From positions 1-63,028 of the IMG/VR virus record IMGVR_UViG_3300048625_000378: 63,028 nt of DNA. One strand, given 5' to 3'. Every line of letters starts with the position of its first letter. Position 1 is the stretch's first letter. Position numbers and translations under genes: made by a program. Source of the DNA: a virus. Shown here in pieces: positions 1 to 63,028 of the stretch. Below the pieces are notes generated by a model that made no database searches, was not told where the DNA came from, and saw nothing but the letters and a program-made list of their open reading frames with translations.

Positions 1-987
1 GAGGTAAAGAACTGGGAAGACAAAAAAAAACAAGAATGTCAAGAAAAACTAAGGCTTGAAGAAGAAAGAAAGCAAAAACATAGAGATAATATTGATTTGT
101 TTTTTAATCATAATAAAAAACTAATTGAAAATCTTGTTTTTGAAAACCTGCCTTTTGAATTAATTTTTTCAATTAATGACGAAGAATTTTCTTCTGAAAG
201 TTTTGAAGACTTCTCTGATGTTTTTGAGGCAAAAATGGAACTGTTAAATTTCCAACTTAATGATAAAATAAATCTTCTCCAAGAGAAAGAAAATATTCGG
301 CTTGAAAATCTCCGAATAGAAACAGAAAAAAAAGAATCTGAACGCAAGGGGATTATTAAACAATCTATCGATAACTACCATACAGGCTGGATAGATGTTA
401 TTTCCGACATGAGTTTTTCTGATATTGAAAGCACTACCAAAAAATTTAATTCTGAAAAACAACTAGAATGCGAGGAATTCAAAGAAGAATACGACAAAAA
501 AAGAGCTAGTCTAGCCAGAATGCTTGAAGCTAAATCTACCTTACTAAATGATGTTGAAAAACAGAGATTAGAAAAAGAAAAGCTAGAAGAAAAGGAAGCC
601 GATTTAGAAATTTCAAGTAAGGAATTGGAAATTGAAAAACAACGTTTTAAAGAACAAAAACAAGACGCGATCAAGGAACCATTAGAAAAGAATGAAATAT
701 CTGACTATTCAAAAGAAATTGAAGTAAATGAGGCTGAAATTATTACTAATGATCTAGCTGAGACTGATTTTAAAGAAACAATTATTTCAGAACCGCAAAC
801 AGAAGAAATTGAAGTTGTTAATACCGAAATTGTATCTGCTAATATACAAGAAGTGGATTTTGAAGAAACTTGGGATAGTATTGAAGAAGATTTTAGAAGT
901 AATTGGGTAGATTATGATTCTCTTTTAAAATATCTTAAAGCAAACTATAACGTTCCAACAAAAATCGAAAAGAATGTCTTTACCTAG
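1..987 (+). CDS. Coiled-coil protein, DUF1351-like (5' end missing)
   Basis: The frame is open from base 1, so the gene starts upstream of the window and only about 328 C-terminal residues are seen. A TTG at 97 is an internal codon, not a convincing start. The product is very rich in Glu and Lys, with long heptad-like stretches, and ends in a small conserved-looking C-terminal segment. Coiled-coil proteins of the DUF1351 type commonly sit just upstream of RecT genes in phages, which fits the position here; the family assignment is inferred from that context and composition. The stop overlaps the start of the next gene by 14 bases, suggesting one operon. Confidence 0.6.
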   Translation, partial: EVKNWEDKKKQECQEKLRLEEERKQKHRDNIDLFFNHNKKLIENLVFENLPFELIFSINDEEFSSESFEDFSDVFEAKMELLNFQLNDKINLLQEKENIRLENLRIETEKKESERKGIIKQSIDNYHTGWIDVISDMSFSDIESTTKKFNSEKQLECEEFKEEYDKKRASLARMLEAKSTLLNDVEKQRLEKEKLEEKEADLEISSKELEIEKQRFKEQKQDAIKEPLEKNEISDYSKEIEVNEAEIITNDLAETDFKETIISEPQTEEIEVVNTEIVSANIQEVDFEETWDSIEEDFRSNWVDYDSLLKYLKANYNVPTKIEKNVFT

Positions 988-1246
988 ACTTCATCCAGAC
1001 GACCTCCAAGAACTTATTAATGGTGTTTCAAATAATGTCACAAATAAGCTCGAAGAAATGCTTTCTAAAAAAGAAAATGTATCTGAAATGCAAACTCTTA
1101 CAATTAGAGACGCGGCCAAAATCTTAAATAAAGATGAAACGACCATTCTTCGTTACATAAAGAAAAAACTTATCAAAGCAAACAAGCCTGGTAAAGAATG
1201 GATTATCACCCAACAATCACTAACAAATTATATCGATGGAAAATAA
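974..1246 (+). CDS. Small helix-turn-helix DNA-binding protein (excisionase/MerR-like)
   Basis: This 90-residue protein has a helix-turn-helix of the HTH_17/excisionase type in its C-terminal half: the stretch TIRDAAKILNKDETTILRYI, followed by a Lys-rich wing and a tryptophan-containing beta strand. Such proteins bind DNA as small transcription factors or recombination directionality factors. No integrase is visible in the window, so a regulatory role in the early operon is more likely than excision. It overlaps its neighbours on both sides, which implies translational coupling. Confidence 0.65.
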   Translation: MSLPRLHPDDLQELINGVSNNVTNKLEEMLSKKENVSEMQTLTIRDAAKILNKDETTILRYIKKKLIKANKPGKEWIITQQSLTNYIDGK

Positions 1247-1487
1247 ATTTTGCACAATTAAAAAAAACAAGCGCAATACCAATTTCCTAAAGGAAAACGG
1301 TTATAAAAAATTGAAATCAGCCATTTATAACTCAAAATCTGAAAGTGTCTTAATTATTAATAGGCAAAAAAAACAGTACTGGGAAACTTGTGAAGATGGG
1401 ATTATGGATGCTTCTAGAATGATTTTGGAAGCCGAAAATCAAGAAATACAAATCATTAAAAACATAGAATTATGTCTACAGAATTAA
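1236..1487 (+). CDS. Hypothetical protein in RecT operon
   Basis: An 83-residue basic protein that I do not recognise. The start overlaps the HTH gene by 11 bases and the end overlaps the RecT gene by 16 bases, so it is almost certainly translated as part of the recombination operon. No motif, membrane segment or cysteine cluster is apparent. Confidence 0.6.
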   Translation: MENKFCTIKKNKRNTNFLKENGYKKLKSAIYNSKSESVLIINRQKKQYWETCEDGIMDASRMILEAENQEIQIIKNIELCLQN

Positions 1488-2428
1488 GCACCACGCGAAA
1501 ACAAGAAGTTGCATTTAAAGAAATGTCGGAGAAAGTAAAGTTAGTACTTGCCTCAAACGTAAATAGCATTGAAAATTCATTAGTAGTTGCTAATGCAATT
1601 GGGTTTTTAAGAGAAAATCTCACCCCTGAAATTATGTCTCCAATTATGTCTCTTCAAGGAAGTAAGCTAGGGTTCAAAACAGACCGTGATCTAGTAAAAA
1701 ATCAAAATACCGGTAAATATGAAAAAGGACCAGGCTACCCGTTGGAAGTAGTAAAAGATTGTTTTATTGAAATGTCATTAATCGGTTTACTTCCGACTGG
1801 TAACATGTGGAACGTAATTGCGGGCAATCCCTACATAACAAAGGAAGGAGGAACATATTTGCTTAAAAATTTAGTTCCCAGATTAAAGTATGCTATTATG
1901 TTTCCTGAAGTAAATCAATCAGCTGATAAAAAAACAGCTAATGTAAAAGCAAATATTAAATGGGAACTTAACGGAGAAAAAAGAGAAGAAAATATCGATT
2001 TCCCTGTAAAATCTGACGCGTACACAACTTTTGATTCTTTAATAGGTAAAGCGGATAGAAAAGCAAAAGTTTGGCTTTACAATCAAGTATCAGGCTTGAA
2101 TATTTCTGATGGTGATATTGAAGATATTCCTCATGTAGAAATAAAATCAAGTATAAACCCTGAAAAGATTGGAAATGATAAAGAAAACGAAAGAGTTTTG
2201 AATCATATAAAATCCTGCAATACGATAAAAGACTTGGTTTCTTGTAAACAAAAAATTTCTGTAGAAAATGAAGTTACGTTCGAGCCTTATATTACTAGGT
2301 ATATTGAACTAGCTAAAACAATAGATCAAATTAAAAGTATTGAGAGTCATATCCCAATGGATAACCTTGATCTCATTGTATTGTGTGACGATAAAAAACG
2401 TCAACTAAACGGAAATGCGAAAGCCTAA
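1472..2428 (+). CDS. recT: RecT-family single-strand annealing recombinase
   Basis: The 318-residue product matches RecT annealing proteins in length and layout. These proteins anneal complementary single strands during phage recombination, acting with a 5'-3' exonuclease. The middle holds RecT-like segments: the early LQGSKLGFKTDRD region, a PLEVVKDCFIEMSLIGLLP helix, and the later DSLIGKADRKAKVW segment. The C-terminal part is more variable. Its natural partner, a PD-(D/E)XK nuclease, lies two genes downstream, with a NinG-like gene and a homing endonuclease between them. Confidence 0.82.
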   Translation: MSTELSTTRKQEVAFKEMSEKVKLVLASNVNSIENSLVVANAIGFLRENLTPEIMSPIMSLQGSKLGFKTDRDLVKNQNTGKYEKGPGYPLEVVKDCFIEMSLIGLLPTGNMWNVIAGNPYITKEGGTYLLKNLVPRLKYAIMFPEVNQSADKKTANVKANIKWELNGEKREENIDFPVKSDAYTTFDSLIGKADRKAKVWLYNQVSGLNISDGDIEDIPHVEIKSSINPEKIGNDKENERVLNHIKSCNTIKDLVSCKQKISVENEVTFEPYITRYIELAKTIDQIKSIESHIPMDNLDLIVLCDDKKRQLNGNAKA

Positions 2429-2807
2429 AGAAAAAAAATGTGAATGCGGCTTAAACTTTATCCAATACAATAGTTTAAAAAAATATTGTTCATGGACATG
2501 TGAGAAAAAGTACAAGCCGCAAACACATAATTCTGCTAAAAAATACATCATTCCGAAGGTTAGTAAGAAACAAGCTGAACTAAATAAAACCTATTCAAAA
2601 CTTAGAATAGAATTTCTTTCAAGACCAGAGAATCAAGTTTGTCCTATAACAAAGCAGCAAACAACAGATGTACATCACAAGTATTCTGGTAAAGACAGAG
2701 CTAAATACTTTTTAGATACAACTACTTGGTTAGCCGTTAGTAGAACTGGACACGTTTGGATTCATGAAAACTCAAAACAAGCAAGAGAATTAAAATATTT
2801 ATATTAA
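2415..2807 (+). CDS. NinG/Rap-like zinc-finger HNH-type protein
   Basis: A 130-residue protein with an N-terminal zinc-binding pattern (CECG, then a CSWTC motif near residue 28) and a C-terminal HNH-like segment: CPITKQQTTDVHHKYSG followed by a later WIHEN. This arrangement resembles phage NinG (Rap) proteins, which stimulate recombination on branched DNA and often lie next to RecT-type genes. Overlap of the start with the RecT stop supports joint expression. The HNH assignment comes from motif reading only. Confidence 0.6.
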   Translation: MRKPKEKKCECGLNFIQYNSLKKYCSWTCEKKYKPQTHNSAKKYIIPKVSKKQAELNKTYSKLRIEFLSRPENQVCPITKQQTTDVHHKYSGKDRAKYFLDTTTWLAVSRTGHVWIHENSKQARELKYLY

Positions 2808-2812
2808 TTATT

Positions 2813-3322
2813 ATGAATGAAATCAAAAAAGAAATTTGGAAAGAGATTCCTGGTTATGAAGGATTGTATCAAGTAAGTAGTTTAGGCAATGTTAAGAGTT
2901 TAAAATTTAAAAAAGTTTTAATATTAAAACAATTTAAAAACTTAAATAATTATTTTATGGTAACGCTTCATAATAAAAAAATTCACTTTAATCCAAAAAG
3001 AATAAGCGTCCATTTATTAGTTGCGATGACTTTTTTAAACCACAAACCAAATAAAACAAATAGAATTGTTGTTGATCATATAAACAACATAAAAGAAGAT
3101 AATAAACTTCAAAATTTACAATTAATTACAAATAGAGAAAATAACTCTAAAGATAAAAAGAACAAAACATCTATATATACAGGGGTTTGTTGGGATAAAT
3201 CAAGAAATAAATGGCTTTCGTGTATAAGAATTAATAATAAGAAAATAACGCTAGGGCGATTCAAATGCGAATTAAAAGCTAGCATGGCCTATAAAAATGC
3301 TTTGAAAAAATTAATTAATTAA
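2813..3322 (+). CDS. HNH homing endonuclease (NUMOD4-HNH-AP2)
   Basis: Three modules are readable in 169 residues. The N-terminal NUMOD4 segment is EIWKEIPGYEGLYQVSSLG, the HNH core contains VDHINNIKEDNKLQNLQLIT, and the C-terminal AP2-like DNA-binding segment contains TGVCWDKSRNKWLSCIRI. This is the standard build of free-standing phage homing endonucleases, which cut intron- or gene-less alleles and spread their own gene. It sits between the NinG-like and exonuclease genes with short AT-rich spacers, as expected for an inserted selfish gene. Codon use is more AT-biased than in its neighbours. Confidence 0.85.
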   Translation: MNEIKKEIWKEIPGYEGLYQVSSLGNVKSLKFKKVLILKQFKNLNNYFMVTLHNKKIHFNPKRISVHLLVAMTFLNHKPNKTNRIVVDHINNIKEDNKLQNLQLITNRENNSKDKKNKTSIYTGVCWDKSRNKWLSCIRINNKKITLGRFKCELKASMAYKNALKKLIN

Positions 3323-3332
3323 AAATTAAAAT

Positions 3333-4262
3333 ATGAAATCACTATTTGAAAACTTTAAGCCTAGAGCTTCACAAATTGGTCATTTAATGACAAACCTTCC
3401 TGAAAAATTCACAAAAGAAGATGAATTAGCGCTACAAGAACTGCTTGAGGAAAAACAATCAGGTAAAAATTCTAATGGACGCGCTACAAAGTGGACCGAT
3501 ACAAAGCAATCATCCGTCGACAAACTAAACCGCAAGAAGAAGGGTGAGGATGAATTACCTACTGGAGCCATAACTAAATTAGAAGAGATTTTTAATCATG
3601 TGTTTTGGGGAAGAAGAAAGTTAATTTATAACAAATACCTTGAAAAAGGAAATATAGTCGAAGAGGATTCTTTGGAATTACTTTCTGAAGTAGATGGTGT
3701 GCTTTATTGGAAAAACGAAGAGTATTTAGAAAATGAATTCTCACAAGGTTGCCCAGATAATATTTTTGAAAAAATTAGAGATACAAAGTCTAACTATGAA
3801 TTTGATACATTTCAAAAAGCAGAATTAACTTCGCTATACTCTTGGCAAATTAAAGACTATACATGGATGGCGATTGAATCTGGTCATGATATTTCAAGAA
3901 CGGGCGAGTTATGCTATTGTTTAGTAAACTCTCCTTCTCACCGTATTGAAGCTGAAAAGAAATCGCTTTGGTTTAGTATGGGTATGCCGGAAGAAACAGA
4001 AGATAGATGGATTGAAGCAGCTTCTCAACTAGAACGTAATCACATATTTGATATTACAAAATTTAAGTATGATTATCCAGGATTTGATTTAGTAACACCA
4101 ATTTGGAGATTTGATATTCCAAAACACATGAGAGTAAAACGCTTTGATGTTACTTTGGAAGATTCAGATATTGAACACTTAAAAAGACGTTCTGGGATGG
4201 CTAAAAAATGGCTTTTAGAAAGAGAGTTACAAGAGGTTGAATTAATTAATAAAAATAATTAA
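3333..4262 (+). CDS. PD-(D/E)XK exonuclease (YqaJ/Cas4-like), RecT partner
   Basis: Residues 139-153 read GCPDNIFEKIRDTKS, giving the Asp and Asp-x-Lys of a PD-(D/E)XK active site. They are followed by an aromatic helix (YSWQIKDYTWMAI) that matches the QxxxY element of YqaJ/lambda-exonuclease-type enzymes. The likely role is resection of double-stranded ends to make 3' single strands for RecT. The length (309 residues) and the neighbourhood fit well. The N-terminal 90 residues are Lys/Glu-rich and carry no recognised motif. Confidence 0.75.
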   Translation: MKSLFENFKPRASQIGHLMTNLPEKFTKEDELALQELLEEKQSGKNSNGRATKWTDTKQSSVDKLNRKKKGEDELPTGAITKLEEIFNHVFWGRRKLIYNKYLEKGNIVEEDSLELLSEVDGVLYWKNEEYLENEFSQGCPDNIFEKIRDTKSNYEFDTFQKAELTSLYSWQIKDYTWMAIESGHDISRTGELCYCLVNSPSHRIEAEKKSLWFSMGMPEETEDRWIEAASQLERNHIFDITKFKYDYPGFDLVTPIWRFDIPKHMRVKRFDVTLEDSDIEHLKRRSGMAKKWLLERELQEVELINKNN

Positions 4263-4266
4263 AAAA

Positions 4267-4743
4267 ATGAAAACACTTAAAGAATTACAACCGCTTATTA
4301 TCGAATGGGCTAAAGAAAGAAATATTCATTTATTAGAATGCGCTCCAAAACAATATTTAAAATTAGTTGAAGAGTGTGGGGAATTAGCAAGTGCTATTTT
4401 AAAAGGGAATATTGAACTTCAAAAAGATGCTATTGGAGATATTTTTGTAGTGCTGGTTATTTATGCAAAACAATTATCTTTTGAATATGACGATGATTTG
4501 AATGTTCATAAAACCATAAAATCGCATAAAAGAGAAGTTGATTTTCATTTAAACGGAATTATAAACTCTTCTTATTGGGTTCGTACTCGTAAAGAAGAAA
4601 AAGGATATCAATTTTGTTTAGCAGGATTAAATGAAATAAGCGAAATTCTTAATTTAGATTTTATAGAGTGCGCAAACATTGCGTGGAATGAAATTAAGAA
4701 TAGAAAAGGTAAAACAGAAAACGGAACTTTTATCAAAAATTAA
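4267..4743 (+). CDS. MazG-like nucleotide pyrophosphohydrolase
   Basis: The first 65 residues carry the MazG-type metal-binding helices: EECGE at 35-39 and DAIGD at 54-58, in the all-alpha NTP pyrophosphohydrolase arrangement. Such phage enzymes hydrolyse (d)NTPs or related alarmone-like nucleotides and may adjust host nucleotide pools. The 158-residue protein is longer than minimal MazG domains; the C-terminal 80 residues are helical-looking and unrecognised. The start follows the exonuclease stop by 4 bases. Confidence 0.7.
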   Translation: MKTLKELQPLIIEWAKERNIHLLECAPKQYLKLVEECGELASAILKGNIELQKDAIGDIFVVLVIYAKQLSFEYDDDLNVHKTIKSHKREVDFHLNGIINSSYWVRTRKEEKGYQFCLAGLNEISEILNLDFIECANIAWNEIKNRKGKTENGTFIKN

Positions 4744-4747
4744 AATC

Positions 4748-5170
4748 ATGACAATAAATGGAATAATCAAACTAATTAAACCAACTCAACAAGTTTCGGC
4801 ATCATTTTGTAAAAGAGAATTTGTAATCGAAACTATCGATCAATATCCTCAAACTATTTTATTAGAACTTCATCAAGACCGTGTTGATATTATTGACTCG
4901 TTTACAGAAGGACAAGAGGTAATTTGTAGCTTAAATTTAAAAGGAAGGTTATGGGTTTCTCCACAAGGAGAAGAAAAGTATTTCAACACAATTATTTGTT
5001 GGAAAATTACAGTTCCAAACAATGAAAGTGTAAATAACACACCAACCCAAACCAATCCACAAGAATACCCTCAAGCTCCAAAAGATAGCCCGTTTGGATT
5101 AAATCCTCAATTACCAAGTAATACTTCAGTTGCTATTACCAATGAAGAAGAGGACGATATGCCTTTTTAA
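4748..5170 (+). CDS. SSB-like protein, DUF3127 family
   Basis: The ATG at 4748 is chosen because it follows the upstream stop directly; a start at 4679 would overlap the previous gene by 65 bases. The 140-residue product has a beta-rich N-terminal OB-like region typical of DUF3127, a Pro/Gln/Asn-rich linker, and the acidic C-terminal tail EEEDDMPF. That tail is the hallmark of bacterial single-stranded DNA-binding proteins (E. coli SSB ends DDDIPF) and recruits replication and repair partners. With RecT and the exonuclease upstream, a role in coating single-stranded DNA is likely. Confidence 0.75.
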   Translation: MTINGIIKLIKPTQQVSASFCKREFVIETIDQYPQTILLELHQDRVDIIDSFTEGQEVICSLNLKGRLWVSPQGEEKYFNTIICWKITVPNNESVNNTPTQTNPQEYPQAPKDSPFGLNPQLPSNTSVAITNEEEDDMPF

Positions 5171-5192
5171 AACAACTATTTTTTTACTTAAT

Positions 5193-5236
5193 AATATGTG
5201 TTTTTTGTGTTTTATTAAGCATAAAAAGCACATATT
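5193..5236 (+). promoter_or_regulatory. Inverted repeat with TATGTGTTTTTT arms
   Basis: AATATGTGTTTTTT (5193-5206) is repeated inverted as AAAAAGCACATATT (5223-5236) with one mismatch, separated by 16 bases. It lies in the only sizeable gap of the early operon, before the small gene at 5262. The arm matches a TATGTGT-plus-T-run motif found in other intergenic regions of this window (near 40.44, 54.51 and 55.53 kb). It could be an operator or an RNA hairpin; no TAnnTTTG box is seen inside it. Confidence 0.45.
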
Positions 5237-5261
5237 TCAATAATAACATTAAACTAAAAAT

Positions 5262-5381
5262 ATGGCAGAAGATAAAAAATCATTCGTCTTAAACAAAGAA
5301 TGGATTGGGGTAATTCAAGAAATTAATAAAGTTCAATGTCATCGTGAAACTCATAAAATAACTAGAAATGGCCAGACCTGA
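5262..5381 (+). CDS. Small hypothetical protein (39 aa)
   Basis: A short frame beginning with ATG at 5262, reading MAEDKKSFVLNKEWIGVIQE at its N terminus and overlapping the following DUF4373 gene by 14 bases. The overlap pattern equals that of neighbouring genes in this operon, which is the main support. No function can be proposed. Confidence 0.45.
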   Translation: MAEDKKSFVLNKEWIGVIQEINKVQCHRETHKITRNGQT

Positions 5382-6207
5382 AAGAAACAATGTTGATTAT
5401 TTTCCTTTTTTATGTAAAGAAGGGAAAGCTATGTTTTACATAGAGAAAACCTACGGAAATGACGGATATGCTGCTTGGGTTAGGATTTTAAGACAGTTAG
5501 CTGTTACAAACTTTCATTACATAAATCTTAGTGATAAAGTTGAGCTTATGTATCTGTCTTCTAGATGTAATATTTCTTCTGAAACACTTATAAAAATTAT
5601 AAATGATCTATGTGACTTAGATGAATTTGATAAAGATTTATGGGTGCAAAATTCAATAATTTACAGCCATAAGTTTATCAAAAACATTCAAGATGCCTAC
5701 AAAAAGAGAAATAATAAATGCCTGAGTTATGATGGTTTACTACTCCTTTTATCAGGTTTAGGGATACGTAAACCTAGTAAAAGTATAACTAAAGCACCCG
5801 TAAACCCACATACTATAGTAGAGTATAGTATAGTAGAGTATAGTAAAGAAGATATTCTTTTAGAAAAAGAAACAAAAGAAATATTTTCATTTCGAAACGA
5901 ATTATTAAACAAAGGTGGTTCCGAAAAATTAGTTGACGATTGGTTAAAAGTCAGAAAAACAAAAAAAGCAACGAATAGTGAAACTGCTTTGATTGGATTT
6001 ATAAATCAGGTTAATATTTCAAAAAAAGGAATCAATGAAATATTGGAAATATGTATTTCGAAAGATTGGAAAGGGTTTGAAGCAAAGTGGCTAGATAATT
6101 TACAAAATAAAAATTTACAAAATGGAACACGACAACAACCATTACTCGGTAGACAAAGCGCAGATACAGTCAGATCTAATGCATCTGGCTGGGACGACAT
6201 TGAATGA
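5368..6207 (+). CDS. DUF4373-domain protein, replication-associated
   Basis: The N-terminal 90 residues (MARPERNNVDYFPFLCKEGK, then GYAAWVRILRQL) match the DUF4373 (Lin1244/Lin1753-like) domain, a winged-helix-like module found at the start of phage replication proteins. A short degenerate repeat, IVEYSIVEYSKED, is encoded by a 15-base tandem repeat near 5815-5848; such Ser/Tyr repeats are common in this family. The C-terminal part carries an alpha-helical segment and ends GWDDIE. By position it may be a replication initiator or helicase-loader-like protein, but that is inference. Confidence 0.65.
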   Translation: MARPERNNVDYFPFLCKEGKAMFYIEKTYGNDGYAAWVRILRQLAVTNFHYINLSDKVELMYLSSRCNISSETLIKIINDLCDLDEFDKDLWVQNSIIYSHKFIKNIQDAYKKRNNKCLSYDGLLLLLSGLGIRKPSKSITKAPVNPHTIVEYSIVEYSKEDILLEKETKEIFSFRNELLNKGGSEKLVDDWLKVRKTKKATNSETALIGFINQVNISKKGINEILEICISKDWKGFEAKWLDNLQNKNLQNGTRQQPLLGRQSADTVRSNASGWDDIE

Positions 6208-7021
6208 AATTGCAAAATCAACAGAAGTCATAAATACGGAATTTTTAAAATCATGTTACGGATTTAAAAAAATACGTGCCAGAGAAACTGAAATCAATTT
6301 CAATAATGTAGTAGGCCTTATGATAACTAAAATTTCTGCACTGGCCGGTATTAATAACGAAATTGATATGGCTACAAAATCCGACCTGCTTCGTTATGTT
6401 AAAACCAGATGCAAAGATATTACGTTAGAAGAAATCTATAAAGCTTTTGAATTAGAGAGATATAATGAATATCCAACAAAATCAAATCATTTTCAATTAT
6501 TTGGGACAGAATATTTTTCAGAAGTAATTAAAAAATATCGAGTGTGGAAGTTAGAAAACCAAACGTATTATAATATTTCTAAAAATGAGAATAATTTAAA
6601 AATTTCAGCTATTACAGAATCACAAAAAGAAGAAATACTAATCAATGGGATTAAACGTGTTTTTAACGAGTATAAGCAATTAAAAACACTTTCAGAACCC
6701 TGCGTTCATATTTTTGACGAACTCCTTTCTAGAGGCTTAATTTTAGGTGCTGTAAATCCTAAATTTGAAAAATACTATTCCGATAAAAGCGAACAGGCTA
6801 AAATTGAACTTGAAAAAGAACTTGAAGTTCAAAAATCAAACTCAAATTTTATCCAAAGAAAAAACATCGAAAGAGATATTGAAAAAATACTACAAGGTAA
6901 TTCTAATAAAATTATTGTCAAGACCAAGAAAATTGTATTAAAAGAGTACTTCGACAATTTAATTTTAAAAGAAATTGAAATAGAAGTGGAACTTAAAAAA
7001 TCAAATACATGTTTGAAATAA
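6122..7021 (+). CDS. Hypothetical protein, possible replication accessory
   Basis: A 299-residue mostly helical protein with a Lys/Glu-rich C-terminal third. It starts inside the DUF4373 gene (86-base overlap from 6122; a second ATG at 6179 shortens the overlap to 29 bases, and either may be used). It ends inside the next gene. I do not recognise the family. Its placement between the DUF4373 and DnaA-domain genes suggests a replication-linked role, but no ATPase or nuclease motif is visible. Confidence 0.6.
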   Translation: MEHDNNHYSVDKAQIQSDLMHLAGTTLNEIAKSTEVINTEFLKSCYGFKKIRARETEINFNNVVGLMITKISALAGINNEIDMATKSDLLRYVKTRCKDITLEEIYKAFELERYNEYPTKSNHFQLFGTEYFSEVIKKYRVWKLENQTYYNISKNENNLKISAITESQKEEILINGIKRVFNEYKQLKTLSEPCVHIFDELLSRGLILGAVNPKFEKYYSDKSEQAKIELEKELEVQKSNSNFIQRKNIERDIEKILQGNSNKIIVKTKKIVLKEYFDNLILKEIEIEVELKKSNTCLK

Positions 7022-7614
7022 CAAAAATTATCGCGTTGGTTTTTCAAGTTGATCATCAGAAACTATTTGAAAAAACCAGGAAACGAAATATAGTTGAAGC
7101 TAGACAGGCAGCGATGTATATTTCCTATAAAAAAATTCAAGGTATTACGCTATCTAAAATCGGTGATTTTTTTAATAAAGATCACTCTACGGTTATGTAC
7201 GCTATAAAGATGGTTGAAAACCTATATGATTCGGACAAGTCTTTTAAAAGTAAAGTAAATGAATCTATGGTAAAGTTTAATATGTTGAAATCAAATAAAA
7301 TCGTTTACATAGCGCACCCGGTTTCGAATGACTTAAATACTAACGTTGAAAAAATTCTTCAAATCGTAAAGAAAATCAATCTTGAAGAAAAAAATACAAC
7401 TCCGTTCGTCCCTTATTTAGCTGACATTTTAGCATTAGACGATTCTATACCAGAACATAGAAACAAAGGAATTAGTAATAACACAGCGTATTTAAAATCA
7501 GGAATCGTTTCTGAACTTCGAGTATATGGTGATTTTATATCCAAAGGAGTGGCAGAAGAAATAGCTATAGCTAGAGAATTTAAGATTCCGGTGATTTATA
7601 AAAACAAAAGCTAA
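7009..7614 (+). CDS. DnaA domain IV fused to a deoxyribosyltransferase-like domain
   Basis: Residues 20-75 read like DnaA domain IV: VEARQAAMYI at 29-38 and the signature DHSTVMYAI at 58-66, which in DnaA recognises origin boxes. From about residue 97 a second domain begins: IAHPVS at 101-106, a later PFVPYLADILALDD, and GDFISKGVAEEIAIAREF near the C terminus. This is the pattern of the DUF4406/nucleoside 2-deoxyribosyltransferase-like fold. There is no DnaA ATPase domain. The first part probably binds DNA, possibly DnaA-type boxes; the second may act on nucleotides. Each part is recognisable; the joint role is unknown. Confidence 0.75.
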   Translation: MFEITKIIALVFQVDHQKLFEKTRKRNIVEARQAAMYISYKKIQGITLSKIGDFFNKDHSTVMYAIKMVENLYDSDKSFKSKVNESMVKFNMLKSNKIVYIAHPVSNDLNTNVEKILQIVKKINLEEKNTTPFVPYLADILALDDSIPEHRNKGISNNTAYLKSGIVSELRVYGDFISKGVAEEIAIAREFKIPVIYKNKS

Positions 7615-7616
7615 TT

Positions 7617-7889
7617 ATGATAAATATAAAAGAACTAACCGTATGCTCATTATTCGATGGAATGAGCTGCTTACAAATAGCCTTGAACCGAATAGGTTTG
7701 AAACCTACAAAATACTATGCCAGCGAAATTGACAAATATGCAATACAAGTTACCATGGCAAATTTTCATAAAACTATTCAATTGGGTGACGTTAGAAACG
7801 TAAAAGGTTCAGATTTAGGATTTATTGATATTCTAGTGGGGGGAGTCCTTGTCAATCATTTTCATTCGCTGGAAAACGCAAAGGAATGA
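7617..7889 (+). CDS. C5 cytosine methyltransferase, N-terminal part (frameshifted)
   Basis: The frame encodes the start of a C5-cytosine DNA methyltransferase: motif I SLFDGMSCLQIAL (residues 11-23), motif II around YASEID, and IDILVGG leading into motif IV. After the run of six G at 7838-7843 this frame reads VLVNHF and stops at 7889. The expected GSPCQSFSFAGKRKG is in the -1 frame. The catalytic Cys is therefore encoded only if the ribosome shifts or the base count differs. Alone the 90-residue product would be inactive. Confidence 0.8.
   Translation: MINIKELTVCSLFDGMSCLQIALNRIGLKPTKYYASEIDKYAIQVTMANFHKTIQLGDVRNVKGSDLGFIDILVGGVLVNHFHSLENAKE
7838..7844 (+). other. Possible -1 frameshift slippery site G GGG GGA
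   Basis: The heptamer GGGGGGA is in the phase X XXY YYZ relative to the upstream methyltransferase frame (codons GTG GGG GGA). A -1 slip here joins 7617-7843 to the downstream frame and restores the continuous motif GGSPCQSFSF. The same join would result if the tract had one more G. A true regulatory frameshift, phase variation and a simple indel all remain possible. Confidence 0.5.
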
Positions 7890-9160
7890 GCACAAAAGAT
7901 AACATCGAGATTTTAACACTCGATCATTACTTAGAATTGAAAAACCAAAACTTTGAATTTGAGGGACAGTCTTATTTGTTTTGGGAATACATGAGAATTT
8001 TACATGAACTAAAGGAAATAAACCCAAATATAAAGTTCTTACTCGAAAATGTAATCATGGGTGAGAAATGGGAAAATATTTTAACTAGGGCAATAGGTAT
8101 AAAACCAATTCGTATCAATTCTGCTTTAGTTTCAGCTCAAAATAGAAATCGTTTGTATTGGACTAATATTTATACTGAACCTGATGGATTTTTTGGAGAT
8201 TTGGTTTGCAAAATTCCACAACCAAAAGACAAAGGAATTTTACTTAAAGATATTTTGGAAGGCGAAGTTGACGAAAAGTATTTTTTGAGTGATAAAATGT
8301 TGGATTGGTTAAATAGACACTCTGAAAAAACAGGAAATAAAGTTAGAAAAATCCAAGATGAATTAAAAACTTACCCACTAACTTCTTTCGGTGCTTCAAG
8401 AAATAATTTAGATTCAAATTATATTGAAACCAACAGAAAAGCACGTTGTTTTACTGCTGGTGGAAATAGTGGGGGCTTACATTCTCAAATGGATTTAGTG
8501 GTCCATAACACAATGCCAAGAAGTTCAAAAACTGGTAAAGGCGGTACCGGCCCATTGTCCCGAACTGATGGAAAAACCTATTGTTTAGATACGGGTAATA
8601 CAAATGCAGTAGAAATTCAATGTGTTGCAATGCGTGGACGAAATCCTGAAAATCCAAAAAGCCGTGTTGCTGGATTAGAAACCGAGCAACAACTTGAACC
8701 AAGAAATGATGGTAAAACGAATTACTTAACTAGTGTTCAAAAAGACAATTTGGTAATGCAAATAAATCCATCAAAAGAATCAGAAGGAGTTCAACCATAT
8801 CAACATAATAGAGTTTATGATATTGAAGGAATATCTCCTTGCCTAAATACTGACACAAGAAGCCCGGCTGTTGAAATAAAAAGCGGCACTTTGCGAACGC
8901 ATAACGACGGAAAAGGTTTTAGAGAAGTTGTAATCGGTAAAGGAGCAACTATTCCAGCAAGATCTAGAGAGGATGGAAGTGGTCAAAATGTAGTTTCTGT
9001 TTCTGGAAATATCCGACGACTAACACCGACAGAGTGCGAACGTTTACAGACGGTTGATGATGGATATACTGCTCACGTTTCAGATTCACAACGTTACAAG
9101 ATGCTCGGAAATGGGTGGACAATTGATGTGATAGGACATATACTCTCTTATTACAATTAA
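7886..9160 (+). CDS. C5 cytosine methyltransferase, catalytic C-terminal part
   Basis: The frame continues the methyltransferase. Reading back from 7886 in this frame gives SPCQSFSFAGKRKG with the catalytic Cys. Downstream come motif VI (FLLENV), motif VIII (QNRNRLYWTN), a roughly 200-residue target-recognition region with several DGK/NDGK-type repeats, and motifs IX-X (RRLTPTECERLQ, then YKMLGNGW). The merged product (7617-9160 with a -1 shift) would be 514 residues, a normal size. It would methylate cytosine in a specific DNA site, probably to protect phage DNA. The ATG at 7886 lies after the catalytic motif, so independent translation would give no active enzyme. Confidence 0.82.
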   Translation: MSTKDNIEILTLDHYLELKNQNFEFEGQSYLFWEYMRILHELKEINPNIKFLLENVIMGEKWENILTRAIGIKPIRINSALVSAQNRNRLYWTNIYTEPDGFFGDLVCKIPQPKDKGILLKDILEGEVDEKYFLSDKMLDWLNRHSEKTGNKVRKIQDELKTYPLTSFGASRNNLDSNYIETNRKARCFTAGGNSGGLHSQMDLVVHNTMPRSSKTGKGGTGPLSRTDGKTYCLDTGNTNAVEIQCVAMRGRNPENPKSRVAGLETEQQLEPRNDGKTNYLTSVQKDNLVMQINPSKESEGVQPYQHNRVYDIEGISPCLNTDTRSPAVEIKSGTLRTHNDGKGFREVVIGKGATIPARSREDGSGQNVVSVSGNIRRLTPTECERLQTVDDGYTAHVSDSQRYKMLGNGWTIDVIGHILSYYN

Positions 9161-9164
9161 AGTA

Positions 9165-9392
9165 ATGATCCCTCGCATTGAAAACTGCTATTTCTACAGC
9201 AGAGAAAGCAATATAATTTATGCTAATCTGGTTGACGGAGAGAAAGTACCATTAATCAGATTAAAGCAAAAATTCATAGATATTACGATACTTGGTGGTC
9301 AATCTTTTGACTACATGAATAGGTATTTAGAAATGTTCCCTAACCTATGGGAGCCAGTTCAGGAAGAACAAAAACAATTATCACTTTTTTAA
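9165..9392 (+). CDS. Small protein ending in a sliding-clamp-binding motif
   Basis: A 75-residue protein with a compact predicted fold (MIPRIENCYFYSRESNIIYA) and the C-terminal sequence EEQKQLSLF. QL(S/D)LF is the consensus pentapeptide by which bacterial proteins bind the DNA polymerase III beta clamp, and a free C-terminal location is typical. The protein may hitch a ride on, or block, the host clamp. The body of the protein is unrecognised, so the role is inferred from the tail alone. Confidence 0.6.
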   Translation: MIPRIENCYFYSRESNIIYANLVDGEKVPLIRLKQKFIDITILGGQSFDYMNRYLEMFPNLWEPVQEEQKQLSLF

Positions 9393-9412
9393 AAACATAA
9401 AACAAAATTACT

Positions 9413-9826
9413 ATGATACTAGGATTTAAAACACAATTTGTAGAAAAAATACTTAATGGAAGTAAAATACACACCATTAGAGTTGACAAGGATAAAAGAT
9501 GGCAAAAAGGTAAAAAGATAAATTTTGCTACTGGAGTAAGAACAAAGAATTACTCTGAATTTAAAAAAGGATTTTGTAAATGGAATCAAGCGGTAGAATT
9601 AAGACCTGACACAAGGGAAATTTACCTTGGATTGAATGGAAAAATGAATCTGTTAGACAAAAAGCACAATGAAATGTTTGCTAAAAATGATGGGTTCAAT
9701 ACAGAAGACGAATTTTGGGAGTGGTTTAACGAACCTTTTTATGGGGTTGTTATTCACTGGACCGATTTCATTTATTCACAATGTTTAACAACACGATGTT
9801 TTACATATAAAATCAAATTACTATGA
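9413..9826 (+). CDS. ASCH/PUA-like domain protein
   Basis: The N terminus reads FVEKILNGSKIHTIRVDKDK and is followed by RWQKGKKINF, the typical opening of ASCH-domain proteins, a PUA-like fold that binds RNA or modified nucleotides. The later DGFNTEDEFWEWFNE segment is also common in phage ASCH proteins. In this family the conserved Lys and Arg around the K-x-H-T-I-R motif line the binding pocket. It ends 4 bases inside the next gene. Confidence 0.65.
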   Translation: MILGFKTQFVEKILNGSKIHTIRVDKDKRWQKGKKINFATGVRTKNYSEFKKGFCKWNQAVELRPDTREIYLGLNGKMNLLDKKHNEMFAKNDGFNTEDEFWEWFNEPFYGVVIHWTDFIYSQCLTTRCFTYKIKLL

Positions 9827-10362
9827 AAAATAAAAATTATCCTCATTTTGAAGGAGGTATTGAGCTGTCTAAGGAAATGTTAGTTTATTTTATTGGTGAA
9901 AAATTACCAATGAAAGTAAAAGCAGTAAGTAAAAATTTTGCTATATGCACAAGAAAATTGAATAGACGTCAAGATGCAGATTTACTTCATAGACAAGTTG
10001 AAACAGGCGCTTATATTTCTTTTACTGAAGCGTATAATGATCAAAAAAGCGAAGTGATTTATACGATTGTTGATTTTAAACAGAATATTAGAGGTGCTCA
10101 TAATTTGGTATTAGGAGGTTGTGATTTTAAAGATGAAAAAGAAATTGAAGATTTTATTGCTGAATTAGAAAGTGGAGAAGTTGAAATTTCATATAGAAAT
10201 AGATGTAATTATAATCTAGATTTTGAGAGAACTCTTAAAAATAAGGTTTCAAAAGCAACTAATAATTTATCCAATTCTTTTAAAAAACTTGGAAAAGTAG
10301 CAAAATCGGCAACAAAAAATTTTGGGAAAGTAGATCAATATTTAAAACCTAAAAACCAATGA
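9823..10362 (+). CDS. Hypothetical protein
   Basis: A 179-residue protein. The N-terminal half contains FAICTRKLNRRQDADLLHRQ and YTIVDFKQNIRGAHNLVLGG, a pattern I associate with uncharacterised phage proteins. The C-terminal 45 residues are Lys/Ser/Asn-rich (KLGKVAKSATKNFGKV) and probably helical and nucleic-acid-binding. Overlapping starts on both sides place it in the same operon. No function assigned. Confidence 0.55.
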   Translation: MKNKNYPHFEGGIELSKEMLVYFIGEKLPMKVKAVSKNFAICTRKLNRRQDADLLHRQVETGAYISFTEAYNDQKSEVIYTIVDFKQNIRGAHNLVLGGCDFKDEKEIEDFIAELESGEVEISYRNRCNYNLDFERTLKNKVSKATNNLSNSFKKLGKVAKSATKNFGKVDQYLKPKNQ

Positions 10363-10562
10363 AACAAATACTAGACCTTTTAAAAGAAATCGACGATGCC
10401 AATCCTGAAAATAAACTTTGCAGCATTAAATTCTATCAGGATGGAAGCGGAGTTATTTATAACGAAGAAACAGAAATAGCTGGATTCGATACTTGCGAAG
10501 AAGCTGTCGCCCAATTAACGGATGTTCTAAACATTCTCTTAAATCAAAAAGCTAATGCGTAA
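10359..10562 (+). CDS. Small hypothetical protein (67 aa)
   Basis: An acidic 67-residue protein that overlaps the genes before and after by 4 and 8 bases. The segment CSIKFYQDGSGVIYNEETEI looks like a small beta sheet. No recognised family. Confidence 0.5.
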   Translation: MKQILDLLKEIDDANPENKLCSIKFYQDGSGVIYNEETEIAGFDTCEEAVAQLTDVLNILLNQKANA

Positions 10563-10896
10563 AGAGACAATTGAAGTTCCTATTTATGACTGTAAGTTAA
10601 CTATCATATTGGATGACGACTTCTCTTATATTCAGAAAAAATATAAAATAAAAAAAGACTTATCTAATTACGGCGCTATAACTCTAGATAAAGAAGCTGG
10701 ATTTAGAAATTATATCGTGTCTTTTACTGACAAAAATCACTTAAGCAATATAGCACACGAAATAGTTCATATAAAGAACGCGATATATTTAGATTGTTCT
10801 ATGAAGCTAGATAGGGAAAACGATGAACACGAAGCCTATTTAACTGGGTGGCTATTTAACCAAATTTATGAATTTTTAGAAAAAAATAAATCATGA
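10555..10896 (+). CDS. Zinc-metallopeptidase-like protein (HExxH)
   Basis: HEIVH at residues 68-72 is an HExxH zinc-binding signature, and a downstream acidic DEHEAYLTGWL segment could supply the third ligand. The layout resembles small IrrE/ImmA-like or minimal gluzincin proteins of phages, which sometimes cleave repressors. At 113 residues it is short, with a beta-rich N-terminal half. Activity is inferred from the motif only. Confidence 0.6.
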   Translation: MRKETIEVPIYDCKLTIILDDDFSYIQKKYKIKKDLSNYGAITLDKEAGFRNYIVSFTDKNHLSNIAHEIVHIKNAIYLDCSMKLDRENDEHEAYLTGWLFNQIYEFLEKNKS

Positions 10897-11717
10897 AAAA
10901 CATACACGTATTACCAACAGATGGTAAAAAGGCGAGTTATCTTGCATTTGACAGAAACAAAAAATTACGCTTTTCAGAATGGTCACATCCTTATGCTTCA
11001 GTAGGAGGTTGGGTTGCTTTACACATCTACATCACTAATTCAGAAGAAATTAAAGAAGAAAAATTAAGATGGATTATTGATAATAGACCAAATATGAATG
11101 GTTTTATTCATCAAGTTTCTGTTTTTTTAGATTCCAAAATATGTCCTGAAATAATCCTAACAACAGACCAAGACTTAATCAAAGATGGTGTACAAGCTAT
11201 TGATGATGAGTTTTTAGAATGGTTTGTCAAGAATCCGAGTTGTGAGGAGGTTGAGGTTGTTTATGAACCGAAAAACTTTTTAGACCCAACGCAGGGTTGG
11301 GAGTATACCATAATATCAAAAATTCCAAAAGAAGATTGGTTACTAAATAATCCACAATGTAAACAGATAGAATCTTGTAGTAAATCATTATCAAAAAAAT
11401 GTATTTGTCCAAAAGAAGAACATAAACAAGAAACACTTGAAGAAGCTATTAAACAAGAATTAGAAGATTATTTCTTTTCTAATATTTCAGAAATAAAAAA
11501 AGCTGAATACTTTATAAGTTTTGGTGCTAAATGGCAACAAGAACAAGACAAGAATAAGTATAGTGAGGATGATGTTCGTGGAATGTTAGAAGATATGTCA
11601 CGTTATGTTAGTACAAAAGAAATGAGAGATGATGTTGTTGGTGTTGGTTATAGTGAATGGGTAAGAAAACGTGATTGGTTTGTAAATCATCTAATTGAAC
11701 AATTTAAAAACAAATAA
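10893..11717 (+). CDS. Hypothetical protein with repeated C-terminal module
   Basis: The N-terminal 150 residues include DDEFLEWFVKNPSCEEVEVV, a sequence style frequent in flavobacterial phage proteins of unknown role. The C-terminal 90 residues carry the module TLEEA...FGAKWQQEQ...YSEDDVRGML...EQFKNK, which recurs in the gene at 12012. The module probably forms a small helical domain. The gene ends in the repeated junction sequence TTTAAAAACAAATAAGATATG shared with the next genes. Confidence 0.55.
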   Translation: MKNIHVLPTDGKKASYLAFDRNKKLRFSEWSHPYASVGGWVALHIYITNSEEIKEEKLRWIIDNRPNMNGFIHQVSVFLDSKICPEIILTTDQDLIKDGVQAIDDEFLEWFVKNPSCEEVEVVYEPKNFLDPTQGWEYTIISKIPKEDWLLNNPQCKQIESCSKSLSKKCICPKEEHKQETLEEAIKQELEDYFFSNISEIKKAEYFISFGAKWQQEQDKNKYSEDDVRGMLEDMSRYVSTKEMRDDVVGVGYSEWVRKRDWFVNHLIEQFKNK

Positions 11718-11720
11718 GAT

Positions 11721-11909
11721 ATGACAGCAGTAGAATGGTTATTAAATGAAATATCTTCAACTACAATATTAGACAAAGAAGATATTAAATTATTTAAACA
11801 AGCTAAAGAAATTGAAAAGCAACAGATTATTGATGCTTGTAATGCGGGCTTAAGTGGAATACCAAGAAGTTCAAAACAATACTACAACGAAACGTTTAAA
11901 AACAAATAA
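11721..11909 (+). CDS. Small hypothetical protein (62 aa)
   Basis: It starts with MTAVEWLLNEISSTTILDKE and ends TFKNK. The C-terminal KQQIIDAC segment and the terminal FKNK resemble the ends of the neighbouring module proteins. The start codon lies in the conserved gene-junction repeat. Similar small proteins recur in tandem in Bacteroidota phages; function unknown. Confidence 0.5.
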   Translation: MTAVEWLLNEISSTTILDKEDIKLFKQAKEIEKQQIIDACNAGLSGIPRSSKQYYNETFKNK

Positions 11910-11912
11910 GAT

Positions 11913-12008
11913 ATGGGAAAATGGGTAGAAATATTACCATTGTTTTTAGTTAGATGGTTAATTAGTTTCGATGGGTTAGAATTGGTATTAAAAAATAAAA
12001 ACAAATAA
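11913..12008 (+). CDS. Very small protein (31 aa), hydrophobic
   Basis: The frame reads MGKWVEILPLFLVRWLISFD and ends KNKNK, with start and stop both in copies of the junction repeat. The central part is hydrophobic with two Trp and one Arg. It could be a leftover between duplicated junctions or a tiny membrane-active protein. Confidence 0.35.
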   Translation: MGKWVEILPLFLVRWLISFDGLELVLKNKNK

Positions 12009-12011
12009 GAT

Positions 12012-12278
12012 ATGAAAACAGAAGAAACACTTGAAGAAGCTGCTAAAAATTTTTATCAGCCTATAACAACAAATTTAATATGTTCTCCAAAATTAGTTAG
12101 AGATGCTTTTATAGTAGGTGCTAAATGGCAACAAGAACAGATGTATAGTAAAGAAGAAGTAAGACAAATGCTTTGGGAATTAGGAGATGTTTTATTTAAT
12201 AACAATCAAAACGGTATAAAAGAGGGGGATCCTGAAAAATATATTGAAGAAATTATTCAACAATTTAAAAACAAATAA
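12012..12278 (+). CDS. Hypothetical protein, GAKWQQEQ module
   Basis: The 88-residue protein is essentially one copy of the module at the C terminus of the 10893 gene: TLEEAAK near the N terminus, FIVGAKWQQEQMYSKEEVRQ in the middle and EIIQQFKNK at the end. This indicates duplication of a module together with its junction sequence. Function unknown. Confidence 0.55.
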   Translation: MKTEETLEEAAKNFYQPITTNLICSPKLVRDAFIVGAKWQQEQMYSKEEVRQMLWELGDVLFNNNQNGIKEGDPEKYIEEIIQQFKNK

Positions 12279-12281
12279 GAT

Positions 12282-12497
12282 ATGGGAATTGTAGGAAGAA
12301 AAAAAGGAATTTCCAATGGCAATGGAAAACTAAAAGATGCTTGTAATTATTGCGAAGGAATTGGAATTTATTTTGGAGGTACTTGTGGGGGTTGTAACGG
12401 AACCGGAAGTGAAAAAATGAGAAAGCAATTGCAAAAAGTTTACAACGCACAAAATAATTTGCCAATCAATTATAATTTAACAGATAAAACAAACTAA
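12282..12497 (+). CDS. Small zinc-finger-like protein (DnaJ-type CxxC)
   Basis: A 71-residue protein with two cysteine pairs, CNYC and CGGCNGTGS, spaced 13 residues apart. The second resembles the CxxCxGxG repeats of DnaJ zinc fingers. It may bind zinc and nucleic acid or protein. It starts in the last copy of the junction repeat. Confidence 0.5.
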   Translation: MGIVGRKKGISNGNGKLKDACNYCEGIGIYFGGTCGGCNGTGSEKMRKQLQKVYNAQNNLPINYNLTDKTN

Positions 12498-12499
12498 TT

Positions 12500-12937
12500 A
12501 TGAAACTAATTAAAATGACCGACTTCGTGTTGGCTGAAAAACTAACGTTAAACATTAAGGGATATGAAAAAGAATTCATTTCCAATGTGTCAAATTATGC
12601 CAAATTCTTAAAACAACCACTTGAACTAGGAATGTTTGTTCCAGTAGATGAAGATGGTAGGGTTTTGAATGAACCTGAATATTATGATTTATGGAAGGTA
12701 GGGATAGCGCCTAATGATTCTCAAGATGAAATTTGCTTCAAATACCAAAAAGCTAAGGAAAAGGTTTTGTTTGAGGGGTTTAGACCTATTGGAGAAAGAC
12801 ATGTAGGAGCAGGAGATATAGTAATTGGACTGGGCTACAAAAATGGAATTCATCAAACCATTGAAGATTTAGTAATGTATCATAAATCTAAATATTTAAT
12901 ATTAACCGAATCAGCAATTAAACAATTAGGACTGTGA
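12500..12937 (+). CDS. Hypothetical protein
   Basis: A 145-residue protein beginning MKLIKMTDFVLAEKLTLNIK, with a region of paired acidic and aromatic residues in the middle and a C terminus HKSKYLILTESAIKQLGL. I recognise the style from Bacteroidota phages but no function. The start follows the previous stop by 2 bases, and the stop overlaps the next GTG start. Confidence 0.5.
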   Translation: MKLIKMTDFVLAEKLTLNIKGYEKEFISNVSNYAKFLKQPLELGMFVPVDEDGRVLNEPEYYDLWKVGIAPNDSQDEICFKYQKAKEKVLFEGFRPIGERHVGAGDIVIGLGYKNGIHQTIEDLVMYHKSKYLILTESAIKQLGL

Positions 12938-13344
12938 GAGCACAAGAATTAAGAATTAGAAATTTAGTTGAATGCTTCGGAACAAGAGAAGTAGTTACTA
13001 TTAAAAAGAATAAAATAAAAGTACAACACGAATCAAAAAAAGGGCATTTTATTATTGAATGGGTTCCTATCGATTCATTATCACTAAAACCAATCCCATT
13101 AACAGAAGAATGGTTGTTGAAGTTTGGGTTTTATAAAACAACTGAAAATGCCGGTAATTTAATTTGCTATAAAAAAGGAAAATATACAATAGCAAAGTGG
13201 ATTAATGATAAGTGGCAATTTTGGATTAGCACTATTGATTTATATAATTCTCCACAATACGTTCACCAACTTCAAAATCTATATTTCTCACTAACTGGGG
13301 AAGAATTAATAATTAAAGCGGTACCCGAAAAGCTAATAGAGTAG
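12934..13344 (+). CDS. Hypothetical protein with conserved LTEEWL...YVHQLQNLYF pattern
   Basis: It starts with GTG at 12934, overlapping the previous stop. The protein opens with RAQELRIRNLVEC and has PIPLTEEWLLKFGFYK in the middle and YVHQLQNLYFSLTGEELI near the end. This set recurs in many Bacteroidota prophages and phages, where it is uncharacterised. It is probably a two-domain beta-plus-helical protein. Confidence 0.55.
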   Translation: MRAQELRIRNLVECFGTREVVTIKKNKIKVQHESKKGHFIIEWVPIDSLSLKPIPLTEEWLLKFGFYKTTENAGNLICYKKGKYTIAKWINDKWQFWISTIDLYNSPQYVHQLQNLYFSLTGEELIIKAVPEKLIE

Positions 13345-13368
13345 GGAATAATTAAATATTTTTACATT

Positions 13369-13542
13369 ATGAATTTAGTAGAACAATTAGAGGCTTTAGT
13401 AGCCGAAGCTAAAACAAACGGAATTGGTTTTTATCTGAAAGGAAATAAATCAGCTGGGACACGTTTAAGAAAAAATGCGCAAGACATTAAAAACATTGCG
13501 CAAGAAATCAGAAAAGACGTTTCTGAAAAGAAAAATGGTTAA
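13369..13542 (+). CDS. Histone H1-like protein
   Basis: A 57-residue basic protein. KGNKSAGTRLRKNAQDIKNI at residues 24-43 is the signature of the short histone H1-like (Hc1-type) proteins widespread in Bacteroidota, which bind and compact DNA. Length and Lys/Arg content fit. It is the last gene of the early + strand block, 24 bases after its neighbour. A role in organising phage or host DNA is likely, but the exact effect is unknown. Confidence 0.72.
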   Translation: MNLVEQLEALVAEAKTNGIGFYLKGNKSAGTRLRKNAQDIKNIAQEIRKDVSEKKNG

Positions 13543-13559
13543 ATTAACCTAAAAAATCC

Positions 13560-13590
13560 TTTGTGTTAATTTCCTAATTCACTACATTTG
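13560..13590 (+). promoter_or_regulatory. Bacteroidota-type promoter in convergent gap
   Basis: TTTG at 13560-13563 (-33 element) and TACATTTG at 13583-13590 (-7 element, consensus TAnnTTTG) are separated by 19 bases between TTG and TA. It points rightwards into a gap with no gene, so its product would be a short RNA ending at the terminator at about 13696. Confidence 0.6.
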
Positions 13591-13594
13591 TAAG

Positions 13595-13696
13595 TAAGAT
13601 TTGGGATCTTAAATAAGTAGGTTGTAAATTTGTTGGGGGCAACAATTTATAATTACAACTACAATAAAAAGCCGCTATTTTGTAGCGGCTTTTTTT
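13595..13696 (+). ncRNA. Candidate small RNA between convergent operons
   Basis: About 100 bases lie between a consensus promoter and a rho-independent terminator, with no open frame. Three hairpins are readable: AAGAT-TTGGG-ATCTT (13596-13610), AAATTTGTT paired with AACAATTT across a GGGGGC loop (13626-13648), and the terminator GCCGCTA/TAGCGGC. The G-rich loop could be an interaction site. The RNA would also run antisense to nothing known except the extreme end of the giant late gene. Confidence 0.5.
13670..13696. terminator. Bidirectional rho-independent terminator
   Basis: AGCCGCTA (13670-13677) pairs with TAGCGGCT (13683-13690) around TTTTG, followed by T7 on the + strand and by T5 on the - strand. 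It separates the early + block and the candidate small RNA from the late - block. Confidence 0.85.
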
Positions 13697-16600
13697 ATTC
13701 TGATACTAGCTTGTTATATTCAAACAATGTTTCTCTATTAATGGCTTTCATTCTTTTCATTTGAAAAACTAATTTTTTCTCTTCTGGGCTTAGTTTCGAA
13801 ATATCTTTCAAATCACTTCCAAACAAATCAACTAACATTAACGCTTTTGTTTCGGCGGTTTTAGCATATTTAATTTCAAAAACATAAGAAGAAACCCCTT
13901 CGTTATTGATTTTATCTCTAATCATTTTCTTTAATCTTTTTGCTTCAAACGGACTTTCTTTAGCAACGTCTTCCAGCTCTTTAGATATTTGAGATATAGT
14001 CATTTCTTTGTTTGTATACGCTTCTGCGTACTTCTTAAATAAAGATTTTGTTTTTAAATTCTCAATCTCGGCCTGTTCTATTTTCTTTTTTAAATCCTTA
14101 TTGCTTTCTAATCTTCTATTAAAATCAGTAGTTTCTTTTTTAACACGATTAAGCGTTGATTTCAACAAATCCTTACCTAGCTTACCAATAACTTCTTTTC
14201 CTTCTTTATCAGAAGCCATTGCGTCTAATCCTCCATATAAAAAACCAACATAAGGCGATGTGCTCGGTGTTGTAATGTAAGACTCTAACCCAGCCTTAAA
14301 TCTAGCAGGAGACATGCCGGTTTCTTCCCCAATTTTTTTATAAAAATCTTCAACTTGTTTACTTTCAAACCCTTCAGCGGCAACTGGAACTTTCCCACGT
14401 AATGCGCTTAGATCTTGCTCTCTATAAAAATCATACCCAGTAGAGTAGGTTAAAGCAGATTTTAATAATGGGTTTCTAGCTAAATTTCCTGTAATACTAA
14501 AATCAACCGGAGAAATATTCTTTTCAAGCGCAAACATTACATTATCGATTGCGTCCGTAGAACTTTCATCACCTATTTTCTTTTTAATAAATGACGTAAT
14601 TATCCCGTCTGTCATTGAAAAGAAAGGTGTTATTTGTTGTGGTTTAGCTATTCTAATATATTCAAATTCACCTTTTTCTGTTTTTTTACCCGTAAAGATT
14701 ATAAAGTAATTAGTTTGATCGTATCTACTTACTCCTTTTTTTGCATACAAGTATTTTTCTGTAGGGGTCATTTCATCATCATCATTGAAAGCCGCAAACA
14801 TGGATATACTTATTCCAATAGTGGCTCCAGACAGAACTCCTGCTGTTTGCGCTACTCTAAAAGTAGTTTCAAATGGTCGTTCTCTAAAATTATCAAACAT
14901 TACACGAGTACCTTGTGTTGCAGCATTCAAATACGGAACAAAAGCATCAGCATCTTTTGTTATTTTACCTCCTTGGTTAAAGTCCATTAATCCACGAGCC
15001 GAGGCAACGGCATTTGTATAAATATCGTCAACCTGGCTTTTGTCTGCAACATCTTCAATTTTATCAAATCCAAGTTCTTTTAATTGGTTCTTAACTGAAC
15101 GGTTGAATACAGCCATTCTGAACCCAATCTCAGAATACATCTGAACTTTATTAAGGGTAATTGCATTTAAAACAGAACTTATACCTTCTCTTTTTTTATT
15201 GTCTATTTTATCAAGTAATTTTTGAACCCCGGTATGTTTTAATTTTCCTTGATCTGTCAAGAAATCCATCATACCTCCATAAGAAATAAAGTTTTTGAAG
15301 TTGTCACTTACTTTTGAAATATCTCTAATTCCAAAATAAGCGTCTTTTATAACTTTAGCAATGTTTACAGGTACAGACATGCCATACTCTTCTGAAAACG
15401 TTGCAATAAACAATAAATCACGAGGTGTATTGGTGATAAAGAAAGTTGGGTTATTCCCGGTAGCCAACGCTTTTACCACAGCGGTACCCGATGCCATAGC
15501 TACAATTTCTTTTGCATTTCCGTTTAAAAAACCTTTAGTAGAGTCGAAATACTGCTCGTGAAAAACCTCTTCCACCATTATAGAATGCTTTACTCCATTT
15601 ATATAGTAATTGGCATTTTTAAATCCTTTCGGCAAGTCGTATTTATATTTTGGATTTCCAGTGTCTGTAAATCCAATAATAGGATTTATTTTAACCCTTT
15701 TGGAAAGTTCTTCAAAGTATTTTATTGTGTTCTTTTCTTGTTTAGTCTGGTCATTCTTTTCTTTTAATTTTTTAACTACCTCGGCTTGTTTCTCCATGAA
15801 CTCAACTAATTTTTTGTTAGTGTTATTCATAGCGATTGACTTGGCTCTTATATTCATTGAACGAGAAAGCAAGTATTGAGAATCGTAAATTAAAGAACTA
15901 TTTAAACCTTCTTCTAATTTTTTAATTTGATCTGCTGATAGGCTTGCATTACTAGATGTTTCAGGAACAAAATCTGTTTCGTTTTTAGTAAGAAACTCTA
16001 AAAACATACGTGGCTGATAATCTATTTCAAAGAACATATCCAAACTTTCTTTTGAAATCAATCCCGATTTTTCCATTTCAGAAAGAAGCCCTTTAAACTC
16101 GCCAAAATAATTATCAGCGCGCTTAGTCAAGTCCTTAAACTTATCTAATCCAAGTTCTTTTTCTAATTCAGTCAATTCAATTTCAGCATCTTGTTTATTA
16201 ATAAAATCAGGATGTACCACGTCCGGCATGTTATTTTTTGCTCTATTTGTATCAATAGCAATAAAACGTCTTAGCTGAATAATTTTATCTAAAGTTTTAA
16301 TTTCTGCAGAAGTAAGGCCTTTGTAAATTTTTGCATGTGCAGAATCATACATTTGTTTTGCATACCCGGTAGCTCCTTTAGAAGCAATTAAATAATTACG
16401 AACTAATCTTCCTCCGGATTTATTTAAAATGAATTTTGGAACAAATTGTCTATCAAAGAAATTAGATATGAAGTTTCTAAACCCTTTGTCTATTTTTTCT
16501 GCTGTAGTTTTCTTGTCTTCTAATGCCTTGTCTGCTTTTTGAAAAGAATCAGCTATTTTTTTTCTTACTTCCGGAACGCTTCGGTTTTTTTGTCTCTCAA

Positions 16601-19600
16601 TGTAATCTTGAGCAATCATTTTTTCACGTCTATCAGAAATAGAGTTTAAAACATCGATTTCAGACTCCCCTTTGTTTAAACGAGCCTGAATATCTTCTTC
16701 AATTTTAAATCGAGACTTTTTAGCTTCCTCTCCTTGGAACGGCTTATTAATGTAGTCTTTAAAGTTGGTATCAAGATCTTGCTGTTCTTTATTAGAAAGG
16801 TTTTTATACCAGTCAGACTGTTTTACATAATCTAATCCGGCTTCGATTATTTCCTGAGCTGTTCTTGCGGTTTGTGCCGCAATTTTCATGGCTTTAACAG
16901 CCCCTCGAGCAACGACAATAGGAAGGTTCATTCCTAAAGTTTCGTCTCCAAAAGATTTTAGGTCTTGATCTAGTTTAGTTAGCCAATCTATAGTCTCGTC
17001 AAGAGCTTTTTTATCGACTACTCTTTCTTGTCGTCTTTGTTCTGATTCTTTTGTTGCTCCTGCTTCTCCTTGTTTCTCTTCATTGATATCAACAAAAGTC
17101 TCTCCTCTCTCGTTAGTTTCTCTGGAACTTGTCGCTTGTTCTCCTTGTTCATACTCGTTTCTTTTTTGATTATAATAATTGTCTGCTTCTTCATCGGTTA
17201 ATTCAGACAGGTAATCCTCTTCCGCTTTTATCGCTTCATATTGCGCAAATTCTTTATCTGTTAATGAACCTAAAAACGCGCGCGCTTCCTCTTCTTGTAA
17301 TTTTATAGTGTTTTCACTTCCGATATTAATTATAGCCTGCTGAACTTCTTTAACACTTCCAAATGAATTAATAATATCGATCAATTGGTTTCTAATCTCT
17401 TGTTGGTCTAATTCTATTTCAGAACCTTGCCAAATTTGTTCAGAAAGTTTTTCTACCGATGGTAATGTTTCTTTAGCTGATTGATTTGTGGCCCATTTGC
17501 TATCTGTGTTTCCGGCTTCTGATGCCAGCGAATCAACAGAAACCTTGGATCCTGTAGCTAACGCATGTAATGCCGCTTCATATTCATTACTAGGAGTAAA
17601 GTTAGTTAATATTTCTTTATTCCTTTTGGTTAATTCATTTTCAGTTTCTAAACCAAGCGCTTCTGATTCAATCGAAGCCCAGTTTCCATTTTTTCGAAGT
17701 TTTGTTTTGGTAACAATTTTACCGGTTTTTTTGTCTTTGCTTTTATAAGTGGCTTCAACAAATTCTACAATAGGCTTACCGGTTTTTGAATTACGAATGC
17801 CTATTACAATTCCATTTTCTATATCAACATCAAATGTAGTAGATTCGCCTGTTTTAGGGTTTTTTACTTTTGAAGAAGTTATAGTTTTTGTTTGAACGCT
17901 TCTGCTTTCAATGGAGGATTGTACATTACTTTCTTTAGTATTTTTTTGCTTTGAATCTCCACTTTCGTCCATGATTGTAGTTCCAGGCTGAACGTTTCCA
18001 TCAGTAGGAGTATTTTGGCTCTGTGCTGCTTCATCAGGCTTATTCTTTTTAACAATGTCGTCAATAACGTAAATAGTTCCGTCCGCATCTTTTAAAACAT
18101 TCCTTGGCCTTAAATCAGATACGGTGTATTGCTCGTTTTTAAATGTATGGTCGTTTACTTTTTCAAAACCTATTGAAACCATGTGGTTATCAATGTCTTC
18201 TTGGGTAGCTTGTTCTACGTTTAAAACAAAATCTTGCTTTAAAATAGGCTCAATGTATGGGATTTTACCTTCTCCTTTATCAATTCCAGTAAATCCAACT
18301 AACTCATATTGTGTTTCTGGGAATATGGCATTATGACCCTCTAGTCCTTCAAAGAAAGATGAAAGAGTATTTTGATGGTTCGATAAATTATTTGATTTGT
18401 ATAACGTTTGTTCTTCTTGATTGTAAACAATTGTATTTTCGTTTCCCCCGATATTTGTTGGAGTCCCAAGAGAGTAAAAATCTTTAACCCATAAGTCTTT
18501 TTCTTTAGCGAACTTTAAGGCCTCTTCTTTTTGAAGATCTTCTATTTCAAATCGGGTGAGGGGTCTTTGGAGTTTCTCTTCATTCTCTCTAGTTCTTTCT
18601 CCCAATCTATTGAGCGCTTCTTGCTCTCGGCTATATATTTCATTGCCGCTTCCGAGTTCTTTTGGTGTGCCGGAGTTAGATATTTTGGTTTGTTGCTCAT
18701 CACTTACAAAATTAGGATTATTTTTTTCATTTACAACATTTTCTTCCTTATAAATAGCAAATGCTTCCTTGCTAATTTGTTCATCATTTAACGTGATTTT
18801 TTTAGTTCCGTCTGGATTTAACTCTTTTACTAATTTACGTTGTGCTAAGTCTTTAAGTCTGATTTGTTCTTCAGGAGCCAGTCGTCCTATTTCTGCTGAT
18901 GCTCCACGTTGTAATAAGTCTATTCTTCTTTGTTCAGTATCGTCAAATTCAGTTTTTAAATTAGATATAATTTCATTTTTCAAATCATCTTCTAAATTAT
19001 CATCGAATTTTATCTTTTCGGCTTTAGCTTTAATTTCTGCTTGTTTTTTTTCTATGCTTATAATTTCTTTAAACTGATTGTTTGATAGAATAGAAATATT
19101 TTTAACCGATTTTTTGATCAAGGATTCTACTTCAGTTTTTACTTTGTTTAAACCATCTTGAATTATCAATTTTGTATCAGAATCTAATTTTGGATTGTCT
19201 AGTTGGGCTTGTAATTTTAATGATTTAGCACTCGCTTCTTGAATTTTATTATCTATGGTAAATGGTCTAATTGTTTGCTTGTAATTAGCGGCAATAAATG
19301 GAATAATAAATCCCATTGCTCCTCCGGCGGCGCCCGCATCAGTCATACCTTCGGTAAAAGGTTTTCCGTCAATCACATTTTCAATACCTTGAGTCCCTGT
19401 TTCGTCTAAAGTTTCGGAAATCCCTCCTTCAATTGAAGTACCAAGATAATTCTTTGCTCTGCTCCACATTCCTTTAGCGATCTCTCTTTTTTCTAAATTT
19501 GTAGCACTTGAGATTACTCTTCCGGCATTTTTAAGCACCATTAAATCTACGGCCGCGCTTGCGGTTTCTGCCAATCCATAGCCAAGAGGATGAAGTAGCA

Positions 19601-21266
19601 TTTCAGTAGTTGAGTATTTTTTCTCTCCGCGTTGAACTTCTCCGCGCATATCTTCAAATTTAGAACCCAGTGCGGTTGCTCCAATACCGGCAACTCCAGC
19701 GGTTCCGGTTGAAATTAATGCTAAAATCGGTATTTGTTTGGCGCCAACATCATTCATTAACCAATCGCCAAAGTCAGAAAGACTATTAATGTTTTCTACA
19801 GAAATTGGCTTCTCTATTTCAGAAGCAATTTTTTCAGACAACATCTTCGTATCTTTAGAAGCATCCTCAAATAAACCTCCCGACTTTAATCCAGTAGCTT
19901 TACTAATTGTCTTGGCTCCATAATCTAATGCTCCAAACGCACCGCTAATCAAATCGGTACTTGCTACCGCTATATTTCCTGTAAGATTACCCCATAGGCT
20001 ATAGTTTCTTTTAAAAATATCAAGATTGTCCGTTACATTTCCAATGTTGGTTCGGTTGTTTACGTATTCATTTATAGTTTGCAACCCTTCCGATTCAACT
20101 TGTTTTAACTGCGTTACTTTATCGTTGAACAATTGCTTTAATTCATCAGTAACACCTGTTTTTTTAGCTTGCTCTTGAAGATTCTCTATTTCTGTTTGTA
20201 GTCTATTATGGGTTACCTCTTGTACAGCTTGTTTATTTAAAATATTTTTTTCTTTTTCATCAATAGAGGCTAATTTTCCTTTTTCAAAATCAGCAAATTT
20301 ACTTTGCAAAACTCCGCCATCAATGTCATCTTGTTCTTGTAGGTAATCTTTTTGTCTTGAGGCTAGATAAGAATCTGTTTTTTCTTTAATAAAGAAATCC
20401 TTTGCTTTTTCTAAACGTTCTTCTTGAGTTACTTTAGGAACGGATTTGTTATTCTTAATAGCATCTTTTTTCAATTGCAGGAAATATTCGTCTGCTTGCT
20501 TTAAGTTCTTTTCAAGCGGTTTTTTTGTCTCCATTAACGGAATTGTAGGCACATCTCCACCCAAAGAATTAATTAGTTTCATTGGGGTATTGGCAAAATC
20601 AACTACATTATTTACGGCTTTTTTTGCCCCTTCTCTCAATACATCAGTCCATTCGCTATTATCAATCTCGCTATTTAATTCTTCTTTTGCTCTTAAAACA
20701 TCATCGTCTGTAACGGTAGATGTTTTGCTCATAAAGTCTTGATATTTACTCAAAAAGTTAGGGTCTTTTTGTAAATCTTCTTGCCTTTTAATAGCAATAG
20801 CGTTTGGAGTTTGTTTTTTTTGCAACGCTGAAAGTTCATTAGTAGCAGCGTTAATTTCGTCTACATTTTCCGGAGTAACTTTTGTATTTAAAAGTTTATT
20901 TTTTAGCTGTAATGTCTTGACGGGTTTCTTTTCTGTATATTTTGTTTGGCTTGATGGGATGTTTAAATTATAGCCCTTTTTAAGGGTAGCCATTCCATTA
21001 CTTTCGTCTGTACCCAAAGAACCATTTTTTGGCGCCAAATCCCCATTTTCTTTTTGAGAAGTAGAAACGGAATCTTCTTTTTTTTTTACTGAAGAAACTT
21101 TAGATTCAAATTCTTCAAAAGAACCTAAGTCAAATTTGTTTGAAACCGAAGAATATAATTTTTGTCTTGATTCGGGACTATTCATTTTAGAATTAAATTC
21201 TTCAAAAGAACCTAAGTCAAATTCATTCGAAAGTGCTTTGTATAGTTTTTGTCTTGGATCCGGCAT
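13695..21266 (-). CDS. Giant internal virion protein with polyvalent kinase and LPD38 domains
   Basis: At 2523 residues this is the largest product and the last gene of the late block, probably ejected with DNA. The N terminus has two copies of a RQKLY...DLGSFEEF repeat. A Pro/Lys/Glu-rich region follows. Near residues 925-1065 there is a kinase-like segment of the kind found in phage polyvalent proteins: ALYKSNNL-type opening, then VSDLRPRNVLKDADGTIYVIDD resembling a catalytic loop and metal-binding Asp (I quote in parts: VSDLRPRNVL and DGTIYVIDD). Near residues 1920-2200 the stretch NNPTFFITNTPRD through FRERPFETTF matches the LPD38 domain. Coiled coils and a hydrophobic segment (GATIGISISM) complete it. 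Confidence 0.72.
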   Translation of the reverse strand: MPDPRQKLYKALSNEFDLGSFEEFNSKMNSPESRQKLYSSVSNKFDLGSFEEFESKVSSVKKKEDSVSTSQKENGDLAPKNGSLGTDESNGMATLKKGYNLNIPSSQTKYTEKKPVKTLQLKNKLLNTKVTPENVDEINAATNELSALQKKQTPNAIAIKRQEDLQKDPNFLSKYQDFMSKTSTVTDDDVLRAKEELNSEIDNSEWTDVLREGAKKAVNNVVDFANTPMKLINSLGGDVPTIPLMETKKPLEKNLKQADEYFLQLKKDAIKNNKSVPKVTQEERLEKAKDFFIKEKTDSYLASRQKDYLQEQDDIDGGVLQSKFADFEKGKLASIDEKEKNILNKQAVQEVTHNRLQTEIENLQEQAKKTGVTDELKQLFNDKVTQLKQVESEGLQTINEYVNNRTNIGNVTDNLDIFKRNYSLWGNLTGNIAVASTDLISGAFGALDYGAKTISKATGLKSGGLFEDASKDTKMLSEKIASEIEKPISVENINSLSDFGDWLMNDVGAKQIPILALISTGTAGVAGIGATALGSKFEDMRGEVQRGEKKYSTTEMLLHPLGYGLAETASAAVDLMVLKNAGRVISSATNLEKREIAKGMWSRAKNYLGTSIEGGISETLDETGTQGIENVIDGKPFTEGMTDAGAAGGAMGFIIPFIAANYKQTIRPFTIDNKIQEASAKSLKLQAQLDNPKLDSDTKLIIQDGLNKVKTEVESLIKKSVKNISILSNNQFKEIISIEKKQAEIKAKAEKIKFDDNLEDDLKNEIISNLKTEFDDTEQRRIDLLQRGASAEIGRLAPEEQIRLKDLAQRKLVKELNPDGTKKITLNDEQISKEAFAIYKEENVVNEKNNPNFVSDEQQTKISNSGTPKELGSGNEIYSREQEALNRLGERTRENEEKLQRPLTRFEIEDLQKEEALKFAKEKDLWVKDFYSLGTPTNIGGNENTIVYNQEEQTLYKSNNLSNHQNTLSSFFEGLEGHNAIFPETQYELVGFTGIDKGEGKIPYIEPILKQDFVLNVEQATQEDIDNHMVSIGFEKVNDHTFKNEQYTVSDLRPRNVLKDADGTIYVIDDIVKKNKPDEAAQSQNTPTDGNVQPGTTIMDESGDSKQKNTKESNVQSSIESRSVQTKTITSSKVKNPKTGESTTFDVDIENGIVIGIRNSKTGKPIVEFVEATYKSKDKKTGKIVTKTKLRKNGNWASIESEALGLETENELTKRNKEILTNFTPSNEYEAALHALATGSKVSVDSLASEAGNTDSKWATNQSAKETLPSVEKLSEQIWQGSEIELDQQEIRNQLIDIINSFGSVKEVQQAIINIGSENTIKLQEEEARAFLGSLTDKEFAQYEAIKAEEDYLSELTDEEADNYYNQKRNEYEQGEQATSSRETNERGETFVDINEEKQGEAGATKESEQRRQERVVDKKALDETIDWLTKLDQDLKSFGDETLGMNLPIVVARGAVKAMKIAAQTARTAQEIIEAGLDYVKQSDWYKNLSNKEQQDLDTNFKDYINKPFQGEEAKKSRFKIEEDIQARLNKGESEIDVLNSISDRREKMIAQDYIERQKNRSVPEVRKKIADSFQKADKALEDKKTTAEKIDKGFRNFISNFFDRQFVPKFILNKSGGRLVRNYLIASKGATGYAKQMYDSAHAKIYKGLTSAEIKTLDKIIQLRRFIAIDTNRAKNNMPDVVHPDFINKQDAEIELTELEKELGLDKFKDLTKRADNYFGEFKGLLSEMEKSGLISKESLDMFFEIDYQPRMFLEFLTKNETDFVPETSSNASLSADQIKKLEEGLNSSLIYDSQYLLSRSMNIRAKSIAMNNTNKKLVEFMEKQAEVVKKLKEKNDQTKQEKNTIKYFEELSKRVKINPIIGFTDTGNPKYKYDLPKGFKNANYYINGVKHSIMVEEVFHEQYFDSTKGFLNGNAKEIVAMASGTAVVKALATGNNPTFFITNTPRDLLFIATFSEEYGMSVPVNIAKVIKDAYFGIRDISKVSDNFKNFISYGGMMDFLTDQGKLKHTGVQKLLDKIDNKKREGISSVLNAITLNKVQMYSEIGFRMAVFNRSVKNQLKELGFDKIEDVADKSQVDDIYTNAVASARGLMDFNQGGKITKDADAFVPYLNAATQGTRVMFDNFRERPFETTFRVAQTAGVLSGATIGISISMFAAFNDDDEMTPTEKYLYAKKGVSRYDQTNYFIIFTGKKTEKGEFEYIRIAKPQQITPFFSMTDGIITSFIKKKIGDESSTDAIDNVMFALEKNISPVDFSITGNLARNPLLKSALTYSTGYDFYREQDLSALRGKVPVAAEGFESKQVEDFYKKIGEETGMSPARFKAGLESYITTPSTSPYVGFLYGGLDAMASDKEGKEVIGKLGKDLLKSTLNRVKKETTDFNRRLESNKDLKKKIEQAEIENLKTKSLFKKYAEAYTNKEMTISQISKELEDVAKESPFEAKRLKKMIRDKINNEGVSSYVFEIKYAKTAETKALMLVDLFGSDLKDISKLSPEEKKLVFQMKRMKAINRETLFEYNKLVSE

Positions 21267-21268
21267 GA

Positions 21269-22702
21269 TTAATAGTCTATTTTAACTTTAGTAGTGTTAG
21301 ATTTTTTTTGATTAGGATTCATTCGTCTTAACTCAGCTTTTAGCTCTTCTGCGCTTCCGTAGCCTAACCTGTTAGCCAAAGCCGCCTCTGTCGTGCCACT
21401 AGCTGTTCTTGTTTCGGATCTATACGATGCTGGAGTAGTAGATGTCTCTTCGGACATAAGGTCTCCTCCTGCAGATTTAGCAGATTTTTTAGTTAATACA
21501 TCTGCCGTGTAAATAATCTTGCCGTTAGTATTAATAAATAGATTTGTTACCGTAGAGTTGTCTAGTCCTGTTTTAGCACCGTTAATTGTTTCGAACTTGA
21601 TTCCTTTGCCAAGATTAAGTCCGTTTTCTAAAATACCTTTTTTGCTAATTTGCTTTCCTTTAAATGAATCATTATTGAATCCTGTATTTGAAAGCTCTAT
21701 TTTAGTAACAACTACGTCTTCTTTTTTATCTTTTTTGGCTTGTCTATTCTCACTCATTCGGCTTGTTTGGGCCCCATAGTCAAAATCTTCTTTTTTAGTA
21801 TAGTCTGTGTTTGCAACAATCCTATCTATAAAATATTTTTTTACTTTTTGTAATGAGTCTGCGCCAGGCTCAACTCCCATTTTTTTCATTTGAGATAATG
21901 CAGCTTCTGTTGGAGATCCGTCTGGGTTTTGCAGCAAATTATTAGCCACGGAAATAACTTCTGACATTTTAGCTTTTTTCTCTTGTACGCTTTTAAAATT
22001 TCTATCGGTAGTAATGTCTGTATATCCAACTTTTTCAGCAGCATCAACGGCCATTTTATCTAGATCAAATTGTTTTTGAAAGCTCCATTTCCCTATTACT
22101 CCTTGTTGCATTTGATTGTAATCAACAACGTCTAAATTATCAATCTTCCCATCATTATTTCTGTCAATAAAACCAACCGCAGGCAACCCGTTGTCAAGAG
22201 ATCCTATGTATCCCTCAAATCCATTTAATACTTTTTTTTCAAAATCTAGATTTCTAAAATACTCTCCCTTAGCAATTCCATTTTTATATTCTTCAATTTG
22301 CTTTGTGAAAACATTAGTTGCTAGCTTTAGGTTTTCAGGCAGGTTATCAATATTTTGAGCTTCAATTTCTAGTTTTATTTTTTCATCTTCGTTTAGATTT
22401 GGATTTTTAAGTTCCTTATATATTTCTCCTAATCTATTTACACCTTGTTGAATAATTTTTCCTTGAAATTCAGTTAAAGAACTACTTCCTGTATCATAGT
22501 TTTTAGGAATTTGACTAAGCATTTTTTCGCGCAACTTATCATTCCTTGCTTGTTCTTTATCTTTTCGGGCTTGATCTAAGGCATCAATTTGCCTTTGTTC
22601 TTCACGATAAGCAAAGTCCATTTTTTCAATTCCTTGAATAGTTTCTCCAATATTTGCTTTTATTGGACTTATTGTTGCGTATGCGTTACTTGCGTTTGCC
22701 AT
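21269..22702 (-). CDS. Internal virion / ejection protein
   Basis: A 477-residue protein, helical and charged in the first half (repeated QARKDKEQARNDKLREKM) and Ser/Thr-rich at the end. It lies 2 bases before the giant protein and 5 bases after a small gp14-like gene, the usual place of internal core proteins of podoviruses. A short segment, DRNNDGKIDNLDVVDY (about residues 182-197), matches an EF-hand/dockerin-type calcium loop (DxNxDGxIDxxD). No enzymatic motif seen. Confidence 0.55.
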   Translation of the reverse strand: MANASNAYATISPIKANIGETIQGIEKMDFAYREEQRQIDALDQARKDKEQARNDKLREKMLSQIPKNYDTGSSSLTEFQGKIIQQGVNRLGEIYKELKNPNLNEDEKIKLEIEAQNIDNLPENLKLATNVFTKQIEEYKNGIAKGEYFRNLDFEKKVLNGFEGYIGSLDNGLPAVGFIDRNNDGKIDNLDVVDYNQMQQGVIGKWSFQKQFDLDKMAVDAAEKVGYTDITTDRNFKSVQEKKAKMSEVISVANNLLQNPDGSPTEAALSQMKKMGVEPGADSLQKVKKYFIDRIVANTDYTKKEDFDYGAQTSRMSENRQAKKDKKEDVVVTKIELSNTGFNNDSFKGKQISKKGILENGLNLGKGIKFETINGAKTGLDNSTVTNLFINTNGKIIYTADVLTKKSAKSAGGDLMSEETSTTPASYRSETRTASGTTEAALANRLGYGSAEELKAELRRMNPNQKKSNTTKVKIDY

Positions 22703-22707
22703 TGGTA

Positions 22708-23343
22708 TTACATGTAAGGGTATTTAGGAGCGCTAATTACAGGATTCGGTAGCCTGTTTAATTTTAATGACTGGTCTCGCCAACTAGTATCAGGAGTAAT
22801 GGTGTCAATACCTATTCCGGAATCTGCTCTAAGTTCTTTTAAACCTCTCCCCATGTAAGCAGCAGAAGATAATGCAGAACTAAATCCATTCCACATGTCT
22901 TGTCTTCCTGCTTCAACTTGGGATGACAGTCCAGCGATGTTAGCAATATCTCTATTTTCAGTTATTCCTTCAATACGAGCGTTATCTTGGGCTATAGCGT
23001 AATCTCGTTTCATTACCTGACCATCAAGCATTTCAGCAGCTTTTTGATTAATTTGGTTTGTAGTTGCTACTATTCTAGGAATTCCTCCGATGATTGCTCT
23101 TGTTCCGCCTAATTGTGTAGCGTCAACCATATCGGCCGTAGTACGCGCATTCTCTTCTCTCAATAGATCAGAACCCATTGTGCTGATTTTAATATCTTTA
23201 TAGGCATGGTCAAGTGTTTGCCTTTCGTAATCACTTAACTCATTTTGAGCTTTTCGTTTTCTGTTGGCTCCATCAATTGCTTGATAAGCACTTAAACCTA
23301 CACCCAAACCGCCCACTATTGCTGATGTTATTGCCGCGCACAT
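22708..23343 (-). CDS. Small internal virion protein (T7 gp14-like)
   Basis: A 211-residue protein. The N terminus is hydrophobic and Gly-rich (AITSAIVGGLGVGLSAYQ), followed by long Ala/Gln/Arg helices (EENARTTADMVDATQLGG) and a Pro-rich tail. This build, and its place just before two larger internal proteins, resembles gp14-type ejection proteins that insert in the cell envelope. Sequence similarity to gp14 itself is not claimed. A TATATTTG box precedes the start. Confidence 0.5.
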   Translation of the reverse strand: MCAAITSAIVGGLGVGLSAYQAIDGANRKRKAQNELSDYERQTLDHAYKDIKISTMGSDLLREENARTTADMVDATQLGGTRAIIGGIPRIVATTNQINQKAAEMLDGQVMKRDYAIAQDNARIEGITENRDIANIAGLSSQVEAGRQDMWNGFSSALSSAAYMGRGLKELRADSGIGIDTITPDTSWRDQSLKLNRLPNPVISAPKYPYM

Positions 23344-23367
23344 AATAGTATTTATTTATTTTAATTA

Positions 23368-23397
23368 CAAATATAATAGAAAAAATCTATAGTTTAA
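23368..23397 (-). promoter_or_regulatory. Late promoter before internal virion genes
   Basis: On the - strand, TATATTTG (23368-23375) follows TTAAACTATAGATTTTTTC (23379-23397). Nearly the same arrangement occurs before the portal gene (34771-34799), which argues for a phage late-promoter class. The upstream part overlaps the end of the acetyltransferase gene. Confidence 0.6.
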
Positions 23398-23788
23398 TCA
23401 TTAACTCTTTAGTATTTTCACTTCCAATAATATAGCCACATTCCTTAAGTCTGTTTATAAGATTTTCATTTTTTACTGAGGTAAAAATTATTTTAAATCC
23501 TTTTGACTTAGCAATATAATTTAGCTCGTTAATTAAAAAACAAACAGACTCTTTGCGGTCTTTCTCTTTATATTCCGGATTGGAAACTATAAACTCCATC
23601 CAAGCCATTTTAGAATTGGTAAAGAATAAATATCCAGCGCAAATATTTACTCCATCTTTATAAACCATAATTCCACCACGGCCTTCGTCAGGCAAATATT
23701 CTTTTTTTGGTGCTGGAAAACGCCAAAACTTCCACCACTCAATAAGAGTAGGGAAGTCTTCGTCAGTTAATAGTCTTATTTTAAACAT
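23387..23788 (-). CDS. GNAT-family acetyltransferase
   Basis: A 133-residue protein with a GNAT-like layout: IRLLTDEDFPTLIEWW at the N terminus, then VYKDGVNICAGYLFFTNSKM, a WMEFIVSNPEY strand, and a helix leading to a final strand with NRLKECGYIIG. GNAT enzymes transfer acetyl from acetyl-CoA to amines. It lies inside the structural block, where similar proteins are sometimes found in podoviruses; a virion-protein or host target is unknown. Confidence 0.6.
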   Translation of the reverse strand: MFKIRLLTDEDFPTLIEWWKFWRFPAPKKEYLPDEGRGGIMVYKDGVNICAGYLFFTNSKMAWMEFIVSNPEYKEKDRKESVCFLINELNYIAKSKGFKIIFTSVKNENLINRLKECGYIIGSENTKELMIKL

Positions 23789-23795
23789 GTCGTTT

Positions 23796-24530
23796 TTATG
23801 TTATTTGTAATGATTGAACAATATTTGAAGAAATTGCGAATAACTCTCCATTTGTAGAATCTTCATTTTCAAGTGTTACTTCCATATAATATCCTCGCAT
23901 TTCCTCTCCTTCAATTCTTGAGTTTTTAAGAGAGTAGGAGTATAGTCCGGGTACCGGAACAGTAATTATTTGATTAAGAGTAACGGTGTTATTATTTCTG
24001 TCTATACTAAGTATTGCTCCAATTAACTCTTGATTACTCACGTTAATTTGATAAAGCTGATCACCAATGTTTATTAAATCAGGAATCGTTGCAAAAGAAA
24101 TAACTAATCCCGTATAGCTTAAAATTACACCAATTCCTTGCGCTGAATTACCAGACAAACTGCCCGGTGTTTGATCGCCACGAATAAAAGAAAATTGCCT
24201 ACTTTCCCTAGTGTTAAACTCCTCTTTTTTAATTTCTCCTTGAGTTAGATTTGTTTTTAAAGTCGCTTTCCATTTTTCGTTTGATTCTAAAGCTAAAGTT
24301 TTAAAAATCTTATCGTCAGCATTCGCTTCGTTGAATACGGTTTTAATACTTGTCTTATCTTGCGTTCCGTAAAAATTATTTCTAACCGGATTTTCAGTGT
24401 CATTTTGAAGCCATAATTGCCCGTTTTTAATTGTCAAAAACTTGCTATTCAAATTCAAAAAACCATCAGGGAAATACCTCCAAAACGAAGTCCATCCTTT
24501 ATTGTTTTCGCTATGTGTTATAGTATTCAT
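23796..24530 (-). CDS. Structural protein of unknown role
   Basis: A 244-residue beta-rich protein whose N terminus is ITHSENNKGWTSFWRYFPDG; the GWTSFWRYFPD segment recurs in tail-associated proteins of flavobacterial phages. The C-terminal part has alternating strands (TLNQIITVPVPGLYSYSLKN). It lies between the nozzle and internal-protein genes, so it is probably part of the tail or its accessory proteins. Confidence 0.5.
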   Translation of the reverse strand: MNTITHSENNKGWTSFWRYFPDGFLNLNSKFLTIKNGQLWLQNDTENPVRNNFYGTQDKTSIKTVFNEANADDKIFKTLALESNEKWKATLKTNLTQGEIKKEEFNTRESRQFSFIRGDQTPGSLSGNSAQGIGVILSYTGLVISFATIPDLINIGDQLYQINVSNQELIGAILSIDRNNNTVTLNQIITVPVPGLYSYSLKNSRIEGEEMRGYYMEVTLENEDSTNGELFAISSNIVQSLQIT

Positions 24531-24535
24531 ATTAA

Positions 24536-25057
24536 TTAAATTTGAGCAACATTTAATCCTGCATTTCCGCTTCCGCCTAATCCGCTTCCCGATACACTAA
24601 TTGAATAAGAGTAAGTTCCTGGAGCTAAATCAACATAATTACCCGATAGAGTTGTTCCTGGAACTTGATTATTTCTTTCAGCGTACATTGAAACTCCATT
24701 TACTGTTGCATTTACCCATACACTAGTGGAATTATTTGTATAAATACTAGCTGTAGCTTTAATTCTATAAGTCCCTCCAACAACGGTTATAGTTCCGGAT
24801 GCATTTCCTCCTCCGCCTGGACCTCCGTTAAATGGAGAAACGCTAAATGAGGTTACGTCTGAAAACTGAATAGAAGGGCCTTGCGGAACGGTACAAGACG
24901 CAACAGATTGTAATAAACCATTAACTTGTTGTCTGTAATTTGTAGTATCAGAGTAAAATCCGTCAGGAGCTTTTGTTGTAAGTGTGTTATCAGTCCAAAT
25001 AGCTGTAGCTGTTGAAAAACTTGCGGTGTCGATATAATAATTTGAGTTTGAAGCCAT
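24536..25057 (-). CDS. Tail-associated beta-rich protein
   Basis: A 173-residue protein. The N terminus (YYIDTASFSTATAIWTDNTL, then APDGFYSDTTNYRQQ) is a module often repeated in flavobacterial surface and phage tail proteins. The second half has a Gly-rich linker (GGPGGGG) and an immunoglobulin-like beta sandwich (GTYRIKATASIYTNNSTSVW). It is probably an exposed tail component. Confidence 0.5.
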   Translation of the reverse strand: MASNSNYYIDTASFSTATAIWTDNTLTTKAPDGFYSDTTNYRQQVNGLLQSVASCTVPQGPSIQFSDVTSFSVSPFNGGPGGGGNASGTITVVGGTYRIKATASIYTNNSTSVWVNATVNGVSMYAERNNQVPGTTLSGNYVDLAPGTYSYSISVSGSGLGGSGNAGLNVAQI

Positions 25058-25065
25058 AATCGTTT

Positions 25066-28000
25066 TTATGTTAAAGGGTTAAAATCACAAGCACTTTGTT
25101 GATCTGTTTGGTCGTAATTAAGATTGACTAATTGGGAGGTATTGCAGCTACGAGTTTCGGTTAATATAGGACATGCGGTTCCTCCGCCAGATGCTGGGGT
25201 AATAACAGTACGTGTTCTAGTCTGTATTCCGTTTAAGCATTGAGACCAATCAGACCAAGCTGAAACTACGCAATCAATTACGGGCTCACAAGTCCTTGTT
25301 TCTGAAAGAACGGGGCAAGCTACTCCTCCATTTGAAGCAGGTGTTACAACTGTTCTAGTTCTAGTTTGACTTCCATTTGCACAAGTAGACCAAGAAGACC
25401 AATCCGAAACAACACAGTTAACTGGGCTGCAAGCTACGCAAGAATTAGGACCGTTAGCCGCGTCATAACAAAGTGAAATTTGAGTTGAATTAATATCTCT
25501 ATAATCCCAAATCAAGTATAATTTTTGCGTGTTCGATGATCTTGTAAATACAAAATTTCCAGAAAATGTTTTTTGATTGACGCCTTGTGAAGTTTCTGTA
25601 GGTGTTAAGAAATTAGCATTTTGAATTAATTGATTCAATGAGGTTTCTGTATAGTCAACATTTGATATTGCGTAGCCAAGGCGGTTTTGCTTTAAAGGCA
25701 AAAACGCACCCGTACTTGTAGTTTCTTTTACTGATTCTATAGTGACTAAATCATTTTGTTTTGGGAAAGAATTTTTACCTTCATACCCAAACGTTTTTTC
25801 AAATTTTGTAACCGGATAATTTGAAAATATATCTTCGTTTTGTATTGAGGTATTTGAACCTGCCTTAAACTTATTTGTAATGGTTTTGTTTAAATCACTT
25901 TCATCATTCAGCACCACATAGACAATTTCCAACGGAATCCCTACCGGGCAATTGTTTACTATTGAAAAACTTACCGCGCCTCCAACCGGAGTGATAGTAA
26001 CATTGGCAAACTTAGCATTTAGGCTACTTCTGTTTATAATCATATTGCCACTTCCGGTTAGTCCTGACATTACTGATGTAACCCCATCATGTATAACTTC
26101 AATCGTAGCATTTCCTTCAGAAATCAAATAGTTTAACGTCAATTGTCCCGTAAATGAGTTTAATTCTAAAATATAACTAAAAGGTTCTTGAAGTTTATTT
26201 TTTGCAATTTCGGCACCGCAATTATAAGTAGGTATTCCAACTATATTTTCTCCAATAGTAAAAGTTGTTAAGTCAAGAAATGGGTCATATCCAGAAATGA
26301 TTTTTCCTTTTGTTCTATTTGTAAATAAGTCTCTAAAGAAATTTCTCAAGCCGTATGTTATTTCTTCAATTCCGTCATTTGACAGTCTAACAATACTTCC
26401 GTTTCTAATGGAAGCATATTTTATTCTTCCAAAGCTATCTACTGAAAAACTATCAGGATTTGTTCCGATCCCATTATTGCCTGCATAAGGAATATATTGC
26501 CCTAATATACTGGATCCGGCAGTAATTGCGGAATTTCCGTCAGCAGTATAAATAGCTTGTTTATTGAATAATACTTTCCCAGGCTTATTTTCTTGTAGCA
26601 CTACAATGTCATTTTCTCGGCTATGTATTAATTGAATGCTTCCGTTTTGCTTATCAATGTCGTCTTTAAAGTTACCCATTGATAAATTGAAAACATTTAG
26701 CCCATTGATTGAAGAGCTCTCTACGTAGGGTTCGCTATGGGTTAGGTCTGCAAATCGTCTAATTGATCTATATTTCTCAATAGATACTGCTGATGGTCTT
26801 AGGTCTATGTTTAAATACGGCTTATTAAAACCATCTTTTACGATGTAACTTTCTACGCCATTTTTCATGCTGTAGCAGTTGAAGAAATCTAGATCAACTT
26901 CTGCCGGCATCGTGCTTGTTTGGCTTTGTAGATTGCCTTGGTGTAACCCATTAACAATATCGAAAGTCTGTTCTGTTTCAAAGTAAATATCTTGCTCGTC
27001 TGACTTTTTTTCTTCGGTTTCAAATATTAAAACCCCATTTGCCGCTCTAATAGTTACAGTTGCGTTTAAGTATGATGGATGCTGTCCGTTTCCGTTTAGT
27101 TCGTTATGTATTCTAAGATATAACGCACCGTTTGAGTTGCTTGTAAATCCTCCAAATATAGAATCTTCTCCTCTAACAACTCCATTTGTAGGGAAACTAA
27201 AATCTCCTGTATTGTTATTTACCTCGGCATTATACCACGCTTGAAAGTTGCTGTAATCTGCGCTAACATAAAAGGTTTTAACAAACTCTTTACTACCTCC
27301 ATTACTGCCGTATTTTTTATTAGTAATTTCTATATCAATTCTTGAACCTTGTTTTATGGGTATATCAACATACGCGCTCCCGACTTTATTGCTAAATTGG
27401 CCAATGTACATATCAAAATTATCTCCTCTACTTGACTTAGCTCCAATTCTAGTGACAATACCTTCTTTAATATAGTCCATTGAAATGCCCGCAGGAGTTT
27501 TAATCTTCATATAAAGCCCAGGTAATTCATTAATCACGTTTCCGTCTAAATCAACATTACCTTCAATGAACTCTTTTTCTTTGGTTTCGATATCTAAGAC
27601 TTTAACTTTAGTCAAATTCTCTACAAATCCATTAGTGTCTGACTTGAAAATAAGAGTATCTCCGACTTTAACCTTGTCTTTATTATCTCCTTCAAGTTTA
27701 ACCCAGCGGAATAGCCCGTCCACATAAAATGTAGTGGCGTAAATAGTTTGATAAGATAATTTTTTTTGCTTAACCACTATCTTATATCTATCTGCAAATT
27801 TTGGGGGTTTATGAGAAATGGCAACTTTAATTTTATTTTTAGACAGCGCTAATTTGTGCGGAATGAATAATGTATTTTTAAATTGTGTTAATACAGTTGT
27901 GGACCTATTAAACTCATCCATGTAAACAAATCCAACCTCATAGCTCCTATTGGTTTTAAGAGTAGATACATCTCCGTCTTCGTAAAATAAAATGCTAGAA

Positions 28001-29514
28001 ACATTAGTAAAGCCCCAATTGATTGTTTGGTTAGGATTTCCTGAAACAAGATAGATTAACGATATTGACTTTATGGTTATTGTCGTAGCTGTAGAATCTT
28101 GTATTGTAAATGTGGTATTTGAATCTAAATCCGAATTAGGTATTTCCGTAATAGTATAATTTGACAAAAATAAATTTGTCATATATTTTGTGATAAAAAA
28201 TATAAAATCTTCATCATTCGCAAGTTCTGTAGCATTTTTAAAATCTTTTGTAAGCAAGTACGAAACAGTATTGTTATAGCTAATAGGAGGGGACTGACTA
28301 TTCTCTAATTTGAAAAATAAAGTTATCTCGCTTCCGGATTTTAACTTGCTAGATCCAAAATTAATAACCAACAAATCATTTTGAAATTGATTAGTTCCTA
28401 TTGAATAATCTAAATTACTACCTTCAAAGTTTTTAGAATTTAAACTTAGGCTATAATCAGGTTTAAATTTATTCCCATCAGCCAATGTCAAGTCATAACC
28501 CTCTACAAAATTTCCGAAAACCCCAATATTGCCAATTAAAGTTAATGCTTTTGCTTTGATCGGCACATTATCAAATGAACGATATAGCTCTCTTTCTGGC
28601 AAGGCAGAATATAGTTTGTTGTTTGAAAAAACAAAAGATTTACTCTGATCATCTCCCCATTTTTGATTTTCTTTATTAAAAGTCTCAACTAAATACAGGG
28701 CATTTGAGTTGCTTTCTTTCGCAATAACTTGAATATCAGTAACCCTTTTATCTCCGGTATTTATTGTAACATGTATGGCGTTAAAATAATTTAACATCCC
28801 GATGTTTTCTAAAGAGCCGTAGTCTAATTTAAAGTTATTTGGATAAAAGTTATAGCTAGAAAAAGAAGAAAGCGCAGAGTATTCTCCATCTAAATATTTA
28901 TACCTATAAGAAAATGACAAGAATTTTTCTTCAATATTATTGCCTGCATTATCAATAAATGTAGGGATAGTTGTTGGGGCGTAACGTGGCGGTTTTTTAA
29001 TTAAATAAATATCTTCTTTTTCAAATCCATTTTCATTCCATGTTTTTGCTCTTTCAATATTAAAACACAAAGGTTGCATATTGTCATCGGTCATTAAAAA
29101 CAATTCTTTGTTTACATCTTCAGCGCTTAAAATTTGTATTCCAGTACAGAAATAATCCGCTTTTAAATTAAATACTCTAGCATTTTCGGGCCTCGTATCT
29201 TTTAAAACAAATGTGGATATGCTATTGGTAAAATCATATTCAATCAAAAAACAACCCGAATCTGACAACACTAACCAGTACACTCTGTTTCTCGAAGGAT
29301 GTGAATACCCTCCCATATAGATCGGATTTGTGCCTAAATTTAAGTTAGTTAGCTTTTTATTGCTATAAGATTTTTTTACAGAACCCTCTTCTAAAGATTC
29401 GTTATTTAAAACAATTGCGTTATATGCTTCTCTATATTCACCATCTGGCAATAGCCTGTTGTCAACATCGAGTTGCATTCTTCCTTGATTATATGTTCTT
29501 CTAGTTATAGGCAT
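25066..29514 (-). CDS. Tail nozzle / stabilisation protein with two TSP1-like repeats
   Basis: A 1482-residue protein. The N terminus, LDVDNRLLPDGEYREAYNAI, is characteristic of the large tail-nozzle/stabilisation proteins of podoviruses, including crAss-like phages. The bulk is beta-rich, as in propeller-containing nozzle proteins. From about residue 1365 to 1470 come two thrombospondin type-1-like repeats: CVVSDWSSWSTCANGSQTRT, and CVVSAWSDWSQCLNGIQTRT, each followed by a conserved ETRTC/ETRSC. These suggest a disulfide-stabilised, possibly surface-binding C terminus. It starts at the stop of the upstream connector gene. Confidence 0.72.
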   Translation of the reverse strand: MPITRRTYNQGRMQLDVDNRLLPDGEYREAYNAIVLNNESLEEGSVKKSYSNKKLTNLNLGTNPIYMGGYSHPSRNRVYWLVLSDSGCFLIEYDFTNSISTFVLKDTRPENARVFNLKADYFCTGIQILSAEDVNKELFLMTDDNMQPLCFNIERAKTWNENGFEKEDIYLIKKPPRYAPTTIPTFIDNAGNNIEEKFLSFSYRYKYLDGEYSALSSFSSYNFYPNNFKLDYGSLENIGMLNYFNAIHVTINTGDKRVTDIQVIAKESNSNALYLVETFNKENQKWGDDQSKSFVFSNNKLYSALPERELYRSFDNVPIKAKALTLIGNIGVFGNFVEGYDLTLADGNKFKPDYSLSLNSKNFEGSNLDYSIGTNQFQNDLLVINFGSSKLKSGSEITLFFKLENSQSPPISYNNTVSYLLTKDFKNATELANDEDFIFFITKYMTNLFLSNYTITEIPNSDLDSNTTFTIQDSTATTITIKSISLIYLVSGNPNQTINWGFTNVSSILFYEDGDVSTLKTNRSYEVGFVYMDEFNRSTTVLTQFKNTLFIPHKLALSKNKIKVAISHKPPKFADRYKIVVKQKKLSYQTIYATTFYVDGLFRWVKLEGDNKDKVKVGDTLIFKSDTNGFVENLTKVKVLDIETKEKEFIEGNVDLDGNVINELPGLYMKIKTPAGISMDYIKEGIVTRIGAKSSRGDNFDMYIGQFSNKVGSAYVDIPIKQGSRIDIEITNKKYGSNGGSKEFVKTFYVSADYSNFQAWYNAEVNNNTGDFSFPTNGVVRGEDSIFGGFTSNSNGALYLRIHNELNGNGQHPSYLNATVTIRAANGVLIFETEEKKSDEQDIYFETEQTFDIVNGLHQGNLQSQTSTMPAEVDLDFFNCYSMKNGVESYIVKDGFNKPYLNIDLRPSAVSIEKYRSIRRFADLTHSEPYVESSSINGLNVFNLSMGNFKDDIDKQNGSIQLIHSRENDIVVLQENKPGKVLFNKQAIYTADGNSAITAGSSILGQYIPYAGNNGIGTNPDSFSVDSFGRIKYASIRNGSIVRLSNDGIEEITYGLRNFFRDLFTNRTKGKIISGYDPFLDLTTFTIGENIVGIPTYNCGAEIAKNKLQEPFSYILELNSFTGQLTLNYLISEGNATIEVIHDGVTSVMSGLTGSGNMIINRSSLNAKFANVTITPVGGAVSFSIVNNCPVGIPLEIVYVVLNDESDLNKTITNKFKAGSNTSIQNEDIFSNYPVTKFEKTFGYEGKNSFPKQNDLVTIESVKETTSTGAFLPLKQNRLGYAISNVDYTETSLNQLIQNANFLTPTETSQGVNQKTFSGNFVFTRSSNTQKLYLIWDYRDINSTQISLCYDAANGPNSCVACSPVNCVVSDWSSWSTCANGSQTRTRTVVTPASNGGVACPVLSETRTCEPVIDCVVSAWSDWSQCLNGIQTRTRTVITPASGGGTACPILTETRSCNTSQLVNLNYDQTDQQSACDFNPLT

Positions 29515-30359
29515 TATATCGTCATTGAACGGGAGCGAAGTACTCTCGAAATTTGTAATAGGTTGAAATCGGCTCTTGCTAGTTTTGCTTGATGTAATGT
29601 AGTCTTGTATCGTTGCAACGCGCGTTGTTTCTCATTAGCTGGAACGTTCCTTTTTCTTTCTATACAAGAAAAGTAAATCCAATTCTCAATCGTATCTCTT
29701 AAATACTTGTGAACTGTAATTTCTTCTTCTGTGTATTCTGACTGCAACCCGTCAGAATTGTATTCCAAAACAATTTCTTTTCCAGACAATTCAGAACTAA
29801 ACAATATTTTACCTCTTCTTTCGTCAATTGTAAACTCTCCGCTTTTACTCAATTTTGAAGTATTTAAAGTAGGCTGGTAGCCATCTAAAAAACTATATGT
29901 TTTATATGGTCTTTGGTAGCCATTCGAACTGTCAGCAGTTAAAATATTCCCTAAATCATCAAAAAGTAATTTGTAATTATCATCTTGTAAATATCCAGTC
30001 GCAATGTTTATATTTCGATTTACATCTAAAGGCATTAGTCTTAAACTATTCGTAGATTCGTCCTTAACTACAACCGATATCCTAACATAATCAATATAAT
30101 CTTGAGGTAAAGGCCAAGACAAATCTGGCGGCACGGTAATTTCTATTGCTAAAATATCGTTTGAAGCCTGTCTTGAAACAGTTCTTATCGCTTGTTTGGC
30201 ATAACTAATTATTCTTGATCTCTTTACATTTTTAATATAAGAATCGTCGTCTTCTGCCTCCAAAAGCATATTATTCACAATTGTATTTAAAGAAACGTAT
30301 TGATATTTTCCTTGAACTTCATCAGTTTCGTAATAATCTTTTGGGGTGTACATATCCAT
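29514..30359 (-). CDS. Head-tail connector / ring protein 2
   Basis: A 281-residue protein in the position of tail-tubular-A-like or ring proteins. It includes ISYAKQAIRTVSRQASNDIL and LPQDYIDYVRISVVVKD, the helical and beta elements of T7 gp11-like connectors, and a conserved EYNSDGL strand followed by a terminal helical part (DTIENWIYFSCIERK). It directly precedes the nozzle gene. Similarity to gp11 is inferred from position and layout. Confidence 0.6.
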   Translation of the reverse strand: MDMYTPKDYYETDEVQGKYQYVSLNTIVNNMLLEAEDDDSYIKNVKRSRIISYAKQAIRTVSRQASNDILAIEITVPPDLSWPLPQDYIDYVRISVVVKDESTNSLRLMPLDVNRNINIATGYLQDDNYKLLFDDLGNILTADSSNGYQRPYKTYSFLDGYQPTLNTSKLSKSGEFTIDERRGKILFSSELSGKEIVLEYNSDGLQSEYTEEEITVHKYLRDTIENWIYFSCIERKRNVPANEKQRALQRYKTTLHQAKLARADFNLLQISRVLRSRSMTI

Positions 30360-30361
30360 GT

Positions 30362-31069
30362 CTATGATGCATTATCTTGGTTAAAATCTAAAGTTTCTTT
30401 TGAAGCAATCATTTGGGTCAATTCCTGTTCTTTAAGATTAATTCCAAAGCGTCTTAAAGTGCCTGTTATAACTCTGTTTTCTTCGCTAGGATGCAAGTCT
30501 ATATCTTGAAAATCTGCCGCAGAAGGATTGAATAATTCAGTTCCACCAACAATTGTATAAGTCCAGTTAGGAACTTTAGGGTTTCTTAAATAGGAAACGC
30601 TAACACTACCTCTTATTGATGTTGGAGCAATTTTTACCTTATTTCCAACTCTTAATCCTATTGGGTTTGATGCGGAAGGAAGTGAATCTTCGTAATTCAG
30701 TAATAGCTTGAATTCTTTGGAATGTTTGCAAAATTCAACCTCATTGATATTTCTGTAAAACACACTATCAATATATCTCAAATCAGTAGGCAAAATGAAG
30801 TAGGGATGTTCATAGACTAAGCAGATATCTTCTACTAAAAAATGAAGTATTTTCTCTCTTATTCGATCTGGTAGGTTTTCTAAGCCGCCATTTATAAGCC
30901 CTCTGTTTTCTCGATTTAACATTCGGTTTACCTCATAAAAGTATCCTTCATAAATCTCATTGACAGTATCATACAAGGCAAGTCTTAAATCTGTTGGTTT
31001 TACATTACCTCTAATGTCTGAATTAGATAATGTTAGTAGTGTCTTATATACTCTGTCAATTGCTATCAT
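30362..31069 (-). CDS. Head-tail connector / ring protein 1
   Basis: A 235-residue protein that precedes the other connector by 2 bases. It has PDRIREKILHFLVEDICLVY and ILPTDLRYIDSVFYRN in the middle and a beta-rich C terminus with DLHPSEENRVITGTLRRFGI. Genes at this place in crAss-like and other podoviruses encode portal-bound adaptor rings. A strong terminator-like hairpin upstream separates it from the head genes. Confidence 0.55.
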   Translation of the reverse strand: MIAIDRVYKTLLTLSNSDIRGNVKPTDLRLALYDTVNEIYEGYFYEVNRMLNRENRGLINGGLENLPDRIREKILHFLVEDICLVYEHPYFILPTDLRYIDSVFYRNINEVEFCKHSKEFKLLLNYEDSLPSASNPIGLRVGNKVKIAPTSIRGSVSVSYLRNPKVPNWTYTIVGGTELFNPSAADFQDIDLHPSEENRVITGTLRRFGINLKEQELTQMIASKETLDFNQDNAS

Positions 31070-31088
31070 TTGGCTGTTGTTTTATTAA

Positions 31089-31122
31089 AAAATGCCTTGC
31101 CATAAGTTGAGCAAGGCATTTT
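31089..31122 (-). terminator. Strong hairpin terminator after head gene
   Basis: AAAATGCCTTGC (31089-31100) pairs perfectly with GCAAGGCATTTT (31111-31122) around a 10-base loop; on the - strand the stem is followed by a T-rich run. It lies just downstream of the gene at 31166. Confidence 0.85.
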
Positions 31123-31165
31123 CATCTGGAAAAAGTCACTAAAAAACTAAAAATAGTGGTTATCT

Positions 31166-32230
31166 TTATTCAGCTAGCTTTTTGGCTAACCAAACTTCAT
31201 CGTTTTTGTATCTAATCGGAGCGTCAGCTTTGAATTTTTTTGCATAATCTTCTTGAAGTTGTTCCAGTGTAGATTTGTCAGCAGAACCTTCTAATTTGCC
31301 CAATTCTCCTTCGTCCTCATCTTCGTCCTCATCTTCGTCTTCATCACTTTGACTTGCAGATGTATGAGTAACGGTAACAATTGGCTTTTTTGATTCTTCT
31401 AATTGCTTTTTCAATTCAGCAATTTCAGCATCTTTTTCGCTTAGTAATTTTTCAGCATCTAAATTCTTAGCCGCTTTTTTCTCTTTAGTAACCAATCTTG
31501 TATTGAACTCTTGAAGCAATACCTGCGCTTCTTTTGTTTCGTTTGTTAAGAAGTTGGTTAGTTTATCTAAACCATTCTCACCTTGAGCTACATGTAAAAT
31601 TAAACCATCGTTGTCAGACCAAACAATAGCCGTGTGGGTAGGGTTTAATTTGATAATTTTAGAAACAAATGCTAATCCGGCAACGTATTTTGTTTCGTAA
31701 TTTTCAGCACTCATAGCATCAATTATTACGCTTGGAGTTTTAATAGCAACTGCTTTTAATTCGGAAGCACATTGAGTAAATGATTTACCAAATGAACTCA
31801 ATCCAAATATTGCCATTGAGATTGCTTTAACTTTTATCTCGTCAGATTCTTTGATAAGCTCTAATGCTTTTTCAATGTCCTCAAAGCCTGATAGCTTATC
31901 GGCAGCCTCTCCTTCTTCTGAATAGATAAAATACTTTTTGCCAAACCAAGGATGTGTTTTTAAGTAATTAATCAAAGCTACATTTGATTCATCTACAGAT
32001 AAATCAGTTTCTCCTGTACTAGGATCAAATTCAAACAAAGGAACATCAGCTTGTTTTAAGTCTTTGTTTTTAGCATGAACATCTTCTACAAAACACGAAT
32101 CTTCTCCAGGAAAATATCCAATGAATTTATTCCCTTTGTCTTCTTTTGGAGCCATTACGCTGTTTTGTGGTATTGACCATGTAGATGGTTTTTTTTCTTG
32201 TAAATCAAGTCTAAAAATAACTTTTGCCAT
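31166..32230 (-). CDS. Head-associated protein with acidic repeat
   Basis: A 354-residue protein. The N terminus is beta-rich (VIFRLDLQEKKPSTWSIPQN), the centre is helical, and residues 235-275 look like a coiled coil. A Glu/Asp alternating run (DEDEDEDEDEDEGE) precedes a C-terminal segment KKFKADAPIRYKNDEVWLAKK. Placed directly after the major capsid gene, it may be a head auxiliary or capsid-decoration protein. The terminal segment resembles short capsid-associated motifs of Bacteroidota phages. Confidence 0.5.
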   Translation of the reverse strand: MAKVIFRLDLQEKKPSTWSIPQNSVMAPKEDKGNKFIGYFPGEDSCFVEDVHAKNKDLKQADVPLFEFDPSTGETDLSVDESNVALINYLKTHPWFGKKYFIYSEEGEAADKLSGFEDIEKALELIKESDEIKVKAISMAIFGLSSFGKSFTQCASELKAVAIKTPSVIIDAMSAENYETKYVAGLAFVSKIIKLNPTHTAIVWSDNDGLILHVAQGENGLDKLTNFLTNETKEAQVLLQEFNTRLVTKEKKAAKNLDAEKLLSEKDAEIAELKKQLEESKKPIVTVTHTSASQSDEDEDEDEDEDEGELGKLEGSADKSTLEQLQEDYAKKFKADAPIRYKNDEVWLAKKLAE

Positions 32231-32253
32231 AATATTTTTTTTAATTAATAATA

Positions 32254-32281
32254 AGCCCGAAAGGATTTATTCTTTCGGGCT
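32254..32281 (-). terminator. Hairpin after major capsid gene
   Basis: AGCCCGAAAG (32254-32263) pairs perfectly with CTTTCGGGCT (32272-32281). The downstream tract on the - strand is A/T-mixed, so termination may be partial. A partial terminator here would set capsid expression above that of downstream genes. Confidence 0.7.
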
Positions 32282-32291
32282 ATGTTTTTAT

Positions 32292-33650
32292 TTATGCGTA
32301 AACTAACCCTTTTCTTCCAACGAAGTAAGAGTTCGCTCCTACAACTTGGTTTGTCATTTCACTCAAAATCTCCACAGAAGACTTGTCTTCACGTACTTGT
32401 TGTCCTAATACTCCGAAGAATTTAACTTGTCGTCTACGGTTAGTGATATTATTACTTCTGTATCTCATTGTTAAATAAGGACGAGCAACAATATTTCCTT
32501 GTTCAGTAACATTCATTGTTCCTGTTGGAACCATTAGGTACGCCAATGAAGTAGCGTCAAAATTGCTAGCGGCTAACAATGTAGGGTCGTCAAGTAATGC
32601 CCATGATGCAAAGTGGAATTGAACGCCATCAATAAATATTGATACGAAATCCAAACTTAAAGCCATGTCTTTACTGTTGTTAAAAGCTCCGTAGTTTGAT
32701 CCATTAAGGAATCCGGCATTAACTCCGCCTGATAACTCTCTGAAATAACGCATTTGCATGTGATCACAATAAACAGTAAATTCTCTACAGTTACCTTGTT
32801 TTTTTGCTCTTAACGCCAAGTTAGATAATTGAACTGTTGTTGTAATATAATCGTTTGAAATATTACCTCTTTCTTCAACTTGCTGTACAACACCTTTCAT
32901 ACCTTGAGCAAATCCAGCAACTGTTGATGGAGCGTTATCTAAGGCGCGATTATGTAAAACCGCAGTTAATTCCGCTTTGTTATCAAACAAAGTTGCGTTT
33001 CTCTCCATTTCCAAGTTAAACCATTTAGGTCCTTCTGGAGTTTCAATCCATGTTTTGTGCGCTAAATCAGAATCAGAAGTTTCATAAAATTCTTTAATGA
33101 TATGAGCGTGATTTTTATAGATTTTTGGAGACCATTTTTTGCCTTTATCAAAAGCAGAATCGCCTTTAGCGTGTCTGTTTGAGAAATCGCACAATACAGT
33201 TACGCTACTAGCGCTAAAAGTAAAGGCAGCCCCGTCAGATAATGCTGTAAAGACCAATGCGGAGGTAATTCCGCTAACAATAGCTTGATACTCTCTTGAT
33301 CCGTCAGAAATTTTTACAACATCTTTTATTCTTAATTGATGCGCTTTTGTACAAGTAAACACGTTTCCTGTAGCTGTCGCAGTCAATGTGTTATGAAGTC
33401 TATTCATTTCAGAATGCTGAATGTAATCAGATTCAAAAGTTCCTTCTTTACCCATTGATGTTGCGCGGATAAATCCTAATATACTTCCTTTTCCATTTGC
33501 AAACATCATTTCAGGAATTAATTCCGGCTGAAATTGTTGCGCGTAATCGTAAAGATTTACGAAATTTTCTGGAGTAGCTCTAAGAGCACTATCCGGCTCG
33601 GTAATAATAGCCAAGCCACTTAAATTGTTGGTTTTTAAATCAAAAGCCAT
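32292..33650 (-). CDS. Major capsid protein
   Basis: A 452-residue protein located downstream of the portal and scaffold-like genes. It has a flexible N-arm (SGLAIITEPDSALRATPENF), a beta-rich insertion (about residues 85-160), helical and strand segments such as AGFAQGMKGVVQQVEERGNI, and a C terminus MRYRSNNITNRRRQVKFFGV. Length, position and the hairpin-delimited high-expression slot fit an HK97-fold capsid. The family is not certain from reading alone. Confidence 0.75.
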   Translation of the reverse strand: MAFDLKTNNLSGLAIITEPDSALRATPENFVNLYDYAQQFQPELIPEMMFANGKGSILGFIRATSMGKEGTFESDYIQHSEMNRLHNTLTATATGNVFTCTKAHQLRIKDVVKISDGSREYQAIVSGITSALVFTALSDGAAFTFSASSVTVLCDFSNRHAKGDSAFDKGKKWSPKIYKNHAHIIKEFYETSDSDLAHKTWIETPEGPKWFNLEMERNATLFDNKAELTAVLHNRALDNAPSTVAGFAQGMKGVVQQVEERGNISNDYITTTVQLSNLALRAKKQGNCREFTVYCDHMQMRYFRELSGGVNAGFLNGSNYGAFNNSKDMALSLDFVSIFIDGVQFHFASWALLDDPTLLAASNFDATSLAYLMVPTGTMNVTEQGNIVARPYLTMRYRSNNITNRRRQVKFFGVLGQQVREDKSSVEILSEMTNQVVGANSYFVGRKGLVYA

Positions 33651-33667
33651 GGTGAATAATTTTTATA

Positions 33668-34747
33668 TTAATAATTTCCTTTCATAGCGTCCGCTACAGA
33701 CACCATTTTCACCCCTTCTTTAGCTTGTTTTTGTAAAGGATCTTGAGAGAAGTTTACGTTCCCTATTTCCTTTAATAGGCCCGTTGTTGTTTCAGCAATT
33801 GCCTTATTTAACAATGAACTTATTGCTTTTTCCCTGAATTTCGGATCAGACCATTGCATATCTTCTGCGAAGTTTTTATGGTTAAATCCATTTTCGGATC
33901 CATAACGAGACTGAATTACACCGTCTATATCAGAAACTAATGACACCATGCTCTGCCTGTCTTCCTCTGAATACTCGTAAGTAAAATTCAATTCTTTCTG
34001 GGTACCTTTATCATCAAAAGTGATTTTAAAATCAGAATCAGTAACACTGTTCACCGATTCTTTAGCTTTTAAAATTTCTTGTTGACGAGTATTTAATAAT
34101 TTATCATATTCTGATTTTAACATTACCGCCCCATTGTCTAGCTTTACATACTCCTGTTCAGAATTTTCTTCTTTACCTTCTGTTTGTTTAGCTTCAATTG
34201 GTTTGCGATATTTTTCTTGCTCTGCCTTTTTATCGTCCAAAATTGACTTTGTAAACGATGCTAATTTAATTTTATCAGAAACACTCATTTCTTCTAAATC
34301 AATGCCTAATGATTCAGCAATGTATTCATCGACTTCGTCATCTGAAAAGTTTAATCCAGTTTCTTTTCTAACCTTTTCGCGGGCCAATTCAATTTTAGGT
34401 AAATTGTCTAAATCGGAATTTAGCGCTTCATATTCTTTTCTGGAACGCCTTGTTTCTTTTTTAAATTTTAAATAAGCCTTGTCGTCATCGTCCAATAAAT
34501 CTTCATAAGGATCTACCTCTACTTTTTCAACAACTTTTTCTGGCTGTTTTTTTAAATCTTCAATAGAACTTACTTCAATACCGTTTTCTCTTAAATAAGC
34601 AAAGGCAACCTCTGAGTTATCTACAGGTTCTTTGTTTATATCGGAATCTTTATTTTCATTGGCTTCAAGATTTTTTTCATCTTGCAAATCAACGTTTGAT
34701 TCTTTATTTTGATCTAGGTTATTTTCGTTGTTTAAATTCGATTCCAT
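33668..34747 (-). CDS. Scaffold-like protein
   Basis: A 359-residue, strongly acidic, helical protein: Asn/Glu/Asp-rich N terminus, then long charged helices (KEETRRSRKEYEALNSDLDN region) and a C-terminal QDPLQKQAKEGVKM segment. It sits between portal and capsid genes, the usual place of scaffolding proteins that guide shell assembly. A late-type promoter lies between it and the portal gene (34771-34799), reading into it. Confidence 0.68.
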   Translation of the reverse strand: MESNLNNENNLDQNKESNVDLQDEKNLEANENKDSDINKEPVDNSEVAFAYLRENGIEVSSIEDLKKQPEKVVEKVEVDPYEDLLDDDDKAYLKFKKETRRSRKEYEALNSDLDNLPKIELAREKVRKETGLNFSDDEVDEYIAESLGIDLEEMSVSDKIKLASFTKSILDDKKAEQEKYRKPIEAKQTEGKEENSEQEYVKLDNGAVMLKSEYDKLLNTRQQEILKAKESVNSVTDSDFKITFDDKGTQKELNFTYEYSEEDRQSMVSLVSDIDGVIQSRYGSENGFNHKNFAEDMQWSDPKFREKAISSLLNKAIAETTTGLLKEIGNVNFSQDPLQKQAKEGVKMVSVADAMKGNY

Positions 34748-34770
34748 AGTTTTTAGTTATTTACCGTTAC

Positions 34771-34799
34771 AAATATATAGAAATTATTTATAGTTTAAC
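34771..34799 (-). promoter_or_regulatory. Late promoter before scaffold and capsid genes
   Basis: On the - strand, TATATTTG (34771-34778) preceded by TTAAACTATAAATAATTTC (34781-34799), almost identical to the promoter at 23368-23397. It gives the scaffold, capsid and head genes their own start of transcription, independent of the portal. Confidence 0.65.
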
Positions 34800-34821
34800 A
34801 AAATGCAATAGAAAAAATCTA

Positions 34822-37230
34822 TTAAATGGTTTCAAACCAGTTGCTTTTATTTTCAAAGTCTATTGGTTCTTTGTTTTTACTCCTTTGATCAACTAACTCA
34901 CTTTGTTGTGATGCTTGTATTTTTGTACGCTCATCTTTCCGGTTTTCTTTATATTCTTCTTTAGATAATGAAGACATTGAATCTATTTTTTTTAGATAAA
35001 CGTCTTGCTCAAACTCTTTATCGGCATATGGAATTTCAAGTTCCTTTAACGCTTTTTGTTTCATAATCTCAATTTGTGCTAATTGACTTTCATATTTTAA
35101 ATCAATTTGTCGTTTGCCTTGATAGGCTATTGATTCTGCTTGAATTTTTGATTGAGCAGCCGCAGAATCATTTTGACTTTTGTTTTGAGCCAGCATCATT
35201 TGTTCTTCTTGGCGCTGTTTAATTCGTTTACGTCTATGATACATTAAGTATTCAATTGCTTTTTTAATATTTACTTTAGCTAATTGTCTTGTTTGAAAAA
35301 CAATTTCTACATCAACATTCTGCTCTTGAATAGCTAGATTTAAAATATCATTGAAATTTTTAATTTCCTCAGCAGTAGGCATCATTTCAAAAGTGAATCC
35401 AAATTCATGAAGATTTCTATCTTTTAAAATTTCCATAGCATCAAGCATTTGCTTGCCGACTACGTTCTCATATACTTCTCGGATTTTTTTAGCTTCTTTG
35501 TAGCTAAATATCGTATGTAGTCTAGTGGATATTACCTCTGATATTTTTTTCTTAAATGACACAGAAGTTTCTACAATGTTTCTGGTAACTGTATTGCTAG
35601 CTAATTGAGCCATTTGATTGATACCTACAAGAGCATCGGCTGGCATAGATCCGTCACGCGCCGGATTGACACCGGTATTTTCTCTAATTAAATTATAATA
35701 GTGAGCCCAAACATTTAAAAGTATTGTTAGTGCGGAACCCTGCTGACTTGGCATTGGTCTAGCCGCATAGCTGTCTTTAATACCATCTTCCCCCATGTTT
35801 ATTCTCTTTTTGAAAATAACTCCTTTAGTTCCCATTAGGGTTAGTGCGGTCTCCCAAGTTTCTCTTTTTACACCTCCTTTGCTATCATCTAATTCAGCGA
35901 GTTGATCTAAGTCTATTTCTTTAAGGTCTGGAGTTAGTTCGTTAACCAAGTGCTGTATTTTTAAAGATATTTTCTGAAGCTGTCTTGCTGGGGCTTTGAT
36001 GTTTTCTGCAAAAGATCGCAATCTATTTTCATAAATATCATGTGCCATCGTCACAAATGGTGACATAGCCTTATTCATTATATCATCATAATTATTCTCA
36101 CACTCTTTATAACCATAAATAAACTTTGTGCCAACTATATAATTACCTTCTAGCCAAGTGTCAAAAACACCCGTTTCAGAACTTACATCTTTTCTTTCGG
36201 GAGCAATATAGTTATCGTCTTTGCGACTTACTTTAATTGTTTTACCGTTTCGAATCTTCTTTTTGTAAACAATTCTTTTACTTGTTTTGTAAGCAAATCG
36301 TAAAACGTCAATTCTATAGTCTAGAATATCGTCTAAACCACAAGCTTCATAGTCTTTTATTGCTTTTGTTGAATTAACGCTAGAGTATGATTTAGCAATT
36401 TTTCTTAATGTATCGTCATCAAAATCACTTTCTCTCCTTATATCTGACAATGTAACCGTATCAACATAGCCTTCGTAATATTTATCAGCAAAATCATTTC
36501 GCATCACCTTACTATGGATATAATTTTCTGGATCAACATAAGCTAATTTCACACCGTCATTTTTGTCTGTATAAATTCTGCCAACTATTAATCCAACGTC
36601 AACTAAATCTTTATTATACTGACCTGATAAAAATTGCCATTCATTTGTATTTAAAACATAATCGATCAATATTTCTTCTGCAATTTCAATCTTTGGACGA
36701 TCTTTAATTTCCATATACAATTTCATTTCTTCTTCGTCTTCAGGAATGAAAGTTTTTGGCATTAAATCAATCCCTAATTGTTCTTTTGCCTTTTCAAGCA
36801 TAGGTCTTGACTTCATGTATTTTAAGTAATAATCTTGCTTTTCTGTTTTTTTTAAAGCAGCAATTTTATCGGTTGCTCTAACGTCTAGTTTATAATTTCC
36901 ATCATCAAGGCCATTTGAAACAATTCTGCAAAACTTCTCTGCCCAATTAATATTGGTCCAGTCTAAATTTATGAAATCAAGGTCATTATCTCCTTTAGCC
37001 ATTTGATTTTTAAAGTAATCTAAATCATGCTCTCCACGTACAAATAGTCGTTGTTTTCTAACGTAATCTCTACGCGAAAGAAATTCACATCCACTTTTAA
37101 TAAGCCCTCCGTCAAACCAATCTGCAGAAATCATTTCGGCCACAGCTAATCCGTATTCCGACGATGTTTTTTCTTCTATTGATGCTAGTGGATCTGGTAA
37201 CTTTACTAATTTTTTTCTTTGTGTTTCCAT
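34822..37230 (-). CDS. Portal protein
   Basis: An 802-residue protein next to TerL. The N-terminal half contains the core of large podovirus portals (TNEWQFLSGQYNKDLVDVGL, then GRIYTDKNDGVKLAYVDPEN), and the centre has VVGKQMLDAMEILKDRNLHE. The C-terminal third has long Gln/Ala/Lys helices (MLAQNKSQNDSAAAQSKIQA) expected for the barrel or crown. It would form the dodecameric DNA gate and bind the scaffold and terminase. Confidence 0.78.
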   Translation of the reverse strand: METQRKKLVKLPDPLASIEEKTSSEYGLAVAEMISADWFDGGLIKSGCEFLSRRDYVRKQRLFVRGEHDLDYFKNQMAKGDNDLDFINLDWTNINWAEKFCRIVSNGLDDGNYKLDVRATDKIAALKKTEKQDYYLKYMKSRPMLEKAKEQLGIDLMPKTFIPEDEEEMKLYMEIKDRPKIEIAEEILIDYVLNTNEWQFLSGQYNKDLVDVGLIVGRIYTDKNDGVKLAYVDPENYIHSKVMRNDFADKYYEGYVDTVTLSDIRRESDFDDDTLRKIAKSYSSVNSTKAIKDYEACGLDDILDYRIDVLRFAYKTSKRIVYKKKIRNGKTIKVSRKDDNYIAPERKDVSSETGVFDTWLEGNYIVGTKFIYGYKECENNYDDIMNKAMSPFVTMAHDIYENRLRSFAENIKAPARQLQKISLKIQHLVNELTPDLKEIDLDQLAELDDSKGGVKRETWETALTLMGTKGVIFKKRINMGEDGIKDSYAARPMPSQQGSALTILLNVWAHYYNLIRENTGVNPARDGSMPADALVGINQMAQLASNTVTRNIVETSVSFKKKISEVISTRLHTIFSYKEAKKIREVYENVVGKQMLDAMEILKDRNLHEFGFTFEMMPTAEEIKNFNDILNLAIQEQNVDVEIVFQTRQLAKVNIKKAIEYLMYHRRKRIKQRQEEQMMLAQNKSQNDSAAAQSKIQAESIAYQGKRQIDLKYESQLAQIEIMKQKALKELEIPYADKEFEQDVYLKKIDSMSSLSKEEYKENRKDERTKIQASQQSELVDQRSKNKEPIDFENKSNWFETI

Positions 37231-37233
37231 GGT

Positions 37234-39462
37234 TTAAACTGCTTTTGAAATTAAGCCTTTGTTATTGAATTTTTTGAATGGGATTCTCATTGGTTTTGGT
37301 TTTTCGGTCTCTTGAACTATCCTGCTTTGGTTTCCCAATATCGAAAGACTAGAACTAATGTAAGCGTCGTATTTTGTTCTCTTTTGAGGATCTACTTCTT
37401 TCCATTGGATTAGAGTTCTGTTAAAATACATTTCTCCAATTTCCCCGATTGGCCTGTTTGAAGTGTCCCTAGCAACTCCTACATGGTCAGCTATGTATGC
37501 CTCAACTGCATAATATTGCTGGTCGCCAATTTTTGCGTCTTGTGGAGGAACTCCTCCAAATGTTTTTTCAGAATCGCTCAAGTCATCCCATTTTTTAAAT
37601 GGGTTATTTTTAACAAAATGTCGGTACTTTCTATCTATTAAATACTGCGAAAATTTTTCAGAAGATAACTCTGGAAGTATAGGCATTGATAAATATACCA
37701 TTGCCATAATTACATCTTCATAGAATAATTCAACCTTAGATGGCCGATCAATGTATTCTAAAATAAAAGCGTTATTGGGAAATGGACCTGTATTGAATTT
37801 TGTTGAAAAATGTATTGACCCCTGAGACCCTCTATTATCTACTGTTTTACTTCTATTGTATGGGTCAACTCCTCCGCAGCCAATATGTTCGTTCTTAGGC
37901 GCCCATGCTAGAACTCCTCGAATATTTTTCATTTCTTTTTGATTTCTATATTCAATAGGAGGGTGGGAGTCCTTACGAATCCAGAATCGGCCTTTTTCTG
38001 TGTTTGGCTCCCAAATAACTTCTGTATCTTGAAGCCCGTCTTTCCAACGAAAATTACCTCTTTCTACTTTATCATTACCATACTCTGAGTCTTCAAGCTC
38101 AAATTCATTATGGTCTATTTGCTCCAATAGCTTCATTAAGTCAAAAGCACATTCATCAGCAGATTCACGAAACGCATCACGCTCTGTATCCGGAAACTGA
38201 CGTAATTGCTCATTATATTTTGCGGGATCATCTTTTAAGGCGTCTAATTCAGCTTTTAGGTATGACGAAGCGCCTTGTTTAATAAAGTCTCCAATATCTG
38301 ATTTTATTGGCTCTGTTGGCTCATCAACAATTGAAAAACCATATTCATCGTAAAATCCTTCTAGACCAAACTTTGCCGGAATAAAAATTCTATATAAACC
38401 GGATTTTGTTTGTCCATTATCGTTTCTTTTTGATAGATCAGATTGGTCCCAAATGGTTTTATATTCTCGACCTCCTTTGTCAAGATCATTTACTGTTGAA
38501 ATTACAAAAGACTTACCTGTAATTCTTCTACCGACTCTATGTGAAGTTTTTACAATATACCAATAGTCATCAAATGGAACTTCTTTTGGGTATTTAGCAC
38601 TCTCATCCAAAATTGAACGGAAGATTTTATCACCGTCCATTGCGTTAATCTCGGTATTGTGCCAAACAATTTCTGTTTCAAGAGCTTCTTCTTCAATTAC
38701 CGATTCGCCTTTTTTACGTTTACGACTTGGTTTTGCAAATATTAACTCAGTTTTTGGAGTAGTATTCCCATCTGTCTCTGGAATAAAAAATGGAGGCAAC
38801 CTCTTGAAAGCACGAACTAAACGATTAAAAATCTTCTTAGCATCTTTACCTTTCTTTGAGACTATTCCTAAAAGTTTATTTGAAGTGATGGTTCCTGATT
38901 CAAGTAATTCAAAAATACCAAGCATAGTCGCTCCAAAACGACGGTTTTTTACATACTGCATCCCGTAACACCTATCGTCTGCCTTACATGCTTCCCAAAA
39001 AATCATTAATTCATTTTGAATAATTCTGAACTTTGGATATTGGTGTTCTTCTCTAATCCATTGCAAGCCATAATAATATGTTCCTGGAATCCAGACTGCT
39101 TTCCCTTTTATATAGACCCAAGTACCTTCATATCTTCTTTTGTGGCACTCGTCAATGTAGTTTTCAAATTTTGAGTAGTGCCAATTATGCTCTCCTAAAT
39201 CACTGGGTATTTCTTCGCGTTTCCATTTTTGATTTTGGGTTGTTTTATCCCAATTTAAAATTTGTTTATGTTCTGGTTTTTCAGGAAATCCAATGTTTAG
39301 TCCGCATACATTGTATATTTCGCCAAGCGTACCATCACGAGAAATTATGACTGTATCAATTTGTTCATTATAACCATATTTCCATTGACGTGTTTTATTC
39401 ATCCCTTTTAGAATGTTTTCGTCAACTTGGTTTTCTACTATATGGCCGAGGTAAAAGATCAT
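37234..39462 (-). CDS. terL: Terminase large subunit
   Basis: A 742-residue packaging ATPase-nuclease. A Walker A-like element KNRRFGATML lies near residue 171 and the Walker B/catalytic Glu in ILDESAKYPKE near 285, followed by the coupling segment SFVISTVNDLDKGG. The nuclease half contains GCGGVDPYNRSKTVDNRGSQ near 525, with metal-binding Asp residues, and a later DAKIGDQQYYAVEAYIADHV. The deviant P-loop (RRFGAT instead of GxGKT) is a feature seen in crAss-like terminases. It lies directly upstream of the portal. Confidence 0.82.
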   Translation of the reverse strand: MIFYLGHIVENQVDENILKGMNKTRQWKYGYNEQIDTVIISRDGTLGEIYNVCGLNIGFPEKPEHKQILNWDKTTQNQKWKREEIPSDLGEHNWHYSKFENYIDECHKRRYEGTWVYIKGKAVWIPGTYYYGLQWIREEHQYPKFRIIQNELMIFWEACKADDRCYGMQYVKNRRFGATMLGIFELLESGTITSNKLLGIVSKKGKDAKKIFNRLVRAFKRLPPFFIPETDGNTTPKTELIFAKPSRKRKKGESVIEEEALETEIVWHNTEINAMDGDKIFRSILDESAKYPKEVPFDDYWYIVKTSHRVGRRITGKSFVISTVNDLDKGGREYKTIWDQSDLSKRNDNGQTKSGLYRIFIPAKFGLEGFYDEYGFSIVDEPTEPIKSDIGDFIKQGASSYLKAELDALKDDPAKYNEQLRQFPDTERDAFRESADECAFDLMKLLEQIDHNEFELEDSEYGNDKVERGNFRWKDGLQDTEVIWEPNTEKGRFWIRKDSHPPIEYRNQKEMKNIRGVLAWAPKNEHIGCGGVDPYNRSKTVDNRGSQGSIHFSTKFNTGPFPNNAFILEYIDRPSKVELFYEDVIMAMVYLSMPILPELSSEKFSQYLIDRKYRHFVKNNPFKKWDDLSDSEKTFGGVPPQDAKIGDQQYYAVEAYIADHVGVARDTSNRPIGEIGEMYFNRTLIQWKEVDPQKRTKYDAYISSSLSILGNQSRIVQETEKPKPMRIPFKKFNNKGLISKAV

Positions 39463-39803
39463 TATTCTTTTCTAATGTGTTTGTTATTTGGATTTGAAGA
39501 ATCTTCTTCTGGCTGTCCGTCATTTTCTTGAACTCCTTTTTCAATATCGATTAAGTTTTTCTCTAGTTTCTCTATTTTATCTAGTAAACTATCTACTTCA
39601 TCTAATGATGTTTTTCTTTTTTTAATTGCATTAAGAAGCGCTTCTTCTTTTTGTTTTTCATTATATTCAGCAGCATCAATTACTTCTTGAAGTAAGTCAA
39701 CATTTGTAACTTCAAAAGTTTTAGCAATCAAATCTTTATACTTTTCAATTAACTTGACAGTAATATTTTTTCTGTAGTCTCTTGTAGCTTTACTATCGCT
39801 CAT
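39462..39803 (-). CDS. Possible small terminase subunit
   Basis: A 113-residue charged helical protein just upstream of TerL, overlapping it by one base. It has an N-terminal helical part (KLIEKYKDLIAKTFEVTNVD) and a long coiled coil (SLDEVDSLLDKIEKLEKNLI) with an acidic tail. Small terminase subunits have this size and position, but no clear helix-turn-helix is visible, so the call rests on context. Confidence 0.4.
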   Translation of the reverse strand: MSDSKATRDYRKNITVKLIEKYKDLIAKTFEVTNVDLLQEVIDAAEYNEKQKEEALLNAIKKRKTSLDEVDSLLDKIEKLEKNLIDIEKGVQENDGQPEEDSSNPNNKHIRKE

Positions 39804-39804
39804 A

Positions 39805-40410
39805 TTATTGAATTTTAGCTAAAACATGTCGGTTTTTAATCCAGCTATATTCAACTCCTTCGATCCAAAAAGGAACGCCATATCCTTCTTCTACAAAAAC
39901 CAAATCGCCATCTTTTATATTCTCTTTACTTAATCGCTCGGTTGCATGTAAGATTCTGGCACGATTTTTTGAGGTAGCTATAGTTTTAGCTTCCAATACG
40001 ATTAAGTCAGATTTTATTTCATCCGCTTCTTCTTTTTCAAATTGGATTAATATGTTTTCAGAATTTGCTTTCCATTGCGAATTTTCATTTTCTCTAAATA
40101 AAACAATCATTCCTTCTTCTATTCTATACAGACCTTTGTTTTTGTCAATTGTAAACGGAGTTTCTTGAACCCCGGTAACCACAAACTCTGCCTCATATAA
40201 AATTGTTGGATCAATCATCACTTGAAACCCTTTTTTGATTGGGGTCTTACCTTCTAGGGTAAAAGGGATTTCTTCAACTACTGCAATTCGATTCGACAAT
40301 CTATCTTGCGAAAATCTTGAATCAGCATGTAGTTCAAGTCCGCTTTCTGTTTTGAATGTCTTTGCGTAGATGAAATCTACTTTTATAATAAAATCATTAT
40401 AACCTTTCAT
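39805..40410 (-). CDS. GroES-like co-chaperonin (second copy, long form)
   Basis: The ATG at 40410 is chosen over an upstream GTG at 40419. The 201-residue product ends IKDGDLVFVEEGYGVPFWIE, then GVEYSWIKNRHVLAKIQ, which closely follows the last strands of GroES/Cpn10 (GDIV...YGV...EYLILRE..ILAVI). The N terminus (TESGLELHADSR, RIAVVEE) matches the GroES opening strand before the mobile loop. It is twice the length of GroES, with an insertion. It may help fold capsid or other proteins with host GroEL; T4 gp31 is a precedent. Confidence 0.6.
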   Translation of the reverse strand: MKGYNDFIIKVDFIYAKTFKTESGLELHADSRFSQDRLSNRIAVVEEIPFTLEGKTPIKKGFQVMIDPTILYEAEFVVTGVQETPFTIDKNKGLYRIEEGMIVLFRENENSQWKANSENILIQFEKEEADEIKSDLIVLEAKTIATSKNRARILHATERLSKENIKDGDLVFVEEGYGVPFWIEGVEYSWIKNRHVLAKIQ

Positions 40411-40411
40411 A

Positions 40412-40456
40412 TAAAACACATATTAATTCATAAAAGTACATAAAAAACACACATGA
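40412..40456 (-). promoter_or_regulatory. TATGTGT/T-run motif cluster upstream of terminase operon
   Basis: On the - strand the gap before the GroES-like gene contains ATGTGTGTTTTTTATG (40441-40456, in reverse) and a second AATATGTGTTTTAT next to the start. The same 16-base string occurs at 54508-54523. No TAnnTTTG box is present, so this may be a phage-specific operator or promoter. Confidence 0.45.
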
Positions 40457-40471
40457 AAAATCAAAAATAAA

Positions 40472-41170
40472 CTACCTCTTAAAATTAAATATCGACACAT
40501 CGTATTCACCCAACAAATAATCTTGATTTCCAATTCTTTGATATGATCCTCTAATTATATTCCCTTTTTTATTTTGCAAACTAAGATTCAATTTCCAAGT
40601 TGCTTGATTCAAGTCTTTATTGATTCCAAAACCACCGCCCATCAGAACACGTAATACTGTTTCTTTTTGCTTCACGGGAACCTCGATAGCTTTAGACTTA
40701 ATCTTATAACTAGGAGTAATTTCTTTGACTTGTCCTTGAACCACTCCTTCCATATATAGCTCTAGGTATTCGTCCTCGTATTTGGTTGAAAAGTTATTTA
40801 ACTGAGCCACCTGCTCAAATAGCAACTGCTTTTTCAACGAATCTCTTTCTTGCACAAAAGCCAATTTTAATTTTTCATTTTCGGTAGCGTATTGCTTTAG
40901 CCTTTCATTCTCAGCTACTAATTGCTGATTGATTGGATTTTCAACTTTGACAATTTTTGACTTGTCATTTTTTGGCAACTTTATCAATTCGTGATCAGGC
41001 TTTTTAGGTTCAAAAACCCCTTGCACCTCTGGAACCGTTACTTCAACCTTTGCAATTTGCGGTTCAGGATTTGAACTTGTGCATCCTTTTAGCCAAAGGA
41101 ACGCGAATACTATCGCAGTAATTATTGAAAATACCTTTACCCAGTCGATTTGTTTTGCTTGTGTATTCAT
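40472..41170 (-). CDS. Membrane-anchored coiled-coil protein, spanin-like
   Basis: A 232-residue protein with an N-terminal membrane segment (VFSIITAIVFAFLWLKGC), then a Cys after the hydrophobic run that could be a lipid attachment site, a long coiled coil (ENERLKQYATENEKLKLAFV) and a beta-rich C terminus. It follows the endolysin, where Gram-negative phages keep spanins that fuse the inner and outer membranes. This assignment is by topology and position, not family. Confidence 0.5.
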   Translation of the reverse strand: MNTQAKQIDWVKVFSIITAIVFAFLWLKGCTSSNPEPQIAKVEVTVPEVQGVFEPKKPDHELIKLPKNDKSKIVKVENPINQQLVAENERLKQYATENEKLKLAFVQERDSLKKQLLFEQVAQLNNFSTKYEDEYLELYMEGVVQGQVKEITPSYKIKSKAIEVPVKQKETVLRVLMGGGFGINKDLNQATWKLNLSLQNKKGNIIRGSYQRIGNQDYLLGEYDVSIFNFKR

Positions 41171-41173
41171 TTT

Positions 41174-41290
41174 TTAAAAGAATTTAGATTTTGAAATAAA
41201 AGTACTTGCTAGGTTGTGGCTAATTATATCAGGTATTCCAATTACGTTTACTCCAATTTGAAAGTAAATCATTGTGATTAATTTTTTCAT
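41174..41290 (-). CDS. Small protein of the lysis cassette (38 aa)
   Basis: The ATG overlaps the endolysin stop (ATGA) and the frame fills the gap up to the next gene, ending 4 bases before it. The sequence MKKLITMIYFQIGVNVIGIP has a short hydrophobic N-terminal half and a basic end. Overlap and exact fit are the evidence; it may be a lysis accessory or a spanin partner. Confidence 0.45.
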   Translation of the reverse strand: MKKLITMIYFQIGVNVIGIPDIISHNLASTFISKSKFF

Positions 41291-41811
41291 GATCTATTTT
41301 TGATTTCGGCATTTGCCAGTTTAACATCATATTTTTTTTTCCAATACAAAGGACCGTTGTATAGGTAGGCAACTGTTTTCCAATCCTTAGCTAAAACAGC
41401 TTTAAAAAGCCGTTTATCTGTTTGTATGAACTTTAACCCCAACCATAACTGATTTGCTTCGGACTTCTTTGCAAAATCCCACATAGCATCAACTGACTTG
41501 AATCCTAAACGCTTCCAATGTAGCCCCATAACCTGCATACGTCCAATAGAAGTGCTTTCCATTGCTTTCTGCGGATTTTTAGCAAATGCTTTATTAAAAG
41601 CAAGCCACTCTTTAGTTTGATTATCCACACCATTTTGAATTAAAACTTTTGCTAATTTTTTGAACCAACTCGGCTCGAATTGAATCTTAATTTTTCCTGT
41701 AGCTGGATCAAATCCCTCTCCGCTGCTTTCAACTTCATCAATAGCCTTAATAGATGATATTGGGAGTCCAAAATCCAGCGCTAGTAACTGATAATTTTCT
41801 TTTGATATCAT
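41287..41811 (-). CDS. Endolysin, N-acetylmuramidase type
   Basis: A 174-residue enzyme matching the N-acetylmuramidase family (DUF3380): IKAIDEVESSGEGFDPATGK contains the presumed catalytic Glu near residue 27, followed by IQFEPSWFKK, SIGRMQVMGLHWKRLGF and a C-terminal VAYLYNGPLYWKKKYDVKLA segment. It cuts the glycan strands of peptidoglycan at the end of infection. No signal peptide is present, so it needs the neighbouring holin-like proteins to reach the wall. Confidence 0.8.
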   Translation of the reverse strand: MISKENYQLLALDFGLPISSIKAIDEVESSGEGFDPATGKIKIQFEPSWFKKLAKVLIQNGVDNQTKEWLAFNKAFAKNPQKAMESTSIGRMQVMGLHWKRLGFKSVDAMWDFAKKSEANQLWLGLKFIQTDKRLFKAVLAKDWKTVAYLYNGPLYWKKKYDVKLANAEIKNRS

Positions 41812-42044
41812 AGTTTAAAAATAAATTTTATAAAAGCCCATAACCCAGTAAATACAGCACCGCCAAAGAAAGCAGCGCTCGAAAATTTAGCCACGTAGAC
41901 TTTCTCTCTGATTAATAAATTTTCTAAATCAGCATCGATGCGATTTACTTTTTCAACCAGTCCTTCTTGTTTAGTTTTAGGGTCTGATTCTAGGTAGTAG
42001 AGAATCCTATCTACCTTTTGGGTTAGGTCTTTGATTTGGTCCAT
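41808..42044 (-). CDS. Holin-like single-pass protein with coiled coil
   Basis: The ATG at 42044 is chosen because it follows the upstream stop by 10 bases; a start at 42098 would overlap that gene. The 78-residue product has a coiled coil (KDLTQKVDRILYYLE through NRIDADLENLL) and a C-terminal membrane helix (FSSAAFFGGAVFTGLWAFIK). This layout is common for small phage holins or holin-associated proteins. Its stop overlaps the endolysin start (ATGA). Confidence 0.6.
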   Translation of the reverse strand: MDQIKDLTQKVDRILYYLESDPKTKQEGLVEKVNRIDADLENLLIREKVYVAKFSSAAFFGGAVFTGLWAFIKFIFKL

Positions 42045-42054
42045 AATGCTAATA

Positions 42055-42627
42055 TTAAGAAGTTTTTTCAACTGGCTTTGGGTTCCATAAATACCCACAG
42101 ATAATCACCCCAGAAAGGTGTATCAATTTGATGGTCCCATCTGAAAGCCCTGAGTTAGCAAGAATTTCAAATGCATTATCTACGTATACTGTTGCCAATA
42201 AACCTATCAATGCCCAGTGCTTTGCTACTAATTTTTTAAGTGTTTTCATGTATTTTTTATTTTTAAAAATTAATAATTCAATTAAGGTTATCGCGATAGT
42301 TAAAAAATCATTCCAAGACCAGTCTGTATATCCAAAATACCTATCGATAAAGTTGTTTATTAGTACGTTTTTTATTACTACGTATAAAGTGTTGCCTATT
42401 ATTGATTTTACCCCATCTCTTAACGCTATAATCGATATTAAAAAAGCAAGTCGATAAAGGTCTAAAGCCAATTCATAAGCATTTATATTATATTGATAGT
42501 ATGCAAAATCACTAATGTTTTTAACTAATAGAAAAATTAAAAAACTTGATGATAATAAAACTACGTTACTTAATTGGCCCTTTAGGTGCTGGACCAGAAG
42601 GGTTGGGAATTGCTTTAGCTTGTACAT
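42055..42627 (-). CDS. Multi-pass membrane protein, holin candidate
   Basis: A 190-residue protein with several hydrophobic segments: VVLLSSSFLIFLLVKNI, LYRLAFLISIIALRDG, FLTIAITLIELLIF and WALIGLLATVYVD plus IHLSGVIICGYLW. It lies in the lysis cassette. An internal ATG at 42249 (MKTLKKLVAKHWALIG) could give a 64-residue two-helix form, similar to dual-start holins. The start overlaps the preceding gene by 62 bases. Confidence 0.5.
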   Translation of the reverse strand: MYKLKQFPTLLVQHLKGQLSNVVLLSSSFLIFLLVKNISDFAYYQYNINAYELALDLYRLAFLISIIALRDGVKSIIGNTLYVVIKNVLINNFIDRYFGYTDWSWNDFLTIAITLIELLIFKNKKYMKTLKKLVAKHWALIGLLATVYVDNAFEILANSGLSDGTIKLIHLSGVIICGYLWNPKPVEKTS

Positions 42628-42838
42628 CTTGTTTAAAATTTGGATTCGCTCTAATCTCTTCGCAGTCTATTCCCTCCATATCCTCATCGGCAGGTTTTGG
42701 GATTGCGAATTTTCCGTCGTCCGTTTCTTTTGGTTCCAGACCAGAACTATCTTTGCCTTTTTCTTTCAGTCTACTTCCAATAAAAATTGAAGCTATCACT
42801 GCTGTAGTTAAAATTGTGTAAATTAAAAATTCATGCAT
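42566..42838 (-). CDS. Small single-pass membrane protein, Pro/Lys-rich
   Basis: A 90-residue protein with an N-terminal membrane helix (FLIYTILTTAVIASIFIGS) followed by a charged and Pro-rich soluble tail ending NPSGPAPKGPIK. It is the first gene of the lysis group. It may be a spanin-like or regulatory component. Confidence 0.5.
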   Translation of the reverse strand: MHEFLIYTILTTAVIASIFIGSRLKEKGKDSSGLEPKETDDGKFAIPKPADEDMEGIDCEEIRANPNFKQDVQAKAIPNPSGPAPKGPIK

Positions 42839-42872
42839 GGTAATTAAATTTGTGGCATTCGCCGATTAATAT

Positions 42873-45515
42873 TTATTCAAAAAGAGTATCATTTAACGTT
42901 CTTTTTTCGTGGCTCCAAGTCGTGTCCGCAATGCTATTCATGTCGTTTTGCGATATATTCGCAGTAGCCTTAGACCATAGCGCCGCATGTACATCAATAC
43001 CATTGGCATTGCGCACCATAACCTGATTGCCAGCTACTCCGCTAGCATCTTCAATGTATAGCGGTAGTGTGATGTATAGCGATGGCGTATTGGTGTTATT
43101 TAGATTAGATTTTGCTCTTCCTTTAAAAAATGCCGAATACACTCTAAAACCACCATCAATAAGCTGAACGCTTCCAACAGTATTAGCAAGCAATGAAAGC
43201 GCTGCAAAATTCCCACCATTCGATACGATAAAATAGTGCATTGCATTCAACACTTCGGCAGGTGTATAGTTCGCCAAATCAGTGTCTACTTCAACATACA
43301 ACAATGAATTATCTACAATAGACGAAAAATATCCAGCTACTGTGTTTCTAGTGGTGGCATCCAAAGCTGTGTCGACCAAAGTCTCTGGAATGTGTGTAAT
43401 TACTAGGCTCGAAGCTGTAGCCGATGTATTGGTGATTTTTGATTGGTAGCCGTAGGCTTGGCTATATACACGCAGGCTTCCTCCTACAGGCATATAGACT
43501 GTCTTTGATTGAATTAGGCTTTGGAATCCTGTGTCCTCTACAATATTTCCAGCTCCATTGTATACCCAAATCTGCGTTGAAAATAGATTGTTACCCGCAT
43601 CCGTAATCGTGATAGGATATTGTGCCACAACACGCGTACCTGTGTTTACACTTGAGTTAACGAGATTCAGCTTCACGTTTCCAGTTCCTGCGTTGCTAAC
43701 TGTTCCTGAAATAGTACAATTGGTCAATGTAACTACTATATCGGTGTTGGTATTGTAGACTAGATTGCCGCCAATGACTACATTAGATAAGTTAGTTGGC
43801 GTTGCTTGACTTATGTTACCACTTATGGTTAGGTTAGCAAGAGTGCCGTTGGCGGTTGCAGTTCCAGTCGAAGCAATAGAAGTAAGCTTAGTTCCTGCTG
43901 TTAGTTTCTCAACCCCTGTTACCGGAATAGAACCAAAACCCATCTCTTTTCCGTTTGCCGAAAAAGGATTAACAACCGACATATTAGCTTCAAGGTAGGC
44001 TTTTGTAATATCCCAACATCTATCAATAGTCATTGCTGCATTGATAGTCATCGCCGTGATTGCATTCGCAACAACTGTGAATGTTATATCTGAAAGGTTC
44101 GCCGACTGGTCAGTTGTATAATATGGGTCTGTACTCATAAACTGTGTCAGCTCCACCCCATTGATAGTCATGTCTGCTGTATATGTTGCTTCTACTAAGT
44201 CTTTTCTTCTGAATAAAAACGATTTTGCCGTATAGTTCTTGGCGTTTTGTAATGGTATATACGAACCACCACCAACTCTATTTCCATAGTATATAAGCAT
44301 TTGTTTGTTTACCACTCCAGAAACCATTGTATCAAGAGAGGCTTGAGAGTTATCAGATGTGTTGACTGTTCTAATTTTCACGCCAGAAAGTAGACTAGAA
44401 CCTTGTTTTGCGGTAATGTTGACAAGCCGTGTAAAATAACCCGAGAAGCCGTCAAAATAAGCCTTAATTTGCGTTGCGAAATTAAATCCAACAGGTACAA
44501 CTAAATCCTCAAAGAACTGAAAGCTATCACTACCAATAAAACCTATACCTCTTGAATTATCTGAAGGTATATCGGGTGTATATTTCGATAATGCTCTGTA
44601 TGATTTCGTTGTGGCAGACCCTGCAATAGTACCATTTGCCGTGGCAGTTATCACATCACCTATTGAAGGTATAACGGTAAGTGTGTTGAATAGTGTTTGC
44701 CAGTTTGCAAGAGTGGCAGTGCCAAGCGATGCTACTATATACTTTGTACCTGACATAACAGTACTACTTGCAGATGCCGTTGCAACACCGATTTTATTGT
44801 CAACAAAGTTGCCTTCATAAAGCCCTGAATGTGTCAAGCCTATGAGGTTCGTTGGGTTTACAGTTAGATTTGTACGTATGGCAGATATATTACTCTTGGT
44901 AATGAGAGGCGCGTCTATTAACTGATTTTCGGCATAGGTTAACAAGCAGTTGTTTATACTTCCGGTCATCGTTTGAGACGTAAATAACACCCCTTTATTC
45001 GCCCCTACAGGAGAAGCAAATCTATTGTTATTCCAGTTTACAACCCCAGTTGTGCCTATAAGGACATTAGTTCCACCAGCTGCAAGCCCAGAACCTGTAT
45101 ATATAACCGTGAATCCGATGTTATTTTTTTGGTTTAGCGCAGAACCGCTAATCCAGTCACAGCCAGTTCCAGCATAGACAAGTCCCGAGGCGCAATAATA
45201 TGACCAGTTATCATCAAGGTATGCAGCAGAAATAGTAATTCCAACTTCAAGCCAGATATTATTACTTCCTTGAATATATGCAAGTGGAGCCCAGTTAGCA
45301 GAGCTAAAAGCACCTGCAACAGTAACCACAGTTGTGCAGCGATAGAGAGCAAGCCCGAGACCACCACCAGCATTGTATTTCATTATAGCACCAACGGCGT
45401 ATGTTGAGCCTGTCGAAAAAGCCGTAGCATCATTGATGATGTTGTTAGGCGTCAGTCTTGAGCCTGATGTGCCTCCTGTGAGTGTAAGTGTGTTAGAAGC
45501 GTATGATATTGCCAT
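42873..45515 (-). CDS. Tail fibre / receptor-binding protein
   Basis: An 880-residue protein of repetitive beta structure, poor in charged residues and rich in Thr, Asn, Gly and Ser (SNVVIGGNLVYNTNTDIVVT, TNCTISGTVSNAGTGNVKLN). These resemble stacked parallel beta-helix rungs. The N terminus, YASNTLTLTGGTSGSRLTPN, is a typical tail-anchored start. Composition is less AT-rich than its neighbours (many GC-rich third positions), which suggests transfer from another phage. It lies at the end of the fibre cluster, just before lysis genes. Confidence 0.65.
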   Translation of the reverse strand: MAISYASNTLTLTGGTSGSRLTPNNIINDATAFSTGSTYAVGAIMKYNAGGGLGLALYRCTTVVTVAGAFSSANWAPLAYIQGSNNIWLEVGITISAAYLDDNWSYYCASGLVYAGTGCDWISGSALNQKNNIGFTVIYTGSGLAAGGTNVLIGTTGVVNWNNNRFASPVGANKGVLFTSQTMTGSINNCLLTYAENQLIDAPLITKSNISAIRTNLTVNPTNLIGLTHSGLYEGNFVDNKIGVATASASSTVMSGTKYIVASLGTATLANWQTLFNTLTVIPSIGDVITATANGTIAGSATTKSYRALSKYTPDIPSDNSRGIGFIGSDSFQFFEDLVVPVGFNFATQIKAYFDGFSGYFTRLVNITAKQGSSLLSGVKIRTVNTSDNSQASLDTMVSGVVNKQMLIYYGNRVGGGSYIPLQNAKNYTAKSFLFRRKDLVEATYTADMTINGVELTQFMSTDPYYTTDQSANLSDITFTVVANAITAMTINAAMTIDRCWDITKAYLEANMSVVNPFSANGKEMGFGSIPVTGVEKLTAGTKLTSIASTGTATANGTLANLTISGNISQATPTNLSNVVIGGNLVYNTNTDIVVTLTNCTISGTVSNAGTGNVKLNLVNSSVNTGTRVVAQYPITITDAGNNLFSTQIWVYNGAGNIVEDTGFQSLIQSKTVYMPVGGSLRVYSQAYGYQSKITNTSATASSLVITHIPETLVDTALDATTRNTVAGYFSSIVDNSLLYVEVDTDLANYTPAEVLNAMHYFIVSNGGNFAALSLLANTVGSVQLIDGGFRVYSAFFKGRAKSNLNNTNTPSLYITLPLYIEDASGVAGNQVMVRNANGIDVHAALWSKATANISQNDMNSIADTTWSHEKRTLNDTLFE

Positions 45516-45516
45516 C

Positions 45517-45816
45517 TTACAATATTATTTTTTTGGTTGCCGTAAGCCCCGTTAGTAATCCGTTATTGAATGTAGTATAGAAACTATCTTCGCTTTTATC
45601 GTTTGCAATGAATCGATAGCGAATACCTCCACCTGGATAGGTGTATTTTGCCACTCTACCCGTAGCAATGTCTGGCAGTTTTTCAATCGACAAAAAGCCT
45701 GAAACTAGCGTAAACCAGTTTTCTTTATTGGCTTTTTTGTCAATAGAAATTGCCATTGCTTTCATTAAAGAAGCGATGTGACTGATAACCGACGATATTC
45801 TAGTTTCTAAACTCAT
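45517..45816 (-). CDS. Small fibre-associated protein
   Basis: A 99-residue protein 1 base after the gene upstream and 1 base before the fibre gene. It begins with a helix (LETRISSVISHIASLMKAMA) and ends in beta strands (VAKYTYPGGGIRYRFIANDK). It may be an adaptor or chaperone for the fibre. Confidence 0.45.
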   Translation of the reverse strand: MSLETRISSVISHIASLMKAMAISIDKKANKENWFTLVSGFLSIEKLPDIATGRVAKYTYPGGGIRYRFIANDKSEDSFYTTFNNGLLTGLTATKKIIL

Positions 45817-45817
45817 T

Positions 45818-46324
45818 TCAGCTTAAATAAGCAGTGTTAAAATCAGCTACAAAGTCTCTATCTGTATTACCAATGTTGGTAGCCAAAGTGGCTAAATCAG
45901 TTGCCGATGCAGCGCCAATGTTTGTTCTGGCCTGTGCTTTTTGCACGTCCGTGAAAGACTGTGCCAATGCAACCGAAACTAAACCAGTATCGGTTTGTGC
46001 CAAAGCCACAATCTTATCGGCTAATTCTTTTAGCGTATCAGCATCAGAACTAGCTCCATTTATCAAATTAGCCACTGCCGTAGTAATTAACGAAGTGATT
46101 TTGGTAGAACTATATGTTTTGTTTAAGGCTGGAGTGGCATCATCAATTACCGAGCTTGGCGCTGGCAAAGCGTTGATATTCGACTTCAACTCATTTAGAG
46201 CTGCAACAATGTTTGTTTTATCAATAGTCGATAAATTAGCTATGTTGCCAATCTTTGCATTTACTGCTTTAATAGTGTTAGCCGCTTGAACTGCTAAGGC
46301 TACTATTCTTTCTTCATGTGTCAT
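45818..46324 (-). CDS. Fibre-associated helical protein
   Basis: A 168-residue Ala/Thr/Asn-rich helical protein (LAVQAANTIKAVNAKIGNIA), including a segment DDATPALNKTYSSTKITSLI that is common in phage tail-fibre stems, and a C terminus IGNTDRDFVADFNTAYLS. That end is shared with the next protein upstream (GNYERDFAQDFLIALNT). It is probably a fibre stalk or adaptor. Confidence 0.5.
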   Translation of the reverse strand: MTHEERIVALAVQAANTIKAVNAKIGNIANLSTIDKTNIVAALNELKSNINALPAPSSVIDDATPALNKTYSSTKITSLITTAVANLINGASSDADTLKELADKIVALAQTDTGLVSVALAQSFTDVQKAQARTNIGAASATDLATLATNIGNTDRDFVADFNTAYLS

Positions 46325-46329
46325 AATTC

Positions 46330-46551
46330 CTAAGTATTAAGTGCTATTAAAAAATCTTGTGCAAAATCACGCTCATAGTTTCCTAGAATGGATAGATCAG
46401 CATTTTTGCCAGGCAACCCTTGTTTACCTAATGTTGACATTTCCACTACGATATCCACTTTATTAGAAGATACTACTACTTCGAACTGCTTAGGATTAGA
46501 AGTAAGCTGAACGTCTATTTTTTTAATGGTTTGATTGATTACTACTTCCAT
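46330..46551 (-). CDS. Small fibre-linked protein with collagen-like turn
   Basis: The ATG at 46551 follows the upstream stop by 5 bases and is preferred to 46575. The 73-residue protein has beta strands (VDIVVEMSTLGKQGLPGKNA), with one collagen-like GKQGLPGKN stretch, and the C-terminal GNYERDFAQDFLIAL motif also seen downstream. It may form the base of a fibre. Confidence 0.45.
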   Translation of the reverse strand: MEVVINQTIKKIDVQLTSNPKQFEVVVSSNKVDIVVEMSTLGKQGLPGKNADLSILGNYERDFAQDFLIALNT

Positions 46552-46556
46552 TTTTC

Positions 46557-46922
46557 TTAATCTGTTATGTTCCAAAAAATCTTTGGAAAAGGGTAATTTG
46601 TGCCGTCAGGATAATAAATCTTGATTTCAAACGTATAGTCATAAGCCGGAAGATTGATTATACGTGGCAGAAAACTAATAATGTTAGTTGCTGTCGGATG
46701 TTCAGTATCGCCCATCACGATAGCACCATTATCCGTTGACATTTCCAAAGCTGTCGAGCCTAGGCGACCTTTAATTAGCTTACCTACCGCTTCAATAGCG
46801 CTTACATCCATAGGCGTCTTAACATTGCCTTCTTCTTTATTTGAAAAAGCCAACGATATACCATCCCAAGTAGTTCCTTTCTTATGGTCCGGAAGTCTTA
46901 ATTCATCGTTTCCGCAAATCAT
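46557..46922 (-). CDS. Hypothetical protein of fibre cluster
   Basis: A 121-residue beta-rich protein beginning ICGNDELRLPDHKKGTTWDG and containing GDTEHPTATNIISFLPRI and YDYTFEIKIYYPDGTNYPFP. It sits between two fibre proteins. No family recognised; a baseplate- or fibre-adaptor role is inferred from place. Confidence 0.45.
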   Translation of the reverse strand: MICGNDELRLPDHKKGTTWDGISLAFSNKEEGNVKTPMDVSAIEAVGKLIKGRLGSTALEMSTDNGAIVMGDTEHPTATNIISFLPRIINLPAYDYTFEIKIYYPDGTNYPFPKIFWNITD

Positions 46923-46923
46923 T

Positions 46924-48429
46924 TTACTTTGCTTTTAAAAGTTCGACCTCAGTTTCTAAAGCACTAATTTTTTGATTCAATTCTTTTATTGCATTAATTA
47001 AAATATATGTAATTGCATGAGAATTAAAATTATAAAGCACAGTATCTGAAGTGTCTGTTGTATTCAATTTAGCCGAAAACGTAGATACTCCTTCAGGGAC
47101 TATGTTTTGAACTTCTTGAGCAATCACGCCGATGTTTCCTTTTATTTTGGAAAAACCAGCCTTACCGTTATAATCATACGTTACCGGTCTTATAGAAAGA
47201 ATAGCACTCAAGCCTTTCGTGTAATTTTGGATATTTTCCTTTAAACGGGAATCTGATGCAATTGTCCATGTATTAGTGGAAGGTTTAGCGGCAGAATCTA
47301 GTTGGAGTTGAAATAAATAGCTTGGGATAAATACACCGGTTTCAGACGAAGATATTCCAACCCCAACACTAGCGTCCCATATATGTCCTCTTTCCAACAT
47401 TTTCGAACTTGTAAACCTTGGTACTGCGTAGGTAGAGTTATGGGTATATTTTGATAAAACTAATTCACCGACAGTTTCACCAATATTTGGAACAACCAAT
47501 GTTTTATAGTCTTGGATATCCCCATAGTACAAATTAATTTGTTTAGTTACTGAACTACCAAATGATAGCGTATTAGTCTGTGTAGATATGGTAGTAGCTC
47601 CCTCAGAATAAATTGGTAAGTAAGAACTTCCAACAATTGATAGTTGACTATTAAACACACCGCTAGAATAAGGAGTCGTGGTTCCATTAGCTAAAAGATA
47701 ATTTGTACCACCAGAAGCTACTTTAAAACCACTCGCGGTTATGTTTCCTGTAAAAGTTGGAGAAGCTATTGGCGCTTTCAAATTCAAAGCGGATTGTGTT
47801 GCTGTTGAAATAGGTTTGTTCAAATCTGAAGTGTTATCTACATTACTTAAGCCTACATCTGATTTACTAACGACAGTACTACCTATTCTAATATCAATAC
47901 TTCCGGCAGTTCCAACAGCCGTTACAACGCCTAAACTAATACCATAACTAGGAGAAGAAGGCTTTGTAGCCGTAACAGTGCCTGCTGTAGCATCCGACAA
48001 ATAAAGAATTGAGTTTTCAAAAAAACTAGCCGTATTGAAGCCTGTAAATGTACCTGATGTAACTACATTTCCATCAGTATTATTAGGAATATCATTTTCT
48101 ACAATACCAAGTGTAGTCTCGCTCATGAACTTAACCGATGCAAGTGCCTTAGCTACTAATAATTTACCCCCTGACACTCCGCTTTGGTACACCACCGTTC
48201 CTTTAGTTAAAGTTGAGCCTGTTTGGTTGCGAACTATTTTGGTGGTTTTTATCGATTGGGAAATCGTAGTTTTATCTACATACCCAACCTCACCAGTTGT
48301 AGCATCTTGAACCATTACACGTGTAGCAGCCGTTTTTTCAGGATTTGCTGATATTTTAAGTTTTGTAACCCCTGTTGTCTGAGCGAAAGAAATTGCTGTG
48401 AATAGCAATAATAAAAAGTACTTTTTCAT
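46924..48429 (-). CDS. Tail fibre with S74 intramolecular chaperone and signal-like N terminus
   Basis: A 501-residue protein. The C-terminal ~110 residues are a peptidase-S74 (endosialidase-type) chaperone: SDSRLKENIQNYTKGLSAIL with the Ser-Lys catalytic pair, then GNIGVIAQEVQNIVPEGV and a final coiled coil (LNQKISALETEVELLKA). This domain trimerises the fibre and cuts itself off before the Ser. The N terminus, KKYFLLLLFTAISFAQ, looks like a Sec signal peptide, which is odd for a virion protein and suggests origin from a secreted bacterial protein. Repeated beta elements fill the middle. Confidence 0.75.
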   Translation of the reverse strand: MKKYFLLLLFTAISFAQTTGVTKLKISANPEKTAATRVMVQDATTGEVGYVDKTTISQSIKTTKIVRNQTGSTLTKGTVVYQSGVSGGKLLVAKALASVKFMSETTLGIVENDIPNNTDGNVVTSGTFTGFNTASFFENSILYLSDATAGTVTATKPSSPSYGISLGVVTAVGTAGSIDIRIGSTVVSKSDVGLSNVDNTSDLNKPISTATQSALNLKAPIASPTFTGNITASGFKVASGGTNYLLANGTTTPYSSGVFNSQLSIVGSSYLPIYSEGATTISTQTNTLSFGSSVTKQINLYYGDIQDYKTLVVPNIGETVGELVLSKYTHNSTYAVPRFTSSKMLERGHIWDASVGVGISSSETGVFIPSYLFQLQLDSAAKPSTNTWTIASDSRLKENIQNYTKGLSAILSIRPVTYDYNGKAGFSKIKGNIGVIAQEVQNIVPEGVSTFSAKLNTTDTSDTVLYNFNSHAITYILINAIKELNQKISALETEVELLKAK

Positions 48430-48445
48430 GTTTGTATAATTAAGT

Positions 48446-49198
48446 TTAAGTTCCTATTTCTGTAAATTGTAAAACCGTATAATTTGCCCTGTCACTTCGG
48501 TTTCCTCCATTCCAAATTGCCTTATCCCAATAAACTCCTGTATTTGTATCTGAATCCCAAGTTCCCCAACCCTCTACAAAATCACCTGGTTGATCCGTTC
48601 CTGTAGTATTGCCTCCTCCACGAGCGATAATTCGAAGCTCCATGAATGAAATTGGAGTAGGTGTTAAATTATTCGATATAAATTCTAGTCCTAATAAATA
48701 CTTCGTCTTGTCTATAAAATTTCCATTTGATAAATAATTATTTAAAGCAATATCAATACTAAAAGTTCTGCCGTTTTCTGATAACAAAAAATTTGAAGGG
48801 GTGATAAATACGAAGTTATCTTTGTTTTGAAAATTCGTAAGTTTAAAAAGGAATTGTCCGCTATTTATAATTGTTTGTATGTATATCCCTATCTCAAAAC
48901 CGTAAGAATCTTTATAGCTGAAAACTAATTTTTTAGCTTGTTGAAAATTAGTAGTTATATTACCGTTAATATCATTTGCATAAAAATATCCAAATCGATT
49001 TTCAATAGATTGGTTGTGTTGTGATATAAATAAAAATGCATTATACCCTAAGAAATTATTAAAAAGCGAGAATATGCCTCCTAGTGCAAATGTTTTTGTT
49101 TTCTTGCCCGGCGAATTGCTATCGGTCCCTATCAAAAAATCTTCCATTGACAGGCTATCATCTTGACCAAATATCTCTTTATTACTTATTTGTGGCAT
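48446..49198 (-). CDS. Tail/fibre adaptor protein
   Basis: A 250-residue protein, first gene of the late block. The N terminus (NKEIFGQDDSLSMEDFLIGT, then SPGKKTKTFALGGIFSLFNNF) recurs at the start of flavobacterial tail proteins; the C terminus is Gly/Asn/Trp-rich (GDFVEGWGTWDSDTNTGVYW). It is probably exposed on the tail. Divergent promoters lie upstream. Confidence 0.5.
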   Translation of the reverse strand: MPQISNKEIFGQDDSLSMEDFLIGTDSNSPGKKTKTFALGGIFSLFNNFLGYNAFLFISQHNQSIENRFGYFYANDINGNITTNFQQAKKLVFSYKDSYGFEIGIYIQTIINSGQFLFKLTNFQNKDNFVFITPSNFLLSENGRTFSIDIALNNYLSNGNFIDKTKYLLGLEFISNNLTPTPISFMELRIIARGGGNTTGTDQPGDFVEGWGTWDSDTNTGVYWDKAIWNGGNRSDRANYTVLQFTEIGT

Positions 49199-49215
49199 GA
49201 TTAATCATTTGACTA

Positions 49216-49246
49216 CAAATATAATAGATTTTATTTATTACTTTTG
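49216..49246. promoter_or_regulatory. Divergent promoter region of late block and regulator gene
   Basis: For the - strand, TATATTTG at 49216-49223 is preceded by AAATAAAATCTAT, similar to the promoters at 34771 and 23368. For the + strand, TACTTTTG at 49239-49246 precedes the gene at 49271. The two -7 boxes lie 16 bases apart, so the regulator could compete for, or act on, late transcription. Neither has a good TTG element. Confidence 0.55.
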
Positions 49247-49270
49247 TAATTACAATAAGAAAAATTTATA

Positions 49271-49846
49271 ATGAAGTATAGAGATAATCGAAAGAACGCA
49301 AATAGATCTACTAACAAAATCCCTTTGTACACTTTGGAGCTTTTACATGAAATGGGAATTTTTGTAAAACCACAATACGCAAAGAAACCTAAGTATGTTT
49401 TTTGCAATCAAGGTTATGACTTCCTTGAGAATTTTTTTATTGTTAGGCATTATGTGTGCACTAAAAATAAAATATCGCTTAGGGTTTTAGAAATGCTATT
49501 AAAACTTTACCCAATGAACTATTTTACATACCATGATTACTATGAATTACCTAAGAATTTTCAGTTAGTTAGGGCTGATTTTTTAATAAAAAAGGGGCTT
49601 ATGGTTGAAATTAAAGAAAAGCATAAAGATAGACCTGAGAGTATTTTTAAATTAACTACTTCAGCAGGAGCCATTGTTAGAGATTTTTATAAATACCTAT
49701 CTGGAGAGAAACCAATTCCGGAAGAAAGAAACAAAAATTACATGGCCAGAAAGGATGCTAGCGAAATAGACAAGCTCCGTTTAGAGTTCATTAAAAAAAT
49801 GAACAAAACAGAGCCTTCTGATTCTAAAAAAGAATTATTTATGTAA
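49271..49846 (+). CDS. Possible winged-helix regulator
   Basis: A 191-residue basic protein. The section KNKISLRVLEMLLKLYPMNY, then DYYELPKNFQLVRADFLIKK, reads like a winged-helix domain with a recognition helix, followed by a wing (GLMVEIKEKHKDRPE) and a helical C terminus. MarR-like phage proteins have this build. It is divergent from the late block and convergent, with 2 bases between stops, to the accessory operon. A control role for late genes is a reasonable but untested idea. Confidence 0.5.
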   Translation: MKYRDNRKNANRSTNKIPLYTLELLHEMGIFVKPQYAKKPKYVFCNQGYDFLENFFIVRHYVCTKNKISLRVLEMLLKLYPMNYFTYHDYYELPKNFQLVRADFLIKKGLMVEIKEKHKDRPESIFKLTTSAGAIVRDFYKYLSGEKPIPEERNKNYMARKDASEIDKLRLEFIKKMNKTEPSDSKKELFM

Positions 49847-49848
49847 CA

Positions 49849-50055
49849 TTAGTTTAGTATTCCTAATCTTTCACTGTACCTAGCTATTTCAAATTCATAA
49901 AGGGTATAAATCCCATTATCACCTCTAACTTGGTACATTATTCCTTGACAATCAACAACTATTGCAATAACTATATGCAGTAATTTATCAGGATCGGCTT
50001 TTCGAATTACTTCTTCTTTAATTTTGAAGTTTATAGAAATAATCAGCTTTTCCAT
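49849..50055 (-). CDS. Small hypothetical protein
   Basis: The ATG at 50055 follows the GroES-like stop by 1 base and is chosen over 50073. The 68-residue protein (MEKLIISINFKIKEEVIRKA, then HIVIAIVVDCQGIMYQVRGD) looks like a small alpha/beta or SH3-like fold. It is the last gene of the accessory operon. Confidence 0.5.
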   Translation of the reverse strand: MEKLIISINFKIKEEVIRKADPDKLLHIVIAIVVDCQGIMYQVRGDNGIYTLYEFEIARYSERLGILN

Positions 50056-50056
50056 T

Positions 50057-50314
50057 CTAAACGTTAAAATCAAGCTCGCTCCCTTCTCTTAGAAGAAGAT
50101 AAATTTTTCCATTATATTCAATCGGGACTCCAGGAACATATTTCATTTTTTGAACTACATCACCAACTTTAGTGTATTTTACTTTTGGACCAATCAAAAT
50201 TACTTTAAATTGATTTTCGTTTTTTGGCTTATTACTAAGAATAATTCCTGAATCAGTTTTATTATCTTCTTTAGCAATTGGCTCTACTAATATTCTATCT
50301 GATAGCGGTATCAT
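50057..50314 (-). CDS. GroES-like co-chaperonin (short form)
   Basis: An 85-residue protein following Cpn10 closely: LSDRILVEPIAKEDNKTDSG is the N-terminal strand and mobile-loop entry, then VILIGPKVKYTKVGDVVQKM and YNGKIYLLLREGSELDFNV match the later strands including the EYL-like end. It would act as a lid for host GroEL. A second, longer Cpn10-like protein is encoded near TerL (39805). Confidence 0.72.
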   Translation of the reverse strand: MIPLSDRILVEPIAKEDNKTDSGIILSNKPKNENQFKVILIGPKVKYTKVGDVVQKMKYVPGVPIEYNGKIYLLLREGSELDFNV

Positions 50315-50520
50315 TAGTTTTTGTTTTTATTAATATCAAAAGTTTTATTCGAATATATTTGTATTTGATCTATCCTTACTGTTATAATATCTCCACCATC
50401 ACAGAGAACAACTGTCCATAAATCGTTCTCAAAAGTACCACCTGAAACGGCATAAATAGCCATAGCTTCTTTATTGGTTTCTTTTATAATAACCGGAATT
50501 GGATTTTTAAATTCTAACAT
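50314..50520 (-). CDS. Small hypothetical phage protein
   Basis: The protein begins MLEFKNPIPVIIKETNKEA from an ATG at 50520 (an alternative start is at 50529). AIYAVSGGTFENDLWTVVLCDGGD is a pattern shared by many uncharacterised small proteins of Bacteroidota phages. Quoted in part: GGTFENDLWTVVLCDGG. The start overlaps the upstream gene by 14 bases. Confidence 0.55.
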   Translation of the reverse strand: MLEFKNPIPVIIKETNKEAMAIYAVSGGTFENDLWTVVLCDGGDIITVRIDQIQIYSNKTFDINKNKN

Positions 50521-51088
50521 ATTCTGCATTCCATTTAGTTACATTCGCTTTATACTTTGGAGGATTTTCTTTGTCAAAAGCGTTTACAAAATTAAGATTA
50601 TGCCATCGTAAATAATTGTTTGGATAAGCAGCATAAAATCCATTATCGAGCTTGATAATATGAAAGCATTTACTATCGGTATCATCTGCATAACCACCTC
50701 CAAAATCATCAATTGTAAATAAGTATTCTCCTTTAACCCATTCTTTATTTCGATTGTAGCACTCTACGATATAGCCTTGTAAATAACTAAATACAATTGA
50801 CTCTCCTAACTCTCCCTGCATATTCCAATATTGCAATAATGAAAGCAATTCTTTTTCATCTTTACATGGCTTTTCGAATTCTTCTTTATGAACAAATGCA
50901 TGTATTGGTAACGACCAAAAAACAGCCCCATTTTCAAGCTGACAATGAAATAGTAGTGGGCTATTTAATTGAATTTTAGCTCCAAAAATATAGCAAGGGG
51001 TTAGTTCCTTGTTTTTAAAATCTTGAAACAAAAAAGCATTTCTAACAAATCCTTCTTGATATGGGATATTTATATTACTTGTTTTCAT
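50507..51088 (-). CDS. Hypothetical protein
   Basis: A 193-residue protein with aromatic-rich beta segments (CYIFGAKIQLNSPLLFHCQL, IVFSYLQGYIVECYNRNKEW) and a C terminus KANVTKWNAEYVRI. I do not recognise the family. Overlaps with both neighbours place it in the accessory operon. Confidence 0.5.
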   Translation of the reverse strand: MKTSNINIPYQEGFVRNAFLFQDFKNKELTPCYIFGAKIQLNSPLLFHCQLENGAVFWSLPIHAFVHKEEFEKPCKDEKELLSLLQYWNMQGELGESIVFSYLQGYIVECYNRNKEWVKGEYLFTIDDFGGGYADDTDSKCFHIIKLDNGFYAAYPNNYLRWHNLNFVNAFDKENPPKYKANVTKWNAEYVRI

Positions 51089-51329
51089 TACATTTTTTAC
51101 AATCCTTGCATTGTCCAGTTTCGCACTTTGTTTTTACAATAGGGGAGTAGCCATCTTTTTCATTCCATACCATAACTACGCCACCAAAAACAGTGTATGC
51201 TTTTTTATCCTCATGGTATTGGAATTTCGATACGTAGGCAATGCTAACATTTATTACCATTTGCAGACATGTTATTTCTTTAGCATTTTTAAAATGGCTT
51301 GTAACTTGTTTAAGTGATGGTTTTTTCAT
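51075..51329 (-). CDS. Small cysteine-tailed protein
   Basis: The start at 51329 overlaps the upstream stop (ATGA) and is preferred to 51380. The 84-residue protein ends CETGQCKDCKKCNENK, a four-cysteine tail that could bind zinc or iron-sulfur. The body has beta strands (AYTVFGGVVMVWNEKDGYSP). No function assigned. Confidence 0.5.
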   Translation of the reverse strand: MKKPSLKQVTSHFKNAKEITCLQMVINVSIAYVSKFQYHEDKKAYTVFGGVVMVWNEKDGYSPIVKTKCETGQCKDCKKCNENK

Positions 51330-51577
51330 GGTTTTAATGTGATAAGTACAAAATCTCCTTGTTTTTTTATTTTGTAACAACTTTCATTATGTTCTATAGA
51401 CAGTCTATCTAAAAGTCTATCTACAAAATTTCTTTGCGCGTAATTTCCTAGAGCTGAATCTGGGTCTAATAAATCGGATTTATCATTATGAAATGAACAT
51501 AGATAAAGCTCTCTTTTTTGAAATAAAGTTTGAACTGCCTGATCTATTAATCTTGTTGTTTTACCTGATCTTCTCAT
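51326..51577 (-). CDS. Mini P-loop protein (RRSGKTTRLID)
   Basis: Residues 2-12 read RRSGKTTRLID, a nucleotide-binding P-loop of the RSGKTT form, and the 83-residue protein has almost nothing else of an ATPase: no Walker B is clear. Similar short proteins with this opening are common in phages. It may bind nucleotide as a multimer or be a remnant of a terminase- or helicase-like protein. Confidence 0.55.
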   Translation of the reverse strand: MRRSGKTTRLIDQAVQTLFQKRELYLCSFHNDKSDLLDPDSALGNYAQRNFVDRLLDRLSIEHNESCYKIKKQGDFVLITLKP

Positions 51578-51595
51578 TTTGATTTATTTTTTAAG

Positions 51596-51961
51596 TTATT
51601 GGGCTATTTTAATGGTGAATTCTACTCTGGGATTCTCTTTATCAATAAATTTTCTAGCATAGATTAACGAACAATTATTATCATTCTTAATCACTTTTGC
51701 TTTTTGCAAACAATCTAAAATTACTTTAAATGAATTATCAATGTCAGATCGTTTAGAAGGGTAAAATACATCGATATAAATTTCAAACGGCACTTCAATC
51801 ATTTTATCTCTAGCTGGTCCAATTTGCCAAAAAAATGATTCTTCATATTTTTTTAGCGCTGGGGTTTTAGCTAAAGAACCATGTCCGTTCAAAGTAATTA
51901 TTCTATAGCAATTACTCTTTGATGGAACCGTGCCAATTATTTTACATTTAATCTCACTCAT
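51596..51961 (-). CDS. rusA: RusA-family Holliday junction resolvase
   Basis: A 121-residue protein with the RusA pattern: VPSKSNCYRI at the N terminus, then FYPSKRSDIDNSFKVILDCL with the conserved Asp residues, and a C-terminal VIKNDNNCSLIYARKFIDK. RusA cuts four-way DNA junctions, resolving recombination and replication intermediates before packaging. The length fits the family. It complements the RecT-exonuclease set on the left. Confidence 0.8.
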   Translation of the reverse strand: MSEIKCKIIGTVPSKSNCYRIITLNGHGSLAKTPALKKYEESFFWQIGPARDKMIEVPFEIYIDVFYPSKRSDIDNSFKVILDCLQKAKVIKNDNNCSLIYARKFIDKENPRVEFTIKIAQ

Positions 51962-52125
51962 TAGTAAGTCCTTTTTTCAAAAGTAAAACCTCTTTTATTT
52001 TGGAAAATATCATTCACATCAATATCATACCAATACAGTAAATATTTAGGTTTTTCAACTCCGTTTTTATAAACCACAAAGCCTCTTAATGGTCTACAAT
52101 ATTCGTGAAACGATTGTCTTATCAT
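51961..52125 (-). CDS. Small hypothetical protein (54 aa)
   Basis: The frame runs from ATG at 52125 to a stop that overlaps the RusA start by one base. The sequence MIRQSFHEYCRPLRGFVVYK, then KPKYLLYWYDIDVNDIF, is aromatic and basic. Its fit in an otherwise empty gap and the stop-start overlap are the evidence. Confidence 0.5.
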   Translation of the reverse strand: MIRQSFHEYCRPLRGFVVYKNGVEKPKYLLYWYDIDVNDIFQNKRGFTFEKRTY

Positions 52126-52126
52126 A

Positions 52127-52384
52127 TTAATATTTTTCTAATACTACGACTCCTTTAGAAATACTCTCATCATCCATCATCGCTATTGATTTAACAATAT
52201 AACCTTGCCTTACTTTTTCTGTAGTAAACTTCAGTATATCATTTTCAAGTCCATACATTGTTCGAAAAGACTTTACAATAGTAACTTTTGGCGTCACTGG
52301 TTTAACATTCATTATAGTAACCGTTGTAGCTGAAATCAAAGCAGTAAATAAAATTCCTGCTATAAAATAAATTGTGTTTTTCAT
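52127..52384 (-). CDS. Small membrane-anchored or secreted protein
   Basis: An 85-residue protein with an N-terminal hydrophobic segment (IYFIAGILFTALISATTVTI) acting as signal or anchor, then a soluble region with VRQGYIVKSIAMMDDESISK. It is in the accessory operon 1 base from its neighbour. Function unknown. Confidence 0.5.
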   Translation of the reverse strand: MKNTIYFIAGILFTALISATTVTIMNVKPVTPKVTIVKSFRTMYGLENDILKFTTEKVRQGYIVKSIAMMDDESISKGVVVLEKY

Positions 52385-52395
52385 ATTAATTTGAA

Positions 52396-52716
52396 TTAAA
52401 TTCCTAAATTATTACCCCATTTATAGAACCATTTTATATCCTCCGTTCTGTATCCCCAACTTCCTTTAATTAGGAATTTAAAAGGCAATGCTAAAAATAA
52501 TAACAGCCAAACGATAGGATAAAAAATGATAGATAATCGAATCCATACGTTTGAAATCCTCTCTCTTTGTTTATAAAATTCAAAAGGAGAAAACCTGATT
52601 ATTTCTTGATTATATAGATTTGATTTTTGTTGATCAGTTAAGTTCAAATCCTTTGATTGTTTTAACCATTCAATAACTTCATATTCTGAAGCTTTTTCGT
52701 AATTATGTAAATTCAT
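52396..52716 (-). CDS. Small protein with one membrane segment
   Basis: The ATG at 52716 avoids a long overlap with the Tad2 gene and is preferred to 52845. The 106-residue protein has a helical N-terminal half (YEKASEYEVIEWLKQSKDLN) and a strongly hydrophobic segment (IIFYPIVWLLLFLALPFKFL) followed by a basic/aromatic C terminus. Possible superinfection or membrane function; not recognised. Confidence 0.5.
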   Translation of the reverse strand: MNLHNYEKASEYEVIEWLKQSKDLNLTDQQKSNLYNQEIIRFSPFEFYKQRERISNVWIRLSIIFYPIVWLLLFLALPFKFLIKGSWGYRTEDIKWFYKWGNNLGI

Positions 52717-52735
52717 AATACTTGATTTATATAGC

Positions 52736-52990
52736 TTATTGCACAATATTCCAATCTTCTGACAACATATCTGTTTGCGATGCCAACCATGGTACTCTAT
52801 TTTTTGGAGCGTCTGGATTATTAGTTTGCAACCCGGTAGTGTCAATAAAAATATATGGATGAGTCATTTTGCTATTTGTGTCAGGAATTTGTAATTCAAT
52901 AAAAATTCCTTTTCCATTCCATCCGTTTCTAGCTACTTTATGTCCATGTTTTAATGCTTTAAGCGCGTCTCCAAAATTTAAATTTTCCAT
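52736..52990 (-). CDS. tad2: Tad2-like anti-Thoeris protein (DUF2829)
   Basis: An 84-residue protein with the DUF2829 pattern: NFGDALKALKHGHKVARNGW at the start and VPWLASQTDMLSEDWNIVQ at the end. DUF2829 is the Tad2 family, which binds and sequesters the gcADPR signal made by the ThsB TIR protein and so blocks Thoeris defence. The conserved Asn-Phe-Gly-x-Ala-Leu, Trp-Asn-Gly-Lys-Gly and Trp-Leu-Ala-Ser-Gln-Thr-Asp elements are all present, and the length is normal. Ligand specificity cannot be read from sequence. Confidence 0.8.
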   Translation of the reverse strand: MENLNFGDALKALKHGHKVARNGWNGKGIFIELQIPDTNSKMTHPYIFIDTTGLQTNNPDAPKNRVPWLASQTDMLSEDWNIVQ

Positions 52991-53019
52991 TTCTGTCTGT
53001 TTTTATAATTTATACTATT

Positions 53020-53205
53020 TTAAAAAAAGTAATTTACATCTGGTTTTTTATAAGAATTGAATTGGCAGAAAATGTTAAAGCTTTCAATCCTAACGCCACA
53101 CGATCCAAATTGTCTATGCGCCAAACTTACAATCCGCATATCACCGAATGATTTAATGACCCATTCTACAAGACCAGAAAGTTCGATGTTCCGACTTATC
53201 GGCAT
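53020..53205 (-). CDS. Doubtful small protein next to tRNA-Tyr
   Basis: A 61-codon frame starting 16 bases after the tRNA-Tyr, reading MPISRNIELSGLVEWVIKSF, then a Cys/Gly-rich middle. It fills the gap between tRNA and Tad2, but nothing else supports translation, and part could be tRNA-derived sequence. Kept at low confidence. Confidence 0.28.
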   Translation of the reverse strand: MPISRNIELSGLVEWVIKSFGDMRIVSLAHRQFGSCGVRIESFNIFCQFNSYKKPDVNYFF

Positions 53206-53220
53206 AAATTACTTTTGTGT

Positions 53221-53301
53221 TGAAGTGGAGGGAATCGAACCCCCAAAGCTGAAAGCGACAGATTTACAGTCTGCTGATTTAACCACATTTACCATCACTT
53301 C
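53221..53301 (-). tRNA. tRNA-Tyr (GTA)
   Basis: The anticodon arm GCAGA-CTGTAAA-TCTGT gives anticodon GTA, and the T arm contains GGTTCGATTCC. The 5' GAAGTGA and 3' CCACTTC acceptor strands pair except for one mismatch, and there is a long variable arm, as expected for bacterial tRNA-Tyr. CCA is not encoded. It could help translation of phage Tyr codons. Confidence 0.75.
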
Positions 53302-53368
53302 AATTTTGCTTGTCTTTCCAAGCTGTCATATTGACCCATACCACGGGCTACTAATCTCGACTTGCGAG

Positions 53369-53425
53369 GAGGAATTGAACCTCATTTAAATACCAATTCT
53401 CAATAAGCGAGCAGAATCGAACTGC
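53369..53425 (-). tRNA. Tandem tRNA T-arm remnants
   Basis: Two further T arms are readable with no complete tRNA around them: GAGG-TTCAATT-CCTC (53369-53383) and GCAG-TTCGATT-CTGC (53411-53425). Between them is a D-loop-like AGAATTGGTATTT but no anticodon arm. They look like decayed or partly deleted tRNA genes in the same array. Confidence 0.45.
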
Positions 53426-53430
53426 ATTCG

Positions 53431-53578
53431 TGGCTAAGATAGGATTCGAACCTATAAATCTTAGTACTAGAATATACCAATCTAGAAGAGTGTTTTAGTT
53501 TATTCTATTTTTGGTAAATAAGAATAAATTTTAGACATAAATGCCACCCTTTACGTCTACCAATTCCGCCACTTAGCC
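53431..53578 (-). tRNA. tRNA-Leu-like gene with insertion
   Basis: Perfect 7-bp acceptor strands GGCTAAG and CTTAGCC, a Leu/Ser-type D arm (GCGGAATTGGTAGACGT) and a normal T arm (ATAGG-TTCGAAT-CCTAT) enclose 148 bases, about 60 more than a tRNA-Leu. The excess follows the D arm and contains a strong hairpin, TTTATTC...TATTT/AAATA...GAATAAA. No convincing anticodon arm could be placed (a TGGTA/TACTA stem with an 8-base loop is the best). It may be an intron-bearing tRNA, a decoy or a pseudogene. Confidence 0.5.
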
Positions 53579-53702
53579 TTAAAAAACTTCGGAAAACATA
53601 ATAAAACAACCGAAGAAAAAAGTATCTAAAATTCCGTTTAAAAAGTTTTAGTAGATAAGAACTTGACTATGTTTTTTTTAAAGTTGCCCTCATGCAACTT
53701 AG

Positions 53703-53775
53703 TAGCGAGAGTAGGATTCGAACCTACGACCTTCGAGTTATGAGCCCGACGAGCTAGCCTCTGCTCTATCTCGCG
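53703..53775 (-). tRNA. Initiator-type tRNA-Met (CAT)
   Basis: The anticodon arm is TCGGG-CTCATAA-CTCGA, with the three G of initiator tRNAs (the third pairs by wobble on one side), in the string GTCGGGCTCATAA identical to E. coli tRNA-fMet. The D arm AGAGCAGAGGCTAGCT is similarly close. Acceptor strands CGCGAGA and TCTCGCT leave position 1 unpaired (C-U), another initiator feature. T arm GTAGG-TTCGAAT-CCTAC. CCA is not encoded. A 7-bp hairpin (AAGTTGC/GCAACTT) follows directly. Confidence 0.8.
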
Positions 53776-53788
53776 ATATATTTTTTAC

Positions 53789-54088
53789 CTAATCCGGCTT
53801 AACGCGCCTCACCAAGCCTTCCCAGAGAGCCTCAGTAGTGCTGTAATCTCCAATCTTACCGAAATCACACACATAACAAAAATGCTCAATCTCACAAAAT
53901 CCCTTTTCATCTACCGGAAACCAGACCCTAAGCATCTCAAATACAGAATTAATCAGTTTGCCATTATCATACATGCTAAATCCATAAGGTCCATACAATG
54001 ATGTTAAATCAGCAACATGATCTTTATCTTGCAAATACTGCTGATGCAAACTCTCTATTACCCGAATAAATTGATCTTTTGAAATCAT
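53789..54088 (-). CDS. Hypothetical protein
   Basis: A 99-residue protein starting ISKDQFIRVIESLHQQYLQD with a helical N-terminal half and ending WEGLVRRVKPD. The style (a leading helix followed by DLTSLYGPYGFSMYDNGKL) is common in Bacteroidota phages, but no function is known to me. It overlaps the upstream gene by 4 bases and precedes the tRNA array on the same transcript. Confidence 0.5.
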   Translation of the reverse strand: MISKDQFIRVIESLHQQYLQDKDHVADLTSLYGPYGFSMYDNGKLINSVFEMLRVWFPVDEKGFCEIEHFCYVCDFGKIGDYSTTEALWEGLVRRVKPD

Positions 54089-54450
54089 TTTCCCTTTACT
54101 ATTTCTATTAGTTTTTTAAGACATTCAAGTTCTGCTTCTTCGTATAAAGCTCCTTCTTCAATTACAGTAATTTCATTAGAACCCGTCCCTAAATTTTCAA
54201 TATAAACCTCAAATTTTCCGGCATTCTTAAAAACACTTGAGTACAAGCCACGTTTTTTATTAAACCATCTAAATGCTTGTTGGTAAAGTGGGCAATCTAT
54301 AGTATCATACATCATAGAGCCTCTTGGTAAAGATTTGGTTTTTTTTACATGAACATATTCCGTCTGGTCTATTGTGGCTATACAATATTCATCAAATCCT
54401 AATCCTTTTAAAGCTAATGATTGTTTGTATGGGATGAATTCTTTTTCCAT
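54085..54450 (-). CDS. Hypothetical protein, first gene of accessory operon
   Basis: A 121-residue protein with KSLPRGSMMYDTIDCPLYQQ and a following RWFNKKRGLYSSVFKNAGKF segment, and an acidic C-terminal helix (ALYEEAELECLKKLIEIV). Not recognised. It is the first gene downstream of the promoter at 54482-54507. Confidence 0.5.
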   Translation of the reverse strand: MEKEFIPYKQSLALKGLGFDEYCIATIDQTEYVHVKKTKSLPRGSMMYDTIDCPLYQQAFRWFNKKRGLYSSVFKNAGKFEVYIENLGTGSNEITVIEEGALYEEAELECLKKLIEIVKGK

Positions 54451-54481
54451 AGTTTTTTAACGTCATGTGTTTTTCCTTTTA

Positions 54482-54507
54482 CAAACCTACAAATTTATTT
54501 TACACAA
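54482..54507 (-). promoter_or_regulatory. Promoter of accessory/tRNA operon
   Basis: On the - strand TTG (54505-54507) precedes two overlapping candidates for the -7 box, TAAATTTG (54490-54497) and TAGGTTTG (54482-54489); the second has a 15-base spacer. Just upstream is AATGTGTGTTTTTTATGATT read on the + strand, matching the recurrent motif of 40.44 kb. Confidence 0.5.
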
Positions 54508-54529
54508 TGTGTGTTTTTTATGATTTTTT

Positions 54530-55044
54530 TCGATAAAAAATTAAAACCCATTTTAAAGCCTTAAAATCAATCGAAATATCAAAATCATAAGAATCCTTAT
54601 AAAAACAAATTGTAACCCACAAAGCCAAAGAAAACAACAACAAAAAACACTTTGTCAAACGTTTGTATTTCAGAATAAATCAATGAAGTAAGTATTTAAC
54701 AGAAATTCAATACTGAAAATGCTATGTGATAATGAATATGGGAGGGTATATAGGGTTTGAACGCTGCGAGACAAAAAAGAAAACGCAAAATATGGAGGCA
54801 TAGGGGTCGGATTTCTCTTTCGTTCCTTAAAAGTTTTAGGTTTTTTATTCTTGGTTCTTGCTGTATTTTTTTAAGGCTTTTATTCTTCTGTGTTCCTACA
54901 ATGGTCACATACTACATTCGTGAATCATTGCAAACAAAGGGATTAACACAAACAAACTATATATTTTCCCCGTTATTTCCCTTTTAACCCTCCAGAGAAT
55001 CGAATATTTGAAAAAGAAATGTATAATGATCCAGAATATGAAAT
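54530..55044. other. Intergenic region without supported gene
   Basis: About 500 AT-rich bases between the accessory operon promoter and the gene at 55045. The only features I see are a 10-bp palindrome CAAACGTTTG (about 54656-54665) and long A/T tracts. Two open frames in opposite strands (54696-54908 and 54757-54987) have compositions unlike real proteins and are not called. It could carry an operator or an origin, but nothing specific supports that. Confidence 0.4.
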
Positions 55045-55287
55045 TTATTTTAATCGTCTTTTAGTGCATTTAATCCACGCTTCTATTAATTCGTCAAGGT
55101 CTTGCAATTGCTCCAGATATTTCTTCGTTTGTCTGTCTGCTCTTATTGTGGTTTTATTCCCTGTCAATTCCTCGCTTAAGGCTTGAAAATTGATGATTTT
55201 TTTATATTTCATTTTGCCAGTATTTTGGTTGTTTCTCGGCGCTGATAACCAGTATTCTGGTTTTTTAAGGTGTAAATATACGCTCAT
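55045..55287 (-). CDS. Small hypothetical protein
   Basis: An 80-residue protein beginning MSVYLHLKKPEYWLSAPRNN and containing INFQALSEELTGNKTTIRAD and a basic helical end. A second start is possible at 55212. It may be a small DNA-binding protein, judging by the basic helices, but no domain is recognised. It stands alone between two promoter-like regions. Confidence 0.5.
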   Translation of the reverse strand: MSVYLHLKKPEYWLSAPRNNQNTGKMKYKKIINFQALSEELTGNKTTIRADRQTKKYLEQLQDLDELIEAWIKCTKRRLK

Positions 55288-55891
55288 AATGTGTGATTAT
55301 GTTTTTTGCGTGGGTTTTTTATGTTCAGTTTGTTGATTTCCTCAATGTTTACAAGGGTTCACGCGCGTAACTTCGTGTTTGTGGTTGTCCTATTTCCAAC
55401 CTTCAAAAATTATAAACGAAACAACTTTCTTTTTTTTACTTTGTAAAGTACTGATTTTAAACAAATTAGACTTTAATTATAGATTTTATTTATATTAAAA
55501 AGACTTTATTATAGAGATTTAGTATTAAAATATGTGTGTTTTATGTGTTTTATATGTGTTATTCTGTGTATATTTGTACACGAACAAAGGGGGTAAAAGT
55601 ATATATCTGTTTTAGTCTTTGTTGTTATGGTTTTTGTTTGGTGTGGGCTTTGCCCTTATCACGAAGCCGAGCCGAAAAAAACGGGATCACAGTTTAAAAA
55701 AGTGGCGGAAGTGGAAAACACTATAAAGCGGGTTTTGTACACTCTACTTTAAAAAGTCAGTACACGTGTTAACCAAATAGGATTAATGCGGAAAGTTGTC
55801 GAGTAATGTGTGTTACTCCTGATGATGGTTGAAAACAACCGAAACAGCTTTTTAAAAATAATCTAATCGCAAATAAATAATCTATCACATT
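55288..55891 (+). promoter_or_regulatory. Promoter and long leader of the right-hand operon
   Basis: TATATTTG at 55569-55576 is a -7 box preceded by three copies of a TATGTGT(G)TTTTA-like unit (55530-55560). Transcripts would carry a leader of about 310 bases before the ATG at 55892. In it are GGGC-TTT-GCCC (about 55646-55656), GAGTAA-TGTGTG-TTACTC (about 55801-55818) and GGTTG-AAAA-CAACC (about 55828-55841). No open frame of note is present. The leader looks structured and may control the downstream gene. Confidence 0.5.
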
Positions 55892-57172
55892 ATGAAAACA
55901 ATCTTATCACAAACAGAAAAAACAAAAATCACTAATTCATTAAGAGGCTGGGAGGGTAGAACCTCAACGGCTGAAACTGGCGAAGGCTGGGAAATTGTAA
56001 CAATAAAAAGGGCAAGCGGTTTTATTACTTCAACAGCGCAGAAAGTTAAATTTTTGCCAAATGGGGCTTTGACTTACTCACTTTTTTCAGATGCTAGAAT
56101 TAACCTATTAAGCGAAAAAGGTAAGGCAACAGAAAACAAAATAAAAGAATTACACGCTAAAGCCTTGATATTGTTTGATGCTCACCCCGAAGCGGTGAAG
56201 ATTAACGAAGCCGAGCCGTACAAAATTGAAATAGGGCAGCGTGTTTTTCTTGATGGTTACGGAAAAGGGCAACGAGACGGGAACGCAATAATTTACGCCA
56301 TTAATTCAACAGACTGGGGAATTAATTATTTGACAATTGACATTGATACGCTGGAACTTTCAACAGTTAGCCACATTAGAGACTATAAAGAAAAATTTGG
56401 GATTGGAACGTACTACATTGAGGGCGATAAATTCAAGGGATCAATTGACGATTTAAACAATTTCGTTATTGACGCAAAACAAAAAGAAGCTCAAGAAATA
56501 GAACGAGCCAAATCCAGCAGAATATTAGAGGACCAATTGAGAAAAGCAAAAATTGAAGAGGGGAAAAAACTTGTTTCTATTCCAAAAGACGCAAAATGTG
56601 TTATTGTTGCAGATATGTACCAAGACAACAGCGACAGCCAAACGGATTATTTTAATACTTCAGTATCTTTTTTTGTTGTACTTGCTTTTAGTTCAAACGA
56701 GCGTAACAACATGCAAGAACTTAAAAAAGCGTGTTTAAACTATGAAGAAACGGAAAAATTTGCAAACGATTCAAAATTCGAGCATAACGACGGACATAGT
56801 TATCTACCTAATTACTACGTCGGTTCTAGAGACTGGTACGGCTGGAAAGTAAACAAAAATAAATACACTATCAACCTTTCGACTGAAGCAGGGCGAGAGC
56901 TTGTATATATAGCAGCAGCGGAAGGGCGTTACTTCGTGCCTAACGTAGCCGAGCCAGAAAAAAAATCTATTGAAAGCCTTAAAATTGGCAGTATTGAAAT
57001 AGTCGACTATTCAGAAAAAGCAATCGCAGTAATAGGAGACACAAAACCAATAAAAGACCAATTAAAAGAACTAGGCGGACGTTTTAATTTTCGTTTAAGT
57101 TGTGGGGCTGGCTGGATCTTCCAAAAGTCAAAACAAACAGAAATCGAAAAACTAATACAGGGGCTTAAATAG
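55892..57172 (+). CDS. Accessory protein with conserved C-terminal GAGW domain
   Basis: A 426-residue protein. The C-terminal 60 residues (AIAVIGDTKPIKDQLKELGG, then RLSCGAGWIFQKSKQTEIEK) are a module present in many Bacteroidota plasmid and prophage proteins, sometimes fused to other domains. The N-terminal part has a DGYGKGQRDGNAIIYAINST segment, and the middle is helical with QEIERAKSSRILEDQLRKAK. Function is unknown; such proteins sit in mobile elements. The stop lies in a terminator hairpin. Confidence 0.55.
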   Translation: MKTILSQTEKTKITNSLRGWEGRTSTAETGEGWEIVTIKRASGFITSTAQKVKFLPNGALTYSLFSDARINLLSEKGKATENKIKELHAKALILFDAHPEAVKINEAEPYKIEIGQRVFLDGYGKGQRDGNAIIYAINSTDWGINYLTIDIDTLELSTVSHIRDYKEKFGIGTYYIEGDKFKGSIDDLNNFVIDAKQKEAQEIERAKSSRILEDQLRKAKIEEGKKLVSIPKDAKCVIVADMYQDNSDSQTDYFNTSVSFFVVLAFSSNERNNMQELKKACLNYEETEKFANDSKFEHNDGHSYLPNYYVGSRDWYGWKVNKNKYTINLSTEAGRELVYIAAAEGRYFVPNVAEPEKKSIESLKIGSIEIVDYSEKAIAVIGDTKPIKDQLKELGGRFNFRLSCGAGWIFQKSKQTEIEKLIQGLK

Positions 57173-57181
57173 CCCCTTTTT
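57159..57181 (+). terminator. Terminator overlapping stop codon
   Basis: AGGGGCT (57159-57165) pairs with AGCCCCT (57171-57177) around TAAAT, followed by a T run. The stop codon of the 55892 gene lies in the loop, an economical arrangement. Confidence 0.75.
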
Positions 57182-57193
57182 AAAACTTATATC

Positions 57194-57673
57194 ATGGCAA
57201 ACTGGTGTACGAACTGGGTAATTTTTTCGGGAGAAGAAACCCAAATAAAAAAAGCAAATGCAATGTTTAAAACAATGCAAGAAAAAGAAAAAGAAACGAA
57301 CGAGGGGCAAATACCGTCATTTATGGCAGAACCTAAAGAAGGATTTTTCTTTGAAATTTATGAAGACGAAAGCGAAATTATAAGTTACTCTACAAAGTGG
57401 TCGCCAAACATTAACGACTTGATAGAAATTGCAAATCATTTTAAATTAGGCTTCGAGGTTCTTTATGAAGAAATTGGAAATCAAATTTTTGGTAAAGCGA
57501 TTTTTACGGCTGGAAATTCAGAAGCTAAAAAATACGACCTAGCAAGCGAAGATTTTGAAGAATGCCAATACGATGAAGATGCAGACATCTATAAATACAA
57601 CGGCGAAGAATACGAATCTGACAGCGAAATTTTACAAACCATTTTTCAAAAAAAATTTAATTTCAGTTATTAA
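57194..57673 (+). CDS. YubB ferredoxin-like domain protein (DUF1281-type)
   Basis: A 159-residue protein with the family signature MANWCTNWVIFSGEE at the N terminus and alternating strands and helices expected of the YubB ferredoxin-like fold (ISYSTKWSPNINDLIEIANH). The acidic tail EDADIYKYNGEEYESDSEIL is extra. Members occur on plasmids and phages; no biochemical role is established. Confidence 0.65.
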   Translation: MANWCTNWVIFSGEETQIKKANAMFKTMQEKEKETNEGQIPSFMAEPKEGFFFEIYEDESEIISYSTKWSPNINDLIEIANHFKLGFEVLYEEIGNQIFGKAIFTAGNSEAKKYDLASEDFEECQYDEDADIYKYNGEEYESDSEILQTIFQKKFNFSY

Positions 57674-57685
57674 AAACTATTATTT

Positions 57686-57973
57686 ATGAAAACAATAACA
57701 CTTCAAGGTGAATTTCAAAAATTTGAGAACCTTAACCAAGCAACGAGCAATTTTGATAAAAATAGACTGCCTTATGAAGTAGAAACAAGAGTTTACATAG
57801 TAGACTCAAATTTTTCAGATTGCTTTGTAAACGAACTGCCAGACAATGAATTTATAGAACTAGCCGAAGAACAGGGCAGAGTTTATACTTTAGAAGGCTT
57901 TCAAGAAGCGTTTAATTTGGCTGAGATCAACTCTTCTATTGATGTAATTAGATTTATTAACGTAATTATTTAA
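57686..57973 (+). CDS. Small hypothetical protein (95 aa)
   Basis: A short acidic protein starting MKTITLQGEFQKFENLNQAT and ending IDVIRFINVII. It follows the YubB-like gene by 12 bases. No domain recognised. Confidence 0.45.
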   Translation: MKTITLQGEFQKFENLNQATSNFDKNRLPYEVETRVYIVDSNFSDCFVNELPDNEFIELAEEQGRVYTLEGFQEAFNLAEINSSIDVIRFINVII

Positions 57974-57977
57974 AACT

Positions 57978-58094
57978 ATGTTTACACTCGGATTATTACC
58001 TAACTTTAAAGGGACTAAAAAAGAGTTTATAAAAGCTCTGGCTATTTGTTTAGTGCTTGATGCTTGTATTATATTGGCTGTTTGGTTCGCCTAA
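57978..58094 (+). CDS. Tiny membrane protein (38 aa)
   Basis: Starts 4 bases after the previous stop. The sequence MFTLGLLPNFKGTKKEFIKA is followed by a membrane helix (LAICLVLDACIILAVWF). It is a plausible small membrane protein; gene spacing is the main support. Confidence 0.5.
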   Translation: MFTLGLLPNFKGTKKEFIKALAICLVLDACIILAVWFA

Positions 58095-58149
58095 CGTAGC
58101 CCGACCGAAAAAATTATTATATTTAACAAATCTTAAAATCTTATCACAC

Positions 58150-58368
58150 ATGAAACCAAAAACATCAATTAAAGCAACAAAAATAGGAGCGGGGCAATTC
58201 AAAATTTCAGTAATGCGGGATTGGGAAGATATAGGCTCTTTTATTGAAAACACTCACATTGACGACATTCAAGAGATGATACAAGAAGGATTTGAATCAA
58301 ATTTATCCCACTTTGAAACTTTTGAAGAAGTCGAAAACTATTGTATCACTAAAGCAAAAAAATCATAA
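58150..58368 (+). CDS. Small hypothetical protein (72 aa)
   Basis: The ATG at 58150 is chosen because an earlier in-frame codon at 58057 lies inside the previous gene. The product (MKPKTSIKATKIGAGQFKIS, then DIQEMIQEGFESNLSHFETF) is a compact alpha/beta-like protein with no recognised family. Confidence 0.5.
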   Translation: MKPKTSIKATKIGAGQFKISVMRDWEDIGSFIENTHIDDIQEMIQEGFESNLSHFETFEEVENYCITKAKKS

Positions 58369-58385
58369 AAAAATCATATTATGTT

Positions 58386-58414
58386 TTGAAATATGATTTT
58401 TATGTGTACATTTG
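58386..58414 (+). promoter_or_regulatory. Consensus promoter of pseudoknot RNA
   Basis: TTG at 58386-58388 and TACATTTG at 58407-58414, spacer 18 bases: one of the best Bacteroidota-type promoters in the window. The -33 element lies in the loop of a hairpin (AAATCATATT...AAATATGATTT) that could end the upstream transcript. Nothing but noncoding sequence follows for over 500 bases. Confidence 0.68.
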
Positions 58415-58419
58415 CTGTA

Positions 58420-58530
58420 ATCAATCTGGGCGGAATCAGATTTGATTATCTGATAAAGCACCAGAATTGATGTAAAAAGATACCCTTAATCAAGTCACTC
58501 CGCCCGACAAGATTAAGGGATTTTCTTTTT
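58420..58530 (+). ncRNA. Pseudoknot-capable noncoding RNA
   Basis: After the promoter come four mutually interlocked elements: GGGCGGA (58428-58434) pairs with TCCGCCC (58499-58505); ATCAGAT-TTGATT-ATCTGAT (58435-58454) is a hairpin inside; CCCTTAATC (58483-58491) pairs with GATTAAGGG (58511-58519), crossing the first helix. The order A-B-A'-B' is an H-type pseudoknot. The last stem is followed by ATTTTCTTTTT and can act as a terminator. No open reading frame. The RNA would be about 110 bases. Confidence 0.62.
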
Positions 58531-58926
58531 ATAAGACTTTCCAAACAAGTTTTACCTCTTAACTGAAAAATAAGAACCGTATATAAAAGTGATTTTGTAG
58601 TAGGCGGCGGAGTAATCCAAAAAGTAAAATCTAATGCTGTTAATAAATCTCGCAATGAGTTAGCTTCTCAACGAGTGTTGCAATCCGAAAGGTAATAAAA
58701 ACAGTAAACGACAAACCCATAATCGAAAGATTGAAGTAAATAAGAAATTGGGGCAACTCGGAAGTATAGATTTTTTCGCTTGATAACTAATTTAAGGGTA
58801 GTTATAAATGTTGTCATTTCCCACTAGGGGGTATTGCAACATAAAAGCTTCGCTATGTAATAACATTAAAAAAATATTATTACTTAAATAAAAAAATTTA
58901 TATTTGTTTCATAAAAAGTAATCCCA
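58531..58926 (+). other. Noncoding stretch with further hairpins
   Basis: Nearly 400 bases without a credible gene. Small stems with GAAA loops are readable (CC-GAAA-GG near 58688, AATC-GAAA-GATT near 58722), and GGCGGAGT (58606-58613) can pair with ACTCCGCC (58497-58504) of the upstream RNA. This would compete with the pseudoknot. A larger structured RNA or a leader of the 58927 gene is possible. Confidence 0.4.
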
Positions 58927-59580
58927 ATGATTGAACTATTTGAAACAGCGTTAAAATCTCCTGCTGGAAGTTTTGCTTTTGTATTGTCTTTTCTGGCAGT
59001 TACTTATTTAGTTATATGGAAAGTATCGCATTTTACAACCAAATTTAACTCAGTTGAAAAAATGGAAAATGCAATAGAGAGCATAAAAGGAGATATTCAT
59101 TCGATAAAAGCATCTATTCAATACAATTCGGACCTGATTAAGCTAAATTCAGATTCAATTAAATTAGTAAGCGATTCTATTAAATCAATTACCGATTTGA
59201 ACAACCCGTTTGCTCAAAGACAAAGCCCTGTTTCTATGACCGATAAAGGGAAAGAGGTTTCAGACGAAATAAAATTAAATGAAATTATCGCAACCCACTG
59301 GGAAAAAATTAACACCCAATTAAACGATATTTTAAATTCTGACTGTAACCCTTACGACATACAAGTAGAGAGTTTTAAAATAGGGGAGCAATACCAACAC
59401 TTCTTAAGTTCTGAAGAATTAAAAGCAGTAAAAAATCACGCTTTTAAATCTGGATTCAATTTAGAAGTTTATAACCTACTCTTTGGAATAGCAATAAGAG
59501 ATAAGTATTTATCTATTAAAGGAATTGATAAGTCTGACATTGATCTTTACGACCCGATTAGCAAATCTAAAAATAGCTAA
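58927..59580 (+). CDS. Membrane-anchored coiled-coil protein
   Basis: A 217-residue protein with an N-terminal membrane segment (FAFVLSFLAVTYLVIW) and a following coiled coil with 7-residue periodicity (NSDLIKLNSDSIKLVSDSIK). The C-terminal 100 residues are helical and charged, with FKSGFNLEVYNLLFGIAI. It might be a defence or exclusion factor, since it lies in accessory DNA with a terminator of its own, but there is no family match that I recognise. Confidence 0.5.
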   Translation: MIELFETALKSPAGSFAFVLSFLAVTYLVIWKVSHFTTKFNSVEKMENAIESIKGDIHSIKASIQYNSDLIKLNSDSIKLVSDSIKSITDLNNPFAQRQSPVSMTDKGKEVSDEIKLNEIIATHWEKINTQLNDILNSDCNPYDIQVESFKIGEQYQHFLSSEELKAVKNHAFKSGFNLEVYNLLFGIAIRDKYLSIKGIDKSDIDLYDPISKSKNS

Positions 59581-59591
59581 TAAATAAAAAA

Positions 59592-59614
59592 CCCCGCTTT
59601 TAAGCGAGGTTTTT
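59592..59614. terminator. Terminator, works both ways
   Basis: CCCCGCTT (59592-59599) pairs with AAGCGAGG (59602-59609), one C-A mismatch, flanked by A runs and T runs. It ends the + gene at 59580 and possibly the - strand genes from 60440. Confidence 0.7.
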
Positions 59615-59706
59615 GTTACGCATTATTTTGCTTCTTCTCAAATAAGGATAAAATTGAAAAAAGTAAAATAAATCCAGCAATTGAAATTACGACAGAATAT
59701 TTAAGA

Positions 59707-60027
59707 TTAGTAAGCTAAATAGTAGTATAATTCAAGTATAAATATTTTTTCTTGGTGGTTAAAATAAGATAATAACAACATTACACAAGTAGTAAAGACT
59801 AAAATAGAACTAAATTTATATTTTGATTTAGAATTATAAACAAAGAAAATAAACAAAGAAAATAAAAGAGGTAATATAAAGACTATGCAGAATAATATAG
59901 CGCTTTTAAAACCTTCTTTAAACAATTGATTATTAATTAAAAATGAATAAATTAACACAGCCAAAACAGTTAGGATATACTTTGTTAACGACTTGGTCAA
60001 AATAATAACTGTTCTTTTCTGTAACAT
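59707..60027 (-). CDS. Small multi-pass membrane protein
   Basis: A 106-residue protein with three hydrophobic segments (YILTVLAVLIYSFLI, AILFCIVFILPLLFSLFIFF, FTTCVMLLLSYF). Its N terminus LQKRTVIILTKS resembles that of the next gene upstream (MKRTVIILKW), suggesting that the pair are paralogues. Function unknown; membrane-active accessory proteins of this kind may mediate superinfection exclusion. Confidence 0.5.
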   Translation of the reverse strand: MLQKRTVIILTKSLTKYILTVLAVLIYSFLINNQLFKEGFKSAILFCIVFILPLLFSLFIFFVYNSKSKYKFSSILVFTTCVMLLLSYFNHQEKIFILELYYYLAY

Positions 60028-60044
60028 TTTAATTGAAAAATTAA

Positions 60045-60440
60045 TTAGCCTTTAGTAAAACCATTAGTTTCTTTTTTAGTGTAAAAGTAACCATATATCC
60101 CGCCTGAAATTAAAAGCAAACAGCCAAACCAGTCTATATATTCCAAAACATTATTTGTAATTAAATAATATGCCAACAATAAAACATAGATAAACAACAA
60201 TATTAAAAAAACAAATATTGTTTCTTTTTTAAATTTTGGCGCAATAGCATACGATAGCCCAACAAAAATTCCGCCTTGAGAAAATTGCGAAATCAAATTA
60301 ATTAAAAACCTCCAAAATTTGTCGTCTGGGTTAATATAAAGCCCTAGTCCGATTGTGGTTATGTATGGAAGCAAATAACTACCTAAAATACATATAGGCA
60401 AAATAAATATCCATTTTAGGATGATAACTGTTCTTTTCAT
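60045..60440 (-). CDS. Small multi-pass membrane protein (paralogue)
   Basis: A 131-residue protein with about four membrane segments (IFILPICILGSYLLPYITTI, FLILLFIYVLLLAYYLI, WFGCLLLISGGIYGYFYT). It opens MKRTVIILKW, like its downstream partner. The pair is on the - strand between two + strand accessory blocks. Confidence 0.5.
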   Translation of the reverse strand: MKRTVIILKWIFILPICILGSYLLPYITTIGLGLYINPDDKFWRFLINLISQFSQGGIFVGLSYAIAPKFKKETIFVFLILLFIYVLLLAYYLITNNVLEYIDWFGCLLLISGGIYGYFYTKKETNGFTKG

Positions 60441-60493
60441 TGGGTGATTTTTTTATGATTACATCGCTAAAATAAAAAAAATTCGCGAACAAC

Positions 60494-60523
60494 TTGCACA
60501 ATTAAAAATTATTTGTAATTTTG
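60494..60523 (+). promoter_or_regulatory. Consensus promoter of antirepressor operon
   Basis: TTG (60494-60496) and TAATTTTG (60516-60523) with a 19-base spacer match the Bacteroidota consensus. Transcription would start near 60530, right at the 5' strand of the leader stem. Confidence 0.65.
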
Positions 60524-60527
60524 AAAC

Positions 60528-60697
60528 GTCAAGATTACCAAAGTATTGATTTCAATACAATTTTATCGAAAAAAAATACTCCTTACAATAAAGGCGTAGC
60601 TTAATCTCAATTCTTATCGTTTCAATACGTTAGGTGGTCTTGACAACCGAGAGGCGGTTACGCCCTATTTTTTATTTTTTTAGTTACTTTTTTACTA
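60528..60697 (+). promoter_or_regulatory. Switch-like leader of antirepressor operon
   Basis: GTCAAGATTACC (60528-60539) can pair with GGTGGTCTTGAC (60633-60644). The same GGTCTTGACA (60636-60645) also pairs exactly with TGTCAAGACC at the start codon of the next gene (60699-60708). Inside is GTATTG-ATTT-CAATAC (60543-60558). A second conflict exists between AACCG-AGAGG-CGGTT (60645-60659) and GGCG-GTTA-CGCC followed by T6 and T7 runs, and GGCGTA (60593-60598) can pair with TACGCC (60659-60664). Such mutually exclusive pairs are the mark of a regulatory leader. Confidence 0.58.
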
Positions 60698-60982
60698 ATG
60701 TCAAGACCAGTAGAAACAACAACTAAAGAGGTACAAGGTACTTCTTCTGTTGCGTCAACTTCACGAAACGAAGCTATCGAAAGATTACAAGAATATTTTA
60801 ATCTTTCAATTTCTCCCGAACAAACCGCCAAAATTTTACGTCAGGCGGTGTTTACAATTTCCGAATTTCAAATAATGCAACAGGACGAGCCATCAACTTA
60901 TGATGGTTCTGTGTATAGCGTTATTTTTTATTTGAACGACCTAGCCGAAACGTTAGACCCTTACTTTACCAAAGAATCTTAG
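60698..60982 (+). CDS. Small hypothetical protein of antirepressor operon
   Basis: A 94-residue protein. It begins MSRPVETTTKEVQGTSSVAS (Ser/Thr-rich tail), then EAIERLQEYFNLSISPEQTAK and SVIFYLNDLAETLDPYFTKE, a helical domain. Its start codon is embedded in the sequence that can pair with the leader. The antirepressor gene follows after 4 bases. Confidence 0.5.
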   Translation: MSRPVETTTKEVQGTSSVASTSRNEAIERLQEYFNLSISPEQTAKILRQAVFTISEFQIMQQDEPSTYDGSVYSVIFYLNDLAETLDPYFTKES

Positions 60983-60986
60983 CGCC

Positions 60987-61634
60987 ATGAACTCTTTAAT
61001 TAACATTACCACAAATAATCAAGGATTGAGTGTGGTAAGCGCTAGAGATTTGCACGAGTTTTTAGAAATAAAAACAGATTTTTCAAATTGGTGTAAACGT
61101 ATGTTTGAGTATGGTTTTGAAGAAGGAAAAGACTTTACGCCAATTTTGGCGAAAAGTATAGGAGGCAGACCTTCAGTAGATTACGCTTTAACTATCGACA
61201 CATCAAAAGAAATTTCGATGATCCAGCGTTCAGACAAAGGTAAAGAAGCTCGTATGTATTTTATCGAGTGTGAGAAAATTGCAAAAGAATCTAAAAAAGT
61301 ACTAACTCCAGCAGAACAGCTTTTTGAAAATGCCAGATTGCTTTTAGAAATAGACCGCAAACAAAAAGAAACCGAAAAGCGTATAGAGGTTTTAGAAGCT
61401 AAAACTACAACTAGACCCGACTATTTTACGATAGTTGGATTTGCTAATCTAAACGGGGTTAATTGTGGCTTAAAATTAGCCTCTAGGCTCGGAAGGATTT
61501 GCAAAGCAGAAGCTAAAAGACTTGGGGTAAAATTAGACACGTTGCCCGACCCTCGTTTTGGAATGGTCAATCTATATCCAACCGAGCTTTTGCGAAAAAC
61601 TTTTATAGAAGAAAACCTAATTAACAATATTTAA
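60987..61634 (+). CDS. AntA/AntB-family antirepressor
   Basis: A 215-residue protein. Residues 10-95 match the AntA/AntB domain (VVSARDLHEFLEIKTDFSNW, then YGFEEGKDFTPILAKSIGGR, and IQRSDKGKEARMYFIECEK). The C-terminal part (FANLNGVNCGLKLASRLGRI) is a second DNA- or repressor-binding region. Antirepressors of this type inactivate prophage repressors and trigger lytic growth, so a temperate history is likely. A matching repressor is not visible in the window. Confidence 0.78.
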   Translation: MNSLINITTNNQGLSVVSARDLHEFLEIKTDFSNWCKRMFEYGFEEGKDFTPILAKSIGGRPSVDYALTIDTSKEISMIQRSDKGKEARMYFIECEKIAKESKKVLTPAEQLFENARLLLEIDRKQKETEKRIEVLEAKTTTRPDYFTIVGFANLNGVNCGLKLASRLGRICKAEAKRLGVKLDTLPDPRFGMVNLYPTELLRKTFIEENLINNI

Positions 61635-61639
61635 CCCAA

Positions 61640-61680
61640 AAAGGGGCTATTAGAATTTTTCTTTTAGCCCCTTTAATTTT
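61640..61680 (+). terminator. Terminator after antirepressor gene
   Basis: AAAGGGGCTA (61640-61649) pairs perfectly with TAGCCCCTTT (61665-61674), followed by AATTTT. The stem is 10 bp. Confidence 0.85.
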
Positions 61681-61693
61681 AAAACGTACCCAA

Positions 61694-61864
61694 ATGCTAA
61701 AATTAATCAATCCAGTATTAGAAGCCGAGACGCTTCAAATTATTCTAAAAGAAGAAAAAGACGCTCTTCGAAAAGAAACGCAGCCAGAACTTAAAAAAAT
61801 GCGAAAAACCCGCATTAATGAAGCAAAAGAATTAAATAAAAAATATCTAATCATTTTAAACTAA
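61694..61864 (+). CDS. Small charged helical protein (56 aa)
   Basis: A frame reading MLKLINPVLEAETLQIILKE, then Lys/Glu-rich helices. It lies between a terminator and the LRR gene, 10 bases ahead of it. Plausible by position; no function. Confidence 0.45.
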   Translation: MLKLINPVLEAETLQIILKEEKDALRKETQPELKKMRKTRINEAKELNKKYLIILN

Positions 61865-61874
61865 ATCTAAAATC

Positions 61875-62780
61875 ATGAAAATCGAAAACAAAGTTTTATT
61901 AGCATTCAATGAGAATGACGTAAAAAATGGAGTATTAACTATTCCTAATTCAGTAACTAAAATTGCTGATGAATTATTTGTAAACATTGACTACGTAGAA
62001 AAAGTAGTTGGTAAAAAAGTTACGGCTATTGGAAACTACAATTTCTACGAATGCAACGCCCTGACTTCGGTGGAGTTCCCATTGGTTACGGCTATTGGAA
62101 ACTACAATTTCTACGAATGCAACGCCCTGACTTCGGTGGAGTTCCCATTGGTTACGGCTATTGGAAACGAGAATTTCCGTTACTGCAACGCCCTGACTTC
62201 GGTGGAGTTCCCATTGGTTACGGCTATTGGAAACGAGAATTTCCGTTACTGCAACGCCCTGACTTCGGTGGAGTTCCCATTGGTTACGGCTATTGGAAAC
62301 GAGAATTTCCGTTACTGCAACGCCCTGACTTCGGTGGAGTTCAAAAACAAAAAACTAACTGTAAAATCAATTGATGGTTATTTATTTGTTATTGAAAGCA
62401 AAAAAACCACTAAAGGAATTATTTTATATGTAGGTTATAATTTATACTCATTCAACAAAAACGAAGTAGAGAAAAAAGATTGTTTTGTCGCCGAAAAAGA
62501 TGGATTTTTTGCACATGGAGACAATGTTAAAAAAGCTATTTCGGACGTGCAATTTAAAATCGTTGCCGAAAAATTAAAGAAAGAGCCAATACTTGCGGAT
62601 ACAATGATTTCCGTTATGTATTACAGAACAATCACTGGAGCTTGTGAATTAGGCTGTAGAGATTTTATCGAAAGAAATTCTTTAGAAAAAGAGGAGTATA
62701 GAGCGGATGAATTACTGCCTATTTTGGAGAAAAACGACGCTTATGGTGTAGAAAAATTTAAAAGGTTAATCAAATTTTAA
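61875..62780 (+). CDS. Leucine-rich repeat (LRR_5/BspA-like) protein
   Basis: A 301-residue protein whose residues 49-157 are five almost identical 22-residue repeats (consensus VTAIGNENFRYCNALTSVEF plus PL), the BspA/LRR_5 type, capped by an N-terminal segment (DVKNGVLTIPNSVTKIADEL). LRR_5 proteins often bind other proteins or surfaces. The C-terminal 130 residues are mixed alpha/beta, ending VEKFKRLIKF. No signal peptide, so it probably acts in the cell. Confidence 0.75.
   Translation: MKIENKVLLAFNENDVKNGVLTIPNSVTKIADELFVNIDYVEKVVGKKVTAIGNYNFYECNALTSVEFPLVTAIGNYNFYECNALTSVEFPLVTAIGNENFRYCNALTSVEFPLVTAIGNENFRYCNALTSVEFPLVTAIGNENFRYCNALTSVEFKNKKLTVKSIDGYLFVIESKKTTKGIILYVGYNLYSFNKNEVEKKDCFVAEKDGFFAHGDNVKKAISDVQFKIVAEKLKKEPILADTMISVMYYRTITGACELGCRDFIERNSLEKEEYRADELLPILEKNDAYGVEKFKRLIKF
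62019..62342 (+). repeat. 66-bp tandem repeat in LRR gene
   Basis: Five units start at 62019, 62085, 62151, 62217 and 62283 (the last is 60 bases). Units 1-2 share TACAATTTCTACGAA and units 3-5 GAGAATTTCCGTTAC in the variable part; the rest is identical. DNA identity at synonymous sites indicates recent expansion or continuing recombination. Confidence 0.9.
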
Positions 62781-62785
62781 GCAAT

Positions 62786-62959
62786 ATGAAAAAAGCTAAT
62801 AAATTTTATAAGTGGTTCGCGAAATTAGGAGGAGAGACTACTAATTATCATGATTCCGAAGGTGTCCTAAGAAAGTTAAATATGCCTACATTTTTGATTT
62901 CCTCGCTTAAACAAAGACCGGAAGAAATAAAAGAAAAATATAATCATAAATTCAACTAA
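62786..62959 (+). CDS. Small hypothetical protein (57 aa)
   Basis: Starts 6 bases after the LRR gene and reads MKKANKFYKWFAKLGGETTN, then a helical, basic end (FLISSLKQRPEEIKEKYNHK). It precedes a terminator. No function proposed. Confidence 0.5.
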   Translation: MKKANKFYKWFAKLGGETTNYHDSEGVLRKLNMPTFLISSLKQRPEEIKEKYNHKFN

Positions 62960-62975
62960 ATCAGCAAAAAAATAC

Positions 62976-63006
62976 CCCGAAAGATTAAATCAATCGGGAT
63001 TTTTCT
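62976..63006 (+). terminator. Terminator at right end
   Basis: CCCGA (62976-62980) pairs with TCGGG (62994-62998), followed by ATTTTTC. It ends the LRR operon. The remaining 20 bases are open sequence to the window edge. Confidence 0.65.
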
Positions 63007-63028
63007 AATCTAATCCTAAATCATAGGG

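Follow-up and report, generated by a model that had tools for sequence, protein, structure and literature searches.

The DNA analysed here, called the window, is the whole 63,028-nt stretch of a virus record, and the question raised by its right side, beyond a series of small unknown genes, is whether a structured RNA is encoded there and what such an RNA would do. A first-pass annotation had proposed a promoter-driven H-type pseudoknot RNA of unknown class at this locus. Comparison with related phages makes it almost certain that a conserved pseudoknotted RNA exists.

The predicted RNA gene of ∼112 nt runs from its inferred start to the end of a U-tract (58419–58531); it and all of its parts described below are on the + strand. 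Its architecture is that of a first hairpin, made up of the helix P1, an internal loop and the hairpin P2, followed by the terminator hairpin P3, the loop of which pairs back into the internal loop. P1 is a 10-bp helix that encloses the internal loop and P2, and its strands are ATCAATCTGG (58420–58429) and the partner CCAG(A)ATTGAT (58461–58471). P2 (58435–58454) has 7 bp (58435–58441/58448–58454) and the hexaloop TTGATT (58442–58447). P3 (58483–58519) consists of a 9-bp helix of CCCTTAATC (58483–58491) with GATTAAGGG (58511–58519), an AA/AA internal loop, the short helix GTC/GAC and the loop ACTCCGCCC, and is followed by the T-rich U-tract of the intrinsic terminator (58520–58531). The pseudoknot is formed by GGGCGGA in the internal loop (58428–58434) and TCCGCCC in the terminator loop (58499–58505), and this 7-bp helix crosses the 9-bp helix of P3. 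The two perfect crossing helices, the 7-bp hairpin between them and the T-rich tract were found exactly where the first-pass annotation had placed them. P1 had been missed, and the supposed H-type pseudoknot is more exactly a pairing of an internal loop with a terminator loop. Two or three G residues are claimed by both P1 and the pseudoknot, among them the first two G of the pseudoknot 5′ strand: five pseudoknot pairs are free of conflict and two compete with P1, so the full 7-bp pseudoknot and the full P1 are mutually exclusive. The changed pseudoknot base C13 is also able to pair with the co-varying nested-fold base in column 40.

These pairings had been regarded as unlikely by chance, which does not hold for the two helices alone. 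Six pairs of crossing helices appeared in 3 of 40 dinucleotide shuffles of the whole window; by themselves, crossing helices are only moderately rare and not convincing. The claim does hold for the whole nested fold, with a free energy of −41.6 kcal/mol vs. −19.1 ± 3.3 kcal/mol in shuffles (z = −6.8), a value reached in 0 of 200 shuffles.

We compared the locus with 31 related phage records. By blastn, the sole homolog was found in phage G007 (83% identity over 109 nt). The conserved block extends from the predicted transcription start (58419) into the U-tract, and both flanks are unrelated. In G007 a pseudoknot pair has changed from C-G to T-A and a P1 pair from A-T to G-C. A covariance model built from these two members and lacking the pseudoknot detected a third member in phage G046 (E = 3.4e-6), and a three-member model, again lacking the pseudoknot, detected a fourth in G026, the prophage record of an isolate, IMG record 2811995254_000001 (E = 3e-6). 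Since the pseudoknot was in neither model, its presence in G046 and G026 was an independent prediction, which was borne out in both: GGCTCGAC/GTCGAGCC form 8 perfect bp in G046 and GACGTAGCAAT/ATTGCTACGTC 11 perfect bp in G026. The complementarity of the terminator loop to the internal strand is thus kept in all four members; the pseudoknot helices of a member's own strands are 7, 7, 8, and 11 bp long, vs. 2–4 bp when strands of different members are mixed. Loop shuffling gave p-values of 0.012, 0.042, 0.001, and 1.5e-5 for the pseudoknots of the four members, and the nested folds of the other members had z-scores of −4.8, −6.2, and −7.6.

Over 30 pairs in the four sequences, standard pairs occupy 120 of 120 cells, and 21 of the 30 pairs have changed on both sides (note that the helix register was fitted by hand and that the count includes some 5′ residues at which P1 and the pseudoknot overlap). 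The RNAs are 112, 111, 110, and 106 nt long. P2, P3 and pseudoknot sequences drift freely among the members with pairing kept, and the hexaloop (TTGATT in three members, TTGGTT in the fourth) is the sole unpaired stretch conserved in sequence in all four. The first-pass annotation had named loss of complementarity in close relatives as evidence against the RNA; complementarity was found to be kept by compensatory changes. As judged from the sequences, this is true of both crossing helices. We concluded that a shape kept in three related phages despite the change of most letters reflects a real, apparently undescribed RNA family. A DNA-level element, such as integrase arm sites or repressor operators with RNA-like symmetry by chance, is an extremely unlikely explanation. 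ATCAA/TTGAT does occur several times in ∼75 bp of an integration/immunity region; but the compensatory changes keep the pairing and not the motif, as in P1 of G007 (ATCAG/CTGAT) and in the wholly different pseudoknots, and the promoter and U-tract set one strand polarity.

Four members of the family were found; each record gave only one full-length strong covariance-model match, and the window record contains the RNA once. Loci totaling 3.26 Mb, among them the greater part of ∼29 related phage sequences, were also scanned with pseudoknots taken into account, and the four members came out side by side between about −40 and −43 kcal/mol. The remaining AT-rich candidates were weaker; two GC-richer stretches scored −38 and −35 kcal/mol, and the rest −28 kcal/mol and above. 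The shuffled control, for which a slightly different version of the descriptor was used, reached −28 kcal/mol. Weak covariance-model matches in G010, G013, G021, and G023 proved on inspection to be ordinary terminators or coding DNA. A loose DNA pattern gave 27 matches, mostly GC-rich and due to chance, and among the matches to a second pattern only G007 was real; all six matches of an exact-pattern scan of genome contigs were chance matches. Among the 80 matches listed in another viral pattern scan only G007 and G046 were real; the family has at least the four members described here. A DNA similarity search gave no match in phages and plasmids.

The promoter had been described as excellent. 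A putative Bacteroidota promoter pair of the pattern TTTGN18TAnnTTTG is present, with the −33 element TTTG at 58385–58388 and the −7 element TACATTTG at 58407–58414. The pattern alone is weak: 3.6 occurrences are expected per window and 2 were found, so that it proves little by itself. The same −33/−7 arrangement with ∼18-nt spacing is present in G046, and G007 has a 19-nt spacing and the TTG form. Counterparts of the −7 element (TATATTTG in G007, TATCTTTG in G046, and TACATCTG in G026) lie 3–6 nt 5′ of the conserved (A)ATCA start. At the level of sequence, promoter element, start and U-tract thus occupy the same places in all members, T-runs being found at the same place in four of four. We infer that the window RNA would be transcribed from its own predicted promoter and ended by an intrinsic terminator. 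An inverted repeat followed by a T-run (AAAATCATATT...AATATGATTTTT, 58369–58401, + strand) overlaps the −33 element and is likely the terminator of the preceding gene. The ∼300 nt 3′ of the RNA terminator are somewhat GC-rich and show no conservation, local structure or convincing ORF.

The 63-kb record belongs to a tailed phage. Its terminase shares 58% identity with those of Cellulophaga phages phi18:3 and phi46:3, the former a member of Pachyviridae. The window phage is a Pachyviridae-like phage of Bacteroidota and of temperate type. The last point comes from record G001, which is 99.99% identical over window positions 1–10425 and runs 5.1 kb past the left end; a tyrosine integrase is encoded in this extension (L254, G001 43900–49050). 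The window record has no integrase, and with the G001 extension this indicates that it is probably not a complete genome. In G007, G046, and G026 the integrase gene precedes the RNA on the same strand: the distance from the integrase stop codon is ∼40 nt in G046 and ∼500 nt in G007, where a decayed HTH-like frame lies between, and in G026 the RNA comes after a 129-aa HTH-like ORF. The window RNA lies beyond the antirepressor as seen from the integrase, whose position inferred from G001 is at least 4.6 kb away; the linkage to integrase is therefore not universal. No RNA member was found near the integrase of other integrase-bearing relatives. On its 3′ side, the window RNA is followed by a 217-aa orphan gene and then by an AntA antirepressor gene (60987–61634), and G007 has a KilAC antirepressor downstream of the RNA. 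The neighboring proteins encoded at 57194–57673 and 58927–59580 had no relatives in viral contigs, and the latter had none in phages either.

Gene order bears on whether the RNA acts in cis on the downstream gene, as a riboswitch-like leader or attenuator. A pseudoknot with a terminator does resemble an expression platform, and the next large genes are co-directional with the RNA in the window and in G007. In G046 and G026, however, the RNA is followed by a gene that runs convergently toward it; a leader function is thereby excluded for these two, and the RNA is a stand-alone one. The genes that follow are also non-homologous, and 400–1000 nt of unrelated non-coding DNA come before them. The leader reading is largely refuted by gene order, and we consider it very unlikely.

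Several other features of these phage genomes were observed. The ORF at 61875–62780 contains 66-bp tandem repeats (62019–62342, + strand) encoding BspA-type leucine-rich repeats of nearly identical DNA, suggesting a recent expansion. A DUF805b RNA motif (Rfam RF02914; 44.5 bits, cut-off 35.6) at 13315–13347 (+ strand) overlaps the 3′ end of the ORF at 12934–13344. Between the tRNA-Tyr and tRNA-Met genes, a tRNA-like match of 148 nt instead of ∼75 (53431–53578, − strand; Rfam 35 bits; not called by ARAGORN) has intact acceptor and T arms and a large insertion in the middle; it may be an interrupted tRNA or simply one that carries an insertion of this size. In another phage of this group (L275, IMG/VR 3300033566_000060), contig positions 3858–4214 (− strand) match tmRNA_permuted at 65 bits (Rfam cut-off 47), and ARAGORN also calls a tmRNA* with the tag AKVITLGQPLRMAA; this element is probably a permuted tmRNA of the two-piece type, which one would not expect in a phage of Bacteroidota.

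Of the readings left for the window RNA, a regulatory role is the best. It may be a trans-acting regulatory sRNA of the lysogeny/integration module, to which we assign a probability of about 0.6; trans action is what we infer, and our confidence in any named target is well below that value. The locus is a predicted ∼110-nt sRNA gene of a temperate Bacteroidota phage with its own promoter and intrinsic terminator, and by sequence comparison the pairing of the P3 loop with the internal loop locks hairpin 1 and the terminator hairpin into one compact body. Such a body could work in either of two ways: the conserved UUGRUU hexaloop may be offered to a protein or RNA partner, or the terminator loop may leave the internal pseudoknot and pair instead with a strand of a target RNA, such as a complementary site 65–140 nt downstream on the same strand. 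In a genome-wide duplex search of each phage, the strongest matches away from the RNA locus shared no target gene.

The hexaloop might also be presented to a host or phage protein on a scaffold or decoy that the pseudoknot merely stabilizes, a decoy having been among the roles first proposed. This would agree with the hexaloop being the only unpaired stretch conserved in four of four members while P2, P3 and the pseudoknot drift with pairing kept; but the hexaloop is complementary as well to AAUCAA at the conserved 5′ end, so that a possible folding switch may explain its conservation. We regard a scaffold of this kind as unlikely.

The downstream site raises the alternative of a C4-like antisense RNA, the terminator loop of which would pair in trans with a same-strand site just downstream and silence the following early operon with its antirepressor. 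In the window, GGCGGAGT (58606–58613, + strand) is an 8-nt perfect complement of the terminator loop, a candidate target or second partner that is suggestive only. A downstream complement of the member's own loop is present in all four members (8, 6, 7, and 7 nt), three of them at nearly equal distance; among random 300-nt windows taken from the respective phage, the fractions that did as well were 0.009, 0.083, 0.027, and 0.040 (Fisher 5e-4). The AntA and KilAC antirepressor genes also lie downstream in the window and G007, respectively. The complement was first noticed by eye, however, and the test was post hoc; it therefore counts here as a lead. In terms of duplex energy the signal was weak (0.065, 0.136, 0.09, and 0.028), and the downstream region of G007 matched the loop of another member over 7 nt but its own over 6 nt. 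The antirepressor is 1.6–2.5 kb away and in two members only, G046 and G026 have no co-directional gene after the RNA, and no match to the C4 family of Rfam was obtained. A C4-like RNA is in our opinion a rather improbable reading. A more speculative version, which we consider quite doubtful, is a self-sequestering RNA whose terminator loop would be held by the internal strand and released to a near-identical strand downstream, giving phage-specific immunity with its own pairing code in each phage and a new class of riboregulator.

The trans-acting sRNA proposed here was compared with known systems. Little work has been done on small RNAs of Bacteroidota phages, and none of the papers searched was found to describe a structured RNA of this kind. 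Rfam 15 (including Flavo-1, C4, HDV-like, twister, pistol, SAM-II, and preQ1) gave no gathering-score match over 58300–58700, and at E ≤ 10 or E ≤ 1 only chance matches far below threshold, with the same result for G007, G046, and G026. A search of Flavo-1 had been advised; it and other Bacteroidota motifs are similar in size and host phylum and did not match even at E ≤ 10. The original description as unknown in class therefore stands for this stand-alone RNA with a conserved pseudoknot.

HDV-like ribozymes have the topology A-C-A′-C′ with a hairpin between C and A′ and a P3/P4 core. The RNA here shares the crossing P1/P2-type topology, but its hairpin lies between A and C and it lacks the P3/P4 core and an Rfam match; with the hairpin in the wrong place, an HDV-like topology was rejected. 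Type III toxin-antitoxin RNAs (ToxI, CptI, TenpI) are likewise small, pseudoknotted and carried on mobile DNA. They come in tandem repeats next to a toxin gene of ToxN/CptN/TenpN type, whereas the RNA here is single copy without tandem repeats and ends in its own terminator. No toxin family was found among the ten window neighbors (Pfam and PHROGs) or the ten G007 neighbors (Pfam), and the suggestion of a toxin-antitoxin RNA found no support. RydC-type sRNAs are stand-alone bacterial sRNAs that combine a pseudoknot with an intrinsic terminator, as here. The phage RNA differs in being longer, in using the terminator loop itself as the pseudoknot partner, and in being phage-borne in Bacteroidota; no sequence relation to RydC-type sRNAs was found.

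The C4 antisense RNA has its own Rfam family, and its loops are complementary to the leader of the adjacent antirepressor operon. It was described in phages P1 and P7 (PMC12197685). The RNA here resembles it as a small phage RNA of the immunity region, with an antirepressor further downstream in two members and, weakly, in the complementarity of its loop to a downstream same-strand site. It differs in its fold, in its own intrinsic terminator with a pseudoknotted loop, in the antirepressor not being adjacent, and in having no Rfam match. The family has strong covariation support, a fixed length of 106–112 nt and a location that recurs in the integration/immunity region of temperate phages. Its pseudoknot differs in sequence from member to member with pairing kept, which fits either a structural lock or a recognition code specific to each phage. 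Among the known systems, C4 of P1/P7 is the nearest in logic, as distinct from a family match.
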